64,000 bases of DNA, from NCBI RefSeq assembly GCF_964019385.1, contig NC_088655.1, forward strand, positions 15,558,357 to 15,622,356, written 5' to 3'. The position numbers and the translations under genes were made by a program. The notes below the pieces were generated by a model. It did no database searches. It saw only the letters and a program-made list of their open reading frames with translations, and was not told the origin of the DNA. This DNA is from Sycon ciliatum. Taxonomy: Eukaryota; Porifera; Calcarea; Leucosolenida; Sycettidae. Of this stretch, positions 1 through 64,000 are shown piece by piece (the first letter of the stretch is position 1; every line of letters begins with the position of its first letter).

Positions 1-3000
1 GTATGGTGACAGTTACCCTTACAGTCATGCATGTAGATCTACATGATTGTACTGACAGTGACAGGACTTTTGGTTTTAGTTTTACAGTGAGTGAGACCAC
101 AGCACCAGAAGATTGGAGATCGCGTGAACCAGTTGAACCATCGATTCGTGCACAGAGTGACATTGTAATTGTACTGTAGCTTATTTTTTATAAGTAACTA
201 CTACAAGTAGTAGTTAGGTATGCCTATGTTACGTATGTATGATATCTTGCTCCCAGCACATCGCCCAACCCGGTACGGCCACCCTGGGTCTATGTTGCAC
301 TCCTCAAGACATTTGCCAAAATTAATGATGATTTGCTGGCTTTGCTCTACATCCTTCCCATCAGCTCTTCTTTATGACATGTGATGACAGTGATGTGTGG
401 AGGAGTTTCCAAGTCGTCGCTGTCCCCACTGCTTGGTTTGCGTGTGGCGTTGACCATTTCTATGATAAATTCACTCTCTGCTTAGACTATCACGAGGCTG
501 ACAAATGTAATGAAGCCAATCAGTACACTCTCGCCGCACCAAATACGACTCCTTCGAGACAGACGCCAGCAGTTGCACAGAGAACGGCAGCAGTCTTCTA
601 ATGATTATGATGCCTCAACCACACGCCAGTAAACCAGACTCAGTCAGCGCCGCGAATGCACGCTGCTGAGGTATCCCGTACACGGCCTGTAAGGCTGTAG
701 GAGGACGAGCCCCATACCATGGTCTAAGAGTACTGTAGTTGGATATGAAGTCAACAGAAGGTCATGACCTCACCATGCCAATCATGGTATTGTTTCTAGA
801 GTAGCCTAATAGGGCAATTACATGTACATGATTGTAATCACAATAGCGAGAGTTTCCAGATTGCCTAGAGTGCTCAACACCACAAGGATGGAGCATTACC
901 ACAAAGGCAGAAGAGAACAGAGACAGCCGGCTAGGCCATTGTTGTAACGCTGCGTTTCATGCACATAGCAAAGCTAAGGCAATCCTCAGACAACTAATTG
1001 TACATTGCTACATACATGTAATTTGATACCAAGTCAAGTAACAGTCTTCGTCTTTACTTCAAAAATGAAGCACCCAAACCACGGCTGCCACTAGCCACCG
1101 TTTCTCCCGGTTTATTGCACCCACTCTGATTGATAACACATAGTACTGTCTCTCTCTTATTGGCTACGGCCATCGTGAGAATAAAGATAATACTAATAAT
1201 AGTTAGAGGCCAAACGCCACGGCATGACACCTGGCACTGAGTGGTGCCCCAGACCCCGGCCACATAACTGACATGAAGATCGTCGTTGATCATAATAATT
1301 TTATTTTACATGTGCGTCGGTTTGTCGACTGTCCATATTCGGTCACGAAACACGAAACGTCTTCAGCGTGGCATGATACGCGATACCGCAGGCACATAGG
1401 TACAGTATGTATGTGCGCCCGACAATTATGCTCTGCCTTGGAAACCAGTATAATAATTGTGTATACGACGCGATCACGTGTCTCGATGCGTAGGACATTG
1501 TTGTAAGCTTTCCGCGTTGAAGTGTTTACCATCAGTGCAGTAAGCTGAGTCCACAGCAATGCTGAATGGCTTGGGACATGCCAGTGCCTGTGCTAAATCT
1601 AACCATGTAATGTTACACGAACAATACGCATGCACTGCACTACAAGATCCCTCGGCAAACTAAGCCTAATAAGGCAATATACCAGCACTTAGCCATGTTG
1701 CAGGTCAATTATAGAAGAAAAGGCCAGTGACGGCAGTGTAGGTCATATTTGCTACAGGACCGCTGACGGAACTGTATGACAAATAGAGTAGAACTAAATG
1801 TATGTGACAGCTTCCCCCTAACTGTAACCATTGTACACACAAGCCCCAACTCGGCTCTGTCTATCGAATTATCTGCCACTTCCCGGAGGACCATTTATGG
1901 AGCCTATTCTCAGCGGAGGATAAATGCTATTTTTACACTGTATGTGACACTAGAGGATAATGCTACTAGTCTTTATGTGACATGTACCAGGTGATGCAGC
2001 GGACGGTGGCCATGGAGACGTTAGTGGAGCTGGTACTGCTCGGAACAACAGACTAACTGGATACTGATCACAACACTGGTGCAGTATCCTTGAGAAGCAA
2101 GTCTCGCAGGGTTGACAACGAGACGCGAGACGCTTTGTTCTGGGCTTGTATACCCATCGTTTGATGTCACGTGTGTCGTCGAAATTATCACACGGATTTA
2201 AAGATCAGCTGTCACTAGAGTTTTCCTGTTTATGCAGCAGGTTTCTCAGTCGAGCATACCCGTATCGTTTCCATGCATCAAGATTATTACCCTCCAATGT
2301 TCAAGACGGTTGGCATGATTGCGACGTTGAGCGTGTCATGAATGGGGTGAATGTGTCTCCGCTGTGCGCGGTAAGACCAGTGTTCCGAACGTAATCACAC
2401 GAAACGGCTTTGCAATTCTGGTCCTTGCCTCGGTCAATACTCATAATGTGGCAGGTAAAAGAGCGATGATTATATCGATATGCTATCTAAAGTGGGCAAT
2501 CGTAGCGTACCGTGACGGAGTAGAGGCTCGTGTATGATAATTTATGGAGGTCATTTAGGCTTCAAACACGTGTCTGTTGGCCATTTGTGAACAGTAACGA
2601 TGACGAGTAACCCGCAAGAGACGACGTGAGCACGAATTGAATCTTAACATTCAATTCCTCAGAGCCAATACATTCCCGCATAACCATCAACCTCATGTGT
2701 TGTATGCATCTCCGGCTGCCCCAGCATCCCGGCAAGAACCGCTATAGACCAGGCACGTATCAGGCTATCAACGTCTGATACGCCATATCCCACATCTTTT
2801 AACAATTGTGACATTGGTTTCTATATGGCGCTAGCCATGTTATATCGCACAGCAGTCATTGACTCCACCCCGAGCGTTCATGGACCAGATAATCATTGTA
2901 GAGCTGTGCTTGCAGATGCTGCGCTGAGGCTACACAGTACGGAGTTCAGCCAAATATCTAAGATGACAGACATGATTCTGCCTTCAACACAGTAAATTAA

Positions 3001-4303
3001 TCCCAACACGAATGTTGTCTTGCCATGCCCAGTTTAAACACATTATCCTTCTCCATCATTGGAAGTGAATGCGGCAGTTGTATTCTCGCTCCCCACACCA
3101 CATTGAACGATAATTTCCACCTTTCTTCGTAGGTACGAGTAGCTCAGGTATCTTTGCATCCTTGCTACAACACCACACTGAACGTCACCGCGGCACCCGC
3201 CATTCCTCATGGGTATGAAATAGTGGGCCAAGTAGCCCTCGACCAGTCCCTGATGCACAGCACAAGGTGGTCGTCCTTGGGAGTTGTAATTGAAGCATGT
3301 GAGGAATGGGAACCCGGAACTACTCTCCGCTAGTCGTAGCGTATGCACGGAACAAATGCCCAATCCTGCTACAACGTTAAGACCTCCGCTTGTCACTCAC
3401 GTTTGTAGTGCTCGATTGCATCAAAACCACCATATGTTTTTATACAAAGAGCTATGCGCGCGACACACACATGACACGATATCCGCTGTAGTTCCTCTAC
3501 AGGCCAGGGTTGGACGGAAAATAGAAGCAACCATAGAGGGAAAAGTGCCTAAGAAATTGACACCGAAAAATCTTTAGATTTCGTACTCTGTTAGATATGT
3601 TCGCTTGGCGCGAAATGGATACACATCCCTCTGTTCGATAATGCTGTCTATCTAGCGATCTACCTCCGTATCATGCATTCTGCACCACCTCTTGGAAGAC
3701 ACCAGCCGGACCCCACGATTGTGAAAGCAGCACGCGTACGGTCACCATCTCTCAGCGTGGACGCACGCACACCAACTGAGCCATAGAGTACCACTCCACG
3801 ATGCGAACACAGAGTCGTGTAAAAACACGAACACAAAGGCAGAGTGACAGTACACGACCGGAGAGGTGTATGGGACTGGTAATGCATCTTCTAAGTTCTA
3901 ACTAATGGCGATGCCTTGTCATGGTCCTGTCCTCCGCAAAAACTTTGTTCATCCAGAGTTCATGTCCACGGCGAGGGTAAGATAGCGATCTTGGCGTCAT
4001 TGACGACCATGGTCTGATTAGTAATGCCTGTGGCGTTGGAGTCATTGTCCTGACTGTGAAGCGTTCAGCACAGTCACTACTCTCCTTTCCTCAGGAAATT
4101 GACGTTTCTCTTTCGGTGAGATTGTCCATGCGTTCTGCGCAATTGCCTTCCAGACACTTACCTCAGGAAAGTGTAGCAGAAGCATGAGATATTTTCGAGG
4201 GGGAAATGAAAGGAGCGCACAGATATTCTCCTGCACGTTAGGTGCAGTCTACATTATCACTCACTCACAAAACTATAACCCGCGTTTATATCAACTTTCA
4301 GTA
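1..4303. other. No recognisable gene
   Basis: Only short reading frames are present in all six frames and none shows a known domain. Further exons of the p67phox-like gene may be hidden here. One strong minus-strand donor (CCTGAG|GTAAGT at 4160-4161) follows a 69-nt open segment (4162-4230, ENICALLSFPPRKYLMLLLH...), but the peptide is not p67phox-like. Confidence 0.4.
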
Positions 4304-4427
4304 CAAACAATAGGAGGGCAGAGAAAGTGTTTTTACTCCGAGTTTCAAGCACTAAGCGATCATCTGATGATCGCTTTAGTGCGTGAAACTCGGAGTAAAA
4401 ACACTTTCTCTGTCCTCCTATTGTTTG
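4304..4427. repeat. 124-bp near-perfect palindrome
   Basis: The left arm starts CAAACAATAGGAGGGCAGAG and the right arm ends CTCTGTCCTCCTATTGTTTG, meeting at GATCATCTGATGATC with few mismatches. A 15-bp direct repeat, TCAACTTTCAGTACA, occurs at 4291-4305 and 4488-4502. Probably a foldback element or MITE relic. Confidence 0.75.
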
Positions 4428-4980
4428 AACCAGCTCTACCTCTCGGTATTGAGCCCTCTCTTCGACAGCCTGGAACCTCTCTGTTTTTCAACTTTCAGTA
4501 CATGTAGTCACAGAATTTTCGATAAAAAGGTGATGCCTTTTCGACTGTACATTCGTTACTAAACTGTGGATGAGAAACCACGGACAGAAGAGCGAAGTAC
4601 TCGATATCCACGTTCGGTATGTGTTTGTAGTTTGGGTCAGAAATAGTATTCTAGAGGAGCAAACCAGCGATACGGTGACAAGCTACATGTACATGTAGGT
4701 GTATGGTGAAAGTTCTGGCTCAACGCTGAACGGATAGGTATTTCAATTCGCGCTTCTAGTGTTCAGACTAAGAGGTTCGTGGCGAACAAACGTCAACAGA
4801 AATAATCCCAGTGTACAATGCAGGAATTTTCCACAGAGATGCGTTAAGTTCCTGCATTCGTCTGTACGAGTACCCCACGAGGCCTATTCACCATCAGCCC
4901 ACAGCCCACAACGTACAGAGCACAATCCACGCCACAACACACACACACACACAACACTGGACATTACTCAAGGACATTAC

Positions 4981-5187
4981 CTCTATTGCTTTCTCCACAT
5001 CACCCATGGAGAGACTGCACGTGGCGGCGTTGAACTGCACAGCACTGGTGACATAATCCATGGAAGAGAAGGTCTCCTCGGCCTGGGCAAACTCTCCTTT
5101 CTCGAACAGGCTGATCGCCTCACTCCATATGGCCGTGTTCTCGCGCACATGGCGCGCAATGTTCCGCTTACGCTGCGCCACGGGCAT
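4981..5187 (-). CDS. p67phox/NOXA1-like TPR protein, probable first coding exon
   Basis: The ATG at 5187 opens 69 codons to a donor ATAGAG|GTAATG in phase 0. The peptide contains IWSEAISLFEKGEFAQAEET and SAVQFNAATCSLSMGDVEKA. This follows the first TPR of p67phox/NOXA1: an EAISL helix, a short loop, then the (C/Q)FN-x-(G/A) helix. Known: these proteins bind Rac through N-terminal TPRs and activate NADPH oxidase. The following exons should lie at lower coordinates, but none could be recognised in 1-4980, so the gene is partial. It lies downstream of the CTTNBP2-like gene on the same strand. Another TPR protein remains possible. Confidence 0.5.
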
Positions 5188-5239
5188 GTTGGACTCCTTC
5201 AGAAAGACACCACAACAATACTACTACCTAGACTCGTGT

Positions 5240-8200
5240 CGAAGTTGATTTGAACCAAAGAAGTCTCCACGGCCAAAGGCCGCCGTCGTCTCCGCTCCTT
5301 GCTAAACGGATTTCTCTCTCGCTCTCGTCCTCCAACTGAAAGCGCCCACTTGTGTAGCTACACAAGTTGCCTTTCGAAAACTTCACACGCTGTACACAAG
5401 CTGCCTGAGTTCCTCAAGGACACCTCATCGGCTCTCCACTCGAAAAGGCGCTAGCACTCCAAGCAACGGTGGGTGGCCACCACCAATATTTAGCACCTTT
5501 TGTCCAGCAGCTCCCACTGACTGGGGCAAGGACGTGTCGATCAGTGTGGCTCCTCTCACCCTAATCGTCCCCTCCCAGGACTCAGGAGCATAGGAATCAG
5601 AGGGAAACTCCAGCACTTGCTGTTTGCGCAAGGGAGCGCATATCCATCATGAAACTACAACGTGTCACAGGACAAGGCTTCGCGCCGCTTCGCCATTGCG
5701 TCAAGCGTACAGGGGAAAGATAGTGTAGGTCTCAGACACGGAGTCAACCTTGCATAGCCAGGCAGAGTAGTGCTACCCAGCTGGGCAGTGATTTGCTGTG
5801 CGCTTGCGCAACTTTGGACACTTCGGATAGGCCACCTATCCACTCGCATGATGAGGTCGCAGAGCGGTTTCGGTTACACTTGCGCTTTCCGTCAGAACGC
5901 ATTCATCAGCTTGACAGTGCAGCCATCACCGTGCTGCACCTCGGCAATAGCCAGCACCACCACCAGCACTAACACTAGCACTACAATTGTAGGTCCCTCG
6001 CATCAGCCGTGGCAAGTTCAGCGGTAGCCCTTGCCCGCTGCTAATGCAGTAATGCCTGTAATGCCAATGGACACCACCACGGCACCAGGTCCTAGTCGAT
6101 GTATACTCTGCAGTAGTGGAATGTGTGCTGAGAAGAGTGTGGTGGTTGCAGGATGCATACAGCGGCAACCAATCATGACTTAGCTTAGATACTGGTCGGA
6201 AGGTCACCGGTGACGGGTAGTGCCTGGCACGATGCTCAGTCGTGATCGATATCAGGTGGCTGTACTGGTCCAAGGTGCTGAGCTTCTAGATGCATGGCGG
6301 TGCATGGGTACAAAGAGCAACGACGCGTGAGAAAACAACCGCCATTAGCGCTTGCACGCCGCACACTACCAACCTAGCCAGTGAAGCTGGGCAAGATTAC
6401 GAAAGAGTTTATTTTACTATCATAGTCCTAGAATATAAACGCGTGGGCAAGACAGAGAGAGAAAGCAGAAGAGAGACGTCGACCTCGGCCTCCTTCCAAA
6501 CAGAATGTTTGTCAACAGACCGACCGCACGCCACGACCACAGCGCATGCGTTCTTTGCAATGGCCCACGTGAGTAACCAGGGGACAATTGCACGAATATG
6601 GTACTGGACACACTTTATCAACTGTCTCCGAACATAAACTGCAATAATAACTGCAGTCTCCGAACACTGTACACTGTACACTGTCTGTAGGCGTACAAGC
6701 CGATTTTCCGACAGGTAATACAGCACTAGAGCATGTATACACAATATTCTGCCATCTCTTGTTCACTGATAGCCTGTAGCCTTGTGTATCTTGTGCATGA
6801 TTGCTTCAACTGATCGGCTATTATGTGCTGTGCATGCGTATGTCAGCGAGGTAACTCTGTCGCTCTGCACGCCAATTCCATGGTACACTATCCTGGCTTG
6901 TGACAGCTATGGTTGGTTGGTTGCTTGGTTTATCTATTTTTAAATCGCACAATAAACGAGAACTACAGCCCATACATTGGAAACTGGCACCCTAACTTTT
7001 TGGTGTCTCCCACACATAGTTGTAGATATCGTGAAAACAACAGTACATCCTGCATTGTGTGATCCGTGCAATTACTCCTTGTAGGCCCAGTGATATAATG
7101 GCGAATGGACAAGCCGCCGCATTTAGAACTGAAAGGAAAGGAATTTGTCGAGGCTACAGATTATTACGAAAGAGAAAGGATCGTACCGAGGAGTTATAAG
7201 CTCAGGGTATTGGACTATCGCCTGTTGCAATATTATCCTCAGTGTACATGGGCATCGGCGAAAGGCCGTCGTCACCCAAACACGTACGTTTATCGCTTGT
7301 TCGGGGAACTTGGGAGGGACGATGAACATAGAGCCCCGCGTTACTGTTAACCTTATGACCACTGTTATGTGGTTGACCCTTGAGATATAATTATATCATG
7401 GTGTGATAAAAAACATTCCGAGATCAGGTTTTCACCCGAAATATTAGAAGTCGCGCCTCAGCTCGGCGTACACGAGAATCCAGCCGTAGACTGATACTAC
7501 ATACATGATTGTACTTCTACTAGTACATACAAAAAGAATAGAATGGGATACGGAGCTTGGGTTGGCTGTGACTCAGAGTTTCACGCCTGTGGCGATCATC
7601 AGACAGCAATGATTACAAAAACTCAATGAATGTTCTTGATAATTATAGTGTGGTAAGGTGCTAACAGTTAGTGGTATCAGAGAATTTAGGCGCAAATACG
7701 GTCAAGCGGTGATTCTATGCATGTACTTGCAAGATCAGCGCCAGACATCATGTGTAATCCTGGTTTATGTAACTGGACGTGTGAAGTTAGATAGGTGGAA
7801 TTTGTACATACAGGTACCACAACTGAGCTACCATTCCATGCAGGCTATTGTTTGCCGTCGAAGTGTAAAGCGATCCTTCCAAGCGCCCGTCCAACACGAC
7901 GCATACGGACACAAGGCCGAGCGGGCAATGGCGCCAGACGCAACGCAGCAATAATGATCTTCACGTCTCGGTCAACGAGGCTAATGGACGGGGCCCGAAT
8001 GCGTTGGTTTCCCAGTTAGCACGAGCATCCTCCAGAAGGATTGAGGGATGGCCAAGATGAACGGGTGTTCATCGAAGCGCTTTGTAAGAGCAGGTGGTGA
8101 CAATGGCCCGATACTGCGGTTGAAACGTGATAGTAGAATTGTTCTTTTCAGAATTGATTACCTGAAAAGTCGCCCATGATAAGCTGAAGGAAGTTGAGTT

Positions 8201-8680
8201 GTTCTGGCACCTGATACAATCACATAAGAACTGTTTATGTTTTCAATCAGCATTGAGCACCGTTCTAAAGGAGATGTACTGTATACGGACTTGTAGAAGA
8301 TGGCTGGGTATTTTGAACTATTTCTTTCCCCCGGCTGTGAAGCGATCTGGTTCGTCTTGCATACATTGAGAGGACGGCATGAGATTGGTAAGCTGTAAAC
8401 GGGTCGCAAATACTTCGAAGTACATAGGCGGGTGCAATCGGCTCTTCTTATCCCCCCACCCCGTCAATATTCAGGTGGAGTGGGTGACGGTACTGTTTGC
8501 ACCATCATTGCGGACACGTATCGTGTGTTGTCAACTATATTCATAACAGCATAACATTTTTACTATCTGCGTGCATAGCACTCAATGTGTTGTGATATTT
8601 TGCGTTACGTCCGCCCGATTGGTTCGTTGGACGTTGTGCAAAGTACTAGTACACATTTTTACACTTGTTTTTAAACTTTG
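5240..8680. other. Intergenic, no supported gene
   Basis: Short frames on both strands only. One minus-strand frame (5425-5630, SDSYAPESWEGTIRVRGATL) has protein-like composition, but no splice sites or homology were found to support it. Confidence 0.35.
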
Positions 8681-8684
8681 GAAG

Positions 8685-8940
8685 CGGAAGGATGGTTTCC
8701 AGCCGTGCAGCGACCCACAGTTATTGGGAACTCGTGGCCTGGCACGAGGAAAACATGGATGCAGTGAATGGGATTTTCGGTCTTTGACCACTTGCTGGTG
8801 AGCTGATCTACTCACCTCCCACCGCTTTAGGAGCTGCATCTGCGCCTTGATCCTTGAAGGGTGGTGGCGTTCCTACGGATGCGGAAAGCCCGGCTTCCAG
8901 CCGAGTCTCACGCGAACCGTGAATTTTTTTATAAACTTCG
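8685..8940 (+). mobile_element. SINE copy (family shared with 60747-61052)
   Basis: It shares ordered blocks with the SINE at 60747-61052: CCAGCCGTGC, ACCCACAGT, GGGAAC, GTGGCC, ATGGATGCAG and GGAGCTGCATCTGCG. Other fragments lie at 16975-17180, 21330-21450, 22940-23040 and 51650-51810. Ends are diverged and no clear target duplication was seen. Confidence 0.6.
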
Positions 8941-9258
8941 AAGTATTTTATGGGAGGGAAAAGTCACTACTACTGTACCTTGTTTACTTTCTCAGTGTCT
9001 TTTGGTGGTCTTTTTTGGATTGCTGCTGTGGAATGCTCAGCCTACGTATGAACCAGCATCGAGAATGTGAAGCTCATACCTGTCACTGGCTTTGCAGGAA
9101 AAAGATCCCTCCAATAAACGGCGGTAGATGTTGATGCATTTTTGAGTCAGTTTGTAGCCATAGAAAAAGGTCATCAATTCTGAACCAGCAACAGTACAGT
9201 TTCAAGCCTGATCTCTTGCGGGAGGTATCCCCAATGGCATAATTTGACTTAGAAGTGA

Positions 9259-9264
9259 TTTATT
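9259..9264 (-). promoter_or_regulatory. Candidate polyadenylation signal for the CTTNBP2-like gene
   Basis: AATAAA on the minus strand (plus TTTATT) about 670 nt beyond the stop codon. The hexamer is common by chance; transcript ends would be needed to confirm it. Confidence 0.3.
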
Positions 9265-9930
9265 CTGGATGCAGAATGCGCACTCTTGTTGCCGAGAGGA
9301 TATCTGCTTCTTCAGCCGCCATATTGCGTTAACCTCCCACTGCAGATAGCGACTTTCATGATCAGATCAGTTTTTGCCATTCGCACAGATTGCCATTGTG
9401 AGATTCGAGATTAAAAATAGTTTAAATTACCCATGAAGCAAGAATGAAAAATCTCACTGGTTAGGAGAGCCGTGTAAAGCCAACAAATGTATGCCTGACT
9501 GTATGCCGAGGAACTTGAAAAAATTAAAGTAATCAACCAGTTTCATACAACACTACAACTTTCCCATTGGCAGACATCTGTAGCGTCCCTTTAGAAGCAA
9601 AAGCATATTAATTTCTTAGGATTTCAAGGGTCAGGAAAAAAACACAGATACAGGCACTTTTGTGAACAATCCAAGGAAAACAATGAAGAAGCTTTGCAGT
9701 CAGTTTTTCAGCGTTTACAAAAATCGGAACTAGTGGGAACCCTGCAGTTCTTAGACAAATTAAAAAAACATGTGACAACATTAGCGCAATACAACTCAAG
9801 GTGGTGCTAGCGGAAATCGATTTCAAATCAGAAAGTCGAATGCAGAGTTAAGGCGACACAAGGAAAACACAAGTTCTGTATTTAGGAATCTCTCTGCACG
9901 TGAGTGTTTCTAGTGTTTCAACAACGAGGT

Positions 9931-10214
9931 TTACATATATGTAATTTGGCCTGGGGTAGGTTCGACCGGTTTGATGGCATTCGCCGACAGCGTTTTCCGT
10001 GGCGATTGTCGAGTGATAACTCTCTTTGGCAGCCCGATTCCCTCTTCTCTTGTCGTTGACCCGGTAGTGGAGAGGCTGAATACATTGCTAGCGCTGCGGT
10101 GGTGACGTTTCTCTCCAGCAGACCCTCCACTGCTGCGACCAACACTCTGCGTGGACTTCATCTTGCCCAGCGCTTTGTGTTGACTGGAGCTCTCAGCCTT
10201 ATCCACATCGGAAG
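9931..10214 (-). CDS. CTTNBP2: CTTNBP2-like exon 22 (C-terminus, stop)
   Basis: Acceptor TTAATTCCTTCAG|CTT completes an Ala codon; 93 residues, then TAA at 9931-9933. The tail is basic and Ser-rich ([18 protein letters not shown]) and ends [13 protein letters not shown] 430-bp GA-rich tract lies in the intron before it. Confidence 0.82.
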
Positions 10215-10655
10215 CTGAAGGAATTAAGCAAACAGAGATACCCACAGAAAGACAAGTTGTTAGACAACCGGAAACTATCTCTCGACTAGGACTGGCATAG
10301 TCAATCTTATGCAGAACCACAGTGACAGGAAGTGAATATTGTACAACAACTAGAAGTGCATATTTCTGCAGCATCAACACTAGCAGCATGAAGAAAAGAA
10401 AGAGTGAGCCAGAGGGAGAGAAAGAGAGAGAGAGAGGGAAAGAGAGAGAGAGAGTGTGTGTTTGTGTGAGAGAGATATGATATTATGTCCAAACAAACCT
10501 TGTAGGTTTCGTATATAGGCATAAGAGACAAAGAGAGGCACAGAAGGCAAGAGATAGATCGAGAGATAGAGAGGGAGAGAGAGACAGGGAGAGAGAGAGA
10601 CAGAGGGGAGAGAGATAGAGAGACAGAGACTGAGAGAGTATAATGATGGATGGAT

Positions 10656-10710
<55 letters not shown>

Positions 10711-10715
10711 GAGGG

Positions 10716-10778
<63 letters not shown>

Positions 10779-13700
10779 AGAGAGAGACAGAGAGAGAGAT
10801 AGAGAGAGAGAGGGAGAGAGAGATGAAGAGTGACAGGGGGAGACTGTCAGACAGCGATAGATAGAGCATATGTCACGGTATTATCGAAGCTTTTGTTGCA
10901 GGCAGTCCACCTACCCTTCCCATGTCTCACACAGGGTGGGACGAACACCAGCTTTTTCATTCTCACCTTTGTTACTTCCAAGCTTCATCAGCTCGCTCAT
11001 GCTGCGCCGACGTACGTAGCTACTTCTCAACGAGCCACCTCTACCTGCAGCTGCCGGTCCGACGGCATTGCTGCCGTGTGGTAGGTGTAAAGCCGTCATG
11101 TCGGGTGAGGCGGATGTGGAGGAACAGAATACGTTGTCCTCGCTGTCGGCCGTATTGAGAAAGTCAGCACTTGCCGAGCGACTTGCCGGTTCCTGGATTT
11201 GCCGACCGTGTTCCAAAATATTCTCATAGTCATTCTGCTTGCGATCCTTGCTGCCATGACGGCCGAGGGTGAAAATATTCTCAAAGTTGTTCTGTCGGTT
11301 GGCGGCACTTTTCTTGTTTGATTTCTTAGCAGCTTTGCTGCTGCTGCCAGTGCTACCGGATGTCTTCTTAGTTGAAGTGCTGCTGCCCACGGCTAGGTCT
11401 AGCTCATGTCGTGGCTTCTGCATAAACATGCATGCCTATACGGAACAACAGGGAGCAGAATAACTACTCATAGGCACATTCAATACTGGAGGTGAATATC
11501 AGTTATTCTAACACTCTCATTTTTAGTTTGCAACTCTATGCAACACATACATGTACATGTATGTGTTGGACATCAACTGTGGTGGTAATGAAATCCTAGA
11601 ACAAAGGTGTTGAGATACACGTGCTACTAATAAACATAGGAATGACTGAATGATCCATGTACAGGTGGGACTTCTTGTTCACTTGGCTTCATTGCGAGGC
11701 TGGTCGCTGTGGGGAGGCTGGTCGCTGTGCGCTCTGCTGATCAGATGAAAGATTGTTGAAGCAGCTTCATGAAGCTGTTCAGAGATAAACATGCCGCGCG
11801 TACACGTGCATGCAGCTTCACTCCGTAACGGTGCTGATGTCTATCAAGGGAATTGCACAGTTCGGACTGTGTAACCATAGCAACTGGCTTACCGGTGCTG
11901 TCACTCTCTGGTCATCGATGCGATCGCCTTGCATCTTCGTGATCATGGCGAAGAATTCCTTGTCCTCTGATTTCGCCTTGACGGGTCTCTGCAGTGTCGG
12001 TGTCTCTGGTGCCACACTATTCCGCTTGCTTAGGCGTGCTGAGTTCCTTAGCCTGGCAGGGATGATGACACAAACAGAGAGATTGTCAAGCTCAGATTTG
12101 GACGGAAAGGTCGGCCCTAGTCACTTTCTGTGTACACTGTACTTCCTGACCACCCCTTGGGGCCGGAGTAAGCGGTCTTTAGTGGCAGGTGGTCCTTAGT
12201 AAGAGGTTTGCACTGCACAAATAATTATGATATGAATGTGAAACCGTTCGTGCCTGGTGAAGTGGTCTTTAGTACCAGGCTGGTCTCTAGTCACGGTGGT
12301 CTTTAGTACCAGGCTGGTCTCTAGTCACGGTGGTCTTTAGTACCAGGCTGGTCTCTAGTCACGGTGGTCTTAAGTTAAAGGTTTTACTGTATATCGTTCT
12401 ATGATCCTATTATACGGGTTGTGCACATTATGCCATGGTTCCCACCCATGCCCAGCAAGCCGACTCCACTATGGCCGCAAAGCATACATGTTGGGTTGGC
12501 AGATTAACTTATGTGTGCTAAGTAAAGAGGGCTAGTCAGGGGTTGCGAGTCCGGAGATTCACTTACCGGAGCTCAGTATGCAGCACAAGAAGTGGTTTCG
12601 CCTAAGCTAGTACTGTAAAACATGTAATTTAGGTGCATTAAAATTTCGGTGTCAGGGACCTGCCAGGTTTCAGGTGTAATGTAGAATTAGGTGACCAGCG
12701 TTCCCTTCACATACAGTGCATGCTCTAGTGCCTTTTAGGTGTAATTTAATTTTAGGTGCCTGTTTTCTCTACCGAAATCACCGAAAGTAAAGTTACACCG
12801 AAAATTACATGTTTTACAGTACATCGTCGCTGTGCCGTGGCTTTGCAAATCCATAGAAAACATCTCAACGGATGATTCACTTGCATCACCTCTACAGGGT
12901 AACTGCTAGCACTGTGAGTGAAATAATTATTTAGAATACATTCAAAAACCATGGACATAGACTATCCGCATTGGCCAGTGAATGCAGTGCTTCAAGATCA
13001 CGCACGTTTGAAACCGCTTGAAGATGCTGGGCGTGAGTGGTCGGTTGTTGTCCTTGGTCGGTGTTCCCTGTTCGCGGTTCGCCTCGATCTTGGCCAGCTC
13101 TATGTCCTCGCTGATGGTGTCTGCCTGGACCTCGCGCACTGTGGAGTGCAGCTCCCTCTGTGTCCTGGACGAGTGCTGCTGAGCAGGTAGCATGGACCTA
13201 CCCTGAGGGGTACTAGGTGCAGTCATATCTTCATCAAACTCCACCGAGAGTGCATCGGATGACGTAGAAATGACCTGCGTGAACGTTAGGTGACATAAAC
13301 AATTGGATTGAGTTTAAAAATATTCCCAGGCATTCTTACATACATGACTTGTGATAGAAGTAAAGAAGGTATGTGTCTCACAAATCGCCATATTTCAGAC
13401 ACAGATGCATTCTGCCTTCCCTACTCCTGTCTGACTTAGGAGAGTGTATGCCAATTTTATGTAATGTGCAAATTTCACACCCATATATTTACACTGAAAC
13501 TCTCATCAACACCCACACAGTTACAGACAGATAGACGGACAGACAGGCAGACAAACAGTCCCATACACCCACTTCTACCACACGCACGCACGCATGCACC
13601 CCCCCCCCCCCCACCCCACCCCCTCCTCCCACCGACACAAACACACCCGCTCACCCACCCACCCACCGCCACAGACACACCACCACACACACACACCCAT

Positions 13701-14847
13701 ACTCCCTCCCCCCCCACCCGCACGCACCCCCCCCCCCCCCACCCACCCACACACACACACAAGCAAACACAGGCACACACATTATACACGTGATACGTCT
13801 TGTGGTCATACATGATTACTCACATTATCACGGATCTCATGCACCATTTCATTGATCTCATCATTGTCCATGCCGCAGTGCAGTGACTCCAGCCACTGGG
13901 CTAGATCTGAGTAAGCAGAGGAAGTATTGAAGTTAATCTCCTTGGTTGATACGAGGAGGTAGGGGTGGGTTTGGGATGGGGAATCAAGTGGAGTGGTAAC
14001 CAATAAACTATTTGCCACTGAGCTCTGTTTGTACAATCCACTCCATTCGTTTTGCAGCATGGCGTGTTTTGAGTCTCACTCAGTGCTGACCAGTGCTACG
14101 GACACAAGAAAGAGTCGATAACGCCAAGAGTGTGCAACTCTCTGGGCTATGGGCGCTCTGTGAGGCCCATTGCCTCCTGGCTACGTAGTGAGATGAAGAG
14201 CAAGCTGCCTGCTTGTGAGTGTTCCTACAGTGCTGGCAACTGAAATCCGACCCCCTGGGCGGTGCGTTCACTTTCTAGCGGCCTCTATTTCGTAGTGTTT
14301 CGATGTGAGCGCACCGCTCAGGGGGTCGGATTTCAGTTGCCACCACTGTACTTTTGGCAGCAACACGTGCAATACGGTAAGTTTAAAGCACAGCAGCACA
14401 CTGTCAGCAACATCATTTAAAAGAGAGAAACAGACAACATGGCTCAGCCTTAGTGGAAGGCACACACACGCACGCACGCACATACACAAACAACCATGCA
14501 CACACATTCGCGTCTCCCATACACATATCGCATGCAAGATGCAAACAGAAATGCCTTGTTTGATAGGACAGAACAGGGGAATAGAACTACACATTTGAGT
14601 TCACTTCCTTCTTACCGTTGCCCTGCAATGGACAGGTTGGAAGAAGAGCTAGGCGAATAGTGACAAGCAGCAGTTTGACACTTGTTAGCTGACAACGCTG
14701 ACGACTAGGGCTTGGCTGGTCATGGCTACCACCGGCTTCTTCAATGCATGGTGCTAGTTGATTGTTCCACAACTCTGCCAGCCAACTATAGGCACAAACA
14801 TATGCATGCCACAAGACAGACACATACACACACACACAGATACAGAC

Positions 14848-14880
<33 letters not shown>

Positions 14881-17800
14881 CACAGACAGAAAAACATATA
14901 CACAGACACACAGACAGGCACACAGACAGACACACAGACAGACATACACATGCAGAGAAGCACACATCAACACACTGACTAACACAATGAGACAACAGAA
15001 GCAACATGACTAGAACAAGAAGGGCGGTGTGAAATTCTTATACCCTAAAGAGAGTTTACAGGGTTGGATGATTACAGGACATGGTGCCAACTGGTTAGAG
15101 AGGCAGTATGCCACAAATACCGAGGTGGAGATACAGTAACTAACTATCAATCATATTCACACATATCTGCTGGACGAGTACGCATGGCCTATGCAATATA
15201 GGGATCCACGAATTAGGGATCAGCATGCATTCCATCAGACAGCAACGCAAGCAAAGAGAAGCAGATTGTTTGCGTGCACACAGGTGCAGCAGAAAACACA
15301 GCTAGCATACCGAAGCGGACTCTGGGAATGTAGAGATGTATTTTTTTTTTTTTTACAAAATCCACATTTCTCCAGACACTGGGGTGAATGTTGGAGTGTG
15401 GTGGTGGGGCCCATTAAGCTCCGCGTATACAATCAACTTTGCGTATTACAACACTCGGCGGGGCATCAGAAAAGTGTCCTTTTTCGCAAAGTGTCCTCAT
15501 GCCCAATGTCTCATTATATTATGTATTACAGTGGGATGGGACTTTGCTCTGTGCATGGAAATTCTGTTGTTATTCGCGAATTGTCGTTATATCCGCAGTC
15601 GTTATTAGCGAAGTTGACTGTGTCAATGATCACAATACCATACCTTGCTACTGCTGCCGGGTCGGATGACTGAATCGGGCAGGAAAAGAAGACGTTTGGT
15701 CCTGCAGGTAACAACCAGATACGCACAACATCTCTGCTGAAATCAGCTACTAGTACAGCTAACGTGACATGAATCTTGAGAAGCCAAGTGAGGCTTCAGT
15801 GTGATGAATGGATTTGGGATTCCAATCGAAGGTCTGAAGGGAAGCTGTGTGTGTACACGCTAGAGGGAAACGCGAAATCACTGCACACGGCATAAAGCCA
15901 TCACTGCACACGGCATAAAGCCATCACTGCACACGGCATAAAGCCATCACTGCACACAGCATAAAGCCATCACTGCACACAGTATAAAGCCATCACTGCA
16001 CACAGTATAAAGCCATCACTGCACACAGTATAAAGCCATCACTGCACACAGTATAAAGCCATCACTGCACACAGTATAAAGCCATCACTGCACACAGTAT
16101 AAAGCCATCACTGCACACAGTATAAAGCCATCACTGCACACAGTATAAAGCCATCACTGCACACAGTATAAAGCCATCACTGCACACAGTATAAAGCCAT
16201 CACTGCACACAGTATAAAGCCATCACTGCACACAGTATAAAGCCATCACTGCACACAGTATAAAGCCATCACTGCACACAGTATAAAGCCATCACTGCAC
16301 ACAGTATAAAGCCATCACTGAACACAGTATAAAGCCATCACTGCACACAGTATAAAGCCATCACTGCACACAGTATAAAGCCATCACTGCACACAGTATA
16401 AAGACTGTGAATACAGGCTCTTCTTTCCATGCTGTTACAATTTATCTACGCTGTTACTTCTCGGATACAGCAGCGGAATATAGGTTTTTATGCCAAGAAG
16501 AAGGACACACTTCAGGCTCTTGAACTTTTCGAATACATTTATAGGAAACCCCGGCAAAAAAAATGAACACATGGTGTCTCACCTAGCACTAGCTGACTAT
16601 AGCCAAGGAAAGTGAATAGCTTGTTGATCCTCTGCCATACATCATTGATCCAGGCAATGCACTGTTCTTGACCAGACGGCAGCTCTGCTCCTGATCCGGT
16701 TATCATTGCTACATCACTGACATACACAATAGCAATATAGCAGAATGGATGAATATCTATTGCCGGTTTGATTGCCAAGTATCATCTCTGGCTTGGGGGG
16801 GGAGGGGGGGGGGATGTATGACTTGGGGTTGGCGCTACATTGGTAAGGCAAAGACAATGAAAGAAAGCAGGTAAAAATGATGTCAAACTCATTGATAGGG
16901 CCTACACAGGGTCAGAATTAACTAAAGGGCGCCTTTACTTTCAACTTTGCTACCGTTATCTCTGGACCACATCGTGGGCTTCTCTCAGCATTCATTATTG
17001 TGATTTCGTTTTCGTGTGAAACTCGGCTAGAGGCCAAGTATTCCGCATCCGGAGGAACGTCACCATCCTCAAGGATCAAGGCGCAGATGCATCTCCTAAA
17101 TCGACGAGAAGTGAGTAGATCAGGTCCACCGCCAAGTGGTCAAAGATAGAAAAACCCAATCGCTGCATCCATGCTTCCCTCCTAGCCTAAATCAAGGGCT
17201 CTCCTAGGATACGTGAAGCAGAAATCACTACATGCAGGCCATGCACTACCGACCTGCTGCAGGTGTGTGCGTGAACATCGGCTGCTCTGGCAATGACAAG
17301 TTGGCGCTGTAGATGCCGCTGAAGCTGCCCGCCGAGCGGCTCAACGTCCCAGCGCCATCGGATGTGGAAAAACCGGTGCCAGCTGCGTGGGTCCAGACCG
17401 ATAGGGCTGTTTGCAAGTAACACAGGGGACACACAAACACCCAGTGGTTAGTTTCATACACAAACTCAATACAGTCAAGCTTGCGAATAGCGATGATCGG
17501 TCATGCATGATAAAAGTGTCGTTATTCACGAGTTGTTGTTATACCCGAGGTTGGCATTCACATGCATGATTGCATACTTGAATTGCTAAGTCTTGATGCT
17601 TTCACTGGCCAGGGGCAAAGCCGTGGTACTAAACAACTGCCAAGAGCCATGGAACCACAGAACATGTTTGCTAGGTGAGATACTGTTGTGGACCTCGACG
17701 TCCGTTGAGAAGTCAATCGGGCACGTGGCGCTGGCCTTGCAGCCGTGAGTACTGCTGGTCCGTTTTTACAGTGTATACCGTCAGGCGAAATTACTGGTCA

Positions 17801-20800
17801 GTCGGCGACACGCATTTTTCACAAAAAATTGCGTTTCACCTGCTGGGAGAGTGCGCGTGTACTCGAGTCTCATCCTGAGCACGTTTTTTTCTTTCTTTTT
17901 TCAGCTCCAGTATAGCTGTATTTTTCATTGCAAAGCCGTCCTCGATTGTTGTGTTCGTTATTCAAACGAAGTGGACACTCAATCATGAAGGCAGAGGACA
18001 TAGGAGCCTGAGTGGAGTTTCTCGTGGCATAGGACGGCCACACAGAGACACTTTGGGATTTTCTGAATATAAAATACCGTACGCACGATGCTGAGATCAA
18101 TTTGTGCGATATCAAATTGTTTGTGATCTACCACATCGAGCAGAACGGGATCCAAACACAAGCTTACCGACGGTTAGGCTGCCGACCTGACTGGACAAAT
18201 GATCCCTGGCTTCACAAGGCGCCAGAAGTCGGACACCATGTCCTTTGCCGCGACGTCCATCTCCAAAAAGAACTCCATCTTCGTCGTGAAAAGGCTTGAA
18301 ATACTCAATATTCAACCGAGATTCGCGGTCTCACCCTTTCTCAGATCGAATCATATTTTGTTGTAGCAGTTGCAGGGCAGATCACCGCCACTACTTCAAC
18401 AGAAGATGGCTCCAAAGCATGTCTGGAACAAGCCATATCGAGGTTGCAAGCCACCCCTCTCAGCACTTTTTTTGAAGAAATTCGAAATTTCAATGGTGGA
18501 AGATATACTATGAAGAGAATTTCAAAAAGTATGTTTCGCGGAGCGATCGCTCAACCTACATCATTAAAACTTTGCAGGATGGTTCAGACGTACATGCTAG
18601 GCATGGAACCACAGAAGATGATATCATAGCTGACACACAGAGTCACACACACAGCAGATTCGTGTGCACAGATACGAAATTAGTGGACGTCGTCATCTTC
18701 TTCCCGCTGATCTCAAATGTACTATGACGTGCTATTTCGCCTGACGGTGAGCTACAGTGCGTGTACGCGCTAAAGGCCCTGGTCATTCCACCAGATTCCA
18801 ATGTACACAACAGTAGGACACAACTGCAGAGTTGTGACCAAGATCTAAGCATACACTTGCAAGTACGCCAAACATGTTTATTCGGACAGGCTTACCCAGT
18901 CGTATCCAAGGTAACCATGAGGTGCAACACCCCGACAAGGCGGTACAGACCGCCTGGCAGTGCGCCCTCGTTCAGCCACAGAGTCTGATCGCCGTGGAGA
19001 CAGCTGAGCAGTTCGCCCAAACCATTCTGTATGGACTGTGCTGAGCTGCTCTCGACAACCAGTATGCAGTGACGAGGCGGCGGTGATTGCCGTGAACTTG
19101 AAGTGGCGGAGCGATCACCACATGTCTCGTAGTCTTCCTCAACCAGCATACCTGTGCACACCAGCACACACATTCACATGCACACATGTGAACACACACG
19201 TACAATAAAACCTGTGACTAACGACCACCCCTTGGGGCCAGAGAAAGCGGTCTTTACTGGCAGGTGGTCCTTAGTTAGAGGTTTGCACCGCACAACCATA
19301 CAATAAAACCTGTGACTAACGAACACCCCTTGGGGCCAGAGAAAACGGTCTTTAGTGGCAGGTGGTCCTTAGTTAGAGGTTTGCACCGCACAACCATGAT
19401 TATAGGAATGTGAGACCGTCCGCGCCTGGTGAAGTGGTCTGTAGTACCAGGCTGGTTGCTAGCTACGGTGGTCTTTAGTTACAGGTTTACTGTACAAAAG
19501 AGAGTGATGTCTACTAGCAGAATACCATGATCATGAACGTCGATGAACCACCAAAAGACACTAACACTAACTTTGACTTCTTACACCACCATAATCGTAT
19601 ATTGTGATATAAAGCAAAGACTCTCTGCCGAACAGAGTTCTCTCATCTTTAGTTGGACTTACGACTTACCTGTTCTGTGCAGCATTTTTAGTATCCTATC
19701 CTGTTCACCGTGCTGTCCTCGCAAAGAGCAACCCAGCATGTCCACCTTCACCTTTTCTGCCTTCAGTGCACTCTGCAAGTCATACAGATATTACGCATGG
19801 GAACAAGTCAACATCCACACAAGTTCACATAGTCATTCACAGAAGTGGAGCCAGTTACATAATTCACATACACATCAGGTTAGTGAGAAGCAATTTCGAG
19901 CAGCTTCATCTGTAGAAAGTAGTTGGGTGGACACACCCATTCCCCAAGCGCTGCACAAGACCGACCCAATTCTTACCGTACCGTTTCGAAAATATTGCCA
20001 TTTGTCAGGTAAGAGTGAAACAATCATTGATTGAACTGGTATGTGGAAGTCCCTTGATGTGTACATTAAATTTTGTGCACAGTTGCACGCTACATCTCTC
20101 CGACTTGCCGTGAAAGTGCAGGCAAAGTCTCATTCCAAATTTTTGGACTGTGCTGTGTTGCTATCAGTTAAGATAAATCGTACGGGTTGCTCATCTCATC
20201 AATGTCAACATTTACCCTTGTCAGCTAAGGAGAGTACACATGGTCACAAGTACTTACCAAAAGGCACCGGGCAAGGCTTGTGGCAATCTCGGATTTGCCG
20301 CATGCAGGCGGGCCACTGAACAGTACCTTGCCTTGTAGACGAAACTGCAATACGCCAAACAACACAATAGAAATGTTAGTGTCAGCATTTCAATGGCAGA
20401 GAGGTTATTGGGAGAGTGTTCTTATGAGCGAGTTCATACATGACTTGACTAAATGCACTCCAGCAGTATAGGGAAGGTTAGACCAGGACCCACCGTTGAC
20501 CAAGAAAGATAACCATGCCCCTTTCTGACACTGTATGTAACATTTAACTTCCCATGCCTTAGTCAATCCTGGAAGAATACTCTAATTTCAGAAACGTTCG
20601 GTGCTCAATATTTTCGGTATGAGAGCAACAGGCCAGGTTAGGTGAACAGACATTTTAGGTACAAGAAGCAGTTCCCTATTGGATTATGTGTCTTAGTGTT
20701 TGTTCGGTGTATTGAAATTTTAGGTATATAACAGACGCACCGAAAGCACCGAAAATAAAAGTACACCGAAAATTTGTGAAATTACAGTACATAGTTATAC

Positions 20801-23800
20801 TGCTGTGGACATTGAGATCCTATGGGATAACTGGGGCCGGCGTCCCTACAGCCTTAGCACATATATGCATTGTAGTTCACGTACACACTGCAAAAATGCA
20901 CCAACAGTGCTCTCGGCTACAAGGCCAGCGGCCCGTGCCCGCTTGACTTCTCAACGGATTTTAATATCCACAACAGTAGCTAATAATACCTTGTCAAGAT
21001 AGGACCGGAGGGTGTTCATTGGTATTAGTGTCTGGTAGCTGAGCTGATCAAGACGACCTTCACCGATGCCTGCAGACAGAGAATAACAGAGAATGACACC
21101 AGCAGGAACAGCGTTCAGGAATGTGTTGCAAAAAATGGCATCGGGCAACGGCCCAGACGCCAGAGAAGTCTACGGAACGGCTATTTATAGACACTACACA
21201 CTCTACTTAGCTGAAAACAATGTTTTTTTTCACATTGCTGGGTATGTCTGTGCTGTTTCCTCTCGCCCTAAACATCAGTACTTGCCTAGCTTGTCTGCAC
21301 AGGCTAGACAGAGGTATATAAAACGAAAATGTCATTGTTCGAGTGAGACTCTGCTAGAGGCTGAGTTTTCCGCATCCGTAGGAATGCCACCACCCTTCAA
21401 GGATCAAGGCGCAGATGCAGCTCCCAAAGGGGTGGGAGAGGTACATAGGGAGTATTCAAATTGCAGTCCATACAAAGAAAGTCGGCGCGGTTTAAACTAC
21501 GAAGGTCAAATTATCGGTGGTATTGAGGTAGAGGTCTGTCGTTCGTGACAGGAAGTCTGGGTGCGGCTTATACTCCGGAAAATATGGCAATCGCATAACC
21601 TCTAGAGCATACATTAGACTCCATGGGGCTACATGTATGTGTACACAGATCTAACATACCCTTTAGGGACACAGTGATGCTCTTCTCCTCTCCAAAGAGC
21701 TGGTATGGTGATGTGCCCGCGGCATCGTTGATTCCTTCATCACTGGGTAGAGTCTGGGCATCCGGTCTCCACTTCTACGAAAGAACACAAGCAAACACAA
21801 GTAGCAGTATGATATATCACTCATAATGATGACATACAGCCAGGATATTGTACTTCGGATGACATCATAGCCTGTCATGGGAATTCATTCACATCTTTCT
21901 GAGGAAGAGGGGAGGGGAGTGGCGAGGGGGAGGGTAGTGGAGAGGGGGAGGGGGAGGGGAGAAGGAGAGGGAGGTGATTAAAACATAATTTTTTGAAAGA
22001 ACCTACAGTTCATACCTTATCCTGTCCAGCTGAGTACATTCTGACTGAGTCCACGCCTAGGCCAATGTCGCTGGCATACACAGTCGATGCCTTCAGCTGG
22101 CCAGCTGTCGGTAGTACAACATTACTGCCACTGCTGGTGTTACAACAGCTTCCAGCGCTGTTAGCCGTGATTGAACTACTCCATGATGTTATGGACTTTA
22201 GTGTGGCAGTTTTCACCACCGGGTCATGTGTACCAACGGCTAGGTGGCTGGCCTGCAGAACAAAACAAGGGAGCCGAGTAGGATGATGATGTCACTCTAC
22301 TTACTTCAGTTGAAACCTGGTTTCCATGACAACTCACAACACTGGCCTATCGTGGTGTTTCAACACGTGGTCTCTGAAACCAGGTTGACCCTTCCACATT
22401 TCCCATATTCAGTGGAAGAACATAGTGGTCCTTCAGCCAAGGTGGCTGCTGAAACCAGGTGGCTGCTGAAACCAGGTGGTTGCTAAAACCGGGCGGTTGC
22501 TTGAGCCAGCTGGTCTGTTGACCAGGTTCATCAGCAGTGTACTAGTAGTGCAGTTTTTCCAACTAAAGGGTGTTCCTTGCTGTTGTGCTTAGCCTTGCAG
22601 ATGTACCAAGGACACACAGGTCTGTCTAAAAAAAGGCCTATCCCAGGTTTGATGAAATTCACTGTCTGCCATCAAAGGAAAGCCAATAGCGTCAGATAAT
22701 CCTACAGCACACAAAGTTTGCTTACTGGTGGTATGGCTCGATGCTGCAGACATTCCGTGGGCAGAGGTTGCGAAACAGACTTGCATATAGCTGACAAGTG
22801 CCTATCAAGTGTCTTCCACACATCCGTCTCCAGCCTAGACCAGCTTGTTCTTCTGGTGATTGTGACCGTTCCAAGATTGATGCTTGTGTCTCCTTGCACA
22901 CCTGCGGAAAGAAATGATAAAGATTACAGTTCGCATGACACTCGGTCACACAGAGGTTTCCGCATCCATAGGAAAGCCATCATCCCGTGGGATCAATGCG
23001 CCTACGCAGCTTCTAAAGCGGACCCGTGGATGGTGTGGAACAAACAACCTAGGCATGCCCGCCGGTGCAGCTAAATGATGTCACACATAGAGTCTGGCGT
23101 ATGCTGTAAAAGGACTGGCTTATTTTCTGACTGTCTGTCCGTCTGTCTGTCAATCTCGCCTGTTGCTTGACCATGAATAACTGGGGAGCATTTGGACACC
23201 AGATGGTATCTCAAATATTCCTGCTATGCTTTCAATGACACCCAACATCAGATACAGGCTAAAGAACTACCCGAGACTTACCATATCCCTGTCCACTGTT
23301 GAGATAGGGAAATTGTAAGACGACGTCTAGCTCGCACGCACACTCATCTATGCAGTGAGAAAGCAAAGACAAAGTGCAGGAGCAAAACATGCCCTCAATA
23401 CCACCATTCATTACACAGCGGATTGCGACAGGAATATCAAGACACAAGACCTGAAAGCAAGTACAAAATCATTAGAAATGAGGATAGAGGATGGGGTGAA
23501 AATCACAACATCATTATACTCTGTCAGGGAAAATTTTTACAAGGAGTGCAACTTTATTCCTCAAATATCTTTGCGGGGATACAAATGCTAAGGAGAAAAT
23601 TGGACACGTCAATCGTCACTGAGCTCACCTTGCCGGTAGGGCAACCTCAAAAAGGATATTGAAATGTGGTTATTCTTGATATAATTATTAAATGTAAATA
23701 TACAAAATTTCAGCAGCTTTTCAATTTCGGCTATATTCGGCACTGACCCAAAACGCCCAAATTACAACGCCGATGAAATGTTTCACAAGTCTCGTTGTGG

Positions 23801-26800
23801 AACTGACCCTATACCTCGTGCCAAAAATAAATAACGGTGGTACAGTAAAAGCTGTCAAGGCGACCACTCGGATAAGGCGACCACCTGTCCACGAAGACCA
23901 CTGAAACCAGGACCAAGGGATGCTATTTCCAGTCAATTGACCCTGGATAAGGAGACCACCTGGTAACAGAGACCAGGTTTTGAAGGTCCCACGAGCGGTC
24001 GTCTTAGACAGGTTTCACTGTGTATTAAATTTTACAGTAGATGCAAGGTCGCACCCCACATACCACATGCCACACACCACATGCCACACAGCACACTGCA
24101 CACACCGCATGCCACACACCACATGCCACACAGCACACTGCACACACCGCATGCCACACACCGCATGCCACACAGCACACTGCACACACCGCATGCCACA
24201 CAGCACATGCCACACAGCACACTGCACACACCGCATGCCACACACCACATGCCACACAGCACACTGCACACACCGCATGCCACACACCACATGCCACACA
24301 GCACACTGCACACACCGCATGCCACACACCACATGCCACACAGCACACTGCACACACCGCATGCCACACACCACATGCCACACAGCACACTGCACACACC
24401 ACATGCCACACAGCACATGCCACACAGCACACTGCACACACCGCATGCCACACACCACATGCCACACAGCACACTGCACACACCACATGCCACACAGCAC
24501 ATGCCACACAGCACACTGCACACACCACATGCCACACAGCACATGCCACACAGCACACTGCACACACCGCATGCCACACACCACATGCCACACAGCACAC
24601 TGCACACACCACATGCCACACAGCACATGCCACACAGCACACTGCACACACCGCATGCCACACTCTGCACATTGTACACCAGTTACCTATGCTCTCTTGA
24701 CGCCGATCATGAGCTGGCGATATGCCAGTACTGTAATCTTCAGCTCCCAGTGCCTGCAATCACGTAGCGAACATGACCAACGAAGAGGATCAATAATGCC
24801 GGACAAGCCAAAAGACATGACAACACGCAATCTAAAGACCAGAAGCTTTTCACGCGTGAGGAGTATCATCATGCTGCATGACAGTTCATGGGTAGAATCA
24901 GCAACGCTTCAGTGGGAATCAGGCAAATTTTCACATCCATTGCTTTCTACAAGCTTCCAAACTAGCCTGAAGAATTCAATATGTTATTGCAGTTAATCAG
25001 GCAGAAGTCATTCAGATGAGACGTCATTTGATATATAAGGCTGATCCAAATCATCTTAAAATGGCTGACCACAGTCTTGATATGAGGAGGCTAGAATGAG
25101 GACAGTTGCATGAGTAGAAAACTCACAGAGTCTGTGCTACTTGGCGAGACAATGACGGTGGATTTCTGTGCTAATGTCAGGTCACTGGCAGAATCTGTCT
25201 CTGTTGTCTTGGAATGTCTCAGCTTCTCCAGACTAGTGTCGCCGTTCACTACACGTTGCAGAATCTCAATACAACGCTTATGACTTCCCAGACACGCGAG
25301 TAGCAATGCTTTCTTCAAGGCCTGGACCAGCAAGCAATACAAGCAAAACAAATGTTACACTCACGCACAGACACAAACACATCCACGCACCCGCACACGC
25401 AAACACACACACAAACACACACACACACACACGAACACACTTTCTATGTATACACGCTTTTGAGTAGAAAAGTAGTGTAGTAAAGTGCAGCATCACCCTT
25501 ATCAAGGGGCCTTCGGAGAAAATTTCCAATGCTTTCACCGAAGTGTGACCATTATCACAATATCTCACTCACACACAGTGAAACGTATCCAGTACGTATT
25601 CTGCTGAGATGAACACTTGCTTACTACAGCCAGTGTCTGCGGTATCCATGACTGTATTGCCCAATAATTGATGACTGCTCGGAAAACAAATACCTCCGTA
25701 CTAAGTAAACGTTTCTGTTTCTCCTGTGAGTACGTATAATCAGAGTTTCACAGCAGTTATCAGCAGTACACTTACCTGCTGTCTCTCAGCTGTGTCTGCA
25801 GTGTTCTGTAGTATGGTTTCCACACACGGTGCATGTCCATTCTTAGCCGATAGCTGCACAGCACTGAGACCCTGGGTGTCAAGCATCCATGGCTGCGCAC
25901 CGTGACTCAATAGCTCCTGCACACATCTGCATCAGAGCGATACACACAATGCACAACACGCTAAGTTACGTATGAACAGACATAATGGTCTGAAATGAAA
26001 TGGTGGTTTTTGATGAAATCGGACCTTGTTCATTTTTCAAATAGACATGGAACCCGTATTCAGTGAAGCAGCATGCTCTTTAGCTGGGTCTTTGTATTGC
26101 AGCGGTACGTACTTCGAAGTAACTTAGATGAGCGTACAAGCAGCACTCGCCCTTGAAGGTAAATATCACGTTCCAGTTTGCGTTTGCATTCTCATATTGC
26201 AATGCATTCTGACTATGGATTTCTGGCGCATTTATTCGCGTAAAAAAAGAGAATTGAAGGGGCAAAGAAAGTTTAAAGAAAGAATTGGCGTATCATGGCA
26301 AAGTGAACTAGCTAGCACTGGTCATTGTGCAGCCTTACTGCAGCACTGTCAGTGGTCTGGGTGCAGTGGACCAAGGGTGAGGGGTAACCTCTGGTTACGT
26401 TGCACGTCACCTATGATTCTGCCACATATACCACCATTATTTGCAGCACGGTTTTAGTATAAAACTGACATTTCAAAAACAGAAAAGAAAATGGAATACC
26501 CGGAATACCCTATCTCACATAGCAAGGCAGATTTTGGCCAATACTAGAGGAGCTCGAGTGCAGATTGCTTCACATAAACCCCAGTTCCGATTGTGTAGGG
26601 TGGCTATTATTTTAACCCACGGCCACGGCTGGCTATCGCCGCTCTCTCCATATTGGCCTCTATTCCACGAGAAGGTGAAATAAAAAATACATAAAAATTA
26701 CCAAGTACTTCCGTGTATGTGTGGTTGTGATGTCCCATTAGCTAGTGTGGCAGGTGATGCACGTGGTGATATGGGACTACTTACACCTTATGGCCGTTAG

Positions 26801-29800
26801 CAGAGGCCAGATGCAGTGCAGAGGAGTTGCCTGTGCTGACAGCATTACAGTCTGCGCCTTGCGAGAGCAACAACTTCACGCACGCTGTGCACACAACATG
26901 GATGGCAGCCAGAGAGAGCAGATCTAACTCCTGCATCCTTCAGTCCAACTCATGCACCCTTCAGTACAACTCATGCACCCTTCAGTCCCAAGACATCAAT
27001 AGAGATGAAAAGTATGGCGGCCACTGTGAGCATGTGGCGGCCCCTGTGAGCATGTGGCGGCCCCTGTGAGCATGCATCACGTATACATACAGTGGAACCT
27101 GCCTTAGGCGACTGACCGCTAAAATGTGGTCTCTGTGTACAGGTGATTTTCTTATCCAGGATCATTTGACTGGAATAACATCCCTTTGTCCTGGTTGTAG
27201 TGGACCTCTACGACAGGTGGTCACCTTGACAGGTTTTACTGTGTCTGCTTGCTTACTGGAAACTAAACATGAGCAGCATCTCTAGAACGATTGTAGCAGC
27301 GTGGCCATCGGAGTTAGCGTCCCCCACTTTGTTTAGTGGATATACAGCAGTGGTTTCCAAAGTTAGGAACAAAATCATCATGTATTGTAAATGCCTGTTC
27401 CGTATTTCTTTGGATTGTGCTCACATTCATTTACCGTCTTTTCAGAAGTATAATCCAGACCTAGATTTGTTGCCAGGAAATACAAACATCTACTCTGTTT
27501 ACCAACATCAATTTGACCCGCGTAGTGTTAGCCTCAGCACCGACTTCATTGCGTGAATTACTAGTGTTTACAGTGCGGTTTGCACTCCGAAAAATACGGC
27601 GTGTAGAGAGGTCTTGCAATCACACCATCGTTTCAAGTTCCATGGAGTAGCATCACCAGCACTGGTTTGCTCTTCAACACAAAGCATACGCTGTCACCAC
27701 AGGTTTGCCTTGCATTACACAAACACTATGATGTAATCCCCGGTTTGCCTTTCAATAAAAATCACACGGTATGATGTAATCTAAAGAGTCTCTATAAATA
27801 TAGAAATGCCCATATCCCTGAACTTACCCAGCTTGCCATCCTCAGCGGCTAGCCTGAGCGCTGACTCTATGGAGCTGGCAGGGCTGCTGGCTCGGAAACA
27901 GGCGTGCACATTGGAGTTGGTTGCCGAGAGTGAGCCAATAGCAGCGGGGAGATCTCTATCAGATCTAGCTATCGCATTCTGCCTGAGAAGCTGGGATGAG
28001 TTCCTGACAAGCGGTGACTGTAGTACCGGTACCGATGCATGTGAGCTCAGCTGCGGTCTCATGCCAGGTGATCGCGGTGTGCTGGGATGCGAGCTTGAAG
28101 ACGCGGGCAGTGAGCTCGTTGCCACGGCACCGTTGGGCTCAGCTGTGGGCTGAGATGAGCGTACGCGTGGTGCCACTGGAGGCGGCGTAGCTGCACTGCG
28201 AGTTTCTTCCACTGGTGCACCATCCTGCTCCGCCGGCATGTTGTCGCAGGGCGGTGTTTTGCGACCGGATTTCACAGTGTCATCACACAGTAGCTCTAGC
28301 TCTGCCAGCTCCATTGCTCCCGAGTAGCGCTCGGTAGCTCGCTCTGCACTGGATGTTGAACTCCTGGATGGTGTGCGAACGCGAGCGACACCGGGATCGT
28401 CGACCGTCACCGTCAACACCGTGCTGGCGCTGAATTCCTGGCTGACTCTTGATTTGGCTGATTGATTGTGATCGGGTGCAGGGAAAACGTCGTTCTCCGC
28501 AAACACGTCCACAGCTGTGTCAGTGGCGGATGGCGATTGCAGAGATGGTGCGTGTGATTGAGGCTTGTCCAGTGTCTGTAGGTTGGGTGTGGACAAAGCC
28601 ACACGCTGCAGCTGAGTACTGGTAGGACTGGCACTGCTGCTGTTGCCACCACCACTGGCACTGGCACTGCTCAGTTCTTGCATGGGCGTGAGGACCGAGC
28701 CACGACGCGGCGGGGGCAGGGGACGATTACCTGCAGGTGACTGCGGTCGGTCGGTCAAGCTCAGCTTCCTGCCTAGATGGTCACGACGGCCTGGTGATGT
28801 CGGCGTGACAACAGTTGCTGACGGCGATGTAGCTAGAGTACTGGCTCCGTCTTCGGATGCCTGGCCGGGCTTCTTGAGCTTGAAGTTTGCTGGTTTTCTG
28901 GCTACTGGTGGTGGTGGTGGACCACCGGAGGGTGACGGAGTGTTTCGATTCGCAAGTTCAGGTGAATCTGGGAAAAACAATCACACACGATTCCCCCACA
29001 CACATATGTACACATACACATACCCACATACGTACACACCCACCCACACACTTAACATCAACTTTACTGCTCAAACTCGTGTCTAATTGTAAATCTTGGT
29101 ATCCCATTTACATGGGTGATTTACTGCTTTCTCTATTTGGCAATAAAGTAACAAACCAGGTACAAACACTCGGCGGTATACACAGAAATGACAGAACTAT
29201 TATTGGTACTTTGATACTATGCAAGGCACTAAGCGTTAGGATACGGAATACTGTCATTGTGGCATGTATTACGATGGCATTGCATTGCTTCGTGGTGATT
29301 GTTGTCCTTGTTGGTGTGTTTGTGAATTTGCCGGCTGCTCGATTTGGTCCGTGGAACAGCTCATTAATGAAAATGAACTACCTGATGTATTTCCACAGTG
29401 TACTCTGACAATTTGCTATTCATTAGTCACAGGGCTTGGTTTAGAGGAACAGTGGACAGTGGTTCCAGTGTTACCGTCGGCCATTGTTTTCCTGTAGCAG
29501 GCTCTGTTTCACTGAGGACGTTTTGTGTGTGAATGCATTACAGAGGGCTTCACATGACTGGACCGTGATGCTCAATGAAATCCAGGCGAACACTCAAGTA
29601 CGCGCCGGGCGTTGCGCAGCTCTAGACCTGCGAACACTGGACAGCGAAACGGTGCAAGGCGCAAGGCGCAAACTTGAGCGACGCGCGCGTTCATTGAGCA
29701 GGACTGTAGCAGAGTCTTTCGCTGCCACTAGAGAGGGAGAGAGACCAGCGCAATGCCTTGGCCTTAGATCAGGCAGCTTGTAACTGCTGAGAGTGAATCT

Positions 29801-31017
29801 GTGTGCATGGCAGTATCACCTGCTACATGTATATCACTGTTTTGGTTTATTGCTACGTAACGCTATTTCAAACCTGAGCGGAGTACCATTGTGGCTCAAA
29901 CTACAGCCGAAACACTGACTGAGGAGCTGGCTCATTCACTGCACAGTTTAGTACTTATGGACAGCTTGTCTGATAAGTTCAATGCCTGGAGGACTCACTG
30001 GCACCACCTTGTACAAGATTTTTTACGTGCAGCTGCAGACTTGAGAATTGCTCTACATGATGAGTTAGTCAGTCTACTGAAATATGTTTGCTATCTCCGA
30101 CTCCCTGGCAGCCACAACTTCGACGACAGGTGCTGGACTCGCTAAGGTATCTCAAACAGCTCAATCTAACTTTCCACAGTTCACAGTGTAAACACTAGAA
30201 CAGTGGAAGACAGTCAGACTTGAATACCTGAGCGTCAGCCCGTTACAAAACTCCCATTTTCACTATTTTTTTTATACATCCAACGATGCATCGCAAGTCA
30301 GTAGTCGACACGCACAGTTGGAAAGCCAAAGGAGGGCACGGAGTAACACCCTGCTCAAATATGGACCACGAAAAGGAAACACACGACAATCCATGTTTTA
30401 CCTGCAGATCTCGCTGGAAGTGGAGATGATGAATCGCCTGCTCGAGTACCCTCTTGAGGGATTCTTTCACGGTGTCGTCCAAGTGCTTGCTGCGCTTCGA
30501 CAAGAGTCACCAATCGCTCCTGAGCAGATGCTTCTGTTGACACCTGCGCTGTATCATCGGGTTCTGACGCTTTCTGTTGTTGCTCCTGTTGTTGCCGCAA
30601 AAGGGCGATGAGGTCGTGAGCGTCTCGGAGTTGTTGCTCCAATTTCTGCAGGCGAACAGCCTCTTTGCGCTGCTCGTCAGTTAGAACTACGGCAGGACAG
30701 CTCCTGTCACCGATGGCGGTCGTAGAGATTGCCGATGAAGCTTGCACTGCTGCGCTTCCAACTGCAGATACCACACAGCCAGCAGAGGCAGTTGCGTGTC
30801 GCTGTGCCGCCTGCTGGGCCGGATGAAGACTTGCTTGAGTGACGACTGCGGAGGTGACCAGCTCCGTGCGCTGTGGCGTCGCACCGCGAGATGAGAGTGC
30901 TGCTTGGGCCGACAGATCATCTTTTGTTGTAAGTGAGTGTGCCATACTACCCGACTGCTCCGCTACCACTGCTTCTGGTGATATTAGCTGGCCATAAACA
31001 GTGCGGTCAGGATCCAT
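9931..31017 (-). CDS. CTTNBP2: CTTNBP2-like scaffold protein, complete gene, 22 coding exons
   Basis: Seen: 22 exons with GT donors, AG acceptors and matching phases total 5187 nt, giving 1728 residues plus TAA. The ATG at 31017 has an in-frame TAA nine bases upstream. Layout: coiled coil about 112-185; Ser/Pro-rich 206-570 with [10 protein letters not shown] at 222-231; about four ankyrin repeats 571-700; P-loop region from about 850 with Walker A GPPACGKS at 1004-1011; C-terminal conserved blocks to about 1340; Ser-rich tail with a GoLoco-like motif at 1461-1480. Known: vertebrate CTTNBP2 (about 1660 residues) binds the cortactin SH3 domain and striatin/STRIPAK and works in the actin-rich cell cortex and dendritic spines. 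Block order through the ankyrins and the C-terminal domain agrees with the vertebrate protein. The long vertebrate N-terminal CBP2 coiled coil is not obvious here. Inference: orthologue. UTR limits are unknown; untranslated 5' exons could exist. Confidence 0.87.
10394..10832. repeat. GA-rich microsatellite in intron 21
   Basis: An imperfect (GA)n tract with GAGACA and GATA interruptions over about 440 bp. On the minus strand it is a long polypyrimidine run that yields meaningless Ser/Leu frames. Confidence 0.95.
10967..11417 (-). CDS. CTTNBP2: CTTNBP2-like exon 21 (tail, FENI/YENI pair)
   Basis: Acceptor GTTTATGCAG|AAG, donor ACAAAG|GTGAGA; phase 0 in, 1 out; 150 codons. It is Ser/Lys-rich with two related peptides, [13 protein letters not shown] and [16 protein letters not shown] resembles a phosphotyrosine SH2 ligand. 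[12 protein letters not shown] near the end is a basophilic kinase-type site. Confidence 0.82.
11893..12052 (-). CDS. CTTNBP2: CTTNBP2-like exon 20 (GoLoco-like motif)
   Basis: Acceptor CATCCCTGCCAG|GCT, donor GCACCG|GTAAGC; phase 2 in, 0 out. After a basic Ser-rich stretch it encodes [20 protein letters not shown] (residues 1461-1480). This matches the GoLoco/GPR consensus: paired aromatics, a hydrophobic pair, Q-x-x-R, and the acidic-Q-R triad whose Arg contacts nucleotide on G-alpha-i. I know of no GoLoco motif in vertebrate CTTNBP2. Confidence 0.82.
12142..12389. mobile_element. MITE, ACCACCCCTTGGGG family, with internal 34-bp triplication
   Basis: Shares CACCCCTTGGGGCC, GGCAGGTGGTCCTTAGT and GCCTGGTGAAGTGGTCT with 19203-19492, and ends AGGTTTTACTG before TA. 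The segment GGTGGTCTTTAGTACCAGGC plus GGTCTCTAGTCAC is repeated three times. The 5' terminus is degraded. Lies in intron 19. Confidence 0.6.
12613..12819. mobile_element. MITE with CTGTAAAACATG terminal inverted repeats
   Basis: CTGTAAAACATGTAATTT at the left and AAATTACATGTTTTACAG at the right are perfect inverted repeats flanked by TA dinucleotides. The interior repeats TTAGGTGTAA and ACCGAAA motifs. Lies in intron 19. A diverged relative lies at about 20580-20790. Confidence 0.75.
13006..13274 (-). CDS. CTTNBP2: CTTNBP2-like exon 19 (tail)
   Basis: Acceptor ACGTTCACGCAG|GTC; donor taken as CAAAC|GTGCGT, phase 2. An alternative donor CG|GTTTCA a few bases upstream also keeps frame. The product is polar: [18 protein letters not shown], then a charged helix, then [12 protein letters not shown]. 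The exact 3' end is less certain than at other exons. Confidence 0.75.
13540..13790. repeat. CA/CCCAC-rich simple repeat in intron 18
   Basis: Runs of CACA, CCCACC and poly-C over about 250 bp, preceded by GACAGACAGG repeats. Confidence 0.95.
13824..13906 (-). CDS. CTTNBP2: CTTNBP2-like exon 18
   Basis: Acceptor CTGCTTACTCAG|ATC, donor GATAAT|GTGAGT; phase 1 in, 0 out. It encodes an acidic helical stretch, [20 protein letters not shown] followed by VHEIRDN. A CA/C-rich simple repeat follows in the intron. Confidence 0.82.
14228..14348. mobile_element. MITE with CAGTGCTGGCAACTGAAATC termini, copy 1
   Basis: 121 bp with inverted termini of about 44 bp (CAGTGCTGGCAACTGAAATC at the left; GATTTCAGTTGCCACCACTG, with one extra base, at the right), flanked by TA on both sides. 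A CAGT terminus and TA duplication fit a Tc1/mariner-type MITE. Lies in intron 17; second copy at 38631-38771. Confidence 0.8.
14616..14785 (-). CDS. CTTNBP2: CTTNBP2-like exon 17
   Basis: Acceptor TGCCTATAG|TTG, donor CAACG|GTAAGA; phase 2 in, 1 out. [19 protein letters not shown] and [20 protein letters not shown] match the WMSKLWNGVIAPRVQEA and [20 protein letters not shown] blocks of vertebrate CTTNBP2. This is the last strongly conserved block. Confidence 0.87.
14816..14965. repeat. CA/CAGA microsatellite in intron 16
   Basis: (CA)n interspersed with ACAGACAGAC units, about 150 bp. Confidence 0.95.
15644..15701 (-). CDS. CTTNBP2: CTTNBP2-like exon 16 (58 nt)
   Basis: Acceptor TTACCTGCAG|GAC, donor AGCAAG|GTATGG; phase 1 in, 2 out. 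[19 protein letters not shown] matches the GPKYFLSCPVVPGHAQVTV segment. The exon is too short to find without the homology and the phase. Confidence 0.85.
15877..16403. repeat. 23-bp tandem array, about 23 copies, in intron 15
   Basis: The unit is ATCACTGCACACAGTATAAA plus GCC. The first copies read CGGCATAAA, then CAGCATAAA; all later copies read CAGTATAAA apart from one CTGAACAC variant near 16320. Sequence changes in an ordered way along the array. Confidence 0.95.
16583..16716 (-). CDS. CTTNBP2: CTTNBP2-like exon 15
   Basis: Acceptor GTGTATGTCAG|TGA, donor GCTAG|GTGAGA; phase 2 in, 1 out. [20 protein letters not shown] lines up with the VDWALSVWRQLNSCLARLG block of vertebrate CTTNBP2. 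A 23-bp tandem array lies just downstream in the intron. Confidence 0.86.
16975..17180 (-). mobile_element. SINE fragment in intron 14
   Basis: Reverse-strand match to the 8685-8940 SINE: GCAGATGCATCTCCT, CAAGGATCAAGGCGCAGATG and TTCCGCATCCGGAGGAACGT blocks. Related fragments occur in introns 9 and 6. Confidence 0.5.
17254..17406 (-). CDS. CTTNBP2: CTTNBP2-like exon 14 (RWRWD block)
   Basis: Acceptor CTTGCAAACAG|CCC, donor AGCAG|GTCGGT (weaker than the others). It encodes [20 protein letters not shown] and [10 protein letters not shown], a close match in pattern to the conserved [23 protein letters not shown] block of vertebrate CTTNBP2. This is one of the strongest points of homology. Confidence 0.87.
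18300..18629 (+). other. Unrecognised 109-codon plus-strand frame in intron 13
   Basis: Open from after a TGA at 18297 to a TAG at 18627. Protein-like composition: [20 protein letters not shown] and [20 protein letters not shown]. It lies in the longest introns' repeat-free part, opposite to the host gene. No family was recognised; it could be a relic of an inserted element. Confidence 0.25.
18896..19151 (-). CDS. CTTNBP2: CTTNBP2-like exon 13 (Walker B-like strand)
   Basis: Acceptor GGTGTGCACAG|GTA, donor GACTGG|GTAAGC; phase 1 in, 2 out. After an acidic and Ser-rich loop it reads [20 protein letters not shown], equivalent to the hydrophobic strand KKIIIILENLEKSSL of vertebrate CTTNBP2. This is a Walker B-like strand ending in Glu. 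[17 protein letters not shown] closes the exon. Confidence 0.87.
19203..19492. mobile_element. MITE, ACCACCCCTTGGGG family, with 98-bp tandem duplication
   Basis: Begins CAATAAAACCTGTGACTAAC and ends GTTACAGGTTTACTG, each next to TA. The first 98 bp occur twice (19201-19298 and 19299-19396) with a few substitutions. Lies in intron 12. Confidence 0.7.
19670..19772 (-). CDS. CTTNBP2: CTTNBP2-like exon 12
   Basis: Acceptor TGACTTGCAG|AGT, donor AACAG|GTAAGT; phase 0 in, 1 out. It encodes [20 protein letters not shown] and ILKMLHRTG, the strand and helix after the P-loop. Confidence 0.83.
20258..20344 (-). CDS. CTTNBP2: CTTNBP2-like exon 11 (Walker A / P-loop)
   Basis: Acceptor GGCGTATTGCAG|TTT, donor CTTTTG|GTAAGT, 29 codons in phase 0. 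[20 protein letters not shown] contains a textbook Walker A (GxxxxGKS) after a beta strand, followed by a helix. The matching vertebrate segment (recalled) is HGPEGSLQDY, which lacks the Lys-Ser/Thr pair. Confidence 0.88.
20580..20790. mobile_element. Diverged MITE relic in intron 10
   Basis: Contains the same TTTTAGGTA, GCACCGAAA, TACACCGAAAATT and TTACAGTA blocks as the MITE at 12613-12819, but the left terminus is degraded. Confidence 0.45.
20990..21069 (-). CDS. CTTNBP2: CTTNBP2-like exon 10
   Basis: Acceptor TCTGTCTGCAG|GCA, donor GACAAG|GTATTA. It encodes [20 protein letters not shown] and then SYLDK. This matches the conserved LSSVTYASMIPLQMMQNYL segment that leads into the P-loop in vertebrate CTTNBP2. 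Confidence 0.87.
21330..21450 (-). mobile_element. SINE fragment in intron 9
   Basis: The reverse complement holds GGAGCTGCATCTGCGCCTTG, ATCCTTGAAGGGTGGTGGCA and CGGATGCGGAAA, nearly identical to 8830-8895. Confidence 0.6.
21660..21774 (-). CDS. CTTNBP2: CTTNBP2-like exon 9
   Basis: Acceptor TCTTTCGTAG|AAG, donor TAAAGG|GTATGT; phase 0 in, 1 out. [19 protein letters not shown] corresponds to the SPWDFMRKN...ITVLLSGP block of vertebrate CTTNBP2. Confidence 0.85.
21897..21975. repeat. GGGAG purine tract in intron 8
   Basis: About 75 bp of GGGGAGG-type purines directly 3' of exon 8 on the transcribed strand. Confidence 0.85.
22016..22252 (-). CDS. CTTNBP2: CTTNBP2-like exon 8
   Basis: Acceptor TTGTTCTGCAG|GCC, donor GATAAG|GTATGA, phase 0 at both ends, 79 codons. 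The first half is Ser/Thr-rich. The end, [20 protein letters not shown], matches the NIGLSARSIRSI-type block of vertebrate CTTNBP2 in position and pattern. Confidence 0.85.
22306..22530. mobile_element. Relic repeat with GAAACCAGGTGG units in intron 7
   Basis: Short tandem GTGGCTGCTGAAACCAG units and flanking GAAACCTGGTTTCC suggest a decayed copy of a MITE family of the kind at 23843. No clear termini. Confidence 0.35.
22726..22901 (-). CDS. CTTNBP2: CTTNBP2-like exon 7 (TSW block)
   Basis: Acceptor CTTTCCGCAG|GTG completes a Gly codon; donor CCACCA|GTAAGC, phase 0. The segment [20 protein letters not shown] lines up with the conserved IRKQTSW...FSKAV...AL block that follows the ankyrins in vertebrate CTTNBP2. 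Confidence 0.85.
23282..23450 (-). CDS. CTTNBP2: CTTNBP2-like exon 6 (Cys-rich linker to C-terminal domain)
   Basis: Acceptor TTGCTTTCAG|GTC, donor GATATG|GTAAGT; phase 0 in, 1 out; 56 codons plus one base. The product starts [20 protein letters not shown] and contains a Cys-rich stretch ([20 protein letters not shown]). It occupies the segment that precedes the conserved TSW block in vertebrate CTTNBP2. Sequence similarity here is weak; placement rests on frame and order. Confidence 0.75.
23843..24020. mobile_element. MITE, CAGTAAAACCTGTCAAGG family, copy in intron 5
   Basis: Begins CAGTAAAAGCTGTCAAGGCG after TA and ends GACAGGTTTCACTG. It shares GGCGACCACC and GAAGACCACTG blocks with 41407-41599; 27090-27241 is the inverted counterpart. 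Confidence 0.7.
24053..24665. repeat. 42-bp higher-order minisatellite in intron 5
   Basis: Three 14-bp subunits (CACACCGCATGCCA, CACACCACATGCCA and CACAGCACACTGCA) form a 42-bp unit repeated about 14 times, with some units carrying an extra subunit. Because the period is a multiple of three, every frame on both strands stays open for over 200 codons; none of these is a gene. Confidence 0.95.
24687..24753 (-). other. Candidate frame-breaking cassette exon in intron 5
   Basis: A 67-nt segment has an acceptor (GTGATTGCAG|GCA), a donor (AGCATAG|GTAACT) and an open frame in phase with exon 5. Including it shifts exon 6 to an immediate TGA, while exon 5 to exon 6 joins cleanly without it. It is therefore either a chance pair of sites or a poison exon. 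It lies just 5' of the 42-bp minisatellite. Confidence 0.25.
25127..25321 (-). CDS. CTTNBP2: CTTNBP2-like exon 5 (last ankyrin repeat and linker)
   Basis: Acceptor CTGGTCCAG|GCC, donor ACTCT|GTGAGT, phase 0 at both ends, 65 codons. [21 protein letters not shown] is split here as [10 protein letters not shown] and [11 protein letters not shown] and forms the last ankyrin helices. A Ser/Thr-rich linker follows. It can join exon 6 directly in frame. Confidence 0.85.
25776..25926 (-). CDS. CTTNBP2: CTTNBP2-like exon 4 (ankyrin)
   Basis: Acceptor TCTGATGCAG|ATG gives [20 protein letters not shown] and then [20 protein letters not shown], a full ankyrin repeat plus the start of the next. A second AG ten bases downstream would shift the frame into a stop, so it was rejected. 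Donor CAGCAG|GTAAGT, phase 0. Confidence 0.88.
26785..26884 (-). CDS. CTTNBP2: CTTNBP2-like exon 3 (ankyrin)
   Basis: Acceptor GTGCACAG|CG completes the exon 2 codon. The exon reads [19 protein letters not shown] and then [13 protein letters not shown], a canonical ankyrin helix-loop-helix. The donor was taken as AAGGT|GTAAGT (phase 2), because this alone joins in frame with exon 4; the adjacent AAG|GTGTAA was rejected. Confidence 0.88.
27001..27075. repeat. Short tandem repeat, GTGGCGGCCCCTGTGAGCAT
   Basis: Three 22-bp copies, preceded at 26935-26990 by three copies of CTTCAGTNCAACTCATGCAC. Both lie in intron 2. Confidence 0.85.
27090..27241. mobile_element. MITE, CAGTAAAACCTGTCAAGG family, copy in intron 2
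   Basis: CAGTGGAACCTGCCTTAGGC at the left and CACCTTGACAGGTTTTACTG at the right are the family's inverted ends. TA precedes the element. Confidence 0.7.
27828..28967 (-). CDS. CTTNBP2: CTTNBP2-like exon 2 (Ser/Pro-rich, SH3 ligands, first ankyrin helix)
   Basis: Acceptor TTTTTCCCAG|ATTC joins exon 1 in phase 1 (GCA G|AT). The 1140-nt exon is Pro/Ser-rich with SH3-type ligands [20 protein letters not shown] and TPPPVAPRV. The first resembles the proline-plus-KP class bound by cortactin. The 3' end, [14 protein letters not shown], begins the ankyrin domain. The donor is GCTGG|GTAAGT, phase 1. Ends are certain from frame; the middle is probably disordered. Confidence 0.88.
29264..30145 (+). other. 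Unrecognised plus-strand coding-like segments in intron 1
   Basis: Three consecutive open segments on the strand opposite to the host gene: 29264-29497 (Cys-rich, [18 protein letters not shown]), 29498-29783 ([20 protein letters not shown], then Arg-rich) and 29861-30145 ([20 protein letters not shown]). They are in different frames with possible acceptors between them. No family was recognised. They could be a nested gene, a decayed insertion or chance. Confidence 0.25.
30402..31017 (-). CDS. CTTNBP2: CTTNBP2-like exon 1 (start, coiled coil)
   Basis: Begins [10 protein letters not shown] at the ATG 31017. An in-frame TAA just upstream fixes this as the first codon of the frame. Residues 1-110 are Ala/Ser/Gln-rich and low complexity. 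Residues 112-185 form a Gln/Leu/Glu-rich coiled coil ([20 protein letters not shown]). The donor is GCAG|GTAAAA, phase 1. The coiled coil is much shorter than the vertebrate CBP2 region, so an unseen alternative 5' exon is possible. Confidence 0.82.
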
Positions 31018-34000
31018 TCGCCGTTACACGATCATGCGTTGGGAGGCTGTCGAGGAAAGAGCGGTCGCAACTCGATACACCCTTGACAGAACTCCTCACC
31101 TCACCCCTTTCTCTTTCTTGTTGTCGACCCCGTCGCCGCTCCACTGCCGGCCTGGATATTCAGTACAGCAAAGCGAAAACACACAAAACTGCTTTCTTGC
31201 ATGGTGAGGATTTACGGAACGAGAATGGAAAACACTTCCAAACGTAGCCAGTGCTAGCACGGAAGTGGCTTTGCATGCAACAGTGCAGAGCTTACGTTAG
31301 CTTTCCAAGGAACATAGCTGTCCTCTCTTGTACTTGAAGTACCAGAAAAGGGCAGCCTTGTAGCCCTCCGCATCATTCCTGCTGGGCTCTCGAGCACAGC
31401 AGTGCGCAACGAAGCTAGCCCACATTTTTTTACAGGCAGCTCCACTGAAGTATCTAAATTGTAAACGATAAAGCTGCAGGACTCCGCATCGCTGCTCAGG
31501 GAGCCACACTCATGTACACAGCTCACAGCTAAACGACCCGAGAACAAGAAAAGGAAATGAGCGCTCAAGTAACTTCGACTGGGCCTCTGCCTCTGGTGGC
31601 TCAGTGTTGCTACATTTTCGTAACGAGACCTTCCTTTGCCATGTCATATTATGCAGCCTTCGGGAACAAAACAAAGCAACCATGATGCTCAGCTGGACCG
31701 CATTTCAACGAAACGCGCTGAAAGCGTGCCGATCTGGACCCCAGTCACACGTCCTTTGCACATGACTGTAGTTTTCTTGATCACTAATGAACCAGGGAGT
31801 AGTAAAATACAATTAATTTATTTACTACTCCCTGCTATGAACTACTGGGTCCAGAACGTCAGACTCAAACTAAGGCAAAGCCAAAGGTACTAGGTATGAC
31901 CTGACCTACCTAAGACTTTACTTTTTAGAGACTTTTTCATTATTTGTACGGTAGATCTACATCAACGTCTAGACTCTAGACCGTAGACGTCTCTTGAGTA
32001 AGATCATGCTCACCCTCAAAACCATAACTGTAGACGTTCGTCAGGACAACATGATTGTGTTTCGAATCCCAGGTTTCTGTCCAGAGACACACGTAGTCGT
32101 TGAAGAACCTCTGAACTTCAAGTCGCGTTTTTTAGGCAGAGTGTCTCCCACAAAGACTACCGTATTTTCCCCATTAAATGTACAGTACCTTTATTTTTTC
32201 AAAGGTGGTCAGACCTGTACTACTATAGGAGACTGTACTAGTATTGGAGACGTGTACTTTTATTGTTTCTGGAAAGATTGATTGCCTGGGTTGGGTGGCA
32301 AACAACTCGTGATAATGATGCTGTAAGGCTCTAAGTACATCCAGCCATGGTAAGAATCAGTGTACAAAGACACAAAGATGATGAATGGGTAAGAAGAACG
32401 AAGTAATGTGGACCCTTGGTACCTGTACCCCAGTAATACCCATCACATCATTCCGGCATGTACTCTTATTAGAGACGTGTCCTTTTATATTTTTGATCCA
32501 CACTCAAATTGTACTACAATTGGAGACGTTCTAGTATTGGAGACGTGTACGTTTAATGAGGAAAATACGGTAAGTGCAATCGATAAAAAAATTGTTGGGA
32601 AAAAATTAATGTAGATCTACCGGTGATTTATTTCACACCCTACATGTACATGTATGTGTTATCCAATCCGTGAGGGCCGGAGGGGGGGGGGGGGGGAGGG
32701 GGGCGGGGGCATACATCACCACCATGATGATACATGTACCAGAATGCAGCCTACTTCTATTTTTCTTTTTTTCTTTTTTGTGTTTCAATTGGTTTACTAG
32801 CATTTAAATTGATCTTTGCATTTCAAAGTAGTTTATTGAATTATTATAATAATTTGTTTGATGATACATGTATGACTAGCAGTAGCAGGCTGCATTGGGA
32901 CTTGGGTACTGTAGCACTGCATAGTATGGAGTATGACTGTACATGTATCAAGATCATTCTAACGTCAGTAGTATTCCAATCACTTGTATTACGTCACTGC
33001 ATTCTTTGCAGTTGGACAAGGCATTGTTCCCTCGAAGTCTAACTCACGCAATTGCTTCATACCTCGTACCCCGATAGCATAGTGATTCACCAAGGAACCC
33101 GAGTTCACTGAGCAATCGTAGCTGATTGTTTCCTCCGTCTGAAAAAACCCCCGTACCTACGCCGTCGGTGCCCGGGTGACAAGAGATGTGAAGAGAGCAT
33201 TCCCATGCGAACTGAGAGATGGTTGTTGTTTTATGGTCAGCGTCCCGAGCACGTTACAAACGGCATGGCATAGAGAGGACCATGGAAGAGGTACAGCTGC
33301 GGCGGCCCTGGTCATGCCAATGCCACCGGAATCTTGTGAGTTGACCAGATGAAGTAGTAGGTTTGACCATCTGCATTCTCCATTACAGTGAACCTTCGAA
33401 ACGGTGTACATGTATAATGCCTTGTGTGTCCAATAATGGCTAATGCTTAGATTTCGGAGATACACAAGAACGGTACGCGGTCGATATCAACAGCAGTGTA
33501 CAGCAATGCCTACATGGTGCAAAGCTGTATCTGAATCATCATTCGACTCATCTCTCGATCGGGGCAAAGACAAGTTTTTCGCAGTCTTGTGATGTCTGAA
33601 ATTGAACTTAATATCGCTCTGTAACCGGATACGGCTGTTTCGTTTACTGGCAGCGTGCTGGTCTGCTACAGCTTCACATCTGCTGTGGTATTGTCTACTG
33701 GCCGTGCTGCGTCTGTGTTACAGTGAACTGATAAAATAATTAGGTTTGGCGCTGGGATCGTTGATTTCACTTCTCCGATGTGCTGTTCGTCACTCCCTAT
33801 CTGTACACCATGGTACACTGTGCTCAAACTTCTGATGATGGAACGGATGCCGCAACTCGAGGGCAGCAGACCAAGATCACCAGATTGGGTCACACAGAGG
33901 TTAAGGAGGTGGTGACACATACGCCGCCTGTCCTACCTAGGCAAACAATCCGCCACAGTCTTGTGTTGTCATGGATCATCAAGGGGGCAGAACACCTCCA

Positions 34001-34250
34001 ATACGGCGTACACGCACAAAGCATAGTCGTCCCATACCTACCAGTCGTCCAGCATTCACTCGAGGTTCACCTCAACATGACCTGAAAACCTCTGTTACTC
34101 GCATCCCTATACACAACGGATTCCTGGTTTGGTAAACGAACTCATGCATCAAGAGGTCTCTCATCGCTGACAATTCTCACAGTACATGTCATGTACCACC
34201 TGGAGTTACGCTTTCACTGGCAAACAACTACATCGATCACTGCTCGCTTC
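31018..34250. other. Upstream region of the CTTNBP2-like gene; no gene seen
   Basis: The promoter and any 5' untranslated exons should lie here, but no TATA box or clear initiator was identified. Contains short repeats (TATTGGAGACGTGTAC at 32234-32560) and a G-run at about 32680-32705. Confidence 0.4.
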
Positions 34251-34503
<253 letters not shown>

Positions 34504-35651
34504 AATGGCACCGAGAGGCTTGCTGTGTAACACGTCATGTACAGGAATGTTGATGTGAGCACAAACACTGAATGTTGCTGAGGGCAAGAATGCCCAGAAC
34601 AGCGGTACTGCAAAAATGCGTGTCCAGTACTTTACAACACAAGGTCGCAAGGTTACCTGGCGTCTCGACCTCATAATCATAATAATTATTATTTACCATG
34701 CTACCGTTGGAGCTGTGGCTCGAGGGCGTTGACTCATCCGTAGGTTTATCCTAGCTAGTTGTCAATACCTTACCATGGCATTATTCGGGTGATTGATGGT
34801 ACCTTGCGAGAAAGGTGATGACAGAATTTCAAGTAACGTATCGGTCGGGACGGCGGCTCGGGCAAAGGTGTGAGAACTGAGGTAACCTCTTCTGCGCATC
34901 TACTCCCGGCTCCGAGTAGCTAGCTAGCTAGACCGGTCATCATACACAATCAGCCCTGGAGTATGGACAAGTGATGACGTGAACCATTCCAACTGGCATC
35001 TGCTGTCTGGTAGGTACACACACTGAAATGACGCACGATCAAATGCTGCATGGTACGTCTGCGTGTCATTATGTGTACGCGTATGTGCGCGTGTAATCGA
35101 AGCCACACCATGCACCCAATCCACCCTCGATTCGAATATCTCATGAATTAGTTATTAGTATCACTGTGCGTGTGATCTTCTACGCGCTACCACCTATTTA
35201 ATAGCATGGTGCTGATGATCAAGAACGGCATCCCCAGTTCCCCACATTGCCTCAAGTAGTTGATACGCACCATTGCGTTGCACTGAGTGATGAGCGAGTC
35301 CAATAATGTAGCACTCATTCTAATCCATCGCTCAAATACGACTGGAATCTGAGATAGTACTCCCGCTAACACGACTACATGAACTGGCACGTTGTTCTGT
35401 CTCTTCTCTGATCATCTCTCCATTCCAGCATTGCACATCGATGAGGAGCGGCAACTGCTACACCGCCAACATTACCAATACCAAAAGCAAGGGGAGGTAT
35501 GCTCACTACAGACTAGTACAGTGTATCGCACATTCATACGTAGTATTGTACATGATTGTATGTTATTAGATAATCCAATAATACTAGTAGTACAGCACCA
35601 GCAGCAGACATACACGTATTAGATAATCCAATACTAGTACAGCAGCAGCAT

Positions 35652-35715
35652 TAGATAAACCTTGTTATAGTTTCCGAACACATTGTCCACCACCTTGTTT
35701 GATGCTGTCAAACCA
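35652..35715. mobile_element. Solo end related to the 44-45 kb foldback element
   Basis: TTAGATAAACCTTGTTATAG and CACCACCTTGTTTGATGCTG match, in order with small gaps, the right arm of the element at 44549-45180 (AACAAGGTTTATCTAA and CACCTTGTTTCATGCTGTCA). Confidence 0.5.
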
Positions 35716-35825
35716 ACAACATGATCGCATGTGTATGTGTGTGTGCGATGGAATGCTAACGTGGTCTGCTACATGTAGGGGACATGCCTCACGAAAACTG
35801 TAAGGTTTGTTCGGACGTAAGATCT

Positions 35826-36020
<195 letters not shown>

Positions 36021-36170
36021 TCTGTATGTGTGACAAAGGATATCATAGCGCTGATCTATGAGACTCAGTGAACACAAATCAAAGTATTTTCCTCACCGCT
36101 ATGTCCTGATCAGCGTTCTGTAGCTGCTTTAGACCCCTGGCGCACTATACGGGCACAATCATTTCACACA

Positions 36171-36171
36171 T

Positions 36172-36227
<56 letters not shown>

Positions 36228-36240
36228 GCACACACACAAA
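36171..36240. repeat. (CA)n microsatellite
   Basis: About 70 bp of CA with one TACG interruption. Confidence 0.95.
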
Positions 36241-37538
36241 CTCTCCTCTTCAAAAGGCATGAAACGTCAGCAACTGATGACTGCCTCGGATAAGCATGGG
36301 ATGATGTGCAATTAATTGGGCTCGGAGAGGAATTCAAAGATTGCAAAGGACTGAGTAGATAATCTTTCGGACTCAGATGTGTGAACACCTTCGCGAAATA
36401 GGCTATATCCTATCTCAAGAACAAGTTAGCACACTGCGTCCTATCAATATGCTTGACAGAAGGAACGCAATACCCATGGTGCGGTGCTCCCGCACAATGT
36501 CATCCTATATGACCTCCTTTCACAAGTTCAGATATTAATGAGCCGTAGCCACCCAGCACCTAGGAGCATTCCTGGGCAATGCTGACAAACCCTCACATCA
36601 CATTCATAATATAAACACTAGGAGATCTGTACCCTGCGCTCTGCCGGTCTAACCCCGCACAGGCATTGTCAGTTTGCTAGTGCCAAACTGAAAAAAAGTA
36701 ATGTTGCCTGGGATAGACGTCTAACGAGTAACGTGCGCTAGTAGTTTGCGCGTTGTCCTGAGGGGACGAGCAAACACAGTCATTGTCTCGACTGCTTGTA
36801 TCGCGACCAGTGACATTGCCCAGTACAGCCGTCAAACCGTAATTTCGTTATGCTCAACCCATTGTGCGCGCCTATGAAGAATTGGACGTTTTAGGTAGTT
36901 AGCAATCTCGGCGAACACGACGGCGTCCATTGCGGTGCTAGGTGGAACCATTGGCGACAGACCCAATACGGAAAAGGTACAATGGAAGACAAAGCGGATT
37001 GACAATATCAGCGTCGAAGCCTACCGATGTCGTTCATCATAAATGGTCTAGAGGCATAAGTACAACGAATGCCCTGGCAATTGAAGTGAGGAAGGGTTTA
37101 ATTTCCCCCTGAAAACATATTTCCTTCCTCGCTGCGGGGCGCCGCATAATGAAGCCTATGTCAGGCAAAACATTTGCTAACATGACATTACAGGCTGTTT
37201 CATTGCAAATGCGAAAGCCGCCTCTAATCACCTGCAAGATTCGCAACAGTTTTCGCCTTTTCGCCAGTTGTCGTCACCTGCGTGCTAAAAGATTCGTGTT
37301 TCTGCTTGAAGGGAAGTTCATTAAGATCAAGGGAGGACATGATAACCACCGATGAACATCGCACGGGGATATACGATCATGTCTGAACCACCAGGTGAAA
37401 CACGCAAAACCCAATAACGCTGATTATAATAATTATTATGGTATCATTGATACGGAACACGCCAAATCTAAAGACTTGGTTTGGGCTTGAAAGCGCGCAG
37501 AAACACTCATGCAGTAGATCAGTCAGATCAAGTCTTAC
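36241..37538. other. No recognisable feature
   Basis: Short frames only, with no repeat family shared with the rest of the window that I could identify. Confidence 0.35.
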
Positions 37539-37765
37539 CTAGATAATGCAGCCTGCGGAAATCCACTAACGCCACTTTCCTCCCAGATACTGCTTCCTTC
37601 TCCAATGTCGCCTCTCCACCCTTCCACCTCACGATCAAATGGCAGCAACGCGCGGCGCTTCCTGCGGGCCTTAAACGCCACAGACACCACCAACAGCGCG
37701 GGAAGAGAGGCGTCCACAAGGGAAGCTCCGTGGCCGATGAGCGCCGTCTCTCGCCTGGTCTCGCC
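37539..37765 (-). other. Candidate lone exon, GC-rich
   Basis: A 227-nt open segment lies between an acceptor (CACGTCTTCAG|GGC) and a strong donor (TATCTAG|GTAAGA). The best frame includes GHGASLVDASLPALLVVSVA followed by FKARRKRR, a possible membrane segment with a basic stop-transfer, then an acidic stretch. A second frame is also open. It is more GC-rich than its surroundings. No family was recognised and no partner exon was found. Confidence 0.25.
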
Positions 37766-38630
37766 CTGAAGACGTGTTGCACGTCTACGTGTATGTAGTG
37801 GCCAGAGAGCGTGTTGCTTGTGAAGACGCTCGGCGTATGTCGACGTCGGGAGCGTAGAGCAATCGCCTCTCACGCCGTCAGCGCCGACAAGCCCGACAGT
37901 CAGAAGTCAAACAAGCATCTCAGTGCACTCTCCTTTCCAGCAGATCATGTGTTACTGCAAGCGTCTGCAGCACTTAGTCGTGCAATCTTCCTTACAAAGT
38001 TACAGACACATGACATTGTATCACATTACACTCAACTCTTGTCTTGTTCTGGTCTCTAGCTAGCCTGTCATCAATGTGGCTCCACGACTCAATGACAAGG
38101 ATTGGAGAGAGGCTGAACGCCACCTTAGTTAAAGACGTGTCGTGTTACACTGGCACTTACAAGAAATGAAGAAAAAGACCTTGAAGACCTGAATGCTAGT
38201 AGCCACTCAGGACTTCACAAGCTACACAGCTGTCGTGCTGAGTCTGTAGTATGATGATGAATATGTACATATAGGTGTAGGCTTGCTCAGGAGGCCGGTA
38301 CGAGTATGATGCGTTGGTAGGTGACGAACATCAGGGCATGGGGTAGTAAGTAGGACTACAGAAATACAGCCACACAGACACACAAGTACATCTGTAGGAT
38401 GTAACTTACGTGTACTCGAAGTACATGTACATGTACCGACCACACAGACATGCGTGTACAAACATGCTACCCAGTACTACATTCTGTAGTGTAGGTAATA
38501 CAATGACTATTGTGATGTAGACTATAATGCACATGTGGTTGCGTTTAATTTAACTACGAACATGGACACGCAACGGATGCGTTCTACTGGATAGTTAAAC
38601 TGGGAGTACACTCTACTTGCCATGGACGTA

Positions 38631-38771
38631 CAGTGCTGGAAACTGAAATCCGACCCCTGAGCAGTGCGCTCACATTGCAAAGACCCAACGCGGGATGGTG
38701 AAACTACATGACAGAGACTTCTAGAATGTGAACCCACCGCTCAGGGGGTCGGATTTCACTTGCCAGTACTG
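38631..38771. mobile_element. MITE with CAGTGCTGG termini, copy 2
   Basis: 141 bp; CAGTGCTGGAAACTGAAATC at the left, GGATTTCACTTGCCAGTACTG (split: GGATTTCACTT and GCCAGTACTG) at the right, with TA on both sides. Same family as 14228-14348 but with an unrelated centre. Confidence 0.8.
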
Positions 38772-38788
38772 TAGATGTACGCACCGTT

Positions 38789-38873
38789 CATAGGCATAGG
38801 CATAGGCATAGGCATAGGCATAGGCATAGGCATAGGCATAGGCATAGGCATAGGCATAGGCATAGGCATAGGC
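38789..38873. repeat. (CATAGG)n hexanucleotide microsatellite
   Basis: About 14 perfect copies of CATAGG, directly after MITE copy 2. Confidence 0.95.
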
Positions 38874-39225
38874 GTGCTACATTGAGCAGAATAAATTTGA
38901 AGAATGGAACTGAGTACACGTACACGAATGCAAGTGTACATGTCTTGGGATTTGTGTAGCGATGGGCAGACCATCGGGGTGGGCAACGGTTACGTTCATC
39001 TGAACTGTAATATCAGTCTCACAGTAGACGTATATCGATTGTACTTCGGACGGCCATTGCCTTCACCACCATAATCATACTCACAGCATCTACATGTACT
39101 CCACAGCGTTGCACAGTACAGCCATGTACACATTAAATAATTTGAATCACGCTCATCCCCCATGGCATCAGGACATTCAGTGTGGGTACACCGGTACATG
39201 CCATGGACAACATCTCGCAGTCACA

Positions 39226-39308
39226 CACACACGCGCACCTCTCTCTCTCACACACACACACGCACACACACACACACGCACGCACACACACACACACACA
39301 CACACACA
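39226..39308. repeat. (CA)n/(CT)n microsatellite
   Basis: ACACACGCGCACCTCTCTCT followed by CA repeats with CG interruptions. Confidence 0.9.
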
Positions 39309-39592
39309 TTGTACAGGCCCAACCCTGATGACTGGCCTACAAGAGTAATGACTGTTGTCAGTGCCGAGGTCGGTCAGCAGTCGACTAGTCAGCACAGGCC
39401 GCGAGAGAGCGGAACACATCGCTTTAGTACTGCCGGCCTTATCGAGGAACTGGCACACTGCTGGTAAGTTGCCAAGTGACTAACCGTATGTTAATTTAAC
39501 GGCAGCGCTACGTGTCCCGTCAACCTGCCATGTGTACCCCGTACTTGATGGCTGAAAGTGAAAGCAGCCCACACTGCCACAGCCAGCCACAG

Positions 39593-39984
39593 TATGGATG
39601 GTGCCGTGATGTCCTCGACCAACACACAAAATACATGCAGGGTATGACCACTATGGGGCAGTATGGGAGGCTGCTTTCTGGAGTTTCAAGCTAGTTTTCA
39701 TGCACTGGACGATCGTCGGACATCAATGCCCAGACACACTATCTGATGGGTGAGATGACAATTGCATGTACATAAATAAATTTAATAAATTTATTTATTA
39801 AATTATGGATGGTGCCGTGATGTCCTCGACCAACACACAAAATACATGCAGGGTATGACCACTATGGGGCAGTATGGGAGGCTGCTTTCTGGAGTTTCAA
39901 GCTAGTTTTCATGCACTGGACGATCGTCGGACATCAATGCCCAGGCACACTATCTGATGGGTGAGATGACAATTGCATGTACAT
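39593..39984. repeat. 181-bp direct duplication
   Basis: 39593-39773 and 39804-39984 differ by one substitution that I could see (CCCAGACAC versus CCCAGGCAC). A 30-bp AT-only linker (AAATAAATTTAATAAATTTA...) joins them. Confidence 0.9.
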
Positions 39985-41406
39985 GTACATGTACAAGTAG
40001 TAGCATTGGCACCGTACGCTCTGACACTGCACTGTGGTCTCTTCAACACCAACTAAGCTTACACTGACTGCGCCTGTTCAGGTACATGACGTGGTACACT
40101 GTCTGTACAAGTAACGATAATGCTTGCAGTTGCACTACTCCCTGATGTGATCATCTCAGAAAGTTAGTTTTCAGGTGGTGCTCCCACAGTAACTGAGATG
40201 AAAGAAGAACACAAGATGGGCAAGGAAGAGGAGCGGATGATACTGCTGAGGAAGCCCTTTTGCCACGTCCGCGTTCTGACATTCTTTGCTTTATGATAAC
40301 GAGATGCCCTGGAACTGGAAGCTGCCGTCCGTGCATGCATGTCAAATCGCATTACTGCGCAAAGAGGCAGTACCCACACGCCCACGAGCCTATTCTGCTT
40401 TCTGTCACGGAAGAGAGAACGGATGCATGGTGATGACACATACCATTCTCGCGCGATTAGTGACCCTGGGGCACCATTTTTTTAAATGTCCATCACGGAT
40501 GGGGCACTATTCAAGAGAGGGCACTATGTTTTTCAGTGCTGGTAATGTGCGTTGTCCAGCATAAAACAAAGCAAAACAGAGCCTAAAGTCTACTGCAAAC
40601 TATCACGACTCAACAGAAACGGCAACAAGAACTGAGATTTCGATCCTTTAACGACCAGTGCAATCACATGGACAAGGAAATTAGCAAAAGAAGACCAAAC
40701 TTGCACATGCGCTTGGTTACAAGGGAGGGAGCGGGGGGGGGGGGGCACTATTCAAGAGAGAGCTTCGTTTTTTCACTATCTCTTACAGACTATTAGAGAT
40801 ACATGTAGGGCACTATTCAAGAGAGGGCTCTAATCGCGCGAGTTCGTTAACCAGGTTACCTGTCTGCTGCGTGACAGACAGTCTGAGACTCTGCTCTGGA
40901 CAGACTCCACTCTCACAAAAACCTACATGAAAGTCAATGTTCACATGAACACTGAGTTAGACAAAAAATGTACGTCCGATGGGAAACACTAAGTAAGTCT
41001 GTGATTATTTGCTACATAAGACTCGTGTGGAGAGCCAAGGATTAATTTATTAGAAGAAAAGAGGACCAATGAGCTACAAGTTACGCTATAATATCCACTA
41101 ACACCACCAGTTACTCAGTAACTGTACAATCAGCTCATGCGATAACACTGCACGACACAGACCAACGGTACTGACGTTCTACACCTAATATTCTATTTCT
41201 ATTAGACATTTTCTAATATTTTGCCACAGCCTTCTTTTTTGTGCGTTCGTAAAGTCGCAACACGAACAGGCAGCCTGTACGTCAGGATATTGCAGTAGGG
41301 GAGACAATTCAAGGTGTACGAGCTAGTATTGGAAGCACCGTGTCAGCGTTTTACCCCAAACCGCACTCCGCTAACTCCTTCGTAACTCAACTACACTGCG
41401 CATGTA
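39985..41406. other. No gene seen; minor repeats
   Basis: GGGCACTATTCAAGAGAGGG recurs at 40500-40525, 40745-40765 and 40806-40830, suggesting a small unidentified repeat. A G-run lies at 40734-40746. Confidence 0.4.
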
Positions 41407-41599
41407 CAGTAAAACCTGTCAAGGCGACCACTCTGATAAGGCGACCACCTGTCACAGAAGACCACTGCAGCTACATGTAGGACCAAGGGCCGTAAGGGAT
41501 GCTATTTCCAGTCAAATGGCACAGGATAAGAAGACCACCTGGTTACAGAGACCACACTTTGAAAGTCCCTTGAGCGGTCGTCTTAGACAGGTTTCACTG
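41407..41599. mobile_element. MITE, CAGTAAAACCTGTCAAGG family, best copy
   Basis: 193 bp with CAGTAAAACCTGTCAAGGCG at the left and GTCTTAGACAGGTTTCACTG at the right, and TA on both flanks. This is the reference for the copies at 23843 and 27090. Confidence 0.75.
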
Positions 41600-41718
41600 T
41601 ACATTCTAAACATAGAATATCTCACAATTGTGTGTTGTCATCCTCATCCGAGTAGGCCAGCTTCCAGTCACAGGACCAGTACAGTACACACAACAGAGAT
41701 TCTCACGGTGCATAATGT

Positions 41719-41870
41719 GTTTACGTTCCCCCCTTCTCCGTGAAATTAAGTTAAAAGAAAAAATGCGCACGTTCGGGCTCTCCGCCCTCCCCGTGAAATA
41801 CAATTTAAAAAAAACGTCCGCGCTCCAGCTCTCCGCCTTCTCGTGAACAAAAAAACTAAAGGGAAAAAGC
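41719..41870. repeat. Imperfect tandem repeat, about 50-bp unit, three copies
   Basis: Each unit carries a CTCCGCC...CGTGAA block followed by an A-rich stretch. Confidence 0.6.
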
Positions 41871-43404
41871 AAAAAACAAGAATGACTAGAAATGCAGAAA
41901 AAACGTCAAAAACGGTGCATAAGTTCCACTCCACAAACTCGGTACAAAGGCGATCGGTAGTGATCCATGTACATGTATATGTAGCTGGGTACGTGGCTTA
42001 AGTCCAAATTTTATAATACCAGGGCCTTCTAGTGCAGGCTGAGGCATTAATCCTTAGATTGGCTTTGAACAAAGATGCGTGCCTGTGTCAGCTCTCAGTT
42101 TCTGCCACCAGACCTGACGCCTATTTGAGGATGTAGAGGACAAGCCAGGCAGTCTGGCAGTCTGGCTCGTGCACTTTAGGTCTTCCTTGGACTAGGATAT
42201 CAACAGTACGAGTGTACAGAAGCTATTCACCGTGAACATGTCGACAGTATTACAATAATCGGACTAGGATATCACATAGAAGGTGAATTTTCAACTGACA
42301 CCGTGAGGTACTCGTGCACGGGGCCGGGGCTGACGCTGTCCAATCTCTCACGCCACTGTCAGTGTAATGTCATGTACTTGAAAACGTATTATAATGTGCT
42401 CGTACTATTGCTTGATTCAGTCTTGCCACACCTGGTACGTGGCTATCTATCAATCAATCCATTTAGTGGATCCGATCATTCCTTCAAGTACAAGTGGAAC
42501 CGATTGAGCACAACGATGTTTCATCCTAATGTGACCATAATATTACATATTCGTTTGTGTCTTTCCCTCAAACTAGTCAAGATATACATAATTATAAATA
42601 CAAACATTGTTCACAACATCACCACCTCCGAAACCAGCTGATTATTCAAACAATAGACCGTACGCACAGTCCGCAGACCATACACGTAGCTACTCTTCAT
42701 GGGCCTAAGCCTGAGTGAGCATGGTAACGTGCACCATTCACTGTAGAAGGTACTCGAGTATGCGGGTTCCTCTCGACTAAAGGACGATGTTTAGCGTAGT
42801 GCCAAAATAGCCCAACTCGATTAGGAACTGGGTTCATATGCCCGTACAAGTTTGTACTATCCATCAGATCATGTTGCACAATCATGTACACATGGATGTC
42901 AAAACTATGTCAAAACTAAAAAATTAATATGTTTTACAAAAGAGCGAACCGTGACGGTTGTACTGTAAAGAAAAATTGCCTGAAAAGATGAGTTGAAACC
43001 ATTCATTGAGTGACAGTCATGCAGTATCCCAATCAGTGCCCAAGTCCGTTGCCCGCTGCATCGTGGAGGGACAAACCAATGAGTCGTCGGCGAGATCCAC
43101 GCAGCCGAAGGTCGACAGCACGAAAGATCAGTAAAAGAGCGTCGCTGTTCAATGACTTCAAGTACCTGACTAGTATGCCATAGTATGTTTAATTTATTCT
43201 ACATGTACTTCGGTAACTCGACCGTGCTCAGTACTACTAAAGAGCAGAAACGAAAATGAAGACACTATAATTAATATACATGTAGAAAGAAAGGGGAGGA
43301 TTATAAGGATAATCTGACACGAAAGCCTTGTATGTGTATGTATAGATACGTATAGGTACGTTCTCTCCTCTTGTCTGCCTTTGTGTACGTATAGGTACAT
43401 ATTA
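41871..43404. other. No recognisable feature
   Basis: Short frames only; several TACATGTA palindromes. Confidence 0.35.
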
Positions 43405-43746
43405 GAGAGGTTCCGCATAACGTAATTACGTTAGTAAAAAACGTAGCCGATCTACGGAAAGTCTTACGTAAACTGCATGCGCATCTGTGTTCCGCCATAC
43501 GGAGTTTTCAAATCACGTAGCTGCCCTTGGCAACTCCGAACCCGGCAGTGTACGACCAGATCGACCTGGGGAGAGAGTCATAAATTTGTACCCCAATCCA
43601 CTTACGGACCAGCTACGTTATCAGAGCCCTATCTACGTACTCTACGTAGACAACTTTCCGTAAGTGGAGTGCAAACTCGCGAATTCACGGGTTTTCCCCG
43701 CCCACTAACGTAAAGTTGCTCAACTTTACGTAGTGCGGAACCTCTC
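43405..43746. mobile_element. MITE A with GAGAGGTTCCGCA termini
   Basis: GAGAGGTTCCGCA at the left and TGCGGAACCTCTC at the right are perfect inverted repeats flanked by TA. The interior is rich in CTACGTA and ACGTAA motifs. Confidence 0.8.
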
Positions 43747-43751
43747 TATTA

Positions 43752-44142
43752 GGGAGGTTTAGTCCCACGTAATCCGTGGGTACTTTACGTGGGTGTACCA
43801 CGTGATACTCAGTGACCCACGTACAGACGTTTTCTGATTCACGACATACCGTGTATGGAGGCTCACCCACGTTCCGCCAGAACGTGGGTGAAAATCAGAA
43901 TGGAGCGCATTGTGCGAGCTGTGAGGGTGCTCAGCTGAAGAAGTTTCCGAAGCACGAAATCAAAATATTGGATGAGCTTCTTAGGCCGGGGTAGCTTCGT
44001 CTTTGACCAGGTTTTGGCCTTTAGTTTCATGCTTTTGTTTGTTCCGTGTGACTAAACACAACATTGCAACGTGGGTGCCCTTCATCCACTTTACGTGGAT
44101 CACCCACGTACGCGTTTCCGTTACGTGGGAACTAAACCTCCC
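43752..44142. mobile_element. MITE B with GGGAGGTTTAGTCCCACGTA termini
   Basis: GGGAGGTTTAGTCCCACGTA at the left is matched by TTACGTGGGAACTAAACCTC plus CC at the right, flanked by TA. It lies immediately beside MITE A. The interior repeats CCCACGTA and TACGTGGGT. Confidence 0.8.
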
Positions 44143-44360
44143 TATTGGATAAACCTTGTGCCGAAGGACGTACCCAGAGTGCTGGCAGTGCTCAACAGTT
44201 GTCTGATGATTGCGTGAGCATGAAACTTAAAGTAGCAGCAAACAAGCCTTGATTGTCCTTGTTGTTCTGTTGTGGATAAACCTTGTATTGTAGAAACACC
44301 TTTTTAGCTTGACAGCATAAAAAGAACGAAGTAGCGGTGAGGCATCCTGCAGCTTCATAA

Positions 44361-44474
44361 CTCGAAGAGAATTGGTGAGCAAACATGCTCATTCCCTGAT
44401 TCTGTAAAATGAAATGAGTTGTGAATTTGCAGTGCCCAGGGAATGAGCATGTTTGCTCACCAATTCTCTTCGAG
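44361..44474. repeat. 38-bp perfect inverted repeat, hairpin
   Basis: CTCGAAGAGAATTGGTGAGC...CTCATTCCCTG at 44361-44398 is exactly complemented at 44437-44474, with a 38-bp spacer. Confidence 0.9.
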
Positions 44475-44548
44475 CATAAAAAGAAAAGAAAAAAGCCTTG
44501 TAGTATGCTGTCAAACTCAAAACGTATACCGGTTGGTACACTCATTTA

Positions 44549-45148
44549 TTGTTAGATTGGCAGCATGAAACAAGGTGGAGGACACTGTGTTCGGAAGCAG
44601 TGACCTTACTACAACCTTCCGCGGTTGGCAGAGCCCCAGTCCCTTCGGACCATTTGAACCATATGTGTGTTGAACCCGGTTCTGACCCTCATTATGCTAG
44701 GGGAGTTTTGGACTTCTCCTTACGTCCGTCGTGTATTCTCTGATCGCTCCTGGATGTCGTCCAGGTAGTCATGTAGCTACTTAAACCTGAATTGATTTTC
44801 TGAAATCTTCTTTTCTTCCAACTTCTGCCCATGGCGTCCTTCTCTCAGCCCGTCAGCTGTCAACAGTCAGTTACTGCCACCACCATGACACTGCCGCGAG
44901 CTGCGCGAGAAGGTGCTCTCTGTAGACGGGGTTGGTGATGTCCCGACGCCGCCATGGGTAGGCCTTCACCACGTCGGAACACCCCGGCTACACGTTGGTC
45001 ACGTCAACTAGTTCCCTTTGAGGTGACCAACGTGTAGCCGGGGTGGGGTGTTCCAGACCAGGGCTCTGCCAACCGCGGAAGGTTGTAGTAAGGTCACTGT
45101 TCCCGAACACAGTGTCCTCCACCTTGTTTCATGCTGTCAATCTAACAA
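44549..45148. mobile_element. Foldback element with 88-bp arms and an inner palindrome
   Basis: Arms 44549-44636 and 45061-45148 are inverted copies with few differences (TTGTTAGATTGGCAGCATGA at the outer end). Inside, GGAACACCCCGGCTACACGT (44976) is inverted at the segment ending at 45053. A related piece of the left arm recurs at 45420-45520. Confidence 0.75.
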
Positions 45149-45647
45149 TATGTGTGAACTATAACAAGGTTTATCTAATACTAGTTTTGAACTAAATGTA
45201 GTATTAGGTTATATAATGCCAGGTACAATCATGTATCTATTTTTCTATGGTACTTATAGCTTTGTTTGATGCAGGATTGTACTGCACATGTACTGATGTA
45301 GATACTGTAGCGTGGTGATTTTGGTTGACAGCAAGTCTAATACGACTACATGTACTAGTAACACGAGGCGGTGGACATACTGACGACTGTGTTGAAAAAA
45401 ACTGTCTACAACCATCATCAGCTGACAGAGCCCTGGTCTTGACGACCATTTGAACCATAATGCAATAATAATGGGGTCTGACTGCGGTTTGGATCCTCAT
45501 TATACTCGGATAGATGACATCCTGTACGAGCCAGCAAAGTGGGAACTGATACACTTTCGCAGATATAAACTACCTATTATTATAATTATCTTCACTAGTT
45601 TGAGGGAAAGACACAAACGGGAAAAGTCTGAAGAAAAAATTGACTGT

Positions 45648-45714
45648 CACCATCAGGACTCGAACCAGGACCCTCGCTTGTAGCTAGCGATACTCTAACC
45701 ACTGAGCTATGGTG
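45648..45714 (-). other. tRNA-like sequence (pseudo-tRNA or SINE head)
   Basis: On the minus strand an A box (TAGCTCAGTGGTTAGAG) and a B box (GGTTCGAGTCC) are spaced as in a tRNA. Acceptor (CACCAT/ATGGTG), D and anticodon stems (TCGCT/AGCGA) pair, but the T stem does not and the anticodon loop lacks U33. Probably not a working tRNA. Confidence 0.55.
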
Positions 45715-45972
45715 TAGTCGTCATCCCAGCAGAGACTGTTCAACATTTTCTTCAGACTTCGTATAATTATGTTAACAATTTTAACGAATTGAAAAATTCG
45801 ATAATATTTGTGAAGTCTTTATGTGCAAAACAGTATGTTATGTGCATGACTGCACAGTCATTTGCCGGTTTTGACGGACAGAAATCGTTAGCATAATTAT
45901 CATGTCGCTAACCAAAATATATAATTCCAGTGATCTCTAAATTTACTAAATTTATAGTACTGAAGTAGTATT

Positions 45973-47235
45973 GTGAACGCTATGAGTGAGGCAGCAAACA
46001 CATCGGTGGGCGGCGTCCCTAAAACAAACAAGACGCATAGAAATGGCTTCAGCGGCGGGGAAATTGAAAAGCTAGCAGCAGAGAAACGCAAACTGCGTCT
46101 CGACATTACGGTGTGCAGAGATGGAACGAAGGTAAAAGAAATGAAAACAAGACGCAACAGGCTGGCACACCAAATTCGCCCGGAATGCCTCAAGTTAGCA
46201 TCGACTCGACTGGACGAACGTGTAGCTGAAATAGACCAAATGAAAGACGACGCGAAAATGTTCAAAGCAACACGACTACTGCGCCGACAGCAGCAGTCAC
46301 CAGTTGTGGTTGAGGACTCTGATGGCAAACTCATTGCACAACCTAGTGAATCAGTCGAAGCATTAAGGCAACACTTCCGTGCTATATTTTCTGTGATCCT
46401 TCCCTGGAGTCATCTAGGCTCTTACGGACAGAGGAAGACCTTAAAAACCCTATAAAGCAGACAGAGGTGAATGCCGCAGCCAAGCGCTTGAACAATGGTC
46501 GAGCTTCGGGACCAGATGGGATACCTGCTAAACTTATCAAATATGGAACACCAGCACTGTTCTCAAACATTGCCACTACATTCAACAATTATGCCAAAGA
46601 CAAATCACCCAAACTAGGCGATGGGCTACTGATCCCGATACCAAAGCCGGAAAAGAAAAAAAGGTCCTCCTGGAAATGTATGGCCAGTTACCCTGTTGAA
46701 CTCCCTGCGTGAACTTCTTTCATTGTTCATCCTGACGCGGATCAAGCCAGCTATCAACGGGTACTTGTCACTGAACCAGAGCGGGTTCCGGTCAGGGAGA
46801 AGTACTGGAGACGTGGTATATAGCTATCGGTGGTTATCAGCAAGATGCCAAAGGGTTGCGTCGGAGATCTCAATCTTAGGCATTGATGTGTCAAAGATAT
46901 TTGACACTATATCAAGGCCTAAAGGGTCAGGCTGATCGATATACTGACATCAGTCATTGATCATGATGAGCTGCACATCATCCGATGCCTTCTGACAGAC
47001 ACCACAATAAACGTAAAACTGAATAGCATTCTCAGCCAACCGTTAGTCACACATATGGAACCCCACAAGGTGATTCTCTATCGCCAGTCCTGTTTACTGT
47101 CTACGTCGAGGCTGCATTGAGGTTGATTCGAGAGCAACTCTCACCGCGACCAGCATTGGATATTCAGCTTCAATTGCCTAATGAAACAGCGTATGCTGAT
47201 GGCGTAGAATTCATCAGCACCAGTCTACAATATTT
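45973..47235 (+). pseudogene. Decayed non-LTR reverse transcriptase
   Basis: Frame-shifted pieces in RT order: charged helical lead (45973-46455), ASGPDGIPAKLIK (46500), LLIPIPKPEKK, LNQSGFRSGRSTGDVV, LGIDVSKIFDTI, GTPQGDSLSPVLFTVY, and YADGVEFIS in place of the YADD catalytic box. The second catalytic Asp is Gly and at least three frameshifts occur, so it is inactive. It belongs to a different family from the LINE at 59976-64000. Confidence 0.8.
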
Positions 47236-47615
47236 GCACTACAATCAACCCATAGGCATACTATCATCCTCGTTAGCTCCTATCAACAATTATGATAATT
47301 ACCACAATCAAATGCTCCTTCCATCATGACCGAACATCAACTACACCTCATTTTTAAACCATTAGAGCAATATCCATAGCCTGCACAGTCACGTCTGCTA
47401 AATCCAGAGGTCATGATTTCGTAACATACATAATGTAGATCTACTTGTACGGGGAGTTTTGCGGACTACCCGTCACTTTCTAGTTCGCCCCAGGATACCT
47501 GATAAAGGCTGATGCTCTTGCGTCTTCTGCTATGTGTACTGTATCAGTGTGATAAAGATCTTTGAAGAAGAAAGAAGTGAGACAAGAGAGAAAGAAGTGA
47601 GACAAGAGGGGTTAA

Positions 47616-48375
47616 TGAAACAGAATTACTGTGCAGACGTGGACCCCCTTTACCACTCTCTTAAGCTATCTCCTCTGGATCCTTTCCATGTAAAGTATCT
47701 CACCAGGTTGTCAGTTTAGATTCTCTATTTCGTAGGCACAGTACACCTGCTTACACCACTGGCGGTGCTTCTGTAATTAATCTTTTGTTATCCCGATATA
47801 ATACTGCGTATGGGTATCGTTCATTGTCTGGTAGGATTGCTTTACTTTGGAATGCTCTCCTCTTTGAAATGAAGTGTTGTAATGCGTCAAAATGTGTTCA
47901 ATGAGTGATGTGTCGCTTCATTTTTGCTTTAATTGGTGCTATTCTCCAATGTCATGCAGTCGTACTTGGAAGTATTTATTATTATCATTATTTTGCTTGT
48001 TCGCGCTGGCATCAACCTGCATAAAGCAGGTATATAGCCTTAGCTTAAGCTGCCATAAAAAAGAAAGCTCATCGTAAGCGAGAGGGCTAGAGGAAAAGAT
48101 GACGATAAAGAAAATCTATAGAACACAAAGAAATCCAAAGTCGTATTTATTCAGCTTTTATTTCTTGTGCACTTGCATATTAGCTTACTAGTACTTGCAA
48201 GTAGTCTAGTCGCACAACTTGCGATAAAATGATTAGCTGTAGCACCTACAAACTGTAATAGTACATTCATATACCACCTTTATGTTTATGCGTACTGTCA
48301 TTCGGATCTTCCCAAGTTGTACAATGTCATGTACATTGTACAGTTGAGATACCGAATTCAAATAAAGCAATACAA
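47616..48375 (+). mobile_element. 3' end of a CR1-like LINE (same family as 59976-64000)
   Basis: Contains the ORF2 C-terminal stretch NYCADVDPLYHSLKL, the block GGATTGCTTTACTTTGGAAT, and the shared 3' tail GATCTTCCCAAGTTGTACAA and GAGATACCGAATTCAAATAA. It carries a 174-bp insertion (47965-48138). Confidence 0.8.
47965..48138. mobile_element. 174-bp insertion inside the LINE 3' end
   Basis: Flanked by AGTCGTA (47958-47964 and 48139-48145). The uninterrupted order at the empty site is seen in the copy at 59976-64000. The insert has no recognised family. Confidence 0.6.
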
Positions 48376-50920
48376 TCCAAAAAGAAGAGAAACAAACTGC
48401 AAAGACCCAATGGCAGGCTACATGGTGATGATGGTGGTCGAGAGTATACAATTTGTGACATTTCTTGCACTAAGTAGTTTCCTATCTCGGTGGAAGTTAT
48501 TCTAAAATGACCTTTCTTATCAAAATCAAAATCAAAATATTTGCTTGGTTGGAAGGAAGGATCAAAAATCAAACTCATTAGCTGGCCAGATTTCATCGCG
48601 CAAGATTAACAAAATTGATAGAATTTACAAAATACTTGTGACTGGTATTCTACTTTGTAAATTGTAGTCAGTGGCGCACTCTGAGTAGCAGGTCGACATG
48701 TGTACTGTCCCAACAGCGCCGCAGGCTGTGCACTCGCCCTGCTTTGAGCAGGACAGTGCTACGTTCGACCCCAAAAATTGTATGTGTGTGACATGGGTAA
48801 CCCATTTGTACCATTAAACCATTATTTTCATACCGGTTAGGTGCCCTGCTTTGGAATAGTGGCATGGTTGAAAGCCTCCAGGAGGCAGTGAAGAATAGGC
48901 ATTGGCGGATAATGCTCGAAAAGGTGGCAGATTCTGCTCGAAAAGCAGTGAAATTGACAGAACCATACAAACCTTATGGCGGGCAAGTCCTCGAATTCTG
49001 CTCCATTCCTTTATCCACATACCAAACATGCATGAAACTTACCAGAAAAAGTACCGAATTCTGCCAATTTTTCTGCCGGCATTATCCGCATAATATATAT
49101 ACCTAGTGAAGACCCCCCCCCCCCTTTTAAAAAATGTCTTACCCTTGGAATGGCGTTCTGCGACAATGTCCTCTCCAACCGTCAACAGCTAAATATAGTT
49201 CTGACTACTTCCAGTACTTGGTGTAGTAGGGGCTAAGCCAACAATCACAATTGTTATAAGTATTCGTTGGCCTACAGCTGTGCACGCACTGCAAGTGACA
49301 GCAGGGCACTCCTCTGGAACGTCTGGCGCTGGCCTTTGCAGTTGTTGAGCCAGGATATAGTGCTTGCGAGTGCTGAAGTGTGCTCTTCACACAAAACAGT
49401 TGCAACCTCACATTTACCGACTAACTTTTTTTTTACTTCAGAGGTCAATCCTGAGTGCTTCTTACTCTACAGTAACACTACAGTTCACAAGAGCCAGGTA
49501 ACCGTCATTCCGTCACCAGCGCCGCTAAAACAAGTCAGCGAACAGCTTCACAAAATTGGCAAGTAACACGTTAGTTGTGTGAATAAAACCCGTCACATAC
49601 CCGGTAAGACTCAGAGGAGCGCTGTTGGACCTGTCTGCTCTCAACCGTAAAGAGGAAGAAAATTAATCTCTCCTGGCAAAGTGTCAGACTATCATTGAGT
49701 ACAGCCTCGTGTGCGGCAACGTAGCCGTAGGCGTAGGTGGTAGACCACGCCTGTGTACTGTATTCCCTCCACAGTCATTGTACAATCACTTGCAACTCGA
49801 GTGAGTGGCGCGAGGCAGGACTAGAGAATCAGATTCTGTTGCAGCACATGCCACCGGTAGTAGCAGAGCTCTCGCCGTCCGACGTCGCGACACTGCGATA
49901 TATTCGCACCCGACATCCCTACAGCTATGATATGGCTGGAGAACGCACCTCAGCAGCACATGCCTAGCCTGAACTAACTTACTTGGTGTAATGAATGGAT
50001 GGTCGGTGCCTCACTCGGTCTACGTCTGTTCCGCAGTATATTCAATGCGTGATGTCATTGCAGGGACTTATCACGGACTCTATATCTAGCTCTCTAGCTG
50101 CTGGAAACAGTGTTTTCGCTTTCCTTTCATTCATTACTCGCGGCCTGGGCGCCTGTTCGGCCAGGCCAGGTCGATCGATCGTGGACAGTTCATGTGTCAC
50201 TCATCAGGACAGATAACCCGAGCGAGTGTCACGGCGCGGTTTGCCCACTGCCACTGTGCCAGTCGATCACAATGAGTATACAGTCATGTACATCATACTA
50301 CAGTCGGTCTACAGACTACACTTTTATAACGATAATATTATTACCCTTATAACCCCCTATCGTTCAGAAAGTGGTAGACATCACGCAACTGCATTGCAAA
50401 TAAAAAGGGGTTTGTCAACTGACAACCGCTCTATTTAGTTGCTATTCACTCTTTAGATGCAAAGTCTTTTTTTTGACGTCGAACAATTATTATTGACGTT
50501 TCGGGCCAGTCACCCATCGTCAGAACAATTTACAAGGAGCGAACCTGGCCTTTTACATTGTATAGCGAAAGCAAGCGAGAGCGTATGTAAAAAACACCCC
50601 CCGGCCGTATGCAAATGAGTGTCTGAAATTGCATGTACAACCGACAAGGAGAATTGCGCTGAAAGAGTCACTCAGTGGGTATGCAACAGCTCAGCAGATA
50701 AAGCGCAGGAAATGTGTGTACGAAGGTGTAACCCCCTATAACGATAATATTATTACCCGTATAACGATATGTTTCTGTCAAACTAAATCACTCATCGACC
50801 TTTGTATACAATGCCTTACCTCTACATGTAGAACAATTATTGCTATAACGATATTACCCGTTTAAACTTCTCAACTCCAAAAACAACGGTCTCTAGTGCC
50901 TTGATGATGTGTCAGGCCCG
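48376..50920. other. No gene established; two coding-like stretches
   Basis: 49442-49566 (+) follows a strong acceptor (TTTTTTACTTCAG|AG) and reads VNPECFLLYSNTTVHKSQVT, then to a TAA. 49800-49967 (+) reads EAGLENQILLQHMPPVVAEL, then to a TAG. Neither has recognised homology. The rest contains short repeats such as CCCCCTATAACGATAATATT. Confidence 0.3.
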
Positions 50921-50921
50921 A

Positions 50922-51165
50922 ATAATAATAATAATAGTAACAACGAGAGAGCTTGGAAGCTCAGGGCCCTACGCTATGCTTTTTTGCCTTGATGACCTAG
51001 ACAAAAAAAAGCATAGGGATGTTATAAATTCTTTAAAAAAATTCTTTTTTTTAAAGACATAACCTGGGATTCGAACCCGCACTATCGCGCCCTGCATGCA
51101 TCCCCCGGTCTTTAAAAAATTCCTTTTTTTAAGACATAACCCGGGATTCGAACCCGCACTATCGC

Positions 51166-51196
<31 letters not shown>

Positions 51197-51200
51197 ACTA
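50922..51200 (-). mobile_element. Composite repeat with tRNA-type B box, copy 1
   Basis: Shares over 150 bp with 59546-59740 (AGAGAGCTTGGAAGCTCAGG, GCCTTGATGACCTAGACAAA). On the minus strand it carries GGGTTCGAATCCC, a pol III B box. An internal 80-bp segment is tandemly duplicated (51040-51110 and 51113-51171), then poly-T (51171-51196). Confidence 0.65.
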
Positions 51201-51503
51201 AAAAACACAGCCCTACTAATAATCTCCTCCCACCTTGGCGGTTGCTGAGGCGGGCATTCGCATTTGATACCATTTGCTTCTGGTTTTGTCTGTATTTGCT
51301 TCGTCTGTGCTCTTTTCATCCTACTACTAGTAGTTTTCAGTCCGCTATCGGGCGGCTGCACTCCAGCTCTGCTTTGCACTTCTCTTAACTTCTTTTTCCT
51401 TTGACTTGATCATTGGTAATAATCAGGGGAAGAGGACAACTGAAATGACGCTGGACAACAAGACAAAGGGGAGTAGGGGCGATGTGCCGATGTGGTTGGC
51501 GAG

Positions 51504-52175
51504 GCTCATCCGACCGGAGGTCTCGGAATCCCTGCATGCATCCCCCGATACACTTCGCATACATACTAACTCTTCCAAGTTGCTTCACATTATGATCTTG
51601 CATTTGAAAGCCCTACTTTTTACGTGAGTAAAGACTTTTTACGCGTGGTGAACTGCGCCGACACCCACGGTCAACTGGGTACTCACAGCTCGGAGTGAGG
51701 GTAACAAGGATGCAGTTTACAGGGTTATGGGCCGTTACACGCCCGATTGGTTGAGAGACTCACCTACTCTCCCCTGACTCACTTGTGAGGTCTGCATTCG
51801 CCACTCAGGTGTGCAAGGCATAGGCATAGTGGTGGCCTGCGGAAGCGAAGGCTAGTTTGTGTGTTTCTGAACATTCAAGCGATGCCAACGCGAATCCCGC
51901 GAATTATTTTATTATTTATTTGAATATGCATTGTGGCAAGCCGTCTTTGATGGTACAGTACGGTAGGGATAGGTACGATCGAGGGTAATACGACACCGTC
52001 TCCCGTACCGTACCATCAAACACAGCTGGCCACATACAGCTGCCCGCAATATTCAAATAGGGCTTTCAAACGCAAGATCATAACGTGAAGCAACTTGGAA
52101 GAATGGGTATGAATGCGAAGTGTATGGGGGAATACATGTAGGGCGATAGTGCGGGTTCGAATCCCAGGATATGCC
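51504..52175. mobile_element. Element with long inverted repeats carrying B-box sequence
   Basis: CATGCATCCCCCGATACACT...ATCTTGCATTTGAAAGCCCT at 51530-51610 is inverted at 52060-52165 (AGGGCTTTCAAACGCAAGAT...GGGTTCGAATCCC). A central hairpin has TGATGGTACAGTACGGTA and TACCGTACCATCA. The central part recurs at 59800-59970. Confidence 0.6.
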
Positions 52176-52507
52176 TGAAAAAAACACTAGGAGAATTGAA
52201 AAATATACATGTATAACATCCCTATGATTTTTTGCCGTCAGAGACAAACTTGAGTCAACCAGCAATAGGTGCCTATAGTCTGTTTCAAAAAGATTTACAA
52301 TCAGGTTTGGGTCTTAAAAAGTATGAAGATAAGGGAAATTTGGACAACAAAGTACATAGAATGGCTTGTTAGGACACGGCAAATTGTTCTGTGAAGGTTT
52401 CGGAACAATTGGACCAACCGTTTAGGAGTTAGAATTTCGGCCAGGTTTCCGGCCTTTTCCCATGGTTTACAATTTGCCCAGGAAGCCAGTATCGATTTTT
52501 TATCAAA

Positions 52508-52620
52508 ACCCACGATTTATCCCTTCCTTTTTGGCCTTGTGGTTATGAATGCTGTCTGCTGACCATGAAGTTGTGAGTTCAAATCCCAACCTATCCTCAA
52601 GTCAAACTTTTTTTCATTGT
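52508..52620 (+). mobile_element. tRNA-derived SINE-like sequence
   Basis: GGCCTTGTGGTTATGAATGC (A-box-like) is followed at tRNA spacing by GAGTTCAAATCCC (B box) and then a T-rich segment. Confidence 0.45.
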
Positions 52621-53384
52621 TTTGGTGATCAAGCTGGTACAAGACAAAGAAGAGGGCTGCACCAAACGACTTGTTGTTGGAGCTCGCGCTTCCTGCCGAA
52701 CTGACTGACACTTGACTGGCTCACGCCATGTGAACACACCCACAACACTGCAATGGTGTGAGTGAATTATAATGGAAGTCATCGCGCTGTAGCTTTTTGA
52801 GATTTATTTTAGTATTTCAAGATCGCCAATTTATTTGAATTTAGCAGTCAACGCCGTCTTCTATCAGCGTTCACAAGCGTCTGCTTTTCTCAAAATGTCG
52901 TCGAAGTCACACGGATAGCTTTGCCAAGTCATGGCCTTGGGAATGAGTCCGTGTCGATGTCGTTTTCGTCACACGGTGAGTAAATTGCATCGCAGCTCAA
53001 AGAAACTATTTTGGTCACAAAACGGACCCATGCAGCTCGTCAACATTTACAACACTTTCGTTTCGACATGTCCTCTCTGACTCCATTATCGATACGAGGA
53101 AGAACTCGTTTGTTGTAAACCAGACGTACATGACTGTGTCAACGTGAGTGAGTTGTCATTTTTCCTGCTTTCGCGCGGAATATTTCTTCGAGTTCACAGT
53201 GAGTTTTTCCAGGCAGCGCTCGAGTGCTCATACGGTAAGACGCCAAACTCCGCGGGCGATCGCCAGGATTGTAAATCTTTTTGAAACGGACTGTAAGGCG
53301 AGTGTTTGGCCATGATCAGTATACTTCTATCGATTTCATTCTCACCAAATATAACCTGTATACTTTCTCTCGCCGTGTAAACTG
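52621..53384. other. No recognisable gene
   Basis: Short frames only. The last 50 bp probably belong to the LINE 3' end that follows. Confidence 0.35.
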
Positions 53385-53441
53385 GTACTGTTGAGATACC
53401 GAATTCAAATAAATCAATACCATACCATACCATACCATACC
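53385..53441 (+). mobile_element. 3' tail of the CR1-like LINE with (CATAC)n
   Basis: GTTGAGATACCGAATTCAAA followed by TAAATCAATAC and five CATAC units, the same 3' end as at 59976-60040. Confidence 0.75.
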
Positions 53442-53463
53442 AACTTGAAGCTGTTTGTGTTTG

Positions 53464-53770
53464 TTTTTAGGTGTCTATCTCGTTGCACCAGTCCTCTTTT
53501 AAGCACGATATTTACCCCCCGCTCTGCATCATGCCGCACAAATGCTGCTACCCGCGGTCAAGCTTCAGCTGCTCTGAACCTACCCAGAGCTACGTCTCGT
53601 TACGGCCTGAATGCTATTTCATTTTTGGCAGCAGACAGATGGAACATGCTTCCACCTGGATGTCGTCAAGCTAAGCCCCTTTCTGCATTTGTCACAAGCA
53701 CCAAGTCATTCCTAGGGTTCCCAGTAAAAAGGCAACGCCTGTTGGGAGTTCCCTAGTAAAATAATAAATT
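53464..53770 (+). mobile_element. 3' end of a second LINE, leading into the (ACT)n array
   Basis: Encodes ATSRYGLNAISFLAADRWNM and LPPGCRQAKPLSAFVTSTKS, the typical C-terminus of CR1/Jockey-type ORF2 (an lWN-x-LP core). It ends with tandem stops TAG TAA at about 53755, then AATAATAAATT, immediately before the triplet array. Confidence 0.75.
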
Positions 53771-59450
<5,680 letters not shown>

Positions 59451-59545
59451 GGGATAGCGCCAGGCGTGACACAAACAAAATACCAAATTAAAGCTGTGTG
59501 GACCCTGGCTAGCGCCAGACGTTACTGAAGTAACGTCTTCTGCAT

Positions 59546-59740
59546 AGCTACGGGAATAATAATAATAACGAGAGAGCTTGGAAGCTCAGGGCCCTACGCT
59601 ATGCTTTTTTGCCTTGATGACCTAGACAAAAAAAAAGCATAGGGATGTTATAAATTCTTTAAAAAATTCCTTTTTTTAAAAGACATAACCTGGGATTCGA
59701 ACCCGCACTATCGCGCGCCCTGCATGCATCCCCCGATACA
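59546..59740 (-). mobile_element. Composite repeat with tRNA-type B box, copy 2
   Basis: Near-identical to 50922-51110. It ends with the CATGCATCCCCCGATACACT block that is also present at 51530. Confidence 0.65.
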
Positions 59741-59754
59741 CTTCGCATACATAC

Positions 59755-59972
59755 TAATTCTTCCAAGTTGTTTCACATTGTGATCTTGCATTTGAAAGCC
59801 CTATATGCATTGTGGCCAGCCGTCTTTGATGGCACGGTACGGTAGGGGATAGGTACGGGACAGGTACGATCGAGGGTAATACGACACCGTCTCCCGTACC
59901 GTACCGTACCATCAAACACAGCTGGCCACATACAGCTGCCCGCAATATTCAAATAGGGCTTTCAAACGCAAG
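59755..59972. mobile_element. Inverted-repeat element, short copy
   Basis: ATCTTGCATTTGAAAGCCCT at the left and AGGGCTTTCAAACGCAAGAT at the right enclose the hairpin TTTGATGGCACGGTACGGTA...GTACCGTACCATCAAA. It abuts the 3' end of the LINE. Confidence 0.65.
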
Positions 59973-60218
59973 ATGTATGGTATGGTATTGATTTATTTGA
60001 ATTCGGTATCTCAACAGTACATTGTACAACTTGGGAAGATCCGAATGACATAGATACATAAACATAAAAGTGGAGTAGGTGCTACAGCGGATCATTTTAT
60101 CGCAGATTGTGGGACTAAACTAATACCAGTATGCAAGTACACAAGAAATAAAAGCTGAATAAATACGACTGCATGACATTGGAGAAAAGCACGACATAGA
60201 GCAAAACAAAGCGACACA

Positions 60219-63200
60219 TCACTCATCGAAAACATTTTCAAAAAGGAGCTGTTTTAGCCGGGTACATTGTGGCCCGTCATTAAGAAGGCAGGCAAGATGG
60301 GCGTTAAATGCAGAAGACGTATTGCAAGACTTCATTTCGAAGGGCAGAGCATTCCAAAGTAAAGCAATCCTACTAGACAATGAGCGATACCCGCATGCGG
60401 TCTTCTATCGGCATAACGAAAGATTATTTGCAGAAGAGCCGCGAGTGGTGTAAGCAGGTGTACTGTGCCTACAAAATAGAGAATCTAAACTGGCAACCGG
60501 GTGAGCTACTTTACACTGAAAGATAAATTTAATGAACAACTGTAAGAAACGGTGGTCCAGAGGACATAGCTTAAGAGAGTGGTAAAGGGGGTCCACGTCA
60601 GCACAGTAATGGGCACCACAGGCAGCTCGGATCGCGCGACGGTGAACAGCAAATAGGCGCCCACGGTCTTTTGCAGATAAGCAGGGTAAGAACGATTGAA
60701 ATGCAAATTCTAGATCAGATTGAATTACGCATAGCACATAAAGGCGTATCTCAATCATGGTCTTTGACCAACCCACGATTGAGATACGAGAGGTACCTGG
60801 TTCAAGTCCTGCCTGGGAGCGGTTTTTCCAGCCGTGCTGCTACCCACAGTCAACTGGGAACTTGTGGCCAGGCACAAGGGGTACATGGATGCAGCTAATG
60901 GGGTCGTTTTCGGCACTTGTGCCAGTGGTTGTGAGACTTACCCACTCACCCCCACCGTTAGGCGCTGCATCTGCCGCTAGGGTTTATCGGGTGTTAGCGG
61001 CCGTCGTGAGTTCCCTTCGGGAACGGATACGATAATTTACTTTTTTTTACTTACATAAAGGCGACAAGCGCACGGGGACAGTTGACGAAAAGAACGCCGT
61101 AGAGCACCAATTTTGCGTGACACCTTGGCAACAAGCTTATCACAATGAGGTGTGAACGAGAGCTTGTTGTCAATTACAACCCCCAGACAGCGAGCACTGG
61201 ACACTTCTGTCAGCACTTTACCATCGATACAGATAGTGGGCGTGGGACAGACCGGCGAGCGCTTGGGAGCGATGAACATACAACAGTCTTATTATCATTG
61301 ATAGTCAGGCCAAGTTGCTGAAGATCAGTAGCGAGTGCTGATAACGTGTGGGAAACTAAATCTGCAGCCTCCTTTGCCGTCGGACAGGATGCGTACACCG
61401 TTTTGTCGTCCGCAAAAGCGAGCAATTTCGTCCCGGATGTGTCAGCAGTTGCAGGAAGGCGGCGAACATAGATGTTAAACAGAGTTGGGCCCAAGACACT
61501 GCCTTGCGGAACCCCACGAGTGACAGGTAGAAATGGAGAGACCTCACCGCACCTGAGGACCCGCTGGGCTCTGCCAGAAAGGTAGGATTTAAACCATGAA
61601 AGTGCTGATCCGCTGATACCAATCTCGTGCAAAGCCAAGAGTAGCTGCTGATGCTGCACACGATCGAACGCTTTACTAAGGTCAACAAACGCGACAGCAG
61701 AGGTCAGGCTCTGGTCCCGAGCAAGACACCAGTCATTAATTGCCAAAGAGAGCAGTTGATGGACGGAGCGATTTGGGCGGAACCCAAATTGGTGATCATG
61801 TAGGAATGCAGTCGAGTCCAGGTGACAGAATAGTTGCGACATTACCACGGATTCCAACACTTTGGACAGGATCGACGTCAGCGAAACTGGGCGGTAGCTC
61901 GTTGCGTTGTAGACGTCGGTCTGAGCGGATTTTTGGGATCGGGGTGATGTTGGCTCGCTTAAAGGCAGAAGGAAACACTCCACTGCTAAGAGACGCGCTG
62001 AAGATTTGTGCCAAAGAAGGCGCCAAGGAGGACGCCATGGCCTTGAGGAAACCAGGCAGAAGGCCATCTGGACCCGGTGCCTTGCACGGTATAAGGGAGC
62101 GAAGAGCACGCTCTACCTCTGTAGTGCTGACCCGATCGAAAGAGGTCAATGCATCTTCAAGGACCGGTCCAGACGGCAGGTCGTACGTGCTTGTGGGGTC
62201 GTGGACTATAGCATGGAAGTGGTCATTCAGGTTAGGTGCAAGAATGGGAGACGACTTTGGTTTACGCTTTGTCACATAGTTGATTGTAGCCCATAAGCGA
62301 CGCGGAGATTTTCTGTATTCGGCACAAATTCTCTGATAGTGCTGGTTCCGCAGACGACGATAGAGATTGTTACATTGGGTGCGAAGGCGCTGAAAGCTGT
62401 TGTAAAGCTTGGTGTCTGTGGAACCTCCCTTGCGCCACGTGCGAAAGGCCGCTTTACGCCTCCGAATTAGTGCTTGTAGCTCTGACGTAACAAAGGGGCA
62501 CTTTCGACGAGGAGCATGTCGGTAATGCTTAGACGGTTTATATGGCGCTACCAAATCCAGCACTGAGTCAACTTTACTTGTCCATTCGTCAACCATACTA
62601 TTCACGCTGGAAGAGAGAGAGAAAGTACAGAGGTTTGCGGACTCTAAGAGGGTCTCCAATTGCTTGATATCGGTGTTGGAAAAGTCCCGACTGGGCAGGC
62701 GCTGGTTGCAGTCAGTCGGGAAAGAGTAGGGGTCGGGGGTTGTCAAGGTTGCACATACCAAACAGTGATCGGAGTGCTCAAAGTCATGAACAATACCGCC
62801 TGAGACAGCATCTGTATTACTTAGAATGTAGTCAATTGACCATGACGACTTCGGACAAACACGAGTTGGGTCGTGAATACAGTTTAGAAAGTTAAAGGGC
62901 AAAAGAAAGTTGGTAAGGAGAGACAAGTAGAGCTGGGATGTAGGTTGGAGAGAATCCACGTTCAGGTCACCCATGAGCACCAATGAGTTACCCTGGAGTT
63001 CTGTCAGTTCCTGCGCCAGGGAAGTCCAAAACGATGCTGGGGAATTCGGGGGTCTGTAGAGGCAACCAAGATGGAAGGGAGCAGCATTGCGTCGCCGGCG
63101 AGATGTAAGCCAGAGCATTTCAAAATTATTTGAGCTTCGTAGCAAGTGCCAGGTAAAGCCAAGTCTAGTGCTGGTGTACACACAGACACCTCCCGCCTTG

Positions 63201-63517
63201 CGGCAGGGGACTGAAAGACCACTAAGGCAAGGGCAGCTTCGTGGACACTCTCGGTCGCGTCGGAACAGCGTGTACCCGTCAATAGCTAGTTCTGAGTGAG
63301 CAACTGTATTGTCAAGCCAGGTTTCAGTAATAGCGAGAACATCCAGGGAATGGTCGGAGATGAGGGATTGAATTTCATGGAGTTTATGTCTGAGGCTACG
63401 CACATTTAAATGACCGATATTGATGTTATGATTAGTATGATGACTGGGTAGAGATATTGGTGGTGGAGGATGTGATCTGGGGGTGAACGGTGGTGCGAGT
63501 GGATTTAGAGGAGACAT
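60219..63517 (-). pseudogene. LINE ORF2: endonuclease-reverse transcriptase, disrupted
   Basis: Starts MSPLNPLAPP, 44 bp after the ORF1 stop. The AP-type endonuclease is intact by motif: IGHLNVRSL, ITETWLD, GDLNVDS, SIDYILSN and EHSDHCLV with the catalytic SDH. RT blocks: KAPGPDGLLPGFLK, YRPVSLTSILSKVLE, FGFRPNRS, VDLSKAFDRVQH, RGVPQGSVLGPTLFNIY, and FADD in the catalytic box. Frameshifts lie near 61910-61930 and 61270-61280. A SINE interrupts the thumb region at 60747-61052. A TAG follows NNLSLCR at about 60405. The C-terminal RIALLWNALPFEMK block and a final TGA at 60219-60221 complete it. Confidence 0.87.
60747..61052 (+). mobile_element. SINE inserted in LINE ORF2, with target-site duplication
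   Basis: ACATAAAGGCG occurs at 60736-60746 and 61053-61063. The insert starts TATCTCAATCATGG, has a B box (GGTTCAAGTCC) at about 60800, the family body and a T-rich end (TTTACTTTTTTTTACTT). The LINE frame reads RLYV on both sides of the insert, as expected from the duplication. This copy defines the family's limits. Confidence 0.9.
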
Positions 63518-63561
63518 GTTTACTGATTGGTACCGTGGGCGACTCGATCAGTCTCCCAATA

Positions 63562-64000
63562 CTACTTCCGCACAGTGAAATCCTCGGGCCAGAACTCCTT
63601 GTCCAACACTTTCGCCGTGTACGTTTCAGGGACCACCAGATGTGCGTACGAAAGTCCGAAGTACTTTGTTGCGGAAATGGAGCACTTGATAACTTCCACT
63701 TGCTTCTTCTGACACCATTTCGCGATAGCGTCAGCTGAGCAGCTGGGATCAATGTTTCCCACATGGATTGCACTGCATTTCACACGGCGACCTGCAACGA
63801 GACGGTCAGACGTGCCAGAAGGTTGTTTGGGCGGCTTGTGGTAATATGATACCACTCTGGTTTTCTGTGGGACTGGCTGGGCTGGGCTAGGGCTTGTACG
63901 ACGTGGGTGTACACTTGAGCTAGAGGGGGGTCCGGAAGATTGCAGGGTAGCAGCATAGGATTGCGCACCATAGCCCGTGCTTGTCCCCGTTTCATCAAGT
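63562..64000 (-). CDS. LINE ORF1 protein, C-terminal part
   Basis: Open from the window edge to TAG at 63562. A Ser/Pro-rich linker precedes CSAIHVGNIDPSCSADAIAK and a fold ending VLDKEFWPEDFTVRK. The RRM-like core and the EFWPE...VR ending are typical of ORF1 proteins of CR1-type LINEs, which bind element RNA. The N-terminus lies outside the window. Confidence 0.75.
   Translation of the reverse strand, partial: LDETGTSTGYGAQSYAATLQSSGPPSSSSVHPRRTSPSPAQPVPQKTRVVSYYHKPPKQPSGTSDRLVAGRRVKCSAIHVGNIDPSCSADAIAKWCQKKQVEVIKCSISATKYFGLSYAHLVVPETYTAKVLDKEFWPEDFTVRK

Follow-up and report, generated by a model that had tools for sequence, protein, structure and literature searches.

The locus analysed here raises the question of whether a short exon encodes a genuine GoLoco motif and, if so, whether this motif belongs to a CTTNBP2-like gene, where it could link a scaffold protein to Galpha-i. 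The window, i.e., the whole stretch of DNA that was analysed (64,000 nucleotides), corresponds to C14:15558357-15622356 of an assembly of 538,412,230 bases in 313 contigs. In our reading, a gene of the CTTNBP2/Navigator group is probably a new GoLoco carrier, with the motif in a presumably disordered C-terminal tail that would bring the scaffold to Galpha-i/o-GDP.

The initial annotation had placed the motif at 11893..12052, and these coordinates are correct: the exon runs from 12052 to 11893 on the minus strand, where the quoted peptide was found again (21 residues) within a translation of 53 residues for the whole exon; the plus strand does not contain this reading. Its splice sites are standard (acceptor cctgccag/GCTA, donor ACCG/gtaagcca), and it is indeed in frame with its neighbours, with entry phase 2, exit phase 0, and both flanks matching in a hand-built gene model. 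The exon itself was recovered, but not its number: named exon 20, it is exon 19 of 21 in this model, the 5' end of which is uncertain. Codon scores, trained without the tail, assigned it a value of 14.0 in the model frame, equalled by none of 3000 random non-coding 160-mers from the same strand (737 of them with an open frame). Furthermore, a gene finder was run twice, with a training set that was taken partly from the tail in the first run and excluded the tail in the second. The second run retained the exon in the same frame, with 289.4 bits versus 272.1 when the exon was forbidden; in the latter case, a 22-base exon (12911-12890) preserved the frame, for a solution 17 bits lower. Leaving the exon out of the hand-built model adds six residues, followed by a stop. 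No NCBIfam family was matched by the exon.

The Pfam GoLoco profile (PF02188, curated cut-off of 25.1 bits) matched residues 32-51 of the 53 with 27.8 bits (E 1.7e-6) and a 27-residue core with 29.8 bits. The profile search that had been proposed as a check was, therefore, positive for the exon alone, but the score no longer reached the cut-off in the joined tail of 387 residues (23.8 bits) and in the full model of 1643 residues (22.3 bits, E 9.1e-5; profile match at residues 1378-1397), where the motif lies at residues 1376-1395, C-terminal of ankyrin repeats and of a NAV1-type AAA lid. All four PDB sequence matches at E <= 10 were GPSM2/LGN (4jhr, 1.1e-5; 4g5s, 0.0032; 4g5o, 0.11; 4g5q, 0.11). 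The alignment to the GPSM2 GoLocos revealed that the residue set described beforehand (the paired aromatics FF, Q-x-x-R, and DDQR) is entirely retained in an ungapped core. The initial observation is confirmed, and the profile match of the exon alone is beyond chance. A chance or decayed look-alike that lies in a disordered tail and does not bind G proteins would agree with the shortness of the motif and with the lower score in longer contexts; however, we consider it unlikely, since the exon outscores the other 13 candidates of the 538-Mb search, holds all three of these elements, and lies in an open, coding-like frame.

These candidates derive from a six-frame search of the animal's own genome with PF02188, which had no matches in its 538 Mb at the default E value; at E <= 10, 14 candidates were scored and eight matches were obtained. 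The focal exon was the sole one of the 14 over the cut-off (27.9 bits; whole-genome E = 0.0016):

11899..11958 (C14:15570255-15570314), minus strand: GoLoco profile match of the six-frame genome search with PF02188.

Two of the 14 control genomes matched, both bacterial and below the cut-off only. The genome searches proceeded exon by exon, so that any GoLoco interrupted elsewhere by an intron would escape them. The other seven matches were one further full GoLoco-like site (C1:70944354) and six fragments; four of these fragments were re-examined, and no GoLoco gene could be read in these four. The fragment at C2:27249324 (18.4 bits) overlaps a longer open frame that is read in a different phase. 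The second full site scored 22.2 bits in the genome search and 19.1 bits in its frame of 295 residues. A PDZ open frame (E 6.3e-13) lies on the same strand at L055:4616-5500 (minus strand), and the GoLoco-like motif follows about 18 kb on, in L057:3762-5834 (minus strand); no RGS domain (PF00615) was found around the site. By layout only, this gene is a candidate RGS12-like one.

A query composed of two GPSM2 GoLocos retrieved one candidate and one match from the genome, i.e., the focal exon (E = 0.81), a weak result that says little on the existence of an LGN gene with split motifs. Searching the genome at the DNA level for Q-x-x-R/S-[hydrophobic]-[DE][DE]-Q-R/S gave 13 matches, versus 5 for the reversed control. 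Five of the 12 matches other than the focal exon were read, none with an FF helix upstream; among the remaining seven, three are (nearly) identical in letters to one of those read, three are mutual copies, and one contains a stop. Moreover, probing the genome with the tail retrieved eight candidates and four matches, all within the tail's own four exons; the tail is one locus in the assembly. The scan of GTDB genome contigs for the tail gave 53 pattern matches, 0 of which were confirmed.

From the genome search with PF00503, 45 Galpha matches, split by exon, were obtained from 60 candidates. The best one is a full-length single open frame with the C-terminal sequence NNLRDCGLF, and its top PDB matches are Galpha-i1 chains (E 3.3e-172). 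It is identical to the Galpha-i1 chain 20zg_A at 254 of 354 positions, and at 66 of the 73 from DVGGQ to NKKD, so that the surface contacted by GoLoco helices is largely present. Long single-frame Galpha genes, at least four of them, are also clustered at C1:39096979-39154732 (L026, L027, L031, and L032).

In the structure of the RGS14 GoLoco with Galpha-i1-GDP, as given in the accessible part of the source, the helix sits between switch II and alpha3, and the GDP beta phosphate is contacted by an arginine finger (PMC12329598). In the mechanism that we propose, a 12-residue part of the motif would dock as a helix onto Galpha-i/o-GDP, in the groove bounded by switch II and helix alpha3, with the last Arg of RIDDQR directed to the GDP phosphates; this binding would slow GDP release and keep Gbeta-gamma off. 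The scaffold would, in turn, be recruited to a membrane carrying inactive Galpha-i, as with the GoLocos of GPSM2/LGN and RGS14, and its ankyrin and AAA parts would act as carriers of cytoskeletal cargo. Each LGN/AGS3 GoLoco binds Galpha-i3-GDP, according to the portion of the paper available (PMC12151148); a lone GoLoco could be a weak binder. Spindle orientation is one possible use of the putative motif. The many Galpha matches in the genome would also allow the motif to bind a Galpha other than Galpha-i, or to serve less as an anchor than in competition with other GoLoco proteins, a reading that overlaps with the main one; nevertheless, it appears improbable, given that a close Galpha-i is encoded in the genome and that the GoLoco partners are Galpha-i/o in the parts of both papers at hand (PMC12151148, PMC12329598).

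The question of which gene carries the motif depends on the hand-built model, for which gene-finder results, family resemblance, and phase were used. It consists of 21 exons and 20 GT-AG introns, with a single terminal stop and 1643 residues, and the phases fit throughout; this fit is not independent evidence at exons 6, 11, and 13 and at the ends of exons 3, 14, and 15, since these were chosen by phase and family resemblance. The features of the model are the following:

Exon 1, 30402..31017, minus strand: ATG shortly preceded by an in-frame TAA; coiled-coil-like stretch (by eye); the start is inferred.
Exon 2, 27828..28967, minus strand: Pro/Ser-rich region and beginning of the ankyrin repeats; in both gene-finder runs.
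Exon 3, 26785..26884, minus strand: ankyrin repeats; the gene-finder runs took a nearer acceptor (26857).
Exon 4, 25776..25926, minus strand: ankyrin repeats; in both runs.
Exon 5, 25127..25321, minus strand: end of the ankyrin region; in both runs.
Exon 6, 24687..24753, minus strand: low confidence, retained by phase; not in the second run.
Exon 7, 22726..22901, minus strand: Navigator-type ubiquitin-like region (weak, below cut-off); in the second run.
Exon 8, 22016..22252, minus strand: in both runs.
Exon 9, 21660..21774, minus strand: in both runs.
Exon 10, 20990..21069, minus strand: in both runs.
Exon 11, 20258..20344, minus strand: Walker-A-like GPPACGKS; weak acceptor; in neither run.
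Exon 12, 19670..19772, minus strand: in the second run and the hand-built model.
Exon 13, 18896..19151, minus strand: low-confidence acceptor; in neither run.
Exon 14, 16583..16716, minus strand: NAV1-type AAA lid; the runs kept just the last 10-14 bases.
Exon 15, 15644..15701, minus strand: NAV1-type AAA lid; another frame in the first run, the last 26 bases only in the second.
Exon 16, 14616..14785, minus strand: end of the NAV1-type AAA lid; in the second run, not the first.
Exon 17, 13824..13906, minus strand: in the second run, not the first.
Exon 18, 13006..13274, minus strand: in both runs.
Exon 19, 11893..12052, minus strand: GoLoco exon; both runs, codon score, and profile.
Exon 20, 10967..11417, minus strand: tail rich in basic residues and serine, with two copies of N-x-[FY]ENI; in both runs.
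Exon 21, 9931..10214, minus strand: C-terminus and stop; in the first run.
AATAAA, 9259..9264, minus strand: past the tail stop; none else on the strand from 14616 to here.

Both gene-finder runs start upstream of exon 1 of the model, with additional small exons. Compared with the hand-built model, the second run is without exons 6, 11, and 13 and contains exons 3, 14, and 15 in part; it also places two small exons ahead of the focal one and ends at 9749-9730 instead of 10214-9931. The codon scores trained without the tail are negative in the model frame for exon 17 (-1.8) and for the last exon (-10.1), which are thus without support by this measure. The AATAAA at 9264 represents weak evidence, since there is an ATTAAA at 12750 (minus strand) and four more AATAAA occur in the upstream introns of the model. 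The two copies in exon 20, C-terminal of the GoLoco, are NNFENI and NDYENI; the latter resembles a Grb2-type pYxN site. The introns of the model gene also harbor two minisatellites, with a 42-bp unit (24057-24663) and a 23-bp unit (15877-16403). Elsewhere in the window, we observed a strikingly long and pure trinucleotide array (53771-59450; 5.7 kb, CTA unit, about 1893 copies, 100% match), a LINE-like element (61213-63547, minus strand) with an endonuclease (E 2.1e-11) and a reverse transcriptase (E 5.7e-35) in different frames, and an open frame (4897-5220, minus strand) with no Pfam match at E <= 0.01, which, by eye, we take to resemble the TPR start of p67phox/NOXA1.

An in-frame stop after the exon-16 donor (GKKEVNSNV, then the stop) makes a short form ending there possible. 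Together with the ATTAAA at 12750 and the lack of exons 16 and 17 in the first gene-finder run, it would also suit a motif that is read, but in tail exons that form a gene of their own, located downstream of the CTTNBP2-like one; this is very unlikely, as exon 17 begins about 700 bases past exon 16 with the frames running on, AATAAA is absent on the strand from the lid exon to 9264, and the second gene-finder run, with the tail excluded from training, joined exons 16-20.

CTTNBP2 has ankyrin repeats followed by a Navigator/McrB-type AAA region, and the human protein is 1663 residues long. The full model matched Ank_2 (Pfam, E 7.1e-15) and AAA_lid_NAV1 (PF25408, E 7e-13; E 8.4e-14 over exons 14-16), and a lid match that is spread across three exons supports the gene model. 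The match to the NAV1-type ubiquitin-like region was weak (E 0.0068, below the cut-off), and the P-loop of the AAA part reached no Pfam cut-off. Three of the seven PDB matches to the AAA part were McrB chains (whole-sequence E 4.4e-4 at best; E 0.38 at best for the individual stretches shown), in line with the placement of CTTNBP2/Nav2/Unc-53 in one animal lineage of McrB-derived AAA proteins, as stated in the accessible part of PMC10602043.

The CortBP2 domain contains, according to the portion of PMC6602326 available, the N-terminal coiled coil that is the most conserved part among CTTNBP2, CTTNBP2NL, and Naus. This domain (PF09727) was absent at E <= 0.1 from 134 open frames upstream (132 of at least 42 residues, filtered, at 31-52.5 kb, and two at exon 1) and had no match in the full model; genome-wide, 13 candidates were scored and six matches were obtained at E <= 10, the best with E 0.73 and none over the cut-off. 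These searches, carried out exon by exon, can miss a domain split by introns, and the window's own three-exon AAA lid was missed likewise in a search of this type, not being one of the two matches obtained. The label CTTNBP2-like given by the initial annotation is partly supported: the ankyrin repeats and the Navigator-type AAA lid agree with it, but the CortBP2 coiled coil was not found over the cut-off. The further step to a cortical actin/STRIPAK scaffold is unsupported, as CortBP2 was found neither upstream nor over the cut-off in the genome; for this reason, cortactin/STRIPAK functions are not carried over here, and the name refers to the ankyrin-AAA half. The predicted protein fits a member of the CTTNBP2/Navigator group. 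A NAV-like gene with the same lid was observed on the same strand at C14:15088605-15090594, with about 0.48 Mb separating it from the CTTNBP2-like gene. In the 70 kb around it, the ankyrin part matched with E 1.2 at best and the GoLoco text pattern had no matches, so that it looks like a Navigator proper. The two genes are possibly an old duplicate pair.

If the motif of this probable new carrier works, it would provide a direct route from receptor-independent Galpha-i-GDP to a CTTNBP2/Navigator-type cytoskeletal protein, coupling the cytoskeleton to G-protein signalling, and it would be relevant to the origin of cytoskeletal positioning by cortical Galpha-i in animals. It seems quite improbable that this scaffold, rather than LGN/Pins, bears the animal's principal LGN-type GoLoco, as a parallel to or a replacement for the Pins-Galpha-i anchor; in that case, microtubule/actin scaffolding would be tied directly to cortical Galpha-i-GDP. 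For the sponge Amphimedon, according to the available text of PMC8576264, two annotations had to be combined to obtain a Pins/LGN with GoLocos, the TPR and GoLoco parts of which were inferred to be conserved.

In the literature searched, largely composed of papers outside subscription, none joined GoLoco and CTTNBP2, in agreement with the initial annotation, which knew of no such motif in CTTNBP2; none joined GoLoco and ankyrin repeat with either AAA ATPase or sponge. We know of no GoLoco in CTTNBP2. GoLocos occur in architectures with TPR, RGS/RBD, or RapGAP domains and in small proteins (e.g., PCP2 and GPSM3); to our knowledge, an ankyrin-AAA scaffold is not among them.

Compared with known systems, the motif shares with GPSM2/LGN (Pins) an ungapped core with FF, Q-x-x-R, and D-[DE]-Q-R (4jhr, 4g5s, 4g5o, and 4g5q), whereas LGN, in the part of PMC12151148 at hand, harbors TPRs and four tandem GoLocos. 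Here, a single GoLoco lies behind ankyrin and AAA parts and no TPR was matched at E <= 1 in the full model, which does not place the gene in LGN/AGS3. RGS12/RGS14 and Rap1GAP likewise hold one GoLoco within a multidomain protein; unlike in these, RGS, RBD, and RapGAP domains had no match in the full model (E <= 1). The NAV1-type AAA lid and the weak NAV1-type ubiquitin-like region are shared with NAV1-3, from which the CTTNBP2-like gene differs in its ankyrin repeats. Although the CortBP2 domain was not found here and a putative GoLoco lies in the tail, the model of 1643 residues resembles CTTNBP2 in its ankyrin repeats and Navigator/McrB-type AAA region.
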